A stretch of DNA of 64,000 nucleotides from Owenia fusiformis (lineage: Eukaryota > Annelida > Polychaeta > Sabellida > Oweniidae), in contig CAIIXF020000007.1 in the NCBI GenBank assembly GCA_903813345.2, positions 12,942,714 through 13,006,713 of the forward strand, given 5' to 3'. A program made the translations under genes and the position numbers. A model generated the notes under the pieces. That model made no database searches. It was given only the letters and a program-made list of their open reading frames with translations, and was not told where the DNA came from. Shown here one piece after another: positions 1-64,000 of this stretch. Each line of letters starts with the position of its first letter. Within the stretch, counting starts at the first letter, position 1.

Positions 1-3000
1 GGCTGGCCAACTTGTTTAGAATGTTTGCAATACAAGTAGAGCTTGGGAGATGGTTGAACAGTGTAGCGAGGACACTAACAATGTTGTTCCCTGTATTTTG
101 CATGCCTGCAACAAGTTTCTGACCCTGAAAGTTAATGAACTACATGTATTTAATGAACTACATACTAATGATACAACTAAGACAATGGTAAGTGATAAGG
201 TAAATGACAACAAAGTTAGCAACAAGAACATTGTGATTGAAATACTCAAGAGTTCACATAGTTAATCAACCCCATTAAAGGCCTTCTGAGAGAAAGTTTT
301 AAATATCAAATGAGTTTAAACTGACACTCACCTTAGCCTCTTGCTGGTGTGTATTAAACGCCTCTATGACTCTAGCTGTGAGTTTGGTGAAGGAGTGGAG
401 ATTTCCAAGTGGCTTTGACTTCCTCTTACTCCACTTGGATGGACTCAATGGGGCTAAAAGAATGATCATCATATTAATATAAAATATAAAAATGTATGTA
501 CAAAATATAAAATTAAGAAGTTTCACTTCATAAAAAGTTTTTTATTCTTGGGGTCTGTCAGACATGAAGGTTTTGGAGGTGAATCCTGACAAAGCCAAAC
601 AATGTCTTAGGCCATTCTTCACAAAATATGTCATATTATCAAGCTACTTACTTTTTAGGTTAAACGCTGTGTTTGAAAATGTGGAGAAGTCAAGGGAGTC
701 TACCATGACATGGCAGGCTTGGCTTACGGCCTCAAGAGCCATGGGGTTCTGCAATAACATAACAAAAATAGATGAAACTTTACTGCAAAGTTTGGTACCC
801 AACTCATCCAATGTTTAGCCTATTTTTCTATGCCTTTGCCTTATTAAAATCTAAGTTCAATATTATGATCTCAAATTTTTTTATTTTACCCAGATGTAAC
901 ATTTGAGATTATTGCAAATTTACTTAAAACTCATAAAGTAACCTTCAGTTTACAGATCATCAAATAGAATAGGGGGATCTCCCCTCAACACCCTCTAATC
1001 CTCACCTGCAGTTGATCTTGAGGCAGTGCTGATGCAATACGAGCACACAATTCCTCAGTGCCTATATTGGCTTCAGCATTGGTGACCAGGGCTGAGAGTC
1101 TGGCGAATGTTCTGTATAGATCACCCCAAGTCTTGATGATTGTCCTCAAACTTGCCTGCAATAACATGAAAGTCGATAATATTGTCCCTTAAAGGGAATG
1201 CGAAGTTTCATGTTCTAATTTACACGCTGGCTACTTATAACCATCATCTATCACTTCAGCTCACTCATGGGACATATCGTGTTTGAACTAACATATAATT
1301 CAAGTTCAAAGTACCCATATCTGGATCGCTGTGGATGCCGCCATTGTTATGTATCAATGACGTCATTGATGCCTTAAAATTGATGCCTGGGAAATGTCGC
1401 TATATAATCACGTCATACTCGGATCGCAGAAATAGAACACATTTCACTGATATTGTATAACTGTTTCTGTCCGCTTACCATTGTTACCGCATGTTCATGT
1501 CCATATCATATCATATACTAGTATTTGAAAAAGTTGTTTCAATATATTCTTCATAGAAATTGAATTGTTGCAATGTATTTTTTCAAATGTTTGTATTTAT
1601 TTTCTCCAATGTGATATAGTATAGGCTAGGTAAAAAAATCACTATACTTATGAGATATCGGCTGCGCGATTCGGAAGTCATTGCATTATATTCCACTTGA
1701 AAAATATCCACTAGAATTATTTTATATAATGATAACACTGGGTCAAAAAGGATAAATCTGTTCAAATCCTGTAAATGCTTTCTTGTATATTCAACCAATA
1801 AATGAGGTAAATGCATTAAAATATACAAAATGGCATTTACACATAAATGCATTACTGTGCATCAATGGGGATTTATTTAACTAAGATTAATGTGGCTAAT
1901 GTGTTGGCGTATTTGTGGTGAAAATAAGTAAGTTATATCATAGGCTGAACGCATCCAACAAATAGTTGCATTTACCATATTTATGTAAATAAACGACATA
2001 CCATTTAAAATATCAAAATCTATGCTAATGTTCATTAATGCGCTGATGAGCATTTACGGCACATCATTATTAACCTTAAGGTATACGTCGGGAAATAGGC
2101 AAACTGCCGCAATTGCTTTCTTACCTAATCATAAATGGTAGATTTCTCTGTAGTAACTCTGTAGTATTCTATTCAAATATGAATAGGTGCATATTGGAGA
2201 ATGAAAGAAATAAAACAAAAAGTAGTAATCCAATGAAACAGTGTAACTCCCTAAAGTGTTTAGCCATTTAAATTATGATGAAAAACGCAAACAAAAAACG
2301 AAAAATCGATGTCGTCTAAATGATACGTATGTAAATGTCAATCTCCTAAATATTAAGATTGGCAATAGCTTTACAAGGAGATGCCACTGTCATATTTTCA
2401 AAGAATAATACGTAATGTTTAATTTTTCTCAGTTGTTAAACGACCAATTTCAATCATCATATCACCGTAGCGACATTTGATATGACAAAAAAGCTTTTCA
2501 AAATTCAATGGTATTTCACCTTGGATCATGACAAGAGAAGGCTCATAACATTCAGTGATGCGGGGAGACGATGGGGTCGATTGTAGTATGATATTTCAAT
2601 TCAACGACGATAAATCAATTACCGTATTGATAGTACGCCAATAGTTTAATATTTATTTTATTATATATTTATTTTTTGTTAAAAACAATTCCTGATTTCG
2701 AGCTCGAATTTAATTATATAACATCCGTGGTAAGTACAGTTCTACAGTATTGGTTTTCAATTTAATGGCATACAACCTTTTGTTTTTCTATATCGGAAAA
2801 TAAGTGGAACTTTAAAAGCTTCAGTCACATTTGTTCAATGCGACCACACGTCGATCGTATTTCCCTGAAATCAGTAAATTTCTGCGGCAAATAGGAAAAC
2901 TACAGTCGACTTAAGGTCACCTTGCTGTCTACGTAACGTACACGACATATCCAGTTTTTACAAGGAGTAGAGTCGGAATAACTTTTTCTTTCCTGTTGTC

Positions 3001-6000
3001 ACCATAGATATCAACAAGCAGCAGCCAAACCGTAGGTCTCACGACGGCCGTACGTCGGGTTCACGGTCGACTTGCGGCTGCGCTTGGATTTCATAGGTTA
3101 CAATTGACCTTTCCGAACCATAGAACCCATTGTGGATGCCTTTAAGAAAAACTATACGCACGTCGTAGGGCCGCCCTATGCTGATCGTGCGTCATCATTT
3201 ATCAACCGTACGGGAATCGTAGTTTTTCCTCATAATCAAGATACGCCGTACGGCTATCTTAGCAAATGTGACTGCTAAATTATCTGACTGCAGAAATACT
3301 TAAGCAACCGTAGAAATCCTACTTATCACAGAAATGATAAAACATAAATGCAATGAATATTAAAGTACGAACACGTATTTTTGTAATGAGACTAGCAAAT
3401 TAAACCATTGCATTCTTGGAAATTCAAGATGGGTTGGTTGAATTAATTTTATCATGTTTTATTCAAATAGTTTGCATTCGCCTGATAGAAGTAGCATTCT
3501 CTGTTCGCATTTAGCGCTAGACCTAATACAAGTTAAAAAGTCACGAATCCCAGATTGTTTCAAGTGTAAATAAAGAATAAATCTAACCTGCATTCCATGT
3601 CTAGATAGGTAAAAAGCAATTCCGAAAATGCCGGCGTTAATATTCTATTGAAATCGTTCTTTATTATGGGTGGTATAAACGTATTCTTTTAGTTCCTTTG
3701 AAATGATTTCTTTGGTTTTGGAATGGCAACAACTCGGCATTCATTTTTTGATTCAAAAATGGCGCCACAAAACTTTTGGAATGCCAAGGCATCAATCTGG
3801 CATCAATGACGTCATAACAATGTCGTAAAGAACCACTTTACGGTTGAAATGGCAGCTCCGTGGTCCAGTTCATATGCAAAACCCGGGGCTCAATAACAAT
3901 TAAAAGGATAATGATAGAACAATAAAACTAAGTTGGATTGAAAGATATATCTTTATTCTAACGTATTATCAAGTTTAAGGGACAAAACTTCGCATTCCCT
4001 TTAAGACCGAGAGCTGCCTCATTTAAAAGATCTGACAGAACTTCATCATCAATTATCTTACAGGATCTCCTGGAAATGGTTTGATAATGAATTTGAATTT
4101 CTGTTTTCCTTGCCAGGGCATATTGGTTGGAAAATGTAATTTTGTCAACCACATTATCTCTTAGTCCACCTTTAACTTTGTGTTCACCTTTACCTTGAGT
4201 ACTGGATAAGTTTGACTTACTAACAGGTGTAAACAGTTAAGACTCACCTGGTGTAGATCAGCTGTGAACAGGTGCACAACAGGTAGAGTTAATGAAGCAT
4301 ACATGCATTCAAAGTTATGCTCCAGCGCATCCCCTTGGTTCACTTCATTGCTCTAAAAAAAGATAAAAGAATATTCTCTATAAGGGCTTTTGATGTTAAA
4401 ACATGACAATGTGTCCCGTCTTCATGATTATTTTCAAATGTAATCAGATCAATCTAGGATGAATCACATTTTCACACATTTGGTAAAATCAGAAAAAAGC
4501 TAGACAAAACTAATCTCCCTATATTCAGAAATATAAACTAACACTATCCATGTATTAAGTATTTACCTTGATTACATGCTCCATTAGCGGATGAATAACA
4601 ACACTCCACAATCGCCATAGCAACTCCCTGTTGTCAAGGACACTTGTTGTCTTCTCAACCAATTTCAAGACAGATTGTGCAAAAGTAAGGGCAGTTGAAG
4701 AATTGGACATTCCAACATTTACGAGTGTTTCAAATACACTGAAAAATCTGTAAAATAAAGGATTCTATATTTCAAAATCCTAAAATCAAAGTAAGGAAAG
4801 AGAACAAAGTAACCAAGTTAGCTAATTAATGCAAATAGTGGCTTGAAGATCATAAAACTTTGAAAATATTGTTTGCTTCAATGAATTTGTAGTTCAACAG
4901 ACTTGTTTTGTTACCACACTGCTAATCTTGATTGGACAATATTGTTTGGCAGTTATTTTATCACACATGAACGAAAGATAAAAGAGGGAATTCCTTTTGC
5001 CTTGAGAGGAGCCAAGCTTACCTTTCATGTTCTAGGTAGGTTTCTATAGCAACAGGGTCCAGAATCAGTTGCACAAGGAAAAGGACTGGTGTGCCATGCA
5101 TCACACTTCCAACTTCATAGGCAGGGGAGGTCAGGGCAGGCCTAGGCAGGCAACAAACTGCCTCATACAGTTTCTTAAAACAAGTATTGTTATTAGTAAC
5201 ATGATACCGTAATTTTATATCATAAATTTTTACATAAAATAGTAAATACTTTGGTAAAATATTCAGCATTTCGAAAAAATCAAGAAATGATATTTTACTG
5301 TTTACCAAAAACATTGCTCATCTTTTTTATTTACTTATATTAGTACATGGACACATAATTAAATTCAACACTTACTAAAACTCCTAATTTGGACATTTTT
5401 GTGGAGCTGACAATTTCTTGGAACGTTGACAAGAAGTAGCTAAAGATGGAGCCATTGTCATTCTTAGTTGACAACTCCAAGGCATTCTTTACATGTGCCA
5501 CTAAAGCATACCATGTATGGTATAAAAGGCTCTCTACAAATTAAACAAACTGATTTCAAAATTCAGCCTATCATATCTCAGCGTGACAACATATACTTTG
5601 TATATATAGCATTCCATTTAGAGTATTCTATTGGGTAGTAATATTAATTCAAAGCAGAAAAGACTACTGGACTAATGGAATGTAAAAATCACTAGTACTT
5701 AGAATTGCATTAAAAAATCAATTAATAAAAACTATTGAATGTAAATAGAGAAACTGAGTATCGCAATGTATATAATATTATTGAGAGAATAAACTATAAT
5801 TTGTACAAACCATCTAGGTCATCTTCGCAGCTGGTGAAGCACATCCTGGCAGCAGCAATGAACAACGAGGCATGACGGGAAAAGAACGCAGGTGTACTGA
5901 TGACGTCATGCTGTAGCCTCTCTGAAAGTTGGGCATATCAATAATTTGAGTTTAAGAATTTTTTGTTTGTATAGCAATATCAGCATCAGGTATGGAATGG

Positions 6001-9000
6001 ATCCGAGTATATATGGCAAAATAAGTGTTATTCTTGTAAAAATGAAACAACAGAAATACTTTAATGGATTTCACTTTAAATTTGCAATGCATATATTTAA
6101 TACCTATATTATGCTTTTTACTCAACAAGAATCACTATACAGCATGATATAATGTAAATACTAGAAATATACAGTGGGGGTATACAATTCCATTACTCAA
6201 AGACTTTAAGCAAGTACTGAGTTTCCGATGCTTACATCTATAAGTTGTTAATTCTTTATTTTCCAATCTCAAAACTCACCTAAAGTAGATTTGTAAGTGG
6301 GAAGGTCACTATCCCCTTGAGCGCCACCTATTAATTGAGCCAAAATCTCTGCACCAAGTTTCTGTATTGAACTGAATGGTTTTACACTACTACTGGCCCC
6401 AGGGCTGTTGACTAGGGACATTCTTGGGGTAGCTGGGCTGCCGAACCCTGTTGAACCTGCAATAAACAATTCAATCAAGTCAAAGAACTTTTTCTCAGGA
6501 TTTTCTAAATAATTTTTTACAATCAATTGTATGATTCTGGCTCATTGAATGTCACACTCAACGAAAAATCAACTTGTTTATGTGTACATACTTTATGCTT
6601 GGCACATTGGCCTTTACATTTAATCTGAATGGTTGATAAATCTTGACTTACCCATTCTCTGAAGAGTTGGTGTTGAGAGACCACCAGGCAGTTTGGACAT
6701 CTTAGAAGGGGTCTTCAAGTCTGCCCCAAGTTGCCCAAAACAGAAGGAAAGAAGAGGAGCAACCACCTAGAAGATGATGTACATAAATTACCATAATGAG
6801 ACATAATTTTTTTTGAGTAATCTTGACATTTTTTGTCCATTGATTTTGGGACCAGATCAATATGTTGTTCACACTGACCCCCACCCTTTCCAAAAATGTA
6901 AAATCATACATTTATATATTCATTCAAATGTTTCCTTCAATGCTGAATTGAAAATTAGGTTGGCCACAATTGGTAGAAATATTGTTATGACCTTATATGG
7001 TCATAAATATGATACGTACCATATCAAAGTGTACAGAGACTTTTTCACCTAGTTGACACACCAAGTGCCACCAAGCATCAAGTTTTACTAAAGCTATCTC
7101 TTCTAACTTAGCATTATTCAGCTTGAATACTTGCATAAGAAGCTTCAGCCGCTTTGGGTCACTCAGGATATCTGGAATACATAGTATAACATACATGTAA
7201 TCCTTATTCTATAAAATGCAATCCTGAAATTAAAAGGCTTTTAAAAGGTATTTTTAAAAGGATGTGACTTCTTAACTGCATGTGTTTACTTTTTGATAGG
7301 TTGATCGTTGTTAAAACATCTAATAAACATCTCAAATTGAAAAGCAGTTTGGACAATAGAGACAATGAAAATAATACTCTTTAATATATAATTATATAAG
7401 CTGACTCACTTGTATCCAGGGCAAATGTGTCGATAAGTTGCTTCCAGGCTTTGAAGGCAACACACTTAGTGGCAGGACTGGCAGACTTGAATGCTTGTTC
7501 TACAATGCCAAGGAATTGGTTGATGAGTCCTCCATGATGCAGCTTCTGCAACATAATGAAATTGTATAAGTAATAACAGAGAAGTCCACTGAAATAAGGA
7601 GTCGGTGAAACAAAAGGTATAATACCCTGAATAAACAACACACAGTTGTCAAGGCAATTTACTTTGACTACAATAATAACTTCTTAAGTACATCAGCCTA
7701 AACTGATTTGTTAAGTTACAATGTTCCCTGCCAACTAACAAATTCTTACCTTTCCCAGAATCTTGACAAATATGATCCATACTTTCATGGTATATGTTTC
7801 ATGTTTGCTGGCCATCAGTTTCTTCAATTCTCCAAGGATCATCTACAAGTGGACCATATAACGTAATGTACATGTAAATGAGGTAGAGTAAAGGCTGTTG
7901 ATACAGTTTGATATGTTTTGGGGGTTTCATTAATTTTAGTTGTTTATATTATATGATTGATAGATTTAACTGTAACCAGAATAGATTCAATAAAATTTGA
8001 AGAATGTAACATATTTTTGTGACTTGATTAAATAAAATTTGAAGAATGTAACATATTTTTGTGACTTGATTAAAAAAATCTGAGATATCAAATGAAACTG
8101 TTATAAATCTAACTTTTAGCTTACAGTCTTCAAATGAGGCACCATGGTAACTGATATTTCCTCCTGATGAGACAAGATAGCAGCCATTCCCATCTCCATG
8201 GCGATGAGTGCACGGTCACGCACTTTGGATGCTGAATGTACAAGTAAGGGGTAGACAAGCTTTGACCATCTTGTCACGTGGACTTTCATCTGTTTTGGTA
8301 ACTGCTCTAGGAGCCTGAAGTATGAAAGTATATTTGTTAAAGTTTATAATGAGAGTCCACTTCAAAACATCCATGTTAGATCACTGTAAAATATAATAAC
8401 AAGGCATTAACATGACAAAATGTCACCACCTAGTTGCTCACAATATTATGAGTTATCTGAATGTCTGAGAACTTGTAGATGATTTTGAAAAAAATTGGTC
8501 AATTTGAAGCAAGATGAAAAAAGACCTTTTTGACATTTTCTGAGCAACTTTAGCCAATTTTATTTCCTTAAATAAACTACTACTGTAATCTATTTATCTC
8601 TATTATCTTCAAGCGGGCAACATTTTACAACATTTCTTTTATTAATTTAGAAAAGTGAATCAACAATAGAATAGGATACATTAACCAGGATTAACTTCTA
8701 TCGTAACACTCTATATACGTACCTTACTACAGCATTGATGGCCTCATGTTCAACGGTAATACTCTGGAAGTGGTTACTGCATAATGCATGCTCTATGGCA
8801 CATAGAATTGTATGTAATTCCCCCTCAAGGATACCAAGAGGCAAATTCTGTTTCGATAGGCACCAGAGCCCTCGAGTGCATGTTGTTTTATCTGTGGTTT
8901 TCACTATTGATGTACACAAGGCCTTTATGACCTGTAAGGACATTTCCTCACTCATGGACCTGAAAGCAATGACAAAGTCACAATAGCATGGTAGAAATAG

Positions 9001-10447
9001 TGAAACTATAAACCACACTTTAACATAAGCTCTTCAAAATTGTTTACAAGTTTTAGATTGAAATATAGATTACTCAAAATATATTTCAATAGAGGTATCA
9101 TATATTTCTAGAAGCTGATCTGATGTCAATTTGTTACTCTTACACCATTTCAGGTTTGATATTAATTGAAGTTTGGAATTCAACAAAATCTAAACGAGAC
9201 CCACTAGATAATGTCAATGCCAAGACATAGAAATGCTTACAAGAACTTGCATATAAATATCAACAAAATAGTTCAGAAATACAAAGGTATCCAATTATGC
9301 ACTTCTGATACATCTATACAAGATTTTCAGGTTTTGCACTACTTTAAAAGTGAGCATCAACAGTATTATAAACGTACCCTGCTATATTTGAGTCATGAAG
9401 GCAGAACCCCAGAGCTTGCATGGCAGCATGTGTCAGTTCAACATCTTCACTCACTATATCACGCACAAATGAGTTAAATAGTCGGACTGAATTCTCACAT
9501 ACTTCTTTGTTGAAATCCTTTAGGTCTCCTCTTAGTCTCCTAAAATAGTGCAAATACCTATATTATGGATATGATTTGTGCAAATTAGCCAGTTAAATAG
9601 TCAGACTGAATTCTCACATACTTCTTTGTTGAAATATTTTAGGTCTCCTCTTTGTCTCCTAAAATAGTGCAAATGTCAATATTATGGATATGATTTGTGC
9701 AAATTAGCCAGTTAAATAGTCGGACTGAATTCTCACATACTTCTTTGTTGAAATACTTTAGGTCTCCTCTTAGTCTCCTAAAATAGTGCAAATGTCAATA
9801 TTATGGATATGATTTGTGCAAATTAGCCAGTTAAATAGTCGGACTGAACTCTCACATACTTCTTTGTTGAAATCCTTTAGGTCTCCTCTTAGTCTCCTAA
9901 AATAGTGCAAATACCAATATTATCGAAATGATTTGTGCAAATTAGGCAGGAAACAGGAAAATGATTGTATGCAGACATGAAGTACAAGAAGGAATAAAGT
10001 AAACATGAAACACAGTCAACAGTGTCAATTATAATTATATAGGAATGTCTGTAAACAAGGCCAAACAAGACAGATCATTTTTACAAAAGAATGGAATAAG
10101 TTTGATTTTATAACTACAAGGGACATTTTAGGTTAATTAGGTACAGGAGCCATCCAGCGAACTTTGATGTATGGTATGGTATTGCTTCATCCTGGATACT
10201 TGCATCATGAGGTTCTTCTGACAATGCCCGATTATTTGAACACCAAACTTTCAATGGATGACCCTTATACCTAAAAACAATGCATTTACATGTTCATATA
10301 TACAGCAATCGTGAAACTCTACTTTAAAACTTACTCGCTGAAGGCCAAGTAGGCATCGACCTTATCTTCTGAGCATAGCGATTTATCCTGGACTGATGTG
10401 AGTATTGCCCGGAGACCAACAGGGTCTTGAGCGGCTGTGACCATCAT
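1..10447 (-). CDS. RIF1: RIF1, replication timing/telomere-associated protein, N-terminal HEAT region (partial)
   Basis: RIF1 acts in the nucleus on replication timing (through PP1), double-strand-break repair choice and chromatin. Eighteen coding exons join in phase: 10447-10335, 9539-9378, 8959-8723, 8314-8125, 7842-7750, 7545-7410, 7171-7020, 6766-6652, 6456-6280, 5921-5811, 5533-5376, 5173-5022, 4747-4567, 4352-4248, 1155-1006, 748-652, 453-332, 124 to <1, about 858 codons. Collinear vertebrate-RIF1 signatures include QALGFCL, LSDPKRLKLLMQ, GTPVLFLVQLI, VNQGDALEHNF and KWSKRKSKPLGNL, all in the Rif1 N-terminal alpha-solenoid. The start is the ATG pair at 10447; an in-frame stop lies upstream, and its distance to the DAYL motif matches the human protein. 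Exon 12 uses a weak AAG acceptor. The disordered middle, PP1-docking motifs and C-terminal DNA-binding region lie beyond the left edge. Intron 14 (1156-4247) holds a TTAA-flanked insertion. Orthology is confident; individual splice sites are read by eye. Confidence 0.93.
1189..4004. mobile_element. 2.8-kb TTAA-flanked element with 16-bp perfect terminal inverted repeats
   Basis: Left: TTAA at 1189-1192, then AGGGAATGCGAAGTTT (1193-1208). Right: the exact reverse complement at 3985-4000, then TTAA at 4001-4004. A second inverted block, around the ATGACGTCAT and ATTGATGCC words, pairs ~1345-1400 with ~3785-3825. No transposase ORF is visible, so it looks non-autonomous. A TTAA duplication is the piggyBac hallmark, but the ends start AGGG rather than CCC, so the superfamily is uncertain. 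It accounts for most of RIF1 intron 14. Confidence 0.75.
2822..3274. mobile_element. CpG-rich insertion iterating CGTACGG-type words, with 12-bp TIRs
   Basis: CAGTCACATTTG at 2822-2833 is exactly reverse-complemented at 3263-3274. The interior is CpG-rich within an AT-rich intron and repeats variants of CCGTACGG, CGTACGTCGG and CGTCG in both orientations, without a fixed period. It is nested in the TTAA element. No ORF. Confidence 0.6.
7986..8075. repeat. ~44-bp direct tandem duplication in RIF1 intron
   Basis: The segment AATAAAATTTGAAGAATGT through GTGACTTGATTA occurs twice, back to back, nearly identical. It looks recent and lies within the intron between RIF1 coding exons 4 and 5. Confidence 0.85.
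8398..8560 (+). mobile_element. Truncated 5' end of the hairpin/AGGTC-core element family
   Basis: It begins AACAAGGCATTAACATGAC and AAAATGTCACCACC and continues with the TCTGAGAAC...GTAGATGATTTTGA and CAATTTGAAGCAAG core words, as in the full copies at 13.5 and 20.65 kb. It stops after about one core unit. It lies in RIF1 intron 3, antisense to RIF1. Confidence 0.8.
9473..9948. repeat. 119-bp tandem array (4 copies) grown from the 5' part of RIF1 exon 2 and its acceptor
   Basis: Unit starts at 9473, 9592, 9711 and 9830, so the period is exactly 119 bp. The unit spans the first ~65 nt of coding exon 2, its TTTTAG acceptor and ~50 nt of upstream intron. Only the copy nearest 9473 continues into the full exon. 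The other three keep the AG acceptor and the RLRGDLK-type reading, then run into intron. Confidence 0.9.
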
Positions 10448-10706
10448 TTTTACAACAGTTGGCTTTTCTGCAATGCAATTTGTCACTGAAAAAAAATCAT
10501 TGATGGAATAGATTTATTGAATGTCTAAAAAATCGAAGAAGGTATGAAGAAAATCATTCTGGTAGGCCTAATCTGAAAATAACTTCGAGGAAGGAAAAAA
10601 ATTCAACAAAATTCAACCTTGAGATTGAAACTTCATTAGAGCCGCTCGGTGTGGTCGCTGTTGTAAAGTTTCGACTCAAACATACATAATACGTATTCAT
10701 CTTACC
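10335..10706 (-). promoter_or_regulatory. RIF1: RIF1 5' exon, leader intron and start codon
   Basis: On the minus strand a good donor (AAG|GTAAGA) ends at 10706. The next acceptor (TTTTTTTTCAG) opens the first coding exon at 10485, 38 nt before the ATG pair at 10447. Splicing 10706 to 10485 puts a stop in frame upstream of the ATG, so the 10.7 kb exon should be untranslated leader. Its transcription start is not visible. Confidence 0.55.
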
Positions 10707-11142
10707 TTCTGCATTATTTTAATCCAGTCTAAAGTATCTTCAACGTATAAATTGCACTATTTCTCAACAATGTTTATCGCACTTTCGCGGTAAATTTTAG
10801 CAACAATAAAACCCCGCGAAATGTTCACAATTTGATTGGTTAATGTCTGCTTCCGGTTCAAGGTGGAAAAACTGAACGAAAAAGTATTGGTTGTGTTGTC
10901 CCGGGAAGATTTGACACTTGTGTTTGGTACCACTGCTGGAGATCTCTAGAGAGTACTTAACTCAGCCTGTCACAGATAAACAGATAAATAAGACTTATGA
11001 CAACCTGATAATACGTAGACAATATACATGAAAGTTTATAGGCCTAGTTGAATAAATATAAACAGAAAATTAGTTGAAAATTGTATTTCACCGACTGTCA
11101 CTTACAGTGGCTTTTCTTTTTTGGGCACCCATTTCACTCAAA
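10707..11142. promoter_or_regulatory. Divergent promoter interval between RIF1 and the dcd1-like hydrolase
   Basis: About 440 bp separate the RIF1 leader exon (minus) from the hydrolase ATG at 11143 (plus). The two genes diverge, so this segment must hold both promoters or a shared bidirectional one. I see no clear TATA box; 10.79-10.91 kb has several CpG dinucleotides compared with the surrounding DNA. The assignment comes from gene positions only. Confidence 0.4.
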
Positions 11143-14100
11143 ATGAGAAGTATACTTTTTGGAATAGCATTGTTATATGTATTGCATACGAGTTATGGTG
11201 CTGAATGTCATGGAAAGGCAAGTATATATAAAATAACTCAAATAGTAATTGCATTAAGCTTAATAACTGATGAACTTAGTCAATTTCTAATGTTGTGGCG
11301 TGCTCATTTGATCAAAATTCGCGTATGCAGCTGACCATTTTTTGGAGACCTCAACTTTAGCACACAAAACAAATAAAAAACAAACAGACAGTCAGACACG
11401 AAACAAACAAGCACATATGATGTTACGGTACATGTAGATAACAGGCCCTGTCCCCGCATTGTTTTTGACCCACGGACTAGTCTAGACGGTAAATATTGTT
11501 TATTATTGGTTTGATTTGAACTATTAGATGTTTTCCAAGTGTATTTTAGCCTGACCCAAATGCTACGTCAAACGAGAATCCCATCTACACAAAACCCCCC
11601 AGGTTTGTGAAAGCAATAGAGAATGGCAAGCTGTTTACACTGGGAGAGGGTGATGACTTAATCCACGTGCTCCATCTTTGGGGTAAGTGTCTTGAATTTT
11701 TTTGGAAAGGTAGCATTTTAAACACACCACATGTATTAACAGTTTATCAATATAAAGAATGATTTAGTTGCTCTTAACTTTGGACTCGGGGGTATCCGGA
11801 GATGAGTTGAGAGCAAGTCCCCTTTTCTCTCCTCATTCCATGCCCTGCTCTTTTCCCAAAATCTTGTTCTGCATTCGTATTGGACTGTGACTTGGAGATG
11901 CAATTCCCCTGTCTGCATTATCATGCATATTGTTATTTATAAAGGAACCCCTTATGAGATGGGCTTCGCTCAGGGTACTCTGATGAAATATGAAGCGACA
12001 TCTATGGTGAATGCCGTGTGGTCATATCTTGAGGATCAGGTTGTACGTAGAACCTTTGAACTGACCCGATCATATTTAGACTTAGTAAATATTCACGAAT
12101 CCAATCGCCGGCTGTCGGCTCAATAAGAAATAATCAGCATACCAGTTTTTGAAAAATATCGAAATGTGATGATGAAACGGTTAAACGAAATATTTGAAAT
12201 GTGAAGGACTTGATCAGGATGCATTAAATTCAAGTTTGTAGAATACGATGAATTAGCCATCGGTTACAACAGCCATCGGTTACAATATAATGTTGCAGGA
12301 AAGTGCAATAAATGGTACCCTGAAGCTGAAGATAAGAGAATGGTTTCTAAAGGATGTTGCGGATTTTGGGTAAGGTCTTGTCCAGTGCTGTATACATGGA
12401 TGTGGGGTGTTCAGGTAGAATTTGGAATGTGTTAAACAACCTTTTCTAATATATCTAAATCAGATCGTGATAAAATTTCAAAAAGTGAAGTAATTTTAGC
12501 ATTTTTTGTCATTTTCTTTACTTTTTACTTTCCAGACTAGATACAGCTCTTGACTTGGAACTTCTTGCAACTAGGGCTTACACAGGCAAATATTTCAATG
12601 AGGAGATTCAGGGGATGGCGGATGCCACAGGGATAGATCCAAAGGTATGAAACATCAGATTTTCTCAATCAATCATTCGAAGTTGCATTATATTCAAATG
12701 ATGAAGCGTATTCTGTCGAAATTGGATGTACGTCACCGAATTTAATGTTTTTAAAGCATCTGTTCTTGAAGCCATCGTATGAGTCACCAAGCGTAAAATA
12801 TATATTCGAAGCAATCTTCAATAAAGAATAATGTGTCCATTCCGATCGTTCAAATTGATATTTGATAGTTCACCTGAACTCGTCTGTATCTTTTGTTGGC
12901 TCCATTACCGTGCTCCATTAATTATTTTATTTTATTTTTAGAAAATTATGAGAATTCACATGATTGGGGAATTGACGTAAGTAGATCAGTTGTGTAATCA
13001 ATAACTGGTTCTTCATCAAAAGTTTTCAAGACAGACTAAAATTTTTATTGAACACTGTGTCGCTGTTTGTGCGGTTTTGTGTTTCTTATGTTGCTCTTTG
13101 TGCTTCTCGTTTCAATATTTTTAGAGGCCTAATTAATTTCAAGTGAGCATAATAAAGTTGATAAACGAATAGAATTGTGTAAATTCCTGTGTTATACTTT
13201 TAATTTTTACTATGCCGCTAATGTTATTAAGTTAACAAAGGCATTCTTTTGTACTATTTCAATATCAAGGAAATATAAATAAACTGAAAATATAAAAAAA
13301 ACGAATAGAATGTGAATAAGATGACTCGATGTTAAGATAAATCGATTAAAACAGTTCACATAGGTTTCCACTAGACCCACCTTAATCTTATATTACTTGA
13401 ATATGTCTCATGAAATTCTCTGTATATACTAGCAAGGGGTACTACTGTCTGTGATGGTGATATAACAAATACACATAAACCCCAATAAACTATATTCAGC
13501 AGATAACTCTCAATATTAAATCAGTTATATGCGTCACATTTTTATGTCACCACCAAAAGTGGTGACATATTGTTATGGTCTCCGTTTTTTTGCGACGGTG
13601 GTTGGTGGTTGGTGGTTGAAGGTTGGCGTCCGGCGTCTGTAACAATTTCTTACAACTTCCTATAACTTAACAAATACTGTTTAGACTGACTTCAATTTTT
13701 TTCTAAATCATCTACATGTTCTCAGAAGTTCAAATCTGACTTTAGATTTGACATTTGACCTTCAATGACCTTCTCAAGGTCAAAAAGGTCTTTTTTCAAC
13801 TTGCTTCACATTGACTAAATTTTTTTTCAAAATCATCTACATGTTCTCAGAAATTCAAATCTGACTTTAGATTTGACTTTAGATTTGACATTTGACCTTC
13901 AAATCTGACTTTAGATTTGACAATTTACCTTCAATGACCTTCTCAAGGTCAAAAAAAGGTCAAAAAGGTCTGTTTTCAACTTGCTTCAAATTGACTAAAA
14001 ATTTTTTTCAAAATCATCTACGTGTTCTCAGAAATTCAAATCTGACTTAAGATTTGACTTAAGATTTGACATTTGACCTTCAATGACCTTCTCAAGGTCA

Positions 14101-17100
14101 AAAAGGTCAAAAAGGTCTGTTTTCAACTTGCTTCAAATTGACTAAAAAAAATTTCAAAATCATCTACGTGTTCTCAGAAATTCAAATCTGACTTTAGATT
14201 TGACTTAAGATTTGACATTTGACCTTCACTGACCTTCTCAATGTCAAAAAAGGTCAAAAAGGTCTTTTTTCAACTTGCTTCAAATTGACTAAATTTTTTT
14301 TTCAAAATCATCTACATGTTCTCAGAAATTCAAATCTGACTTTAGATTTGACATTTGACCTTCAATGACCTTCTCAATGTCAAAAAAGGTCAAAAAGGTA
14401 TTTTTTCATCTTGCTTCAAATTGACTAAACATTTTTTTCAAAATCATCTACATGTTCTCAGAAATTCAAATATGACTTTAGATTTGACTTTAGATTTGAC
14501 ATTTGACCTTCAATGACCTTCTCAAGGTCAAAAAGGTCTTTTTTCAACTTGCTTCAAATTGACTAATTTTTTTTTCAAAATCATCTACATGTTCTCAGAA
14601 ATTCAAATCTGACTTTAGATTTGACATTTGACCTTTAATGACCTTCTCAAGGTCAAAAAAGGTCAAAAAGGTCTGTTTTCAACTTGCTTCAAATTGACCA
14701 AATTTTTTTTTCAAAATCATCTACATCTTTTCAGAAGTTCAAATTTGACTTTACAAGTTCTCAGAAGTTCAAATCTGACTTTAGATTTGACCTTTGACCT
14801 TCAATGACCTTCTCAAGGTCAAAAAGGTCTTTTTTCAACTTGCTTCAAATTGACTAAAAAAAAATTTCAAAATCATCTACGTGTTCTCAGAAATTCAAAT
14901 CTGACTTTAGATTTGACTTAAGATTTGACATTTGACCTTCAATGACCTAACTAGGTGGTGACATTTTGTCATGTTAATGCCTTGTTAACCAATTGAGATA
15001 ATTTTGACGACTGAGTCTTTTTAATTGTGTTTTTAAATGTTACACTTAAAAACATGTACCATTTTTCTTGTGATGTTACACTTAAACGTGCAGGCCCGTA
15101 GCCAGAGGGCGAGCTGGGGGAGCGGAAGCTCCCCCCCCGGCTAGAAATTCTTTCAAAATCATGCAGTTTTTCACCATTCTGAGAATTGTTCGCATGATTT
15201 TTAGCCAAATTGTGAAAAAGCTCCCCCCTGGAAAAAAAGCTCCCCCTCCTGGTAAAAGCTGGCTACGGGCAAGACGTGTACCATGTTTCGTGCGATGTTA
15301 CACTTAAACGTGTACCATGTTTTTGTGATTTTCTAAATGTAATATGTTCCTAGTTTATAATTTTATCAGCAAGGGTTCCTGTTCTATGTTTGGTGCATGG
15401 GGCAAGGCAACCGGTGATAACTCTCTACTACAACTGAGGGCACTGGACTGGAATGTGGATGGTATGATCTAACTCAAATCAAATATTTACGCCGAACTAT
15501 AAATCCAATCCTTGAAGACCTGAATCAGTACGACACATATTCCACTCAAGTGAAGTAGATAATATAACAGATTTTGCATTTCATTTGGACAAAATGTACT
15601 TAACCTACTGATATATGAATATTTGTTATCAAAGGCCCATTCAAGGACTACCCCCAGGTGACTGTGTACCATCCGAGGGGAAATGGTAGTGTGGGTCAGG
15701 ACTTTGCTAATGTTGGATGGACAGGTTGGATCGGATCGATCCAAGGTAAATAAGAATCTACATGGATATATCGAATAGAAGGTCACTAATATACATAAAT
15801 AGTATCTAAAACAGTGTCTAACCTCCATCTACACAAATGATGGTCCACGTGTTTTCTGGTACAAATTGTCTTCAACTATCCCTCTAAATCCTCAAAGCGC
15901 AACTCCAACAAGTTATAAATTACGTGGAATATATCGTCTCTTTAAAATTGATAAATAATTTGGCAATGATACAAATATGTATCTTATGAGCTAAACACGG
16001 TGATCGAAATACAGTGAGACAACTAATACGTATCCTCCTGGGAAGACTTAAATCAAAATTCAGAAATATGATCATTATTTTCAGGTATGAATTCCAAGAA
16101 AATGGCTATTTCTGAGATTGGAGCTTCATTTCCAGATGCAACATTTGGTTCCGAGTCACGATTTGGAATTCCTTTTACGGTGAGTTCGAACTGCAGGAAA
16201 AGAAATAAATAGAAAATATGAGATAGTGACTTCAAAAATCTGTCTTGTTAATGTTCCAATATGGGCCCAATTTCTGGTTTAAGGGGCCCAACATTTTTCC
16301 CAGATTTGAAATCCCCCCCCCCCCTTTTTAGCTTCTGGATCCGCCAGTTTTCTGTTTCACAGTATGTATTTCAGTATTTACTAAGGGACATCCTACAATT
16401 CGACCAGACAATTGATGATTCTATAAACCGTATTGCCAACTCGAAACGTACATGTGATCTTATTCTAGGAGTTGGAGATGGGAAGGTAATGAATATACAC
16501 TCCCCTACATAAGTTTGCCAATCCGAAAACACCTTTTAGTTCACTTATCAAAGAATTTTTATGTAGGGAGTGTAAATACTCCGAGGCAAGAAGATGAATT
16601 CTCTCAATTTACACAAAATGGCCAATCACACTTGTTGCATGCTAAATTGTGTCTGTTGAACAGTTCGTGGACAAAAGGGGAAGGTGGCGAGGCATTTGAG
16701 ATAATATTGAATGAGTTGTCATTTTCACAGTTTCAAAATTGTTTTGGAAGATATTCTTAATTTCTTAACGCTGCTTATTCATTTTAAGCTAGGCGAATTC
16801 CGAGGTATTGAATATTCAGCCTCTGTTGCTAACTTCTATGATGATGAAAACCTCAAACCAGAAGCTGAATGGCATCCCAAGATTCAGAATGTTGTCTATT
16901 GGGGTAAGAAAAATATAGTAACATTGATTTCGATTCCGATTTGGAATTCCTTGACGAATGGCAGAAATTAGAATTTCCATGCATATCAGGGTAGTGGCAT
17001 TTGAACGTTCAAACTATACATGTTTGTTCATTATATATATTTTTATTTCTATAAATTCACATTCTATGTACAGGTCATATTTTACATAAACATGTTTTCG

Positions 17101-17647
17101 GCCGAAATAAGGATGGCAGCAGTGGTAGAATCTTATTATATTCTTTGTATACAGATTGATTACTATGCCATCTTTATTTATGAAAGGCATGGATTGGCTT
17201 TGTCCAGGATACAGTTCAGTACTTGCAAGACAACTGAACAAGTACCATGGCAACCTGGACGCTGGCTTCACCATACACGATGTAGTACCTATTGTACAGA
17301 CGGGAGACCTATTGGTTAACGTTTATGACCTTTCAAGGAATATAATGTATGTCTCGAATGCACGAGCCACGGGAGAAAGTGGCCCCCAGTTTGCCTATGA
17401 CAGGTGGTGCATCTTGTTTTTCAATATATACAAAATATACTCTTATTAACATAAAATTAATATAATATTATACAATTTTGAAACTCAGTTTTACCTACTT
17501 TTTTTAAAATCATGATGGAATATGAGCTCATATCTGCTGCCACTCCTGCATACCATATACCATCTAATTTTCCAATAACTTCTTTTCAGGCAATTTTTAC
17601 GGTTGGATATGGCACTCTTATTCAGTGAATCAGCACCTTTGGAATGA
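11143..17647 (+). CDS. Acid-ceramidase-like (dcd1A/dcd1B type) N-terminal nucleophile hydrolase, secreted/lysosomal
   Basis: Thirteen exons join in phase: 11143-11217, 11550-11682, 11945-12039, 12299-12369, 12536-12644, 12942-12976, 15370-15461, 15635-15745, 16085-16179, 16375-16485, 16789-16903, 17187-17403, 17590-17647; ~438 aa. Residues 1-20 form a signal peptide. Family blocks in order: GTPYEMGFAQGTLMK, GMADATGID, HMIGELTKGSCSMFGAWG, LQLRALDW, FANVGWTGWIGS, MAISEIGASFPDATFG, LLRDILQFDQTIDDSINR and YVSNARATGESGP. In the C45/Ntn fold the chain is cleaved before a catalytic Cys, here expected to be Cys177 of GSCSMFG. The substrate is probably an N-acyl amide lipid, but that is inference. Intron 1 has a GC donor (AAAG|GCAAGT); the nearby GT would give a stop. 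An in-frame upstream ATG at 11074 is a weaker start. AATAAA follows at 17712. Intron 6 carries the 13.5 kb repeat element. No lesion seen. Confidence 0.9.
13543..14986 (-). mobile_element. Helentron/pearl-like element with terminal hairpin and AGGTC-rich tandem core (copy A)
   Basis: One end is a perfect 11-bp-arm hairpin, TATGTCACCAC/GTGGTGACATA, at 13543-13569. Next comes a unique segment with TTGGCGTCCGGCGTCTG, then ~8-9 degenerate core units of roughly 110-170 bp. Each unit holds TCTACATGTTCTCAGAA, TCTGACTTTAGATTTGAC, TTGACCTTCAATGACCTT and CAAGGTCAAAAAGGTC. The other end is GGTGGTGACATTTTGTCA and ATTAACGCCTTGTT-like sequence at ~14.96-14.986 kb. A terminal hairpin, subterminal inverted GTCACCACC and a tandem core suggest a non-autonomous Helentron or pearl relative. 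No ORF. It lies antisense in hydrolase intron 6. Confidence 0.75.
15019..15345. repeat. ~40-bp short tandem units (GTACCATG...TGTTACACTTAA) split by a MITE
   Basis: Units containing ATGTTACACTTAAACGTG and GTACCATGTTT occur twice before and twice after the insertion at 15.09-15.27 kb. The insertion therefore landed within an existing short array. Intronic, no coding role. Confidence 0.6.
15091..15273. mobile_element. hAT-like MITE with CAGGCCCGTAGCCAG ends
   Basis: CAGGCCCGTAGCCAG at the left is matched in inverted orientation by CTGGCTACGGGCAAG at the right, about 180 bp away. Poly-C/G tracts lie near both ends. ACGTG flanks both sides and may be part of a target duplication. A solo remnant of the same end (CTGCCTACGGGCTTA) occurs near 37.83 kb. 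Confidence 0.7.
16496..16574. mobile_element. 79-bp MITE with TACACTCCCCTACATAA ends
   Basis: TACACTCCCCTACATAA at 16496 is inverted as TTATGTAGGGAGTGTA ending at 16574. Related ends occur at 29.57 kb and 54.70-54.87 kb. The TIR style (TACA-type start at a TA site) suggests Tc1/mariner. It starts 10 nt after hydrolase exon 10. Confidence 0.7.
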
Positions 17648-17711
17648 TGAACTATATCACCATTTTAATATTCAATTTAGACTGAACTCTTCCGATGTCC
17701 TTTTGGAACTC

Positions 17712-17717
17712 AATAAA
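17712..17717 (+). terminator. Poly(A) signal of the dcd1-like hydrolase
   Basis: AATAAA 65 nt downstream of the stop codon at 17647, the usual position for a 3' end. The VWA7-like gene converges on it from the right. Confidence 0.6.
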
Positions 17718-18153
17718 GAATATTGGAATAATGTGGAATCAAAAATTATTGCCATTATTCTTTGATAAATACTCCAATATCTATTGTATTATATAACTTT
17801 CTGAAGAAATCATGCATAAGATCCAATACAGTATCTGAGTTATATAACCAAATAGACACATGTATAACAACAGTATACGGCAACATTTGGAACTAATAGT
17901 GCCAAGTAGAAAATGTAAAATAATTGCATTTATCACTTATTGTGGCCAATTGGTTCAGGTGTAATTGTTTCATATGTAAATGTTCGGTCGCATTGTGCTA
18001 ATGAGAGCAAGTAGTATATCATAAATTTGCCCATAGTTAGACAAGGCGTGTCAAATTCTAGCCAATCAGAACACAGTATATCATGTAACTGCATTGCAAT
18101 ATATAACCAACAGCCCACCCAAGGTCATTTTTAGATTTCATCAATTTCCATAA

Positions 18154-18530
18154 GACTAGTCTCGGTTTAGAGAACGAAGATCATTAGTCTACTGCACGTT
18201 ACGCCTGCTTTGGACAATTTGATATTTTTACATATTGTAGATTTAAATGTCTTCTTTTGAATATCCATAATTTAATTGGGGTGATATTTCTATATTTTTC
18301 ATAAAAACTTATTAGCGCAGTATACTGATGAACCTCTTTCTCCAAATCGAGACTTTTATTGAATCGATCCACTGCACGTTACACCTGCTTCGGACAATTT
18401 TGATATTTTTACATCTTGTAGATTTAAATGTCCTTTCTCTTTTGAACATTCATAATTTAATTTGGGTGATATTTCTATATTTTTCAAAAAAAATATTAGC
18501 CCAGGAGACTGTTCTCCAAACTGAGACTCG
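18154..18530. mobile_element. Composite TIR element: one left end, two tandem body/right-end units
   Basis: The left end GACTAGTCTCGGTTTAGAG (18154) is inverted at CTCCAAATCGAGACT (~18338-18353) and again at CTCCAAACTGAGACTCG (~18513-18530). Between them a ~180-bp body (ACTGCACGTTAC...TTTGATATTTTTACAT...GGTGATATTTCTATATTTTTC) is present twice, at 18191 and 18371. It lies in the predicted 3' UTR or downstream flank of VWA7-like terminal exon 3. Confidence 0.75.
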
Positions 18531-18716
18531 TCCTTTCTAGTTGGCTGTTGTCTTTTCAGTGACATTGTATAAAATATTTTGCAATTTGTGAAAAGAATTT
18601 AAGCCCAAGACTCAATGCATTGTGGCTGATTCATTCCACTCAGGCGTTGTTTCCTAATCTTAGCAAAGTTTCAAACAACACCTTTGAGGAATGATAATCA
18701 GTCAGGGCTTAAATCC

Positions 18717-19304
18717 TTAAGTCATTCCAGCCTGAATGCAACATTGTAGACAGCATTGCCCCATACATTCAACGCATGACGTCATGCAACGCTCAAAATT
18801 GCAAGGTGTTTTACACGACATACACCTCCCGTTGGGATGCTCACCATTGATCGTAAAGGATTTCCTCTTTTTATAAACTACAACAGCTATTATGAAAACC
18901 AAAACAACCACAGTCAATACGGCCACAATTATACCAACCGTGGCCAAAGTACTGAGATTGGACGTGTTCTGTTTTTCCAGAGCTTTCACACACATCCCTT
19001 TATTTCCAGCCTTGTCTAGCACAATGATTGACACATTCGACTTGCAACAGGATATTTCATAGCTGATAATTTTCCGACTGGGCTCATCTTGGACAATGTG
19101 AATAATCTCAACCGATTCGTTAATAGTGATGTTTCCAATCCCCGAGTTATCATCCGTAAAGGTCGCATTAATGTTCCACTTGGTCTTATCACAAAATTCC
19201 TCTGTATTAAGGCAGTTATCAAAGTTAGAGGTATAGTAGCATACTGGGGGGTCAATGTCAATGTTTGATTGGCGGTAGAACACGGGAATCTCAAGATCAA
19301 TGTT
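18717..19304 (-). CDS. VWA7: VWA7-like alternative terminal exon 3 (cysteine-rich tail)
   Basis: Acceptor TTAATTCTACAG, phase 0. It starts NIDLEIPVFYRQ, then the same module (DPPVC, DDNSGIG, SCCKSNVSIIVLDKAGNKG). The membrane segment is about VGIIVAVLTVVVLVFIIAVV. The tail has KKRK and then about ten cysteines in the last ~35 residues (CMSCKTPC, CMTSCVECMGQCCLQCC). Such a tail could be palmitoylated or bind metal; neither is shown. A minus-strand AATAAA is at ~18.355 kb. Confidence 0.85.
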   Translation of the reverse strand, partial: NIDLEIPVFYRQSNIDIDPPVCYYTSNFDNCLNTEEFCDKTKWNINATFTDDNSGIGNITINESVEIIHIVQDEPSRKIISYEISCCKSNVSIIVLDKAGNKGMCVKALEKQNTSNLSTLATVGIIVAVLTVVVLVFIIAVVVYKKRKSFTINGEHPNGRCMSCKTPCNFERCMTSCVECMGQCCLQCCIQAGMT

Positions 19305-22300
19305 CTGTAGAATTAAAGTGCAAGTTTTATTTTATAAAACACAAACATGTTTTCTCCTTTTAACTTTGCCATCAAATATTAGCAAGTTCCTTCAATTTTA
19401 CTTAAATATGGTAATAGGCAAATCAACCAAACACATATAAAACGAAACATGAGACAAAGCAAAGAGACAAGACAAGACCAGGTATGTTATGGGAAATGAT
19501 TCATCTTTGTCCTTGACTATAAAATATTCTTCATTATAATAATGTTTTCTTTGAAGTCAAGTAAATTGACATAGATTGCCACAATTATTGAAATCCGCTA
19601 CGCTCGCCACTCTCCTTTGTGATATGCGGCCTTTTGTCTTGAAGATCCCTTTCCCTTCTTACACTTTGTATAAGTTATAAAAGCAACGATAACAGCTAGA
19701 AGAATGACAACCAATACACATATGATTATACCAATTATAGGTGTACCGCTAAAATCGAACGCACGTCTTAATTCCGCGCACGTGCCTTTATTTCCAGCCT
19801 TGTCTAATACAACTACTGAAACATCCTTTCTGCAACAGGATATTTCATAACTGAGAATTTTCATATAGGGCTCATCTTGGATTGTGTATATTTTGTCAAC
19901 AGGTTCGTCAATTATAATCTTTCCGATACCCGATTTGTCATCCTTAAAGGTGGCGCTGATGTTCCAGGTAGCATCATTGTAGTGGCATTCTGTTGCGTTT
20001 TTAGGACAGCTTTTATCGTCAAGGATAAGATAGCATTCTGGAGGCTCAAGATCAATGTTCTGCAGAATATAATCAACATACAAATAAAGCACAATAGCGC
20101 GACATACAATAAAGCACAAGTACATACTTTGGATGGTGATAATAATGATAATGATAATGAGAGGTTTCTAAGTTCCTTTAATTTTGATAAAGTAATAGGC
20201 AACTCCTGCTATTAGAGCTGCCACTAAGAGACACGATGCAACAATGACTATCGCTATCCCAGCTTTTGCTGCTGTAGACAGCTCTTGCGGATTAATATCT
20301 AGTTCTAGACTACATTTAGCGACATTGCCCACACCGTCACTAACTATAATCTCTACTCTATCCATACAACAGTCCCCGGTATATCCAACAAACATAGTAT
20401 CATTATACGTTGTTTTATCTAAATAGATCTCTGTTAGGTTAACCCCTATGGGTGAAAAGTCATAAATCCCTGATTTTGTATCGTTGAATATCATATAGCT
20501 CGTCCAGGTAGTGTTTATACATTCGGGGGTATTAGATATGTCTTCACAAACACTACTTGGTTGGATCTCGCATGTTGGCGCCTCATCGTCAATCTCCTGT
20601 AGGAAAACGACCAGTTTCATTTATGATTTCGTGACACATACAACAAACAAACAAGGCACTAACGTGACAAAATGTCACCACCTCGTTGTTAACAGTATTA
20701 TGAGTTCTAATCTTAGTCAACTTCTGAGAATTTGTAGCCAATCTTGAAATGAATAAAAAATTTGGTCAATTTGAAGCAAGTTGAAAACAGACCTTTTTGA
20801 CCTTTTTTGACCTTGAGAAGGTCATTAAAGGTCAAATGTCAAATCTAAAGTCAGATTTGAATTTCTGAGAACATGTAGATGATTTTGAAAAAAAAATTAG
20901 TCAATTTGAAGCAAGTTGAAAAAAGACCTTTTTGACCTTTTTTGACCTTGAGAAGGTCATTGAAGGTCAAATGTCAAATCTAAAGTCAAATCTAAAGTCA
21001 TATTTGAATTTCTGAGAACATGTAGATGATTTTGAAAAAAAGATTTAGTCAATTTGAAGCAAGATGAAAAAATACCTTTTTGACCTTTTTTGACCTTGAG
21101 AAGGTCATTGAAGGTCAAATATCAAATCTAAAGTCAGATTTGAATTTCTGAGAACATGTAGATGATTTTGAAAAAAAAATTTAGTCAATTTGAAGCAAGT
21201 TGAAAAAATACCTTTTTGACCTTTTTTGACTTTGAGAAGGTCATTGAAGGGCAAATGTCAAATCTTAAGTCAAATCTAAAGTCAGATTTGAATTTCTGAG
21301 AACACGTAGATGATTTTGAAAATTTTTTTTAGTCAATTTGAAGCAAGTTGAAAACAGACCTTTTTTGACCTTGAGAAGGTCATTGAAGGTCAAATGTCAA
21401 ATCTTAAGTCAGATTTGAATTTCTGAGAACACGTAGATGATTTTGAAAAAAAAATTTAGTCAATTTGAAGCAAGATGAAAAAAGACCTTTTTGACCTTGA
21501 GAAGGTCATTGAAGGTCAAATGTCAAATCTAAAGTCAAATCTAAAGTCATATTTGAATTTCTGAGAACATGTAGATGATTTTGAAAAAAAGATTTAGTCA
21601 ATTTGAAGCAAGATGAAAAAATACCTTTTTGACCTTTTTTGACCTTGAGAAGGTCATTGAAGGTCAAATATCAAATCTAAAGTCAGATTTGAATTTCTGA
21701 GAACATGTAGATGATTTTGAAAAAAAAAATTTAGTCAATTTGAAGCAAGTTAAAAAAAGACCTTTTTGACCTTTTTTTACTTTGAGAAGGTCATTGAAGG
21801 GCAAATGTCAAATCTTAAGTCAAATCTAAAGTCAAATTTGAATTTCTGAGAACACGTAGATGATTTTGAAATCTTTTTTTAGTCAATTTGAAGCAAGTTG
21901 AAAACAGACCTTTTTTGACCTTAAGAAGGTCATTGAAGGTCAAATGTCAAATCTTAAGTCAGATTTGAATTTCTGAGAACACGTAGATGATTTTGAAAAA
22001 AAAATTTAGTCAATTTGAAGCAAGATGAAAAAATACCTTTTTGACCTTTTTTGACATTGAGAAGGTCATTGAAGGTCAAATGTCAAATCTAAAGTCAGAT
22101 TTGAATTTCTGAGAACATGTAGATGATTTTGAAAAGAAAATTTAGTCAATTTGAAGCAAGTTGAAAAAAGACCTTTTTGACCTTTTTTGACTTTGAGAAG
22201 GTCATTGAAGGTCAAATGTCAAATCTCAAGTCAAATCTAAAGTCAGATTTGAATTTCTGAGAACACGTAGATGATTTTGAAAATTTTTTTTAGTCAATTT

Positions 22301-25300
22301 GAAGCAAGTTGAAAACAGACCTTTTTGACCTTTTTTGACCTTGAGAAGGTCATTGAAGGTCAAATGTCAAATCTTAAGTCAGATTTGAATTTCTGAGAAC
22401 ACGTAGATGATTTTGAAAATAATTTAGTCAATTTGAAGCAAGTTGAAAACAGACCTTTTTGACCTTTTTTGACCTTGAGAAGGTCATTGATGGTCAAATG
22501 TCAAATCTAAAGTCAGATTTGAAGGTCAAAAGTCAAATCTAAAGTCAGATTTGAATTTCTGAGAACATGTAGATGATTTTGAAAAAAAATTTAGTCAATG
22601 TGAAGCAAGTTGAAAAAAGACCTTTTTGACCTTGAGAAGGTCATTGAAGGTCAAATGTCAAATTTAAAGTCAGATTTAAACTTCTGAGAACATGTAGATG
22701 ATTTAGAAAAAAATTGAAGTCAGTCTAAACAGTATTTGTTAAGTTATAGGAAGTTGTAAGAAATTGTTACAGACGCCGGACGCCGGACGCCAACCACCAA
22801 CCGCCGTCGCAAAAAAACGGAGACCATAACAATATGTCACCACTTTTGGTGGTGACATAACAAAAAACTTTTAGCAGTCAGCATGTGCCTCTTTAAAATT
22901 CTGCTGATCAAAACCCCCAAAAAAAACAATGAATGATTATATATTTTTCTTAATATATCCTTTCTGTCTGCAATAGTGACAAATGAAAACGAACAAATTC
23001 TATTTTAAACTGGTATTTACTTTTACAAAATGTGTGTTCGGTGATCCTTTTGATGTTCACTCTTGCCACATATAGTCAAATTGATGTTCAAATATGTCCA
23101 AATCAAAATATAGTCATGTTGATGTGGCTGATGATATGAATGAGCATGTAAGCAGGCAAAGAGTGCTAGCCTGCATTCCCATCACGTCAGCATGCACCCA
23201 TGCATATAAACGCAAAGAAATAAAACTGCTCTATCAAGTTTACCATGCATTGCTTCCTTCCCCCAATAAAAGACGAGGGGAACTGATAGAGCATTTACGA
23301 GCAGGTAGCTTCTCTAAAGAAGACAATAAATAAGGTTCATCCGCAGAAATTTCCAGAGACGTATTTATTTCCCTATAGGGGTTAACCAGCAGAGATCAAT
23401 CTATTCAATGCACGTGTATGCAGTTTTTATTAGGAACATAAGCCCATGCACATGTATGCACATGAAGCATAACAGTAAATGTTCACGTGTACATTTTGAT
23501 TTGATGGCATGCTTGAAAAAGATAAATGTATCCTTTTATTACCAAATGAGAAGCTTCAAGATGTGAAGAGTTATAGAGAGTAATAATGCTCTTAAATATG
23601 AGATTAATTAAGGGGACGTGTTCAAATCTCAACATATGCGAGAGAGTGCAATTAATAGCCTGGGAGAGATAAAGTAGATTTTCCCCTTCTTTGCAGTTTG
23701 CTAATATTTTCTTCACATTAATGTCCAACACATTTTTCGTATCTTTTGTAGGAGGTTGAATGGAAACCCAAAACGAATGTAAATCATATATTTCTGCTGC
23801 GTTTGAACACGACCCTTTAAGAAACACATTTCATGCATTCTTATAGCTTTCTCATCTATTCTAAGACAGCTTTTTACCTGCACTGCTACAATAATGTCAA
23901 ATATGAAGTAGTTTGTCATGATCACTCCTGTCTCAGCGGATGTTGTGACAGTGATGGTGTTAACTGTACCCAGGGGAGTGTTTTCAGGGACAGTTACTGC
24001 AATAGTGCCGGTCTCCGAGGATTCTTCACCAAGAGTCATTCTGGGAAATAAAACGTCAATCAAGATTTCTGCCAAACTAACTTTCAATAAATTTAAAAGC
24101 AAGCACAAACATGAGAATAACAATGACGTCCTCTTTTAATAAAAAAACAAACATGTATAGTTGTGAAGGAGTAGAGATCAGTTTATACTCGTAGAGTTGA
24201 TTTACTTTACTATCTGTAGGCCTCATTTTAAAATCTAACCATAACATCAAACAATATTTCATAATACCTGTACGGTTCAACCATTTTAGTGAATCTCTCC
24301 GAGTCAACCGCTTCCACTTTAAACACTGCAGATGGACCAAGATTCTTAACTTCGTATTCTATTATGGCTGTCTCTCCGGGCTCCAGAGTCAGCGAGCTAT
24401 TTCTGGCTGTATTCCAACGTACTACAATTGTGGACACCGAGAGAAGCTCAGGAAGCATTCTTTGAACTCTTTCCAAGGAATTGTCTTTCCCATACATCAA
24501 GACTCGGAAATCTGTAAAGTGCATTTTGTATGTGGTTTATCCCGGCAATGGCACCATTGATTGAGAAATAGGGATCAAAGCCAGTATGACTTTTGCGTTT
24601 TTGGACGATTGTGCCGGTTTTGCGAATGCATGTTCACATGTTGATACCCTCATAGACTTTTACATTGGGTTCTGCCGTCCCACAACATTTGAGACTGAAT
24701 ACTTTATCGTGTACTACTGCAACTATTTATGATGTCAAGAGCGTTGCAAGTATTTTTGTTCTTCGAATAGTACCGTATTATTTAGGTATGGGTTAAATGT
24801 TCATAGCCTTGTGGTTTTGGATTGTGATAATGTTTCCTAAAAGGTGGTCATGTATTTGAAAGACATTGTTTCTTTTTGCAATAAGATCATATGGGATTTT
24901 GGGGTTTTGTTTTTTCTGGTTACTGGTTACCCTTTTACATTTTTGCATACTGTTCTCTAATACCGTTTGATATTTCCCCTTAAAGCACTGATCCTTACAT
25001 ATTTATCTAAATACTTTTTGAATTATTTTAGACTTATTTCAATCATTGGTTATAGTTTCCTTGTATTGCCTTGTATATTATGATTATTTTCCAAAATGTT
25101 AATAGAAATGTTGTTTTTGGTTTACCAGGGATAATTGGATTTTAAAACATTATTTACAATGGGTTATAAAGTGAATTGTGTCACTCCATTGTGTACTAAC
25201 AAAAGATCTCATGAAATTATAAATATGTTACATCGAAAAGGTTCAATAAATGAATTGACATTTAAGATTTCTGATGGCATATTAAATAAACCTTACCCTT

Positions 25301-28300
25301 AGAAGGTAGCATTTCATTAGCAGAATAGAGAATATCTGTAGTATTCTTCACAGGGACATCTTTGAGAACAACCCCTTCCTGGGTAATGAACTGAATCCCC
25401 TCAACCAGCGTAATCCAGTCATCGTTAGTTTGATCCAGCAGGACCAAGATTGTTGTGTTACCACCTGATAGAGAGAAACGTATTTATATGGTTGGAGTGA
25501 GACTCGTTTACTTTAGTCACTTGACATTTTAAATGACTTCACGTCACGAATCAATTAACTTAGAAAAAATGGATGAATTCATTTCTATGGAAGCATCATC
25601 TTGGCTGTTATCTCATTAAGTGCCAGTGATTCCCATTACACGGGGTATCAAATCATCGGGGTATCAAATGAATCAAGATGTACTGATCCAAAATTGAAAG
25701 CAAATAGGGACAACTTAGATTAAACAAAAAGTCATGTCATACCTGTTGTTGGTTTTCCATCAATCTTTCTCCAGCCTTGATGGGGAGAATTTGGCTTCTG
25801 GTCCACAAATTTAACATTCATGTCTACGTAACTCTTTGCAGTCACCTGAAACAGTTAATTTAGCTCATGTAACGCAAACTTAACATTCACGTCCACGTAA
25901 CTCTTTGCAGTCACCGGTAACAGTCAATTTACCCCATGTAACGCAAACTTCACTCATGTCCACGTAACTCTTTGCAGTTTTCACCTGCAACAGTCAATCT
26001 AGCTCATGTAACGCAAACCTAACAGTCATGTCGACGTAACTCCTGCAGTCACCCGTAACAGTCAGTTTAGCTCATATAACGCAAACTTAACATTCACGTC
26101 CACGTAACTCTTTGCAGTTATCACCTGTAACAGTAAATTTAGCTCACGTAACGCAAACCTAAGATTCACGTCCACGTAACTCTTTGTAGTAACAGTTAGT
26201 ACCAAGTAGTCTTAATATACTGTTCTGTTTTTAGTCATATAAATCCGACCGCCGTATCCTGTTATTTGTTGAACAAGGAACATCGAAGAACAGCATACAG
26301 CGGTCGGATTTATATCACTACGTTTTTGTGACAGGCCTTTGGAGTTCGGTGTTTGGCGTCAGCGTCTCTAATTTATTACACAACTACACCATTTAAAATA
26401 GCTCATCAGATGCTTGTTAATAATGGTCAAGAAAATGATGCTACCTTGAGGTTATATTTAGCTGATGATGAGGTAGTCACCTCCCATAGTCCAGTCTCGG
26501 GTGAGGTCAGCTTGTAGATCACAAAGTTTGGCAGGTCTGTGATCTTAGATGGTTCAGTTGTTTTATCTACACAACACAACAAAATATATACAGCTTTTGA
26601 TTTCACACATTTACTTGTTTCTTTTTGTTATTTTTCTCTTTCAAAAATAAGGTTAAATACGAGTATGGTTGCCATTGATCCCCAATGCTATACCTTGGGA
26701 AACTAGAATTAATAATTTTGAAATATTGTCTCTCTAAAATTCGTCTCTTACATCAAATAAAGCTACCCGGGAAGCTACCCCATACCTTCTGTTGATTTAA
26801 CATCTACTGTGCCTAGAGGGTCAAATGAGCTGACTTGGACATAGACCTCAGACACCGACATATCAACTGGGAATGTCTTTGTCCCACTCACTCCTTCCAC
26901 TTGATATATCAGCACCTACAGAATAATACACGAGTGTCAAAACCTCGTAATCAGATGAAGCTCTCTTTTAAAGGAGTGAGTCAAAACTATTAGAAAGGGA
27001 AACAATCCATGGTATGAATAACAAAGACACAATTTGTTCAAATCTTTTTATTTATCAGTCTCACTTTGTCATCATCCATACCTCTGAACTCTGCAATGAT
27101 ATATCAATGACCCTTGTGATTTCCAGAACATCAGTCTTATTAGCATCTATGATCTGACCCCCAGTGGCAGCTGATATGGGCAAATAGTCAGCAATCACGG
27201 TGGGGACTCGCTCGGCATTATTACCAGTATAGGATACGAGAAAATTTAACTGGAAATTAAAATGTTTGATTAATCAATAATGAGATATGCATGATTAATA
27301 AAGGGGTGTGGTTGATTATGGAATATTTATCTGATTAATAAGAAACGTATGTATTTGAGGAATATGGTGTTACCTTGACATCTTTTTCTTTAGCTTGAGC
27401 TATCACATGGTCTGTAAGATTAGTATCATGAGCTGGCGCGTCGGTCATGACAAAACAACTAGATCCTGAAACCAAAGAACCATGGTCAGGAATCAGCAAT
27501 CAAGGCACAACGAACAATATTTTGATGTAGCCACTTTAATCAAAAATTAAAGCTCAGGACTTACTGAATTTTGATGATTTTGAACCACCTAAATCTTGCT
27601 TTCAGACTGAATGAGTGCGGTTGAACGAAATCAAAGTTTAGGATACAAGACATAGGTGGATATATCATCCCAAAATCAACTGGAAAATCAACAAACAAAC
27701 GAATATACAGGGTGACCGGAAAAAAAGGAGACCATTGAAGTAATCAATTTCTCCTAAACTAGACAAGTGCCATCAATGAAATTTTGCATACACTGGAACA
27801 GTTATATGGAAATTTGTTACTGAAGGTTTCAATACAAGCATTCAACTGGTTCAGGAGCTATGATCATTTACATAACATGCTCCAAATAGGCACAATTGAG
27901 ACCAACGCAGAGTTGGATTCATATGGCAAACTACCCTTACATGTTCTGCCCTCTATGGCATTATTATGGCATTACATATAGCAGTGATTGCCTTCTTTAG
28001 GTCAACAATAGTCTGAGGATTGTTTTGGTATAGAGTGTCTTTCAAATATCCATACAAAAAGAAATCAGCAGGATTCAAGTCTAGGCTGTAATGGCAATGA
28101 AGGGTTATCTGACATGTGGTTCATCATCCTGTTGCCAAAGTGCTGATTTACCCAATCTTAAGAGTCACTTTAGGTATTGGGCATAGTGCCATGTTACTAA
28201 AACCACTATATGGCACAATTAAATCCCATATGGAAACCAAGGGCTGCCCAAAACCTCCTTAGGATGATACTGTAACTGAGTGGGACCACTGAGTCAGAAG

Positions 28301-31300
28301 CCATAGGTCAGATAAGCTTCGTCTCCATACACCTCAAATTTGAATCCACCTGATTTCTTTTTGTGGGGCAATTTGAAAGACAATGTGTACCAAAACAATC
28401 CTGAGACAATTGCTGACCTAAAGGTGGCAATAAATGCTAAATGTAATGCCATAACAAGGTCGGAATATGTGAGGGTATTTGCCAAATGTATCCAGCTCTG
28501 CGTTGGTCTCAATTGCGCCTATTTGGAGCATGTTATGTAAATGATCATAGCTCCTGAACCAGTTGACTGCTTGTATTGACACTTTCAGGAACAAATTTCC
28601 ATAGAACTGTCCTGATGTATGCAAAATTTCATTGATGTCACTAGTCTATTTTAGGAGATATTGCCTATTTCAATGGTCTCCTTTTTTTCCGGTCACCCTG
28701 TACAAAAGGCAAACTTACAAACAAACATACACACAGGACTTTATTTATGCTAAGGATAAACAGATCTATTCAAATCAATTTACCTTTCTGTACATGTTGC
28801 AAAGCCAGGCTGACCCCACTTATTGCATACTCTCTCCAGTCATTTCCTCCAGCTGCCTCTAGTTCGTCCAGGTAGACTAAGAACTCATCGGGGTCCCTTG
28901 TCACCTGGGCTGGACCATACTCTGGAATGCATTCCTTGTTAACAATTGGTCAGCTTACAAAATAAGATGCAGCACTTGTCCTGCATATAGCGTTTGTGGT
29001 ATTTTATTTTGAGTAATATGAAAAATAGTACCTGGATCATTAAATGGAACAAGGACGTAGTTGTAAGGTTTGTAACTAGATTTGGCCCTCTCTTCTACTA
29101 TCTGTTTGCTCCGAGATTTGGCAGCTTCAATATCTGCAGCCATGCTGCCCGTGGTGTCAATAACAAAGCACAGCGATGTGCCAAAGCCCAGGTTTAGGTA
29201 CTGGCTGTATACTTCATCTCCTCTCGCCTCTCTGATACCATCCAGGAACTCTTCAGTTGCCAAAGCAGCAACATCAGCAGCCTGTGGTTATAAAGGATTA
29301 CATTTAGGATTTTGTCGAAATAACGCCCATTCGTTAGATCTCGCAGGTCGTACCATTGATGTTCTTTTTAATCTAATTCAGAAGCTGATATGGATGATAT
29401 GCTTGATTCCCTTTTAACGATGTATGTTCACCATTGAATGATAAAAAACAACTTATTTGTAGTTTTTATCATCTAACGTTCAACATGTGTACTAGATCAA
29501 ACATTGATAGGCTTTGATATGCATTCCAATAAAAGCTTCCAGTTGCTAACCTTATGGAGGGGAGTGTATGTCGTACCTGGTGATGCAAATAGTGATGCGG
29601 TGACCATAGAAACAGTGCAGAGTCTTTGTTGATGCCTCCTTTGGCGGGGGTATCTTTAGATGTGATATCAATCTGACCGCCGTGACTACATTTACCTGCA
29701 GGAAAGCAATACAATTATTAAAGGTTGGACTTTTTCGTAAACAATGCAATAGAATTAAGTGGACTATAAAACCTGAATATCCGAAACTACGATAAGACAA
29801 CCACCTCTTCTCATGCAACTTATCACATTATAAATCGAGATTTCTCTGAAAATTAAAAAAACGCATGATCATCCTAATTTTATCCATTACGGTTGGTGCA
29901 ACAGAATTAAAATTGGAGTCCCAGGTAAAGAGACGATGGCCATCTTATAGGAAAGCATTTAATGGAACGATAATCTTGATTAAAGGATTGGTATCGATAT
30001 GGTGATCTTAATTCAACAATGTTTTCTCTTAAACCAATTATTGAAAACATTCTGTAAAAAAACACGGTCTTTTATGCAATGTCGACTGATTGGCAATAAT
30101 TTAACGCGAAAATTATTTATATATATCACTGTTTTTGTTAACATTTTTGGGGGTTTAGTGCGAATTGTTTATTGTTCCTTTCTACCAATTTTGAGAATAA
30201 AATAAAATATCTTGGTTGATTTAACAAGTATTAAAGGAATTAAAACAAAAAATAGATAAAAATTATATTATTACAAATGAAATGGTGACCATTAGATTGA
30301 CGATGTGTAAAATTTTCAGAATTTTTTGATGACTGGTTTAAGAGAAACGTGTGTTCAAAAAGTTCACCATATCGATACCAATCCTTTCTCATTTGGGAGA
30401 ACATTGGATATACTTGTTTTGGTTGGTATAATAATGTGAAGACAAAATATCTAAATCATGTGATAAAACAAATATCCAATTTACTAGTATTCTATTTAAA
30501 ATTGTAATCTCTAAAATCTTTAACCTTTCATTGATTTTTAACTAATAAAATAAGTACAGAGTCTGGTCTAGCTAGAGTGATATTAAGATACCTTCATCAC
30601 GCAAACTATATATTTGCCACCAAATCTAGACATACAATTCACATGCTAAACCTCATCATTCATAAAACTGTAAAAAACTAATGGATAAGGCCAAGGTAAT
30701 AAAAATGACTGTTTCATGACGTGTTCAATATATCAAATATATGATAATTTTCGTTTTTAAGAATTTGCCTTTTAGAAAATATTGATGTGCCTGAGATGAA
30801 TCATATAATCATCGTCACTTGTATGTTTCACAGTTCAAGATTAAAAGGTATATATCAATACCAAGACCCTTTATTGACCGAGAACCCAATTTAATTAATT
30901 GCTCAGTAACTTGGCCTTATTTAAACTAAACTGCAGGATGAAACAGTTGATTCGATTGTTGTTAAGGCCAGCTGGACATATAGTCGTTATAAAAAGAAAT
31001 GCCATGCTTCTGATTAGAGTTTACCATAGATTACTCATTTTCTCCGCATTCGTGACTTTAAGCTTGATGTACATGGGGAAACAGTGTAACGAATCATTGA
31101 ACACTTGGAGTCAGGAGACATCTGGATCTCAATACGTTCCAAATGAGATCTTCCAAAATGATATCAATGTAAAGGAAAGGACGATCATCTTATTTTGGAC
31201 CAACTTCTTCGGGAAGCCATTCCCGGTGACTGGATCCGCCATGTTTGAATCTTGCCCCGTTTCTACATGTGAGATAACGACCAATAGGAATAGGATCCGC

Positions 31301-34300
31301 GAAGCAAATGCGGTTGTATTCCACACATGTAGGACAACTGATCTCAACCCCTTTGACCTCCCGACATATAGGGACAATACCCAAAAGTGGATATTTTATT
31401 GTAAGGAACCTCCAAATGAGGCCATGCTTCAAGTGCATCAAAGCCTCAAAGGGATATTCAACTGGACAATCACTAATCAGTTTGACTCTGATGTGCCTTT
31501 CCCTCATGGTTTCTACGTGATGAAGGGCACCAATGACATGCCATTCAAGGATTACGCCCATGGAAAACCACGATTGGTAGCTTGGGTAGTTAGTCATTGT
31601 AACACATCAAGTAAGAGAGAGGAATATGTGAAAAAGTTACAGAAATACATCAAAGTGGACATATACGGCAAATGTGGAACAAGAATCTGTCCACGTAATT
31701 GTCTTGAATTTCTAGGTAAGTTTTTCACTAGTTCATTTTTGTACCATCGTGGGACAGCATAAAAGTAATGACATGATGTATTCTTCGTTGTCTCTTAAAT
31801 TCCAGTTTTGATTTCTATTTTGATTTATTATTTTTCCAGGGGTGCGTTATAAATTCTACCTGGCCTTTGAGAATGCCGATTGCCAGGATTACGTCACAGA
31901 AAAGGTCTGGAGAAATTCCTTTAAATTCAACATGGTGCCAATAGTACGAGGGCGTCGCAATAACTTTAAGAACATCCTGCCACCATACTCCTATATACAC
32001 ACTAATAAGTTTGATTCACACGAAGAACTAGCTCAATATCTAAAGTACTTAGACAACAATGACGATGAATATAACAAATATTTTGAATGGAGGAAAACAT
32101 TTATAAGCTTTAACAGTGCTCAATTCCCGTATTACTGTTCACTTTGTAGACAGTTGCATATGAACAAGGGCCAGAAGAAATGGTACAACGATATATGGAA
32201 ATGGTACTCCATAGAAAAGCAATGCAATGACTACACTTCAATGATACCTGAAAATATAAATGATTGATGACCATTCTTCACATCTTCTCTAACTTCAGAT
32301 ATCTGATGGTTGTCTCTCTGAGTAAATGAAGACGTGAAATTCATTTAGTCTAAAATCTAAAATCTTAAGACATTTCAGATTTGCACGTACCGAAATATCA
32401 AAACGTTATTTTGTAAATAATATGAATAAATACGTATGTATGATTATATTATAATGACTGTTGGTCAGTCTTAAATTGCCACGGTCATGTATCGTTTAAG
32501 TGCTTCTCAAGAAAAATTCGCAAATGTAAATTCTGTAAAGAAAATTGTACATTTAATATCCTTTTCTATTCTCTAAAGGTTATCAACAATACTGATATAC
32601 CATTCTGATACTCATAGCATCTTTCTGTTTCACATGAGGGCTCAGAAGAAATGAGATGTCATGGTCTATCAACAATACTGATATACCATTCTGATACTCA
32701 TAGCATCTTTCTGTTTCACATGAGGGCTCAGAAGAAATGAGATGTCATGGATTATCAACAATACTGATATACCATTCTGATACTCATTAGCATCTTTCTG
32801 TTTCACATGAGGGCTCAGAAGAAATGAGATGTCATGGTTTATCAATACTGATATACCAATAATACACTTTGTAATGCAACAATAAAGCGTACTATGACCT
32901 TGACTGTTTTATAAATAATGTTAGAATCTGCAATAAAATCATGTTACTTTCTTATATTTTATGAGTTATGAATAATCGTCAGGACCTCTCCCAATAATCA
33001 TATGTTTTAAATATATGGTTTAAAGGCTCGTTTGCAGTTTAAACTCAGTAAAGACAAAACATAACAAATAGCAGGTAATAAGCAAATAGCAATGTGACTG
33101 TGGTCTACATAGTTTTAAATGTTACTAGACCTCTGTTTTTATTTTTGATGTAATTTTATGAATATAGATTACTATTAATTGAAAGATAAGGGAGTTGTGG
33201 ATGAGTCTTATTGGATTTATTAATATACAAGTACGTATATACAGATAGGATTATACCGGACAAAAGAACTGTCTTTTGTTTTACCTGGCCAACCTTAATA
33301 ATGGGCTCATTTTTGGTCATGAAAATTAATATCAGTCACTTTAAAAGATACATGGATTGGACAACATTTTCTCACCCTCTTTCTTGGGTACCTCTACACC
33401 ATTGCCATCCTTTTGGGGTCCGCCTATCAAACTAGATAGAGCAAAGAAGCCACTTGTGAGCAGGCCTCTTCTATTAATACTCTCTATAATGTTGTCATAG
33501 CAGGTCATATCTTCACATTCGAGACACGTGTCTTCATCTGGTGACACAACCTCTCCAACAGATCTAGCTACAGCTGGAACGAAAAAAGACTCAAATTAAT
33601 TTTATAAAACGTTGAAATTAAGCAAACTAACAAACTAAGGTCAGGGTAACAAAGGTCAGATGGAAAGGCTAGTCACCAAGGTTTCTGTTTGAAAACGTAA
33701 AGGTCAATGTCATCAACGCTAGCCACCTATTCTGTTTGAAAACTCTTAGGTCAAGGTTTTCAGACAAGGGCAAAAATTAGTTACCAAGGTTTCGGTCATC
33801 AAAAGCTCTCGCACTTATTCTGTTTGAAAACGTCTCAGGTCAAGGTCATCAAACAAAGGTAATCAAACAAGGTCAAATGAGTGACAATAGCTAGTCACCT
33901 AGGTTTCTGTTTGGCTCTGTATTCCCCATCTCAATCCAGTTCGAATGACTATAGAAATCCTGTAGGGTGTGCATCAGTTGGCCTGTCAGCTTGCGGGCAG
34001 ACTGGAACTTCTCCGCATCAAGGGCAGCTATAACAGCTACAATGGAAGGCAGATCTTTAAACAACACATCAACATAGTTTGTACTTGTAAGGACATCCAT
34101 CTTGACATTAATATTCTATAAACGTACATACACGTCCTTTGCTTATATCTACTGTGCAACAAGAGTACAATAACGTATAATATCTAATATTGTTTTTTTT
34201 TATAAAAACTAAATTATTGATTGTACATGAACTTGACCCGTATACGTTACCTTGTCGTAATCTTATCAAGCGATCGTTTGCCAAATCAAATCGTTCCGCA

Positions 34301-34707
34301 TCAAAGTGAGCAGAAGGGAGATTGCTAGTAACTTCATCCGTGTCCACCTCTCCATTAGCATCACTCATCTCTTCTATAGCGTTCTTAAATTCCTTGGATG
34401 ACACATCATCTCCAAAATAAGCCTGTATTAGTTTCTTTGCTGTCAATTCGCCATTGACCTCGATTGGGTCGCTGTCGGGGTGTGGGTTCTCCTGGAAGAA
34501 TCTCAATGCGCTTTTAAGGATCCCCTTTTCTGTGATCTCAATGTGGGTTTGAGATGCAGTATTAGAAAATAACTCCCTAAGACGATTTGGGATAAATCCA
34601 TTGATCACGCCTATGTTAAGTAATAGAAATACAACAAATATGGACTTCCCCATGTTCATGTTTGAGTTAACCTGACACACAAAACCGTTTAGTGAGATAC
34701 TCTTCAT
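18717..34707 (-). CDS. VWA7: VWA7-like von Willebrand factor A domain membrane protein with three alternative C-termini
   Basis: Shared exons: 34707-34246, 34115-33899, 33573-33376, 29695-29577, 29281-29032, 28921-28784, 27465-27374, 27249-27082, 26915-26786, 26566-26445, 25845-25743, 25464-25297, 24511-24268, 24040-23878 (858 codons, phase 0 at the end). One of three terminal exons then follows. A signal peptide starts at M1 or, more likely, M17/M19. Residues ~40-330 match the VWA7/G7c N-terminal region (THIEITEKGIL, HFDAER, LQDFYSHSNWIEMG, LLTSGFF, KCSHGG, GGINKDS, SPHHYLH). The vWA domain begins ~365 with MIDAS DTTGSM at 374-379, then VLVPFNDPG and FVMTDAP. Beta-rich modules follow. Expected topology is type I surface protein; ligand unknown. 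The exon 1 donor is the least certain junction. Intron 3 houses the fucosyltransferase; the 20.65 kb repeat lies before the terminal exons. Confidence 0.9.
19598..20059 (-). CDS. VWA7: VWA7-like alternative terminal exon 2 (basic tail)
   Basis: Acceptor TATTCTGCAG, phase 0. It encodes NIDLEPPEC, then a module with DDKSGIG, SCCRKDVSVVVLDKAGNKG and several N-glycosylation sites. A hydrophobic stretch (IIGIIICVLVVILLAVIVAF) precedes a ~25-residue basic tail (TKCKKGKGSSRQK...). A minus-strand AATAAA lies near 19.33 kb. Close paralogue of terminal exon 3. Confidence 0.85.
   Translation of the reverse strand, partial: NIDLEPPECYLILDDKSCPKNATECHYNDATWNISATFKDDKSGIGKIIIDEPVDKIYTIQDEPYMKILSYEISCCRKDVSVVVLDKAGNKGTCAELRRAFDFSGTPIIGIIICVLVVILLAVIVAFITYTKCKKGKGSSRQKAAYHKGEWRA
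20168..20596 (-). CDS. VWA7: VWA7-like alternative terminal exon 1 (short cytoplasmic tail)
   Basis: The acceptor TTTTCCTACAG opens at 20596 in phase 0, matching the shared exon ending at 23878 (VAVQ|). It encodes 142 residues and a stop. An extracellular module begins EIDDEAPTC, with a central DCCMDRVEIIVSDGVGN block and NxT/NxS sites. A membrane segment (AGIAIVIVASCLLVAALIAG) follows, then a tail of only about eight residues, KIKGT at the end. It is homologous to, but most diverged from, the next two exons. No AATAAA is seen before terminal exon 2, so its 3' end is unexplained. Confidence 0.8.
   Translation of the reverse strand, partial: EIDDEAPTCEIQPSSVCEDISNTPECINTTWTSYMIFNDTKSGIYDFSPIGVNLTEIYLDKTTYNDTMFVGYTGDCCMDRVEIIVSDGVGNVAKCSLELDINPQELSTAAKAGIAIVIVASCLLVAALIAGVAYYFIKIKGT
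20650..22859 (+). mobile_element. Helentron/pearl-like element with terminal hairpin and AGGTC-rich tandem core (copy B, longer)
   Basis: Same family as copy A, opposite orientation. It begins ACAAGGCACTAACGTGAC and AATGTCACCACC and carries ~14 core units of about 105-170 bp. It ends with the CGCCGGACGCC segment and the hairpin TATGTCACCAC/GTGGTGACATA (22833-22859). Units alternate between ACATGTAGATGA and ACACGTAGATGA subtypes, in blocks that repeat at larger scale (e.g. ~21.0-21.5 against ~21.55-22.0 kb). It lies in the last VWA7-like intron, antisense to the gene. Confidence 0.8.
25815..26200. repeat. ~70-85-bp tandem array grown from the start of VWA7-like exon 11 and its acceptor
   Basis: Five to six imperfect units each contain CCACGTAACTCTTTGCAGTCACC (read as two overlapping words) and GCTCATGTAACGCAAACTTAAC. 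On the minus strand each unit repeats the first codons of exon 11 (VTAKSYVDVNVKF-like) plus its upstream intron. Some copies retain a CAG acceptor and others have lost it. Confidence 0.85.
26233..26319. mobile_element. Small foldback element with ATATAAATCCGACCGC arms
   Basis: ATATAAATCCGACCGC (26237-26252) is exactly inverted at 26300-26315, with imperfect extension inward (TAT.CTGTT). A ~50-nt loop lies between. Probably a MITE remnant in a VWA7-like intron. Confidence 0.6.
27707..28705. mobile_element. Degenerate Tc1/mariner-like element, partly palindromic
   Basis: TACAGGGTGACCGGAAAAAA at the left is inverted as TTTTTTCCGGTCACCCTGTA at the right. Beyond these ends ~270 bp on each side are inverted copies of each other, so the same peptide (e.g. 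WFRSYDHLHNMLQIG) reads on the plus strand at ~27.85 kb and on the minus strand at ~28.55 kb. The middle holds a plus-strand DDE_3 C-terminal fragment (PDFFLWGNLKDNVYQNNP, 28340-28540) and a minus-strand GDEAY fragment. No intact transposase. Confidence 0.8.
29460..29568. mobile_element. Solo end of the TACACTCCCC MITE family
   Basis: The sequence ending GCTAACCTTATGGAGGGGAGTGTA at 29568 (given as two words: GCTAACCTTATGG, AGGGGAGTGTA) matches the right end of the 54.7 kb copy, including AACTGGAAG inside. The opposite terminus is not found. On the gene strand it begins only 9 nt after VWA7-like exon 4. Confidence 0.55.
30938..32267 (+). CDS. Alpha-1,3-fucosyltransferase, GT10 family, Golgi type II membrane protein
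   Basis: Transfers fucose from GDP-fucose to N-acetylglucosamine or glucose units of glycans in the Golgi lumen. Two exons, 30938-31715 and 31840-32267, join in phase (G|GG) to give 401 aa. The N-terminus is a short basic cytosolic stretch with a signal anchor around residues 35-55 (LLIFSAFVTLSLMYMG). The GT10 catalytic blocks are LVAWVVSHCNTSSKREEYV and VDIYGKCG, then FYLAFENADCQDYVTEKVW and FKFNMVPIVRG at ~265-292, the family's donor-binding signature. Cysteines near the end (CSLCRQLH) fit the usual disulfides. An upstream acceptor (CTGCAG) sits just before the ATG, so an untranslated exon may exist. The gene lies entirely within VWA7-like intron 3, on the opposite strand. Acceptor specificity cannot be predicted. 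Confidence 0.93.
32581..32859. repeat. 86-bp tandem repeat, 3.2 copies, in fucosyltransferase 3' UTR
   Basis: Units start at 32581, 32667 and 32753, with a partial fourth at 32840. They are nearly identical (TATCAACAATACTGATATAC...GAAATGAGATGTCATGG). The array lies between the stop codon and the AATAAA at 32881, so it should be transcribed. Confidence 0.92.
32881..32886 (+). terminator. Poly(A) signal of the fucosyltransferase
   Basis: AATAAA about 610 nt after the stop codon, directly after the 86-bp array. A second AATAAA lies near 32932. Confidence 0.55.
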
Positions 34708-37477
34708 TGCATCTGCCCGCTATCAAACTCCAGATATATCACATATCTTTGAAATGTTTTCTTTGATTTTGCTGAGATGCTAATTGCTTCACTTTTTATA
34801 AGCAAGATAACAAACAGTTTTAACCTGAATATATATGTGAACTTTGATTTTGAATTGCCACCCTCAATACTTGAGCTTGATTTATGAAACTTATCTTGTG
34901 AATACTAAACGACGACATGGGGTGTAAAAAGAACGTAAGTATTTTAGTGTTTGTTCTTTTATTGACTTGTCAATATAATGTTGAATAAAAAAAACAGTTC
35001 TAACCATAGGACTTCAGTTTTGAAGCGACTGAGGGTCGAATGCAAAATTCCACCAAGATATTATTAATTAATCATTAACGTTTCACTTTTAATCTGGAGA
35101 TAAAATATATGCACCTTCTGCATATGACACTGAAACACTGATTTGTTATGGAGACAATATACCAAATTCGTAAAGCACTCCCCCGTTTAAGTACAGCAGA
35201 ATATCAACCTCAAAATGATATTAGTTTCGAGGAGGGTGGGGGGTTCAACCTAAAAACGTGCGTCCTCCTATGTATGATCATTCATTTAGCTTGAAAGCGA
35301 AATCACTTAAACAAGTTACAACTTTTGTTACCGTTCGGGATATTATTCGGTATTTTAGCGGAATTTATTTAAAATGACCTCAAAACCATTTCTTGAACAA
35401 TTTTTAGCTCTTCTCCCTTTTCATCGTTTGAAAAACTTTTTGTAGTGGTCTTCATCAGGTAATACCTGTTTGCGGCTCTACCTGTTTATATTAAAGGTTG
35501 TAGGGGTCTTCATCAGGTAATACCTATTTGCAGCTCTACCTGTTTATATTAAGGGTTTATTGGAGTCTTCATCAGGTAATACATGTCTGCGGCTCTACTT
35601 TTTTCTAGCGATTTTTTCACAGAATTGATTTTCTTTTTTCTTTTTCTACTTTGATTTGAAAAGTTCTTAATGGAGACTTAACCCCAGCCCCTATTCATGA
35701 AGGTAACAAACAAAAATACAACATCAACGATGTCAACTGTGAGACCATGCCACATGTTGGTTATAAATACAACCAAAATAGTTTAACCCTTCTACCCATT
35801 CTTTATTATATTGCATACAAATTGTCCAAATTTGGGAATTCGGGAGATAAATTTACTCTAGAATAAGTGAACACAAGATGTACATGTACATGCACCACAA
35901 CTGTCCGTTTTGCCACATACGTTCAATATTACGGTGCCAATAGCAACTCACAACATTAAACAAAATTTGAGATACATACCTCCGTTATATATATCACCAA
36001 CATATGTATACTAGTATGTTTTATGTGTGGATGTTCAAAATATCGCCTTTGGAGTTTTGTTTTAAGGGAAATTGTCAATTTTTGGGACAACAAGGGTGTC
36101 CTGAGCTCAGACAAACAACTTTTCATAAAATATGATAATATAATCATTTGAATAAAATCATTGTTCATATTGTAATCATGTTATATACTAGTCTAAACAA
36201 ACGGGATGTCATTTTTCAAATAAATTTATTTTTGGAAATATTTTCAAAAAAACACATGGGCGTTCATGACGAGGAACAAATATACCAAGAATTATGCCCA
36301 ACTTTCAGTTTAATCATTGGATCAAATCTTTCAATCATTACAAGAAAATAAACCACAAACTGACATTCGGTTGTTTTGAAATAATTGGAATTATGACGTG
36401 CACGGACCTGGGGACAATTCGGGAAATGCGGGCTTATCTCAGCTTTGAACGTTAATCTCTGCCTTATTTGAAAATCCAACTATGTGTTTTACATATCATT
36501 TTGAAGTATTTTTTATTCGCATTTCAATGAAATTATTTTTCCTTCAAAATTTTGATGGGATCCAACACATTTTTAAAGTTAAATATACTCCGACATCGTC
36601 AAATACGCTGTAAGACGTAACACTTTACGCTTACAGGGCTCGTTGAAATTGTGATAACTTTTGAAATAATGATCAAAATCCCACTTAAATTTCACAATTT
36701 ATTCAATGGAACATTTGCATTTATGACGTCACAATTGCTTAACGGCTACATTTCAAATTATCTTATACGAACGCTTTTAAAATTTTCAAAATTGTGTAAG
36801 GTTTTGAAGGCGAATGGGACGAGCAATAAGTTTACCTTCATTTAACCTTCTAATTTAGGTCTGATTTGAAAGAAAATTTAACTGCACAATATTGTCATGG
36901 CGAAATTTACAAAACAATAACCGGTTTGTTTATTTTGCAAATAATATCAAAATAAGAGCTGGTTTTCGAGACTTGAAAAAATGTGACGCATCGATTTTTA
37001 CCACAAATTCCATACATATCAATTTTTACTAACGCCCCAAGTGGATTTCTTGACCGTTTTTCAAAATTCAAAAACATTTTAGAAATATTGTCCTCGAGAT
37101 CTTGCTACCCTGTAAATTTTGTAATGATTAGATAAGGATAAAGTATTTTATTTTTAGGTTGACTAAACTTGTAAAAAATGTGACGCTTGTCGTTTTTGAC
37201 GTTGTAAGGCTGTTTGCGCCCTATACTGCTCATTGTTTTGTTTTGTTTTTTGACGCCATAATGTTACGCTAATTGTCCCCAGTTTCGTGCGACGTGTAAA
37301 TACAATTACAATACACACAAAAGGAAACATCAAAATCCCCCAATCCATTTATGATAGCTGGAAAAGACAAAGTACAAGGAGGAAAGTGTTAACATCAAAT
37401 CGGTAACTGATAAGGAAAATATCATACTGTACTACATGATTGATCAATGTCAAATACAACCATTGCTCTCAAATAGG
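34708..37477. other. Intergenic region between the divergent VWA7-like and GHL10 genes
   Basis: About 2.8 kb of AT-rich sequence without a convincing exon on either strand. The only structured part is the tandem repeat at 35.45-35.6 kb. It must contain the promoters of both neighbours, but no core element is identifiable by eye. ORFs of 60-70 codons here have no recognisable motifs. Confidence 0.6.
35448..35605. repeat. ~62-bp tandem repeat, about 2.5-3 copies
   Basis: GTCTTCATCAGGTAATACCT, then GCGGCTCTACCTGTTTATAT, occurs at about 35.45, 35.51 and 35.57 kb with few differences. It lies in the divergent intergenic region. Confidence 0.8.
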
Positions 37478-40400
37478 ATGTTCCTATCTGGTTTGGTATT
37501 GCTCAGTTGTTTTGCCCTGGGATTGGCCAATATTGAGGGGACCGACCAGCCCCAGGGGACCTGTCTGTGTGTCACAACTAATGGCGTAAATGTAAGGAAT
37601 CCGGGTAAGTACGACAATTATGGGAATTGTAGGAGTGGTAATGATAAGGAAGACTTATTGTGTAAGTGATATATGCAAATACATCCTCTTTGATACACAA
37701 CTAATTTTTGCAATTTTCTTTTCAAAAGAAAATGAATATAAAGAGGTTGTTTTAAGGGATTTGAATATGTGATGTGCAACTCAGTTTTTTGCTCGAACAC
37801 CCCCCCCCCCCGCCCCCTACAAAAAGCTGCCTACGGGCTTACACATCCGAGGACTTGATACGGGGACATGAAATGCCGGAAGGCGATTTGCCCCAACCCT
37901 GTCTATTCATTGTATATTTAATTGTTTGTATTTATGAAATAAACCTATTGATTAAAAAGGACTTGATACGGATCAACTGATTTTTCAGCATGTGGAACTG
38001 TCGTGGGTTCAACAAACTTGGGTAATTGTTACGTTGCATCAGGCAACAACGAGTGGTGCACCCTGGAAACCGGCCTCCATCATTTCTTCCAAGTAGAAGA
38101 CTTCAATGGATCAGTAAGAGAAGATACAAATGAAACATTAACATAGATAACTAATCAAATGAAACATAATTTAGATGATTAACACGTACATTACTTCATT
38201 TTTTACCAAAATTTCCAATCCTCTGCAAAATAGCTTTCCGGATTCTTTGGTATAAACAGCACAAATGGTTGAATGTCTTGTCACTTTTATATCTTATTAC
38301 AGCCTGCCTGGATTGCTGGTTCTTTGCTGAATACAGCCACGCCAACTGACTGCAACACAAGTATGAACACTATGCAACCTAACCCCCCTATCACACCAAA
38401 CTAGTTCTTACCCGTTCTTGCCAGTCCTACGAAATCGTCGTAAAACGGGCTCAATCTGGCTGTGGTCGGGAAATATGTCTAAAATAATTAGCTACTTCGT
38501 TCATAAACAGTCTTCAATACGTCCATCTCATTCGCAGTTCGTTCAGGTCGCACCACGTCGGTGTGCAACGTCGTATAACGCGTCCCTTAGTCTAGAAGGT
38601 CATCATGACCTGATTACAAAACGGTATGGTCGCCATCGAATTTTGAATCGATTCAAAATTCTAAATCACATTCCCCGTCCGGAAATGTCCATGAATTTCG
38701 TAAACAGACCGTAGAACGTTGTAGCTACGTTCATTCCGTTCGCACACAGTTTAAAACCAGTTTTGAAGAACGCAATGGCAACTTGCTTGGTGTGATAGCT
38801 ATATTTTTGCTAACTCGTTGATAAATACGTTCTTGATCAGTTTTAACCCGTTTGCAATTAGTTCTACCTCGTTCTCAATACGTCCTCAGACAGTTCAACT
38901 CGTTGTAAAAACGTCCCTAGTAGGATTGAAGTACGACGGATGGTTCCGTTCGTAGTACGTCCAGCTCGTCGTTAGTAGGTTGTCACTCGTTCTAATTGTA
39001 GAACGTGACGACCAAGAGAACATTTTAAGCATGTTCTAAGTTCTAGAGGACCTACCCGTTCGAGTACGTTCGATGAAGTTTGTAAATAGACCCATAACGG
39101 TTCTAAGTACGTTCAGTCCGTTCGTACACAGTTGAAGCCCGTTTTCGAGAACGTAGTGAGAACTAGTTTGGTGTGATAGTAGGGTTACCTGTTTGGTCAA
39201 ATCTCTGTATCCATCGCAAACGCAATAAGCATACACAAAAAATAGGAATTGTACAAGAGTTATGGAAGATAAGAGAGCAAGTGCCAAATTTAAGTGTTAT
39301 TCAACAAAAGCTGTAGCTATATCCTCAACATTCACCACTAAATAATTTACTCTTTTAATAGACAAGGAAGCAGTATGGAAAAAAACAATAATGTTCTTTA
39401 TCATATCATAGCTCCGCCTCCCACGGGCGAAGAATTCCGCAGTGTGTGGATCTCCACTGTACACAACCTAGATTGGCCAACAAGCCGCACGGCAACTCCT
39501 GCGCAGCAACAAGCCGACCTGAGGGGCATATTTGACCACATGGTACAACTAAACATGAACGTTATGATCTTTCAAATAAGACCAGTTGGTGACGCCCTCT
39601 ATCAGTCTAATATTGAACCATGGAGTTTTTTCTTGACAAACTCACAAGGTAATATTTTGGTCCAGAAAAGAAAATTGGTGCTAATTTTGTTTCATAGACA
39701 CAAGGTCTAGAGAATGATGACAGTAACGATCTGTCTATTTATATCGTCAAAGATATAGCCTCGATTTTTGTACAAAGTGTAAAATACTATAATCACAATG
39801 AAGGATGAAACTCATGGATATGTTTATATTGCTTTTCAAGGCACTGCTCCAAACCCAATCTGGGATCCACTGGCTTTTGCCATCACTGAAGCCCATGCGA
39901 GAGGAATTGAACTACACGCTTGGTTGAATCCATATCGGGCCAACTTAAGACCAAATACAGATGGACTGGCTCCAAACCATATGGCGTTTAGGTACCCTGA
40001 TTTTGCATATCCCTATGGGAGACAATTGTGGATGGACCCGGGAGTGACCGTAGTCCAGGATCACCTTCATACTGTCGTTATGGATGTACTGAATAGATAT
40101 GACGTGGACGGAATTCACTTTGATGATTATTTCTACCCATACCCTGTCAGCGGAGTAGACTTCCCTGATGCACTCACATATGCTGGGTACATTGCTGATG
40201 GTGGCACCCTATCACTAGCAGATTGGAGACGAGACAATAACAACAGAATGGTCCAAAGACTACATACGAGCATCAAGGCAGCCAAACCACATGTCAAATT
40301 CAGCATCAGCCCCTTTGGGATTTACAGACCCTGTCAAACTGGTGGGATGCCATGCTCCATTAGAGGATTCGACCAATATAGTGGCTTGTATGCAGATCCC

Positions 40401-41374
40401 AAACTCTGGTTGGAGAATGGATGGATGGACTACCTTGCTCCACAGCTATACTGGGAGATAGACCCTCCAGCGCAGAGCTACCCTGTTCTGCTAGACTGGT
40501 GGCTTCAGGTATTATTCATTAATTTTGTGAGGAGTAGCAAGATCCAAATCCCAAAAAATCAGAATTTCATAGTTCAGAAAGCAAGTTCATAAAATCACAA
40601 AAATCACAAATGGGACAGTAAATCAGTTATCATGTCAGAAAGCACGATTCGTCCATACGAGTTCTGAAATCAATTTTGTTAGGTGAACACGCAGAACAGA
40701 CACGTCTATGCTGGCAATGCGGTCTACAAACTAATCAACAATGATTGGCCTGCTAATGAGATAGTCAACCAGGTAGGGGTATCCAGACAATGGGCGGATA
40801 GGCTATCCCTTGGCAATGTCCTCTTCAGGTACACTCATTTCTGAACACATCAGCAGACAAATAGATTTAGAAATATAAATGTAATTTTATTGACTCTTAA
40901 TCGTGTCACTCTATCCGACATATGTGTTTTCTTCAGTACTAGTGTAATGTCCATTTCCTTTTCCATCAGTGAAGTTATTGAGTTGTCTTTTCTTACAAAC
41001 GTACCATTTTCTCTTACTATAGGTACGGCCAACTAAGGAGCAATACAAAATCAATAAGTGACCTCCTCAGACAAGGCGTTTATAACCAGCCTGCTTTGAT
41101 TCCAGAGATGTCATGGCTCCCAAACTCTCTGATCCCTAATGACCCAATCAACATACAGTACAACAGTAGTACGCTAACATGGGACCTCCCCAAAGGCCCA
41201 GATGTGAGGTTTTATGCAATTTACACAGAGAACAGGGGACAGATGCTACTGAGAAAGGTGCTAGGGGCGGAGACAAGACACGAGCGACTCCAAATCACTG
41301 CTGGTAAGATCGGAGTACAAGCTATTGGTAAAGGTGGAAGAAGAGGGAAGGTGATCCTGATAAAAGTGGACTAA
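37478..41374 (+). CDS. Secreted GHL10 (DUF187) glycosyl-hydrolase-like protein with N-terminal SH3b-like domain
   Basis: Seven exons: 37478-37604, 37989-38113, 38303-38360, 39367-39648, 39841-40508, 40683-40828, 41023-41374; about 585 aa, open throughout. A signal peptide (MFLSGLVLLSCFALGLA) opens the protein; an ATG at 37436 adds 14 residues. Residues ~25-100 resemble a bacterial-type SH3b domain (VTTNGVNVRNP, WIAGSLLNTATPTDC). The GHL10 TIM-barrel follows: EEFRSVWISTVHNLDWP, FQIRPVGDALY, ELHAWLNPYR, then DGIHFDDYFYPYP near 287-299, whose acidic residues are the likely catalytic ones, then SISPFG and WMDYLAPQLYWEID. A small beta-rich C-terminal domain ends the protein. Such proteins are best known from bacteria, so ancient transfer is possible; here it is spliced like a native gene. 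The exon 4 acceptor (GACAAG) is the weakest junction. Substrate unknown. Confidence 0.88.
38388..39179. mobile_element. CpG-rich composite insertion iterating CGTTC/ACGTCC words, TIR CTATCACACCAA
   Basis: The left end CTATCACACCAAACTAGTTCT (read as CTATCACACCAAACTAG + TTCT) is inverted at the right end (39179). A second right end, TTGCTTGGTGTGATAG, lies inside at 38798. The ~100 bp before each right end are homologous (CCGTTCG.ACACAGTT), so one left end serves two right ends. The body repeats ACGTTC, CCGTTC, ACGTCC and CAGTTC in irregular order and is far richer in CpG than the flanks. It sits 27 bp after GHL10 exon 3. Confidence 0.7.
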
Positions 41375-41427
41375 CTGGAATATGTTCAACTAGAATCCAT
41401 CATGGTGCGATTTGTACTATATTTAGA

Positions 41428-41433
41428 AATAAA
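41428..41433 (+). terminator. Poly(A) signal of the GHL10 gene
   Basis: AATAAA 54 nt after the stop codon at 41374. Confidence 0.6.
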
Positions 41434-41474
41434 ATTAACATTATATGCGTTTACGTAGCAAACTGTTACCAACT

Positions 41475-41688
41475 ACATCCCCAATCCGCACTCTAAAATC
41501 ACGGTACCGTACGGTCCATTTGGAGAATGGTACCGTATGGTACCTTCTGAGATGGAGCTGTACACTGTTCACGCTACCGTACGGTTTTAGTCTACGGTGG
41601 AAAGTTTACGGTACGGTACCGTGGGGTCCCATACTTCACGGCACCGTACAGTACTGTAACCAAAACGGTATCGTACGGCATTGGATGT
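41475..41688. mobile_element. CpG-rich insertion iterating GGTACCGTACGGT words
   Basis: ACATCC..CCAAT at the left is inverted as ATTGGATGT at the right. The body is almost wholly variants of ACGGTACCGTACGGT in both directions. It is the smallest of the four word-iterating insertions and lies between the convergent GHL10 and mucin-like genes. The boundaries are approximate. Confidence 0.5.
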
Positions 41689-41805
41689 GTAATTGCACAC
41701 AGTATTGAAAAATGAAAGCATTTCTTAATTTGTTCATAAGGTAACCAAAATGGCCAAAACACTGCCAAGGGTCATACTTGGAACAGTCTATATTGTTTTG
41801 TTTTC

Positions 41806-43567
41806 TTATGTATCTGGGCTCACTGATATTTCCCACTGGACTTTTCTGTTGTAATGCCGCATCCAACTATCTTTGATATTTTTCTGTTTTATAATCTGAT
41901 CTATGGTGCGAAGTCGAATGTCGTGCTTGTCTGGCTCTTCCTCAGTGTGGTTGCTGACCCTGTTGGGTTCATACTGATGGGGAGTCATGATCTGACCAGG
42001 GGGGAAAACGTCACACATATTCTCCTCTGAAAGAAAGATAAATCACATATTTATCTCAAATAGTCTCATGTACGCACTATTTTCCACCTCGGCATATCTA
42101 CCATTGTTCTGTTTATTACACCCCCATCCCAATTTTGTTCAAAAAAGGGCATTTTTACGACTTCTTGAATTCTGTTTATCTCTTCTGGCAATTTTTCGCC
42201 ACTGGGAAATACAATTCAACATCTCGCAACCTGATCACAATAAAAAATAACCGGATTACCAGATAAGAAAATGACACGAATGACATGCCATCGACCAGGT
42301 GCAACTAAAGATATAATATCAGCAATTAAGCATAGCCTAAATCATTGACATTTTCTTGGTGCCCTCGGCACTGTGAGAATGAGTGTAGAAATGATATTTC
42401 CTATTTACCTTGGTATTGATGAGATTGACGCCGTTGGGGTACAACAGTGTCTACATTGTGATGTACCGCATTATTTGGTACATTGACGGCCATACACCAC
42501 TTACAACACGTCACAGACACAAGCACCAGTAACAAGAAAGCAATGATGGCGCATATGATGAGGATAATGTCGAATATAAGGACGCTATCTATTCCGAATA
42601 GACTCAATGACGCTCCTGAAGAATATGAACATGTACACATATAATACAAATGATAATGCATGTAAACATACTTACTGGTCTTATGTATATATATAAAATT
42701 ATAAGATGTCGTGAAGACATAAGATCTAGAGAAATTAAAAGAAACCATTGCTTTGTACGAATTCAATGAATCACTAATCAATGCAATTGAACATCATGAC
42801 ATAGAAAATGGTTGATCATTCGTTGAATTATAAATACTACACATGTTGTCATTCCCTTTCCCCGCGTTATATAAATATACAAACTTCACCAGCATTACCT
42901 TGTTCAACAATTGTTGGAACTGTGGTGTTGACTCCGGTTACATTCGATGTTGACGTATTATTGTATGATGTAATGGCAATAGTAACATTTGGTTCGATGG
43001 TTGTAACATTTGGTTCGATGGTTGTAACATTGGGTTCGATGGTTGTAACATTTGGCTCGAATGTTGTGCTCGTTGTGTTTGCTGAAATAAAGATAAACTA
43101 AGTTTTACAATCGTGGTTGTGCTGACAAAACCAGCACCTAGTATCTAAATTTAACATGGGAATATTCGGGAATGGAAGGGGATACGAAATGAAGCACTAG
43201 GGCAAAGTTAGCAAAATAAAACAAATGTTCATTCAGCATCTTTATTCTTAATACATGTATGTTACCCTCTAAAGTACCAAATTACTCCCTAAACAACCAA
43301 ACTACTTTCTGACATAGGCTACCAAATGACTCCCTAAAGAACCAAACTACTTCCTGACATAGGCTACCAAATGACTCACTAAAACAACAAACTACTTTAT
43401 CATGTAAAAACCATGTCCGGGATACCATGCCACTGCAAAATTGTTGAAACTTTCCATAAAATGACCTATATTTGAATAATGAACATAAGAAAAGTAATAC
43501 CTTGCAACGATAGATCTAGATGTAGCAGAATGTAACAGAAGGCCAATAAAAGCCTCCCTTCCACCAT
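41806..43567 (-). CDS. Small mucin-like single-pass membrane glycoprotein, family not recognised
   Basis: Four exons, 43567-43501, 43081-42899, 42615-42409 and 42026-41806, join in phase (1,1,1) to give 225 aa. A signal peptide (MVEGRLLLAFCYILLHLDLS) is encoded by exon 1 in a frame different from the longest ORF there. Exon 2 encodes a Thr/Asn-rich ectodomain with four copies of NVTTIEP, each with an N-glycosylation sequon, encoded by a 21-bp minisatellite. Exon 3 encodes the membrane segment (~95-118, VLIFDIILIICAIIAFLLL) ending in a juxtamembrane CCKWC. The ~105-residue polar tail is Gln/His/Glu-rich and ends EISVSPDT. The role cannot be inferred; a cell-surface coat or adhesion protein is plausible. 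The next gene converges from the left. Confidence 0.75.
43277..43398. repeat. ~46-bp tandem repeat in intron 1 of the mucin-like gene
   Basis: ACCAAACTACTT.CTGACATAGGCTACCAAATGACTCCCTAAA is repeated about 2.5 times (unit words: GACATAGGCTACCAAATGAC, AACCAAACTACTT). Confidence 0.75.
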
Positions 43568-46500
43568 GTAGCATTGTTGCATACATATCATTGTATCATT
43601 GCCAATCCAGTGTTATCTTGTTTTGCTTTTTTGTCTTGCTCTTCCTCTTCCTTTTGGTACTTGTGCTTAAGTATTTTAAGCAGTCACATTAATTCATCGG
43701 TTATCATTATTGTCGTAATTGGTTGTATTTTCTCAAATTAGACCCTTCTCAGAAACATAATAGCAATTCAAATTAGTTCATCTCGAGTATTCTCTTGAAC
43801 AACCATGATGATCGTATTCAGGATAGATAATATGTCCTACTTTGAAATATATTCGTCCAGCGCATCCGAAATCAAATTGTGTAAACCAAAACAAAATATA
43901 TTCCATGAGCTATGTATCCGTTCTAATATATATTTGCCGAAAGTTGTTGAATGTATTGAGAAACACTCAGTTGGGTTGTTTTCTCAACTTCATTTATATC
44001 AACAGGAATTCAACAGAGGAATTCTTTTGAAGAACATTCATTAGTAATCTATTGTTCAAAGGTTTTCCATTTCCACGAGGTCACCAAATATATAACAACA
44101 CACGATACAAATATACATTCGGAAACGAAACGGAAACTGCATTGTTCAGATGCTTTAGAATATCTATTTACTATTCTCGTATTTATTCACGCTCTGAGGG
44201 CTGATACAATTTTGAAGGTTACCTTGTCATCAGCGCTTTAGCTTTAGCGACTGATATATTTCATCTCTTGCGTACCTTCCTTTTCGCAAATTCTAACCAG
44301 TTATTTTTCGAATATAACGCGTCGCTGTGATCTTTTAATCGATTTAAGCATATTCCTTAAACATCTTTCTTTATCTTGATGTGAAATAACAAGCGATGCT
44401 ATTGGTTAACACGCCAGAAATTAACATAATATTATTTGAAGCGTTATTAGAAAATTTTGAATCCGCCATTTTGTGTGTCGATTTTGACTAGAGACGTGGG
44501 TCATCTCAATACAGGTTTACATTAATAAGCGTACGTCATCTTTGGCAACGCTAAGAAATTTTCACGGATGCTTATTTGGTTTACAAGCTGCACTGATTAA
44601 TTTCGTGTTGGATAAAATAAAAATGGAGCATCTTCGTGTAGAACAGAGACATATATATTTTATATGTCTCTATTTAGGCATGCAGTGTAATTTTTATGTA
44701 GGGGCATGTTATATAAAAATGTGGTTATTTTGGATTTTGAGACCTTTACTTCAAAGCATATGGTGTTACCTTATGCCGGATTCTAAATGCAATCTCTTCA
44801 TGCTTTACTGACCGCACAAATTGTGTAATTATTTACTAACATTACCTTCTGTAACAATGCCTGTTTTCACGTCCTGCTGGCGAAAACAATCTCTATAACG
44901 TCAGACCACCTTATTCCTATGATTGTCAATAACAATGGAGATCATTACCCTTTTCACAAATGAGAACGTTCAAATGAAATCAGTTAACAAAACATGTACA
45001 GATTTTGTGGCATAAATCATTTTATTTCTGAATTATACATCTGTTCCTTGTATTCTCTCTACCCAAATACATCCTGGAATTCTGTGGTGTTGCATTAAAA
45101 CAGGACATTAACATGGATTTAATCAATGTTTTTAACATCTGTTTCTACATAGAATTCCGACATATTTAAACATATCCTAGTTGACAGAATATAACAGTAT
45201 ATAATATCTGGGGTGCCAGATCAAAAGCCCAATGTCTTACCCCAAACTATCATTAGGCACATACCCTTCACTCTATTCCTTCAAACTTCTGGACATTGAA
45301 ATGCAATTAATTTATTTCAAACTCAAAGTGTTTAGTTCATCTTAAAGTAGTAATGAGAGAATAATATTACCACTCCCAAATGGATCACTTTTGTGTAAAA
45401 TGACACTTGACCTTTGACCTGGCCCCTTTTATGGTCTTTATCTTCATCCCAACCTTGCCACATTTTAGTTACAGACAATAATTGTACAAAGTGGAACAGC
45501 AGCTATTCAACCAAGTACGACAATTTACATCGCTCATTTTCATCCATGAGACCACAGTCCACAGTGCATACTAAGTGAAAAAAATTGGCAAATTCTCAAG
45601 CTATAGCTAGCACCTATACTGTATGTACTCAAAGACAATACACAAACGTTCTAGCATGTATGCTGGACTGGGTAACTTGGAAGAACTTTAGATTTCAACA
45701 TGCATCCAAAATAAATGTGATTTTATTTATCAAGCATATAAAAAACTGACATGATATTCAAAATCAAATATCAATATTTGTAAAGGTACAAAAATGAAAA
45801 AAACATCACATTTATTTTTGTCACATGTGACATGATTGAATAACTCTTGTTTCACATGCCTAAATATTAGAAGTGAGTCAAGTCCCAGTTACCATGGATA
45901 TACGGCATGTCTAGTAACCATGGCTACAATTCTTAAGTAATCTTGGCCCATTAGTTTCAGTCTGGCAGATCCACATTCCAAAGTTCCAAACCTGAACTGC
46001 CCAAATTGTCTTGACTCACTTCTACTAGATATTACTCTAAACCATAAAGAAGACAATATTAACCCTTTAAGTCCACATTCCTTTAGTTAACCCTTTGTTG
46101 TATGCTATAGTTTTACAGAATAGATTTTATATGCTTGTACTTGTGAAAACAAACAAATTGTGATTTTTAGAATACTAATATTTGAAATCAAAAATTGTGC
46201 ACTATTAAAGTGTGGGAAGTTCGCCCTTAAAGAGTTAATTTTACTTTTTCATATGTAATTGTGACATTTTTGAGACCGAGATTTCCTTTAACTTGATGCT
46301 GACTCTGCCACATCAATACAATTGTCCTTTTGTGTAAATCACTAAAAAAGTATTTTACATCTTTACTAATTGAGCTTTTTGAGAGGAACAACCTCTTTAC
46401 ATGATTCAATTACAATTTTAACAACTAAAAGTGTTTTTGATCAATTCAAATTAAGTTTATATAAATTCCTCATTTCATGCAAAATCAACTGCAGGGTCAG

Positions 46501-48331
46501 TTTCTTAGAGAAAATGTATAAATTCAAGTCGCAAATGATATTGTGTGAAAGGAGGATATAGCACCTTGCAGAACAAAAGTACATTGTGAACCTATCATAT
46601 GGCTCAAATATGTACTAAAATTTAAAAAATGTATACTGTTTTTCACTTCCATGGAAATTGTTCCACAAACTAAGCTTTTAGCTAATAGCAATACACATAT
46701 GAGGGTATAACTAGTTCATAAATAGAGATTTATGAAAGATTTTCCATGAGTGTTATCATTCCCCTGATCTCTGTGTGGCCTTGACCCTGACCTTGGCCAC
46801 ACCTCTATGGCCTTGACCTTGGCCACACCACTGAGTGGACAAAATTCACAAAATCTGAACAATATTTCCAAAAATGAGTATCCTTTTCGTAAAACATTTT
46901 ATGAACTTCAATGTGATATCTCCTGTTTTTGAATGTTGAGAGAAATAGCTGTTCAGTTTTTATGTTAAAAGGTACAAAAATATTTGCAAAACGACTGTCC
47001 CAAGAATTTATAGAAGCTACAGGCTAATTGTGGACCAATCGTTACCTTTCACAAACAATTTATGGTATTTGCTTACAATCATTTCATTGATGACTACAAT
47101 ATTTAATAATAATTATATTATAATTGGTAATTTCAGCATACCTTGTGCCATTTTAATAATTGAAAAGTAATTAATTTTCGCTGAAATAGTTTATGAAAGT
47201 TAACAGTTGGTTGTGTTAAAGGCAAGTCTTGACTACATTTAATAACATCAAGGTGAGAGGCATGCTTATATTTACTACTATACACATTATACTTCACTTG
47301 GGGAAAAATAATCAAAATTCCTGACATAATGTCAGAAATTAAAAATTATTTAATCCAAAATCAAAGGGGTGGACCATTCAAAATACTGAATCACACCAAC
47401 AACTTTAAAATCAAGTCTATATTTTAATAATTTTGAATGGGTCACCCCTGAAAAAGTAATACATGTTTCTACATAGGAACAATAAAAGGTTATTTAAATC
47501 GCCCGTTAAAGTTTTTTTACCATATAAGGTAATCTCCCATAGACCCCTAGGCCAGCCAAGCACTATCTGATGGATAAAATTTCATAACCCCAAATTGTTT
47601 TACACTGAAGTCAAAATACTCTTCAATGATGAATCTGCTCAATGTAAAACATAATGGAGGCATGGCAAAATCCCTCCTGCATTAAAGTGATCAATTCAGA
47701 TTTAACTTAAAATTCACTGCATTAAAAGCACTTTCTATCTAAAAATCTTGAATATCATTTTACACAAGATTTTTAAAGCAAATGCAATATGCACTGATAT
47801 AAATTCTGAAGCATCTTAAGTAGGAGTCAGCCCCTAATTTCATTTACATGGAATTAATCATATTTGGCCATCATCTAAACATAAATAGCAAATTGAATAA
47901 ATCACTTTTATACAGGAGAGCCTAATAAATATGGCTTATAGGCCAGCCTAAAGTCAACAACATGTGTGTGCCCCAACTGAGAGAATACTGAACAAGCACC
48001 ACATTCACCAACAATCAAGTGTTTATAATGTTAAGCAGGGGTTATTAACAGAATTTCATAAAGTTAAGAATTACTAAACTCCATTGTTTCCTTAATTACA
48101 ACATGACTTCTGAACTTTATGAAGATCTATAAATGATACCCAGGTGTCCAAACTTCTTCATAATCTGTGATTTAATTATATAGTCAATTTGTATAAAATG
48201 TATGCTTTCATTAACTTGTCATATCATGTTAGAATCATTTAAGATCAAATGAATTAACGGTTTCCTTTTCCAAATCTTACATTGATGAATATGATTGTTT
48301 GTTCGTGGCGGGCACTCACAGAGTGCAGTCT
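43568..48331. other. Gene-poor AT-rich stretch, probably including the long 3' UTR of the dsRNA-binding protein gene
   Basis: No exon with recognisable coding content on either strand. Minus-strand AATAAA motifs occur near 45.81, 45.72, 45.31 and 45.02 kb, so the 3' UTR of the gene ending at 48332 could extend 2.5-3.3 kb. A TTAA-type MITE lies at 46.06-46.24 kb. Short ORFs (e.g. 44542-44811 plus) lack domains and splice context. Confidence 0.5.
46059..46238. mobile_element. piggyBac-like MITE with TTAA ends
   Basis: TTAACCCTTTAAGTCCACATTCC at the left (words TTAACCCTTTAAG, TCCACATTCC) is matched in inverse by GGGAAGTTCGCCCTTAAAGAGTTAA at the right (words GGGAAGTTCGCC, CTTAAAGAGTTAA). TTAA flanks with CCCTTT-type starts are typical of piggyBac-derived MITEs. 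Confidence 0.65.
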
Positions 48332-51300
48332 TTAGGCTTTCTTCGTCATTATCTTCAAATACTGCAGTGCATTATGGGCCGCCTGCGCATGTGCGTCGTC
48401 AGATGTTGGCCCAACACCATGACAAACAGCTACAGGCATGGTGGACAGCTGCACCAAACACTGGCGTTGTCCTGGAAAGAGTATATATAATATACATTAT
48501 AAGATAAGAAATCAAAAATAATGTTATCAAGTAAATTATGCAAATTACAGGCCTCAACTTGATATACTCTTGTTTAAAGTATTACTTTAGAATTACAAAT
48601 CACTGTCATGATCTCTTTTGATATTTCATTCTTAAGCTTACCAAACTAATTAAAATTGTACTTAATTTCTATACTGCTCATACTTTGCCAATGTAAAGAA
48701 TAACCGAAAGTGCAATAATTAGAGTAAATCATTGTTAGGTACCTTTATATGAAAGACATTCACCTGTTTGGCTACTCTCTTGAATATCAACATATGTCAC
48801 TTCAAATCTCTGCTCCTCTGCAATCTCCTGAAGGAGTTGACAGTAATTGGTGGCAGAATTGAGGGAGCGGGTCTGGAGTGCAAGCAAGTTCTTCCCAGTG
48901 GCATTCTTCAATGTTGCGTAGAATCCGCTGATCTGCTTACTCGCCTGAGGGGTCAGGGTTGGGATACGCTTGCCCTCCTTGATTGCACCAAACTGTAATG
49001 AAGTTGAGAATACTTTGAAATGTAAAGCATGATGAAGAGTACACTATGTTTGGTTCAATTACCATGGTGATCACCTTTAACTGAATGTGCATTCTTAAGA
49101 TTTACTTTTAATAGTATCAGCTCCTGAATATTATATCCATATTGTTAGTTACCATGTTTCAGTGTTTAATATGATTATTTTACAAAAACTGTTTCTCACG
49201 AGAGTTTATATCAATCAAGTACTCAAATGTCTGAGAACTTACTGCTAAATATCAAGAGCTTCTATCTTGTCAAGTGAAGAGTATGCAACCACTATACAGT
49301 AGTAAATCAAGGCATTAACATGACAAAATGTCACCATCAAGTTGCTAACAATATTATTAGTTCAATGTCAGATTTGAATTTCTGAGAACTCTGTAGATGA
49401 TTTTGAAAATGACATCAATAATAACCCTAACCCTGCCCAAATCATTCCCATTATGACATCAATAATACCCTAACCCTGCCCTAATCATTCCCATTATGAC
49501 ATCAATAATACCCCAACCCTGCCCTAATCATTCCCATTATGACATCAATAATACCCTAACCCTGCCCAAATCATTCCCATTATGACATCAATAATACCCT
49601 AACCCTGCCCAAATCATTCCCACTGTGACATCAATAATACCCTAACCCTGCCCTAATCATTCCCATTATGACATCAATAATACCCTAACCCTGCCCTAAT
49701 CATTTCCATTATGACATCAATAATACCTGAACCCTGCCCAAATCATTCCCATTATGACATCAATAATACCTTAACCCTGCCCAAATCATTCCCATTATGA
49801 CATCAATAATACCCCAACCCTGCCCTAATCATTCCCATTATGACATCAATAATACCCTAACCCTGCCCAAATCATTCCCATTATGACATCAATAATACCC
49901 TAACCCTGCCCAAATCATTCCCACTGTGACATCAATAATACCCTAACCCTGCCCTAATCATTCCCATTATGACATCAATAATACCCTAACCCTGCCCTAA
50001 TCATTTCCATTATGACATCAATAATACCTGAACCCTGCCCAAATCATTCCCATTATGACATCAATAATACCTTAACCCTGCCCAAATCATTCCCATTATG
50101 ACATCAATAATACCCTCCTGTCCTAATTCCTGCCCATTCCCATTGTGACATCAGTGGCCAATAACAAAAAAAATTATTCACATGTTATACAGTAAAACCT
50201 ACATGATTTAAATGTTCATACAGAACCATCATAAAGTTTTACTGTATCTACTCTTATAATTCTATGAGAAATAATAAGAACATCCATTACTTTTTTAGAT
50301 CGAGTTTATTTCCTGATGCTGAAAATTAAGATGCAATAGTTACAACATTTATTCAATATAATGCTATAGGTATAATGGTGATGGTAGGCTCACTTATTTC
50401 TTGTTGTGTATTTGAACAGTTACACTCTTAATAAGGTGTACCTATAGTTATTCATCCACGTGTTACACATAAGTGACACCGCATAGGTCATAAAACATCA
50501 CATTTTTATGAAACTAAAATAATGTTTTTAGGATTCACTAAGAAATATTTCATGTTTGGAGATTTGAAAAAAATGTTTGTGGATGAGAATGGTAAGTTCA
50601 GACTATTAAACAAAGATGTGTTCATGTATTTGAATTTGTAAAAGTACCTCTGCCCTTATATGGGCTATTTTCTGATTATATATAATAAAAACATATATTT
50701 ACAAAGAATATGCAGCTATGCAGAAACATTAACTAGCTATAAAGTAAAGTACCCCAGGGAACCAAATTGCAACATATTACCCCTTCAAAATACACAAATT
50801 TATACATTTGATAAGTAATAGTGTTAAACCAGAACAACGGCAACGCCAAAGCGTAGCGAATCCCATCGAACAGAAATGGCTGGCATTTTTACAAACGAAG
50901 CGCAAATATCATAAAACAACACACCAGAAAGGCCACCATTTTCAAAATGGTTGCTCACTAGCCAAGTTGTCATCAGAAGAAATAAAATGCTTTTAAGTAG
51001 CCACCGCTAAATTTTTTTGAAAAAATCGCACACGTACTTGTAAAATAACACACGTAAAAATGGTGGCCATTTTTCAAAATGGCCGACTACTCCCCAAAGT
51101 TTTATTAGACAATGTGCCATGCTTAAAGTATTCACATATCAAATATGAACAAAATCGCTCCACTACTTTTCGAGTTATAGTAAAATACGTTAAAATGGCG
51201 GCCATTTTTCAAAATGGCCACCTTCTACCAAAAGCGTCATTAGAAATAGACGGTGTTCCATGCTTATAGTATTCCCATACCAAATATGAACAAAATCGCT

Positions 51301-54300
51301 CCACTACTTTTCGAGTATTTGTAAAATACGTTAAAATGGCGGCCATTTTTCAAAATTGTTTTCAAAATGGCCACCTTCTACCAAAAGTGTCATAGGACAG
51401 TGTGCCATGCTTATAGTATTCACATACCAAATATGAACAAAATCGCTCCACTACTTTTCGAGTTATAGTAAAATACATTAAAATGGCGGCCATTTTTCAA
51501 AATTGTTTTCAAAATGGCCGCCTTCTACCAAAAGTGTCATAGGACAGTGTGCCATGCTTATAGTATTCACATACCAAATATGAACAAAATCGCTCCACTA
51601 CTTTTCGAGTTATAGTAAAATACGTTAAAATGGCGGCCATTTTTCAAAATGGCCGCCTTCTACCAAAAGTGTCTTTAGACAGTGTGCAATGCTTAGAGTA
51701 TTCAAACACCAAATATGAACAAAATCGCTCCACTATTTTTAGAGTCACAGCAAAAATCGTAAAATGACGAGTAAAGGCCGCCATTTTTCAAGATGGCTGC
51801 CATGTGCTTTTTAATATCTACATTTGTAGCATTATTAATGTCCTTTATAATTTTTTTTACATTTAAAACATATTGCTATTACAGTTTTACATATTGCACC
51901 TAAATTACTGTAAAATCGTCACTAAAATGGCCGCCATTTTGAAATGAGCGGCCATTTTGAAAATCGGCTTTCGAGCAGAACTGCTACCCCCATAGGGTAT
52001 ATGTGTACAAAATATGAACAAAATCGGGCCAACGGTATATGAGTTATTGCCCGGACGGACGGACGGACAGACGGACGGACGGACAGACGTACGTACGGAC
52101 GTACGTACGGACGGACAGACGGACGGACGGAGGCGTTCCCTATATCCCTCCGAACTTCGTTCGATGGGATAATGAATGATGCATACACATTTAGTCCATC
52201 TAATTAATGCATCCAAGGCTGTTAGAATTGTAGTTTTACAGCATAAATCAAATGTGAAAGCATGATAAAAATTCCATAAATAAAAGAAAAAGCTGCTATA
52301 AATGATGAAATATAGGGATTCCAAAATGTACATGATTGATGTTGCTCTTATGATATGATAACATGATAGAAAATAACAGAAATTTATAGTTTTAAATGTA
52401 AATGACCACATAGTAGTGTTAAATACAAAACATCCATACAACAATTAAGTATTCCGAACCTACATGTATTTACAGATTTGAACACGTTCTCAGTACTATG
52501 AGGGATAAGGAAGAAACTTGCGGAATATCAAAGCAGGGTGAGGTGTTATTAAAAAACGGTCCTAATTACTTTTTAGCTTCAAATCCAAAGATAGATTATG
52601 TGATTCAGCTAGCATGGTTTAATTACTAACTCCCCATCTATCATGATTTTAACTTTAATACACTGTCAAATACTAAAATATCCCTTCACTTTAATTGTTA
52701 TTATAATTATTGGGGTGGTATGTTTCTGCCTTCACATAGCCGTATGAACTATAAGCCGAAGTATCTCCTGACTGCGCTTGGTAATTAGTGTTCCCTTGTG
52801 CTTGGGCCTGGTAGTTTGTGTTCCCTTGTGCTTGGGCCTGGTAGTTTGTGTCCCCTTGTGATTGGGCCTGGTATTTTGTGTCCCCTTTCTGTGTAACTGG
52901 GAAGCTTGTGTTGTCGGTCACTGTGCCACTGTTACCCTGTTGTTCCATACCAAGATTTTCTGCAGGAACAAACGTCATCTCTTTCTTCACCTTATCCTTT
53001 GGTTTCTTTGGGTTCTTCTTTTTTTTCTTGCGCTGAAATAACCCAAAAATGGGATCAATACAAGTATAGATTAAGGGCAATTCAAGAAGTGAAGAACTTC
53101 TCTCAAACATAAATAACTGTCAGACAATTCTTGATAGATATGACTGTCAAATTGTAAATCAATCAAAGTATATAAACTCATGCGACTGTTTTGTAGAACC
53201 CCCGGTATCTAATGTAAAAGATCATGCATTAATAGGATGTACCAACAACAAAGACAGTTACAATAAATCATTTTCATGGAAGGACTAATGCAGATACAGT
53301 GACGACAGAATAAGATGCCAAAGTGACACATTCTAGTGACTTCAAACTATCAAATCCAGTTCAAAATTTAAATAAAAAATGAATTAATTTTACTGATTTG
53401 CATATATGGATACAAGAATTAGACAAGGAAAGCTGTGTTTGATCTATGGCTCTACTATAATGGGAAAGCATCTCATTTTTATTGTGCATCTGCACCAACC
53501 CCTTTGTTCAGTAACCCTGAAACTATTTCTCAAACCAGAGGGAGTTGGGATGCTACAAAATAGTATCTTGATGCTATTGTATGGTACCTATTCTTAATCA
53601 TTGCATGTTCTATCATAACATGCAGTTCAATTCTGAAACCTAAATTGTGTCAGCAAGATTCAGTTAGGCAATCAGGTTACTCTACTTGCATGTTTTTGTA
53701 CTATTTAGGAAATATGTATGGTTGTTTAAATGTAGTGAAGGGTGGTCAAAAATTGGCAACCCCGCAATTTACTCATATCTTTGTCATTTCAATTGTTCCC
53801 TGATATTTGACACATGTATGAATTCAATTTCCTATCAGCTAATAGCCATGTTATACAGCAATTTGAACAGTATGCCCTATTTGTGGCCATCATCATGCTA
53901 TAGGCAAACCTGCACAAGTTGTCAATGACCCGAGTGCTTTCTTCAGCACATATGGGCTGATATGGATGATCTCCCTTTTGAGGTCTGCAATTGTCCTGAG
54001 GTCATTCTTCCACACTCTATTTTTGATGTATTCCCACAGGTAGGGACATTTCGGACGACATGTGCAGGTTTGCAGACAGTGCAACAGTGGCCACTGGAGC
54101 ATGTTGTTTTAAGTGCTATAACATTGTGACTATCAGTCTGATGGTCATGAAATATAGAGAGCTAGTAGGAAATTGAATGATGAATAAATGTGCCAATTAT
54201 CAGGGACTAATTCCTTATAATGACAAAGATATGAGGAAAATAGCCATTTTACCACCCTGTACATTGGTGATCCACTTGATTATGCTGTTTCGGTAACAAA

Positions 54301-57300
54301 ATGTCAGAACATCGAAGGTACGATTTTTCTTTTTTCCTTATTTCACACGTTGTAGGCAGAATTCCCACGACATTTTGATCACAAACGTGTACATTTGAAA
54401 CTGATACACGTTTGCGAAAAAAATGTCGTTGGGATTCTGCCTACAACGTGTGAAATAAGGAATAAAAAGAAAAATCGTACCTTCGACGTTCTGACATTTT
54501 GTTACCGAAACGAACACAGAGAGCGTAATCGAGTGGATCACCAGTGCTGTACATGTATATCCAGGACACATGAACTGATAAAAACATGTTGCCATTACTG
54601 AACTGTACATTCAGAGGAGTAATATGCCATACTTTAATCAGTTCATGCTCCCTGAAACAGTAGTACAGTGTAACACATAGTAAAGATATTCAATATACAC
54701 TCCCCTCATAAAGTTTAGCAACGAGAAGTTTTGTTTGAACAACCTATCAAATCCTGTTAATGTTTGAACTTTAATTGATGACAAATTTGATGAAATCACC
54801 AAACAATAAACAGGCTTTGCTAACTGATACAAAAGATTACTTCCAGTTACTAAACTTATGAAGGGGGGTGTAGAATTCAAAAGCATGCACATTTTGAGTA
54901 GAGCCAAAAATCCAAAACAAAACTTTCAAGTGAAATTTGGGTTTTGAAAAATTGGATCATTAATCGAGAGCCAGATATGCTGAACTAGAACTTTACACTG
55001 CTTATAGACCCCTATTCCAGTTGTGACCTAACGACAGTAACTTCCAACACAAAGCCTCTAGCTTATAAGTTTGGAGTATTGAGAGATGTGTTGGAAATCA
55101 CTGTAGATTCCTGTTAATAAAATGCCGCTCTGATCATATTTCTTAGTCTCTATATTCTTTCTTGAATTATTTGAATGATACACACAGTCTTTTTTGACAA
55201 TTAAGAGCAATGCGTATAGTTATCACACAGTGTTTCTGAACAATTTCTTTTAACAAAAGTGATGGAAACGTTGATCAATAGTGGGTGTGTTGAAACTAAA
55301 ACTATGTGGTAAACAAGAATACAAGCAGAATACTGGAAAATAATTGATTTATTTAAAATAAGTGTTGCAACTCTAAAATAATGAGTGAAGAAACATGAAC
55401 AAAAGTGGTATCACTTTCACCACAAAATATTGCCAAAGAGAGAGCCTGATGCCTCCTCACTTCTGATGCAACTTCACATTAAGACCAGCATACTGTCATT
55501 ATACACATGCATGTCTAAATGTTATTGCACTCAACCCATCTTAGATGCAAGTCAAATATGATCAGAGCGAGATTTTATACACTGGCTACAAGGTCAAAGG
55601 ACGAGGGGTCCAGAAGCAGTATGCCTTACGTAAAAATCTTTGTAGCCTACCTCATTATTTGAAGATCTCTTGCTTCAGCTCTCTATGAAAATCACTGGCT
55701 CTCCAAATGGCCCGGAAAAAGGACACAGAATGCCGAAAAATTGAATCGATTTGTTCCAATTTAAAAATTTTGTGGAAAATTTGTACAGAGAAAGTAAGCC
55801 AAATGTCTTACTATTTTGGGGTTTAATGGAAAGAAAAAATGAAAAATAAGATATCATGTTATGATATTAATACATCACAACACGATATCTTATTTTCTAC
55901 ATTCTATGATATGAAATTCATAATACTAATAACAAAAGGAGCACAATACACAAAAAACAACTCTATGCATGGGTGTTGAAATACCATGGACCAAAGTATC
56001 AATCCCTTGAAGCATACAATCATAAATGAAATATCTTTTTCATAGTAATTAAACATGCTTCAAGGCATTGAGAAATGACCCAAAGTATTTCAACAACCAT
56101 GACATGTGATAGTTTATAGAAATCATTTAATGGTTATATTTCAGGCAGCCCGATGCAATGCTTAACTTCCAAAATGATACCTCTGACTTTAAACATCGCA
56201 ATAATGTTTGGACATTTCGAGATACATTAACATGATATTGGTTGCACACCCTTCGTATATGACACAAAAAGATATATGATATCAATATTCAAAGAAAATT
56301 CAATGAGTAAATCTTAGGAAGAATTATAGACAAACATCCCAGCCAAATTTCATAATACTTTGGGGCAACAAGAATGCCATTTCACAAAAACATCTCTTCA
56401 ATTTATAACAAAACATTATGATTTATATAAAAAGTAAAATCATGATAGGTGACTGAATTATTCTTGAAATATTCCCCCTAATACTCAAATGCAAATACTC
56501 CCAAAACATCCGATCATGGTAGTTTCTTCTTATACAGTCAAGTAACCATTATGATGTCAGACAATATCACCATAGAATTCACAATTTCTTCAAACACGGC
56601 AAACCACTTTGGAAGATCTTGTGAATGCTATGGTCAGTTTTGCCACCATAATAGTTACCAATCTGTAATAGAGAGGAAACGTAACATTAAGTATAACCCA
56701 ATACAGAAAACATTCAGCCCATTTCAAGCCAATTTATATGTGGTGGTTCACTCACAGCTGGGCCGTCATCTCCATCTTCCTCCGGTGGGGGCTCTGGGAT
56801 TCCTGCTTTGATGCGCTGGAGCATGAGCTCTGCTGCGTTACGTTTTGCTACTTTCTTAGATTTTCCCGTTCCTGTAACAACAATAAAAATCGTTGAACGG
56901 GGCAAAGTGTTCCCTTCTTTGGAAAACTACCAAAGTATATTTCGTTTAACATTTTTAAAGGTTATTGGTAGTCTTTAATAACACAAACAAAATAGGGTCA
57001 ACAAAAAGTTCAAAAAAGCATGCCAAATGTCAATGAGGTTCAGCAAGAGTACATTACTTAGCATAGGGATATCATGTGTGTCACCATGGGGATAGATACA
57101 ACATTCTCATTATCTCAGAAGAACTCAAGATGATCGAGTCCCAACAAGTAGATTCACGTAGGGTAGTAGTAGCCTTTTTGAAATATTTGGCGAGCTCTAA
57201 AACCCACTTTTTATTAAATGCATAAACATTTTTGACAGGATTAATTGAATATAATAGCCACTGTGTACTTCAGAGCGCTGTGGAATTAAGATAATAAATC

Positions 57301-58624
57301 ACTGACCATCATAGTCCTTATCTTTCCTCTCATCATGTATACACATTGGCCTAAGAATATTATATGATTCATTTTAAAATTCAAATTGCAAAACCTCTCA
57401 TATCAAACACACAACTTTTTTCATTGATACAAAATTAATATCAAAATAATATCCCTGAAAAACATCCCAAAGGACTCCTAAATTGTTCATCTGAAGCTGT
57501 GATAAGACCTTACCAGTCTCAATGGTTGTATGCAGCTTAATGTTACAGACGAACTCTCTAGCATGAGGTGGCCCTTGTTCACTGGTGAACTCATAGATGG
57601 GAGGCCTCCACAATCTCTTCTGCGTCAGCTCTTGCAGTTGACCAATGGGGTTTCCTGCCAGTCCATCCACAGTTTGCGCAGGATTGTATGTTGCTTCTGC
57701 GGGGACTCTACAACAAAATGGCTGCATGTTCACCTGCAATCTCAGAGATGTTTTTCAACATACTTCAAATTTTAATGTGGTTCAGTGACAAATTTATATC
57801 AATAAATAATTAACATGGCGGCAGCAAAGGTTACCACTCTTCTTTTGTGATTTTTCATACAAGATAACAACACAAGACTCATTAACATTAACATGACAAA
57901 AATCCACAAATCGATAAATTTGAGAGATACACTGAATGCTAATCATTTACCCAAAATTTGCAAATATCTACAATGTCAAAATCTGGTAACAACTTACGGT
58001 TCTTCCACGTTCGTCCCATTCGGCAGCCCAAGGAGTTTGTTCAGGCATGACTGAGCTGCAGCATGCTTGGCATGTCTTTTGCTGGTGCCTGGAAGAACAA
58101 AATGAAGTTCAAGTTGGAATGGGTAACAATTTTAATGATTATATTTGTATCAACCATTGTAGATGGAGTTTTTTTCATTAAATGGCACAATAATAAAAGT
58201 TGTGCCAGTTTAAATTCATTGTTACTTGCTTTTGGCAAGTAGTTTACTTCTCTGGGCAAATAGGAGGCATTGAGCTGATAATGAAAAAACTAGACTAATA
58301 GTGAGATTCTAAAATAGAAAATAGCTCCTTAACAACTACAGGGGTTATCTTATCAAAATTAATCAAATGAAATAAATTCATACCTTTGCCAGATCCTTTG
58401 AACTCGCCACAGGTGACTCTAAACACAAACATTGGTTCATGTACAGGGCCCTCATTTGCGATAAGATCGTATGATGGGGTATATCCGCGTTTAGTACAAA
58501 GCTCCTGCAAGAAGCTGATGGGTGTTTTACCAGGGGGTAACGCGGGACTGGCTGTTGTAACCACTGCAGAGGGAGCAGACCCAGGAATGGGTGCCATCAT
58601 ACCAGGCTGTTGGGGAGTAACCAT
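48332..58624 (-). CDS. TARBP2: TRBP/PACT-type dsRNA-binding protein (three dsRBDs), Dicer/RISC partner
   Basis: Exons 58624-58384, 58088-57998, 57707-57514, 56871-56756, 48992-48764 and 48471-48332 join in phase to 336 aa. dsRBD1 (~33-101): KTPISFLQELCTKRGY, FVFRVTCGEFKGSGKG, TSKRHAKHAAA. dsRBD2 (~128-198): NPIGQLQEL, REFVCNIKL, GTGKSKKVAKRNAAELML, with the basic helix intact. dsRBD3 (~255-333): LLQEIAEEQRFEVTYVDI, QCLVQLSTMPVAVCHGVG, AAHNALQYLKI, the Medipal/protein-interaction type of TARBP2 and PRKRA. These cytoplasmic proteins bind dsRNA, partner Dicer in small-RNA loading and, in vertebrates, modulate PKR. The first listed exon starts exactly at an ATG after an acceptor, so a 5' exon exists upstream and might add residues. 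An acceptor inside the longer exon 3 frame (TTGTTGTAG|AGTCC) is needed to keep phase. The 56756-48992 intron contains an alternative terminal exon. Confidence 0.93.
49306..49410 (+). mobile_element. Truncated 5' end of the hairpin/AGGTC-core family, abutting a 43-bp array
   Basis: ATCAAGGCATTAACATGAC and AAAATGTCACCA, then TCAGATTTGAATTTCTGAGAAC (words TCAGATTTGAATT, TCTGAGAAC) and GTAGATGATTTTGAAAAT, run straight into the array. Same strand relation as the other copies, antisense to the host gene. Confidence 0.75.
49411..50153. repeat. 43-bp satellite array, ~17 units, with a 301-bp (7-mer) higher-order repeat
   Basis: The unit is GACATCAATAATACCCTAAC, CCTGCCC(A/T)AATCATTCCC, ATTAT. Sixteen units span 49411-50099, plus a degenerate last one. 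Variant markers recur 301 bp apart (CACTGTGACATC at 49621 and 49922; TTTCCATTATG near 49.70 and 50.00), so a block of seven units was duplicated. Each unit contains the telomere-like word CCCTAACCCT. Confidence 0.9.
50805..52172 (+). mobile_element. Pearl-like element: ~147-bp core repeats plus (GGAC)n microsatellite
   Basis: Left flank with GCGAATCCCATCGAACAGAA. Then ~6 core units (starts ~51048, 51189, 51330, 51477, 51624, then degenerate) with GGCGGCCATTTTTCAAAATGG and CCAAATATGAACAAAATCGC. Then a GGAC/CGTA microsatellite at 52050-52130, and a right flank with GAACTTCGTTCGATGGGAT. Left and right share the inverted ATCCCATCGAAC word. The order flank - core repeats - ACGG-type microsatellite - flank resembles bivalve pearl elements as I recall them. 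No ORF. Confidence 0.65.
52691..53032 (-). CDS. TARBP2: Alternative terminal exon of the TRBP/PACT-like gene (basic + Q/N/Y-rich tail)
   Basis: Acceptor GGTTATTTCAG, phase 0, as required after the exon ending at 56756 and identical in phase to exon 48992. It encodes 113 residues and a stop: RKKKKKNPKKPKDKVKKE, then a linker, then ~4 imperfect copies of a 10-residue repeat (QGNTNYQAQA; 30-bp minisatellite), ending in a YG/N-rich stretch. Used as last exon it yields a 327-aa isoform lacking dsRBD3. A possible variant polyadenylation signal (ATTAAA) is near 52.655 kb. It could instead be a cassette with an internal donor (TAT|GTGAAG); transcripts are needed to decide. Confidence 0.7.
   Translation of the reverse strand, partial: RKKKKKNPKKPKDKVKKEMTFVPAENLGMEQQGNSGTVTDNTSFPVTQKGDTKYQAQSQGDTNYQAQAQGNTNYQAQAQGNTNYQAQSGDTSAYSSYGYVKAETYHPNNYNNN
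53737..54260 (-). mobile_element. Decayed mariner-like element with transposase C-terminus fragment
   Basis: Ends AGGGTGG and CCACCCT, with ~110 bp of imperfect inverted similarity (CTCATATCTTTGTCATT, CCTGATA.TTG.CACAT, AATTCAATTTCCTA). On the minus strand at 54102-53893 a fragment reads LWEYIKNRVWKNDLRTIADL, similar to the DDE_3 C-terminus of mariner transposases. No complete transposase. Confidence 0.7.
54260..54552. mobile_element. Foldback MITE with ~120-bp arms, abutting the mariner remnant
   Basis: Left GTACATTGGTGATCCACTTG ... TTTCGGTAACAAAATGTCAG ... CACGTTGTAGGCAGAAT and right inverted copies form a long imperfect stem. The loop is ~50 nt around ACACGTTTGCG. It begins where the mariner-like element ends. 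Confidence 0.8.
54696..54872. mobile_element. MITE with TACACTCCCC ends, full copy
   Basis: TACACTCCCCTCATAAAGTT and TTTAGCAA at the left are inverted as TTACTAAACTTATGAAGG and GGGGTGTA at the right, 177 bp in total. Related to the copies near 16.5 and 29.5 kb. It lies in the large TRBP-like intron. Confidence 0.75.
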
Positions 58625-58883
58625 CTGAAAACAAATGATTTATGAATAATAAACAAATATTAGAACATGGGTACATACAGTGGGTCATATCATTAACTTT
58701 ATTATTATTTTATTCAGAACAGGAATTTCAAGACTTTTCAATATCTCCAAAGTGGCAAAGTACTAAGTAGTTCTAATGATCTAATACTATGCATATCTGA
58801 AATATAAAGTGATCAAACATACAACTAAAATAAACAGCAACAATTAGAACAAACTAAGAATATCAAATAACTTGTCAGTATGT

Positions 58884-59812
58884 TGGTTGTCCCAAAGAAA
58901 GAATTGCTTTTTGACAAGTATTTTCTGAGCAACTGACATTCCAAATTTTTGAAAATTCCTCTAAAGCAGCATCAGGGTATCATTGGCATTTTGTACAATT
59001 ATGAAAGAAATCGTTATATATTATGTGAGAATTGACAAATTCAAAAAACACGTAAAAAATCTAATATCAGTCTAATCAGAGCCGCGCAGACAACTTCATA
59101 GCGTTTGTGATAGCATCTGTCAATTAGTTTTAGTTTCAAAAACAGCTTGTCTGTATGTCAGGTTTATTGATTTGCTTCATTGTTCTCCGTTTCCAAAATA
59201 TGATATGTCCACAGTTTGAAGGAATAAACAATGGATTAATTTAAGTGATAAGTAATGAGGCTACTATTGAAAATCATGGTGAAATGTTTGAATGGAAAAT
59301 GAACTTTAAAGGAATTAAGGACAAGAGCAAGAGCTGTGTTACTGTAAAAAGAATGTACTGTGTAGCAACATAAGGACAGAATAAATATGTCACAAGAGGC
59401 AATACTGATAAAAAACACACAAAACAAGGCATTAACATGTCAGAATGTCACCACCTGATGATAATATTATTAGTTTAAGCTTAAGTCAGATTTGAGTTTC
59501 TGACAACTCTGTATATGATTTTGAAAAAAATTGGTCAATTTGTAGCAAGTTGAAAAAAAGACCTTTTTGCCTTTTTTATCCCTGAGAAGATAAATGAGGG
59601 TGAAGGGTCTTTTCCATTGATATTGGATATTTAAGCATGGTGTTTTGAATTTGAGAATACTCGTATAATATTCTACATATCTCTTTCATATTTATAACAC
59701 TTGTTAGTGATACTTTTACTCTATAGTTCCCTAATAGATATTTACAGAGAATTCGTCTCATCTATAACTGAGAAAATACTTGTCAAAAAGTGATCCACTT
59801 TTTGGGACACCC
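58884..59812. mobile_element. 0.93-kb TIR element (GGTTGTCCCAAA...TTTTTGACAAGTATTTTCT)
   Basis: GGTTGTCCCAAAGAAAG and CTTTTTGACAAGTATTTTCT at 58884-58940 are inverted at 59764-59812. The interior shares TTCATAGCGTTTGTG and neighbouring words with 63.57-63.72 kb, so a second copy exists at the right edge of the window. A truncated hairpin-family element is nested inside. No ORF. It lies upstream of the TRBP-like exons. Confidence 0.75.
59422..59600 (+). mobile_element. Truncated 5' end of the hairpin/AGGTC-core family nested in the 58.9 kb element
   Basis: It begins AACAAGGCATTAACATGTC and AATGTCACCACC, then has the TTTCTGACAACTCTGTA, GATTTTGAAAAAAATTGGTC and GCAAGTTGAAAAAAAGACC words of one core unit, then decays. 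Confidence 0.75.
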
Positions 59813-59950
59813 GATATATGGGATGGTATCATCATCAATATATAACAGATTAACATATGCAAAATCTAGGAATTTTTGGAAAAAGTACCAAATCTAAGTA
59901 AACCACTTAACAGTTCAGAAGTAAAACTACAATGTACCACGCGATGCAGA

Positions 59951-60136
59951 CAGATCGCCTAAAATTACATTTGTATGATGCGAGACTCGACATTCACCAG
60001 GAAAGTAGAAACATTGACCATTGACCATTTTCTAAGCAGTAAAAAAATAATTTGTTTCATGGGTGACAAAATGTTTCTACTTTCCTGGTGAATGTCGAGT
60101 CTCGCATCATACGAATGTAATTTAAGGTGATCTGTT
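59951..60136. mobile_element. Foldback MITE with ~63-bp near-perfect arms
   Basis: Left arm 59951-60013 (CAGATCGCCTAAAATTACAT ... TTCACCAGGAAAGTAGAAAC) and its inverse at 60072-60136 differ at few positions. The loop is ~58 nt. Confidence 0.85.
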
Positions 60137-61099
60137 TGAATGGGGTGATGCACCTTGAGTCACTTAAATCAAATTTTGATAATATTTCGATATAATTTCA
60201 TGCTAACATAAAGTCAAATGTTTCATGCAAATGAATAACATTATTTATTGAATGGACCTTATGTTACATTAAAATATAATCATATCCTTCAAGAAGGAGA
60301 TGTCAGATGTCCCATACCTAATGTTATGCATACTTAAGTAAAGATTAGTGCCTTACTCTAAGTTACTCACAGCACATATATGCGTCTGACATGGTGACTC
60401 AAGCTTTATTGTATGCCTTGTCTTGGTCACCTTGCTTTCACTCATATTTACTTTACAACTGCTCAAACAAGCTATATATATAATATATATATAAAGACAA
60501 TGGCTATATGTATATAACTTCTATGGGAATTCAAATATATTTTATCATTGTAAATATGGTCATATAATGAATAGTTCATTCATTGTTACAAGTGAAAAAA
60601 TAAAATCTAGGCTTGCATTTAATCTATTTCCAGAATTTGATGACAGATATTCTGAGATACTGGCTGAATTTAGAGATCAGTACAGTATTATGTTCACATT
60701 GTACTCCAGAAAACAATTCACCCGTGATGAGTACATGTTCTCATATAATATTTAAAAGTATTTGTGAGAATGAGAGGAGAGAAAGCCCCAGAGCTTTAGA
60801 GATAACAGACATAATTATGACTCTTGCTTATGGTACCTCCATTTTTCAACTTTCAGTTTCGAAACTTCTAGTTTCATGCATCTTTTTGCGTATAGCAGTC
60901 GTTATAGGCTGTCCTTCGTTAAAAATAATATACGGGAATGAATCTAAGGAAACAAAGAACTCTAGGAACTACCAATTTTTAACAGTGGACGTGTCTTGAG
61001 GAAGAAATCGACTCTGGAGGTAATAATTTGGATGTGAAAATTGCCGGTTCTTGCATTTTAATCACTTCTTTACATATTCTTCAGATTTCTCAGCAACTA

Positions 61100-61360
61100 A
61101 AGTCCATTTCGTCAGTAGAACGGCAAAAATAAGAAATTGGGAGACCATTGTGCAATAATATATGGAAAAGTATATTCATAATGTACATGAATGACATTTG
61201 TATATCTTGGATTGCTTCTAGTTTGGCTTATAAAGTGTGTGGCCTCTTATATTTGGATGTTTCTCTGCCATGTTATTTTCAATAAGATTACCATGGCTGA
61301 AATTCTTCAAATTATTTTTGCCGTTCTACTGACGAAATGAAGCAGTGAAATGGACTCTAG
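61100..61360. mobile_element. Foldback/TIR remnant with TCGTCAGTAGAACGGCAAAA arms
   Basis: AGTCCATTTCGTCAGTAGAA and CGGCAAAAATAA at 61101-61132 are inverted at 61312-61352, followed by a nearby second partial match (GTGAAATGGACT). Confidence 0.75.
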
Positions 61361-61844
61361 TGGATGGACTGCTACCATTTTGGGTAACTTTGCTCTGTAG
61401 TGTTGTTTCAATCAGCATGTCGATTATTGAAAGAATTCCTTATGTTTTTACTGGATATATCTAACAATCATTTTCTACAAATTTCAGGAAGCATCAAAAA
61501 CGACCCCCCTTATACTCTTAATAAGAAGTACACACTCATCGGAGGGCTTGCCCAACCTTCCAGACAAGCCCCTGTGGATAAAATATAAGAAAAAACACCA
61601 ATTCGACCCCTCATTTATGGGGGTAAGTTTTATGTGATACGTCATATCTCGAATCACAATCACATCATCTGATGAACAAATGGTACTGCCTTATCCCGTT
61701 CCCGGACTATGGTCCTGTACTGAGCCCATACATTTGCCTGTACGATTACAACTTGGGAGAATTTTTTACTGATCTTACACTTCAGATACCTACTTCAATA
61801 GATTCCTTGGTAATTTAGCATTCTTTTCGTGTAGTTGAATCCAC

Positions 61845-62082
61845 AATTGTCTGGGTTTATCGGCAGAACGAAGACATTTTCGTTTTTGATCGCAATATTT
61901 GCGTGTAACATTTAACTTATTTCAACCGTCAAATTCCTCCATATTGGTACTTCCGGGCTACATCCGGGACAGCCAAACGGGGGATTCCCCTTTTAAATCC
62001 AACCGCCATTTTGAAAAGTGATGGAATCTCTCTCGATGAAAAAGAGAAAATGTTCCCGTTCTGCCGATATACCCAGACAATC
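61845..62082. mobile_element. Inverted-repeat element, arms ~38 bp
   Basis: ATTGTCTGGGTTTATCGGCA and GAACGAAGACATTTTC are inverted at 62046-62082 with three or four mismatches. The span contains a 69-codon minus ORF (MAVGFKRG...) that I cannot link to any gene. Confidence 0.65.
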
Positions 62083-62149
62083 GGCGGTTCCAATATATTA
62101 GAAGTTACATCTTGAGTTCTATAATCACGGGATGTCATCGCCTGATTTG

Positions 62150-62550
62150 GTCAATGTTAGGGAGCAGGTCGTTTTTACAATAAATTTCAATATTTTCACA
62201 CAAAATATTTTTTTACTGAAAAACTGCTCATTCGCAGAGAAAATGTACTAGCACATGCAATGACAATGTCAATCACGCTTCTGTACGAAATTCGGCGGAA
62301 GTCTTTTATAATCTAATACGAAGTTACTAAAAAAGGCGCGAACGCCCTACACTCAAAATGATCGTTTTTCCATTATAACTTTTTAACGTAATTTAACGAA
62401 GGCTTCTAATTATTATCCAAGATAGTCTAAATACCGATTAAAATATTTCTTACTTCAAACAGATACGCCGTCTTTTATTCAATTTTTTAAAAAATAATAA
62501 AAAATAACTCTTGTCAATGTTAGGGAGCAGTCAATGTTAGGGAGCAAAAT
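62150..62550. repeat. Three copies of GTCAATGTTAGGGAGCAG
   Basis: One at ~62151-62167 and two in direct tandem at ~62513-62547. They are separated by unrelated AT-rich sequence. Confidence 0.6.
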
Positions 62551-62968
62551 GATTTTATCAGAATATTAAAAATGTAGCAAATGGCCATTTAAAATATGTA
62601 TGGCATTTATAAACTAAACAATATTGTTTGAATGATTATTTTAAACCCCTTGCCTTAACAAAATTTAACAAAATCGATAAAAAAAATTGTTTTGCATTTT
62701 TTTCAAACATGTAAGATAGCGTAATAAATGCGCAGCTGCAGTTGCTAGCTAGCTCATGATCTAGTAGCATGAAATGTAATGTTTTGTTATTTTAAAAATT
62801 ATGTCTCCCCTGAACTGTAAATTTCAAAAATATTCTCAATAATTCCATGATAATTCATTCATATAATTACTGTAGTACATTGGAAAGTGAAATAAGTAGC
62901 TTGCACGGTGGATATGGATGACGCAGTCCAGCCACGTACTGTATGTGTAATCCCAGGTTAATATATAG

Positions 62969-63720
62969 GGTGTCCCCAAGTCTGCAAGTGAGCCGCTTTT
63001 TGACAATTAAATTCATTCAAAACTTAAATAAAGTAGCCTTAAGCCCAGTATACACCAATGGGGCAAAATCCCACTTGCCCATCGAGTCCGATCTTGCCCT
63101 ATCGAATCCGAACTTGCCCCAATGAGTCCAACGGAGTCCCATGGTTGATGACTTTGCCCCATCAAGTCCCAACGTGCCCCATCGAGCCCCATGGAGTCCC
63201 ATCAAATCCCACCTTGCCCCATTGGTGTATGTTGGGCTTCACATAACATGTGACCTGATCGGAAATCCCACGATGCCCCATGGAAAGAATGAACATGTTC
63301 ATTCTCGATGGGGCAAGATGGGACTCCGTGGGATTTTGCCCCATCCTGCCCCATCGAATCCCATCGAGTCCAACGTGGGACCTCATGGGACTCGATGGGG
63401 CAAGATTATATGCAAGTTGGGGCAAAATCCGACGGAGTCCCATTGATTCCCACGGACTTCATGGGGCAAAATCCCAAAAGGTCCCACTAGGTCCCACGCC
63501 ATGTTAAGTCTATGGAGGTCCCAACTTGTCCCATTGGTATATACCGGGCTTTAGAGTATCATTAGCAAGTGGTACACATATAACAGAGATCGGTTATATA
63601 CTGCATTGTCTGAGTATTGACAAATTGAAGTATACGTGTAAAAATCTACTATCATACATGTAACTGCGCAATGAGCCCTTCATAGCGTTTGTGCCAGCTA
63701 TCAGGTGATACCCGGTCGTA
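62969..63720. mobile_element. Second copy of the 58.9 kb TIR element, interrupted by an insertion
   Basis: The left end GGTGTCCCCAAG...GCTTTTTGACAA at 62969 and the parts after 63551 (GTATCATTAGCAAG, ATTGACAAATT, CTTCATAGCGTTTGTG) align with 58884-59110. The two halves are separated by the 509-bp insertion at 63042-63550. Confidence 0.7.
63042..63550. mobile_element. Composite insertion iterating GGGACTCGATGGGGCA words, TIR AGCCC(A/G)GTATA(C/T)ACCAATGGG
   Basis: The left TIR starts at 63042, its inverse ends at 63550, and a second right end (CCATTGGTGTATGTTGGGCT) lies inside at 63239. The whole body is variants of CCCATCGAGTCCC and TTGCCCCATCG, alternating in orientation. TTA flanks both sides (63039-63041, 63551-63553), and the uninterrupted homologue at ~58.97 kb has TCA at that spot. 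The overlapping ORFs here are translations of the repeat, not genes. Confidence 0.75.
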
Positions 63721-64000
63721 AAGATAAGTGCGAGACTAACTCTCTTACTAGTAATACTAGGAAAATATCAAATCATAGAACTGAAGGATGTCGGAGATTT
63801 CTCAAGCCTATATATCAGTTCAGATAATTTATCATCCACAATTTAGGATTGTGAACTGATGACATCATCAAAAAGTGTATATAACGATACATCCATTCAT
63901 TTACAGTTAGAGGTCAACGAATAAAGAAGGAATGGTTCGCATCTAAATATTTCTAAAACGAACGTAAACAGGATTTAGCTGAAAATAAAAAATGCAAAAT

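Follow-up and report, generated by a model that had tools for sequence, protein, structure and literature searches.

The minus strand of the window, a 64,000-nucleotide stretch of Owenia fusiformis DNA, carries a VWA7-like gene in which Pfam places VWA7_N, VWA_4, GBD_Hemicentin and Ig_VWA7 in one protein (Table 1). The VWA7_N match (PF25107; E=2.8e-66) reaches 223.6 bits (cut-off 27.5), the vWA domain is of the VWA_4 kind (PF25106; E=1.9e-48) and covers positions 1–169 of the 169-position profile, and GBD_Hemicentin (E=2.4e-14) and Ig_VWA7 (E=2.1e-14) each lie above the Pfam cut-off. The gene thus resembles the VWA7 family in joining VWA7 N-terminal and Ig-like domains, a VWA_4-kind vWA domain and GBD_Hemicentin in a single chain. 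The DTTGS encoded by exon 5 is presumably a MIDAS-like motif. Exon 1 has two candidate donors, at 34251 (score 10.3, phase 1) and at 34246 (score -0.2, phase 0); we looked for an acceptor fitting the phase-1 donor and found none.

Table 1. Exons of the VWA7-like gene and other features of the terminal exon cluster (positions in the window).
Feature	Positions	Strand	Basis and remarks
Exon 1: hydrophobic leader and first part of VWA7_N	34246..34707	-	Pfam VWA7_N 1-63; 3' end uncertain (34246 or 34251)
Exon 2: VWA7_N	33899..34100	-	VWA7_N match; 5' end uncertain
Exon 3: VWA7_N	33376..33573	-	Pfam match and in-frame gene model
Exon 4: VWA7_N	29577..29695	-	Gene model and VWA7_N match
Exon 5: start of vWA domain, DTTGS	29032..29281	-	VWA_4 E=8.6e-18
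Exon 6: vWA	28784..28921	-	VWA_4 match and gene model
Exon 7: vWA	27374..27465	-	Gene model and Pfam
Exon 8	27082..27249	-	In frame in gene model
Exon 9	26786..26915	-	In frame in gene model
Exon 10	26445..26566	-	In frame in gene model
Exon 11	25743..25845	-	In frame in gene model
Exon 12	25297..25464	-	In frame in gene model
Exon 13: first half of Ig_VWA7	24268..24511	-	Gene model and Pfam
Exon 14, last common exon: second half of Ig_VWA7	23878..24040	-	Ig_VWA7 E=3.3e-7; phase-0 end CAG/gtaaaa
Terminal exon A, encoding an Ig-like module, a helix with core 20257-20201 and a very short tail that ends in KIKGT before the stop	20168..20596	-	Open frame and hydropathy
Candidate poly(A) signal for A, ATTAAA	20177..20182	-	Immediately precedes the A stop codon; weak
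In-frame ATG and 22-residue hydrophobic stretch upstream of exon B, across its acceptor	20060..20125	-	Frame extension
Terminal exon B, encoding an Ig-like module, a helix with core 19738-19682 and a basic tail of some 25 residues before the stop	19598..20059	-	Open frame and hydropathy
Relic of the exon A end, between B and C	19384..19424	-	Local alignment score 37
Candidate poly(A) signal for B, AATAAA	19326..19331	-	22 bases upstream of the first base of exon C; weak
Acceptor and first 15 bases of exon C	19290..19313	-	23/24 identical to the corresponding place in exon B
Terminal exon C, encoding an Ig-like module, a helix with core 18932-18876 and a cysteine-rich tail of some 52 residues before the stop	18717..19304	-	Open frame and hydropathy
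Candidate poly(A) signal downstream of C, AATAAA	18355..18360	-	Hexamer match; weak

The VWA7-like gene is, judging from genome searches, single-copy. All four matches to VWA7_N lie in its exons, as does the one match to Ig_VWA7, and on this ground a second VWA7 gene was rejected. The six VWA_4 matches comprise three in the VWA7-like gene, two on C6 and one on C11, and 13 of 15 matches to the core protein fall at the VWA7-like gene, with the other two on C6 (36% and 44% identity; E 9e-6 and 0.025); our guess is that the C6 gene is a hemicentin. The genome search with PF00092 proved too broad for use, returning at least 156 matches with 150 of 685 candidates scored.

Downstream of exon 14 lie three successive exons, A, B and C, with open frames of 142, 153 and 195 codons. 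As a reading made from the sequence alone had proposed, exon 14 ends in phase 0 at 23878 and all three exons begin in phase 0 after an AG. Joined in silico to exon 14, each reads through without interruption to one stop at its end. The same reading had described the exons as homologous, each supplying one membrane helix and a different tail before a stop, and this was borne out. With C as query against the 498 Mb genome, B was matched at E=8.8e-35 and A at E=7.4e-7; with A as query, C was matched at E=3.3e-7 and B at E=0.003. In both searches A, B and C were the only matches at E up to 10, and within the window nothing besides them was better than E 0.13. A single strong hydrophobic segment stands out per exon, with best 19-residue Kyte-Doolittle means of 2.97 (A), 3.66 (B) and 3.64 (C). 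The common D..PP.C motif of the sequence-only reading needs amending for exon A, which reads D..AP.C (DDEAPTC). The module of exon C has 13 additional N-terminal residues, with a second NID start. The tails differ: that of A has about 6–10 residues and a KxKxx-type end, and the 52 residues of C's tail include 10 cysteines. Judged by their residues, the tails point most clearly to sorting or anchoring, through the KxKxx-like end of A and the cysteine-rich tail of C.

The module itself may have an Ig-like fold, as structure prediction suggests. No Pfam model scored above cut-off for the additional module, helix and tails of exons A, B and C; below the cut-off, DUF7743 was found in B (E 0.0042) and C (E 0.046) and CENP-B_N in C (E 0.0039), and exon A had no Pfam match at E up to 1. 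An NCBIfam search of the module gave nothing at E up to 0.1. Ten PDB sequence matches (E 0.038–0.37), nine to Ras-related GTP-binding protein C and one to a serine-rich adhesin, were taken as chance. Folds predicted from three-row alignments had a mean pLDDT of 72 for C, with two poor models (54 and 38) among its five, and 77 for A, and the strand order of the two agrees. The best Foldseek E-values were 0.012 and 0.0049, with none at or below 0.001, and the first Foldseek list includes non-Ig chains (among them a Sec5 Ral-binding domain, ammonia monooxygenase, alpha-amylase). In a second structural comparison, model A reached a best Z of 8.7 with an rmsd of 2.1 over 85 aligned residues.

Next to homology, we considered whether the exons show signs of selection. 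Across whole exons, B and C differ with a dN/dS of 0.39, an average over both copies at a near-saturated dS of 1.06, and a pN/pS of 0.56 (bootstrap 0.42–0.77). In the module alone, which is 55% identical, dN/dS is 0.34 and pN/pS 0.47 (0.31–0.69); after the module pN/pS rises to 0.70, with a bootstrap range of 0.49–1.04 that leaves constraint there not clear. In simulations of neutral substitution, the frame of exon B survived in 3 of 2000 runs at 0.53 substitutions per site, the estimated divergence, and in 26 of 2000 at 0.25. Since dN/dS is 0.39 at a dS of about 1 and both frames are intact, exons B and C look maintained. Divergence of A from both B and C is saturated, so that for A it is the open frame and the codon usage that speak for selection; the codon-usage log-odds, computed in all six frames of each exon, are positive only in the coding frame of A, of B and of C.

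The cluster would have grown by at least two tandem duplications. Between B and C, the end of exon A recurs as a relic whose alignment score was reached by none of 500 dinucleotide shuffles (best shuffle 33), at a site picked following a blastn hint. It is, on this alignment, the footprint of a tandem duplication: in the latest event the end of A would have been copied along with B, giving C and leaving the relic between them. The B–C divergence suggests that the module is the more constrained part and that the tails have diverged past recognition; the cytoplasmic tails of B and C have no DNA similarity, with 292 of 300 shuffles scoring equal or higher.

The splice sites are compatible with a choice among the three exons. 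The donor of exon 14 scores 9.1, within the range of the training donors (2.6 to 10.7, each left out in turn). With a matrix built from 12 sites only, the acceptors of A, B and C rank 14th, 4th and 3rd among 243 AG sites; two AGs, at 23659 and, within exon B, at 19829, outscore all three. The spacers are short, 108 bases between A and B and 293 between B and C, and the 3' end of A has only the 108 bases up to the B acceptor. The candidate poly(A) signals (Table 1) are weak because such hexamers are common on the minus strand: those of the ATTAAA/AATAAA type occur here at 0.56 and 1.06 per kb, AATAAA at about 1 per kb on that strand.

We consider it probable that this is a single-copy VWA7-type gene with three tandemly duplicated terminal exons, of which one is chosen per transcript. 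We infer that exon 14 is spliced to all three, the spliceosome joining the donor at 23878 to a single phase-0 acceptor in each transcript. Exon choice would then set the C-terminus, because A and B have their own stop and no strong in-frame donor, and would yield three type I membrane proteins with an identical head (VWA7_N, vWA, galactose-binding-like and Ig_VWA7) and differing anchor and tail. The protein would probably reside at the surface. The sequence-only reading, which took VWA7 to have a single C-terminus, had proposed at least three surface proteins with one vWA head and interchangeable signalling or anchoring ends; the VWA7 architecture, the phase-matched homologous exons and the constraint on B and C speak for it, and the signalling role of the tails found no support.

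We think it unlikely that the gene now uses just one or two of the exons and that the other is a recently silenced copy with its frame still unbroken. Of the three acceptors, that of A scores lowest, and the broken relic of the end of A implies that a copy has decayed in this cluster before; set against this, all three frames are open, which for B is a rare outcome of the neutral simulation, and the B–C dN/dS lies below the value of at least 0.5 that we would expect had one copy drifted freely since the split. We regard as very unlikely a separate short gene started within the cluster, of which at least one exon, B above all, would be also or only the body. It draws on the frame of B, which runs upstream past the acceptor to the ATG at 20125, followed by the leader-like MYLCFIVCRAIVLYLYVDYILQ before the module, and on a shorter in-frame extension of A, where an ATG lies 8 codons upstream (MKLVVFLQ). 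Among 12 internal exons taken as a control, 11 lack an in-frame upstream ATG, and exon 13 has one, with a 5-residue prefix. The hydrophobic stretch before B may be either a chance translation of a pyrimidine-rich tract or the leader of a short B-only product; such a tract encodes hydrophobic residues in any case, and this one precedes a good acceptor. Moreover, a prefix of the length seen in A could not serve as a signal peptide, no upstream ATG exists for C, and A, B and C all match the phase of the exon 14 donor. The short spacers also make separate genes unlikely; exons with their own 5' ends, the case that the sequence-only reading had named as speaking against it, keep the ATG and hydrophobic leader of B in their favour.

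Chained modules, in which internal donors in A and B would let some transcripts string two or three Ig-like modules together ahead of a single anchor, seem to us barely credible. A GT at 19930 in exon B does score 8.9, the level of real donors, but it is in phase 1, as is the best site of A (20335, score 5.5), and the acceptors of B and C are in phase 0, so that such joins would shift the frame. Among phase-0 GTs, the top one in A reaches a score of 0.8, and the six best GTs of B are all in other phases; the model of exon 1 uses a donor scoring -0.2, so a low score leaves a site possible.

The VWA7-like gene looks like a well-made case of an arrangement that is already known, a choice of terminal exons on a common gene body. 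PGRP-LC exchanges its recognition domain and keeps the anchor constant; exons 17.1 and 17.2 of Dscam are internal and followed by a common tail; and Tropomyosin 1 is cytoskeletal, without a membrane anchor, and swaps a short C-terminal part. The cited portion of one account describes mutually exclusive 3' variable regions on a common upstream part in Drosophila PGRP-LC, likewise in pip and CG42235, with homologous, tandemly repeated, mutually exclusive terminal exons in pip (PMC9013439). The VWA7-like gene would share with these three, as that portion presents them, the common upstream part and one of several alternative 3' regions. Unlike PGRP-LC, it keeps the head constant and swaps anchor, tail and membrane-proximal module. 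Competing RNA pairings of the kind set out there for PGRP-LC did not emerge in a single test of the first 300 intron bases against the 108 bases before each acceptor, where pairing was no better than in shuffles (as good in 75 of 200 for A, 182 of 200 for B and 29 of 200 for C). In Drosophila Dscam, alternative exons 17.1 and 17.2 swap the membrane domain, which correlates with dendrite or axon location in the section cited (PMC2566808); the VWA7-like gene differs from this pair of alternatives in having three terminal exons, each with module, helix, tail and stop. The part cited for Tropomyosin 1 describes exons 9a–9d as alternative terminal exons with coding and 3' UTR sequence and tissue-dependent C-termini (PMC8419188), and on that description the likeness would lie in a set of alternative terminal exons that give different C-termini. 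Keyword searches of the open-access literature listed no paper on tandem last exons by which a module, an anchor and a tail are exchanged together.

Given the constrained module and the tails diverged past recognition, the likeliest reason for keeping the exons is that they sort or anchor one head in different ways. That exon choice acts as a compartment switch for one vWA head is a bolder and rather doubtful extension, suggested by the tail residues. The end of A (IKIKGT, a KxKxx-type dilysine) would recycle its protein to the ER and early Golgi, the basic tail of B would go to the plain surface, and the tail of C would be lipid-modified and clustered in membrane domains. If this were true, the choice of last exon would decide whether one adhesion or sensing head is stored, displayed or clustered; the KIKGT end and the 10 cysteines make testable sorting predictions. 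The cluster is a clear case of tandem duplication adding complete, stop-bearing last exons, and for VWA7, which seems little studied, with 69 papers of the searched open-access library naming it and none of the 25 listed doing so in the title, three matched membrane ends on one head would be a ready-made experiment on the function of the membrane-proximal part and tail.

From donors, acceptors and phases we reconstructed 14 shared exons of a single VWA7-like gene, of which exons 2–14 form one continuous, stop-free frame. The exon 1–2 join is less regular: the donor at 34251 is strong (score 10.3) but lies in phase 1, with no fitting acceptor found, and the model instead uses the phase-0 donor at 34246, which is weak (score −0.2). 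Strong canonical sites in 34100–34251 give no in-frame join, which may point to a missed small exon, a non-standard site or an error in the sequence. The spliced protein matches four Pfam families above their cut-offs and is a VWA7-type protein. In the 498 Mb genome all four VWA7_N matches and the sole Ig_VWA7 match are exons of this gene, as are 13 of the 15 matches to its 699-residue core, the other two being distant and on another contig; genome matches arise per exon and weak ones may escape, and with this search the gene is the only one of its kind found.

Features of the VWA7-like gene and of the window around it
Feature	Position	Strand	Details
VWA7-like gene	34707 to 18717	minus	
Exon 14, last shared exon	24040-23878	minus	phase-0 end at CAG|gtaaaa
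Terminal exon A	20596-20168	minus	142 codons, AG before, phase 0 open to stop
Terminal exon B	20059-19598	minus	153 codons, AG before, phase 0 open to stop
Terminal exon C	19304-18717	minus	195 codons, AG before, phase 0 open to stop
VWA7_N	spliced protein		E=2.8e-66
VWA_4	spliced protein		E=1.9e-48
GBD_Hemicentin	spliced protein		E=2.4e-14
Ig_VWA7	spliced protein		E=2.1e-14
Minisatellite	20750-22677		136-base unit x12 (or 284-base unit x6.4)
Tandem repeat	25806-26190		72-base unit, 5.5 copies
Inverted-repeat-flanked stretch	27709-28700		exon 6-7 intron
Tandem duplication	18180-18560		~190 bases x2, read by eye
Fucosyltransferase gene	30941-32264	plus	Glyco_tran_10_N, Glyco_transf_10
Glycosyl hydrolase-like 10 (GHL10) exon	39783-40592	plus	Pfam E=1.4e-47
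Double-stranded RNA binding motif exon	58295-58639	minus	Pfam E=2.8e-8

The fucosyltransferase gene lies within the exon 3–4 intron on the opposite strand, and the last two exons listed belong to two other genes. The 72-base repeat overlaps exon 11; the preceding intron repeats the exon 11 acceptor and first exon bases several times, creating a row of decoy exon 11 starts. The stretch in the exon 6–7 intron is flanked by CAGGGTGACCGGAAAAAAAGGAGACC on one side and by its complement on the opposite side (read by eye) and looks like a DNA transposon.

The sequence-only reading proposed that three phase-matched terminal exons exchange an ectodomain module, membrane anchor and tail. These exons are real and not a chance pattern: joining A, B or C in silico to exon 14 yields a single frame with a single stop in every case, and all three encode a ~100-residue module followed by one strongly hydrophobic helix and a tail. 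In whole-genome searches at E up to 10, C matches only B (E=8.8e-35) and A (E=7.4e-7), and A matches only C and B. The module is common to all three, with invariant I, D, P, C, C, W, F, D, SGI, V, D, Y, CC, V, V, D, GN and C, but its proposed D..PP.C signature is not, since A reads D..AP.C. Structures of C and A were predicted from alignments of three rows, the three exon sequences themselves; the models, which are not independent, have mean pLDDT values of 72 for C (two of five models poor) and 77 for A. Both show a seven-stranded sandwich, and their strands fall in the same columns of the alignment (agreement at 84 of the 98 columns compared). Foldseek gave weak matches (best E 0.012 for C and 0.0049 for A, with no match ≤0.001) and a mixed list for C; when model A was examined a second time, the rows shown bore the titles of antibody, MHC, butyrophilin and receptor chains, the best reaching Z 8.7 with rmsd 2.1 over 85 residues. 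The module, termed Ig-like by its predicted fold, likely shares its arrangement with Ig-type chains, although kinship does not follow at this level of match.

The 12 acceptors of exons 3–14 served to build a scoring matrix for acceptor sites. On it, A, B and C scored 4.3, 7.0 and 7.8 (the gene's own sites, leave-one-out, −2.1 to 10.3). Of the 243 AG sites from exon 14 down to 18600 they rank 14th, 4th and 3rd, and two others outscore all three, one at 23659 and one within B at 19829. The exon 14 donor scored 9.1 (training range 2.6 to 10.7). A and B contain no strong donor from which the following exon could be reached in frame. Their strong donors are in phase 1; among phase-0 donors, A's best scores 0.8 and B has none in its top six. 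Candidate poly(A) signals occur at all three ends, though such hexamers are common in this DNA. B's lies 22 bases upstream of exon C, and its use would make B's polyadenylation incompatible with splicing to C. Competing pairing of intron and acceptor regions is reported for PGRP-LC (PMC9013439); here, pairing of the first 300 intron bases with the acceptor regions was no better than in shuffles (as good in 75/200 for A, 182/200 for B and 29/200 for C). The minisatellite fills much of the exon 14–A intron, and one might guess that its length varies and influences which last exon is reached.

A possible alternative, which speaks against a simple three-ends picture, is a short product from B alone. 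B's frame extends upstream across its own acceptor for 36 codons and includes an ATG at 20125; the stretch after it, MYLCFIVCRAIVLYLYVDYILQ, resembles a signal leader. A has an in-frame ATG 8 codons upstream (MKLVVFLQ), C has no in-frame upstream ATG, and among 12 internal control exons one has such an ATG, with a 5-residue prefix. Since the pyrimidine-rich tract before an acceptor yields hydrophobic residues in any case, the B leader is most likely due to chance.

B and C look to have been kept by protein-level selection, as judged by substitution patterns, simulation and codon usage. For B against C over 149 codons, dS is 1.06, dN 0.41 and dN/dS 0.39, with pN/pS 0.56 (bootstrap 0.42–0.77). 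The module alone gives dN/dS 0.34 and pN/pS 0.47 (0.31–0.69), and the stalk, helix and tail give pN/pS 0.70 (0.49–1.04), indistinguishable from 1. In a simple neutral simulation of exon B with substitutions only (2000 runs per rate), the frame stayed open in 3 runs with 0.53 substitutions per site and in 26 with 0.25. Codon-usage log-odds trained on exons 2–14 were 0.25, 0.14 and 0.08 for A, B and C in their stated frames, each of the other five frames being negative. Synonymous sites are saturated between A and either B or C, and the case for maintenance of A would come from its codon usage and from the frame being open.

Between B and C, at 19424–19384, lies a broken copy of exon A's end (local alignment score 37, reached by 0/500 dinucleotide shuffles, best 33; position chosen following a weak blastn hint). 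The simplest history would be a tandem copy from A's end through B, giving the order A – B – (end of A) – C; the regions downstream of B and C show no such similarity (218/500 shuffles as good), nor is DNA similarity detectable between the B and C tails. The ~190-base tandem duplication in the table lies downstream of exon C. C's acceptor and first 15 bases are identical to B's at 23 of 24 positions, compared with ~63% elsewhere over aligned codons; the chance of this is ~0.0002 at 63% identity and 0.015 at 77% (the best-matching stretch), uncorrected for picking the place. It seems that a later, local copying event gave C the exon start of B, 39 bases upstream of C's older start.

Given the hydrophobic leader in exon 1 and a single helix near the end, the products are most likely type I membrane proteins with a common adhesive or sensing head, in which last-exon choice would set the membrane-proximal module, anchor and tail. 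The cytoplasmic part of A is very short and ends in KIKGT. According to a plant review, KKXX and KXKXX belong to the best-characterised dilysine motifs that bind COPI, and a KXKXX end departs slightly from the canonical form (PMC12331695). C's tail has 10 cysteines in 52 residues, a possible lipid attachment site. On account of these two features and the analogy with Dscam, in which two membrane exons are reported to go with dendrite or axon location (PMC2566808), we favour a role for the tails in sorting or anchoring rather than signalling. Tandem duplicated terminal exons used singly (PMC9013439), alternative terminal exons in tropomyosin 1 (PMC8419188) and membrane-exon exchange in Dscam are already reported, and our literature search found no terminal cluster with module, anchor and tail in each exon on a VWA7 head. 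This joint carriage of all three by each terminal exon, on a VWA7 head, would be the new part, pleasing if unsurprising.
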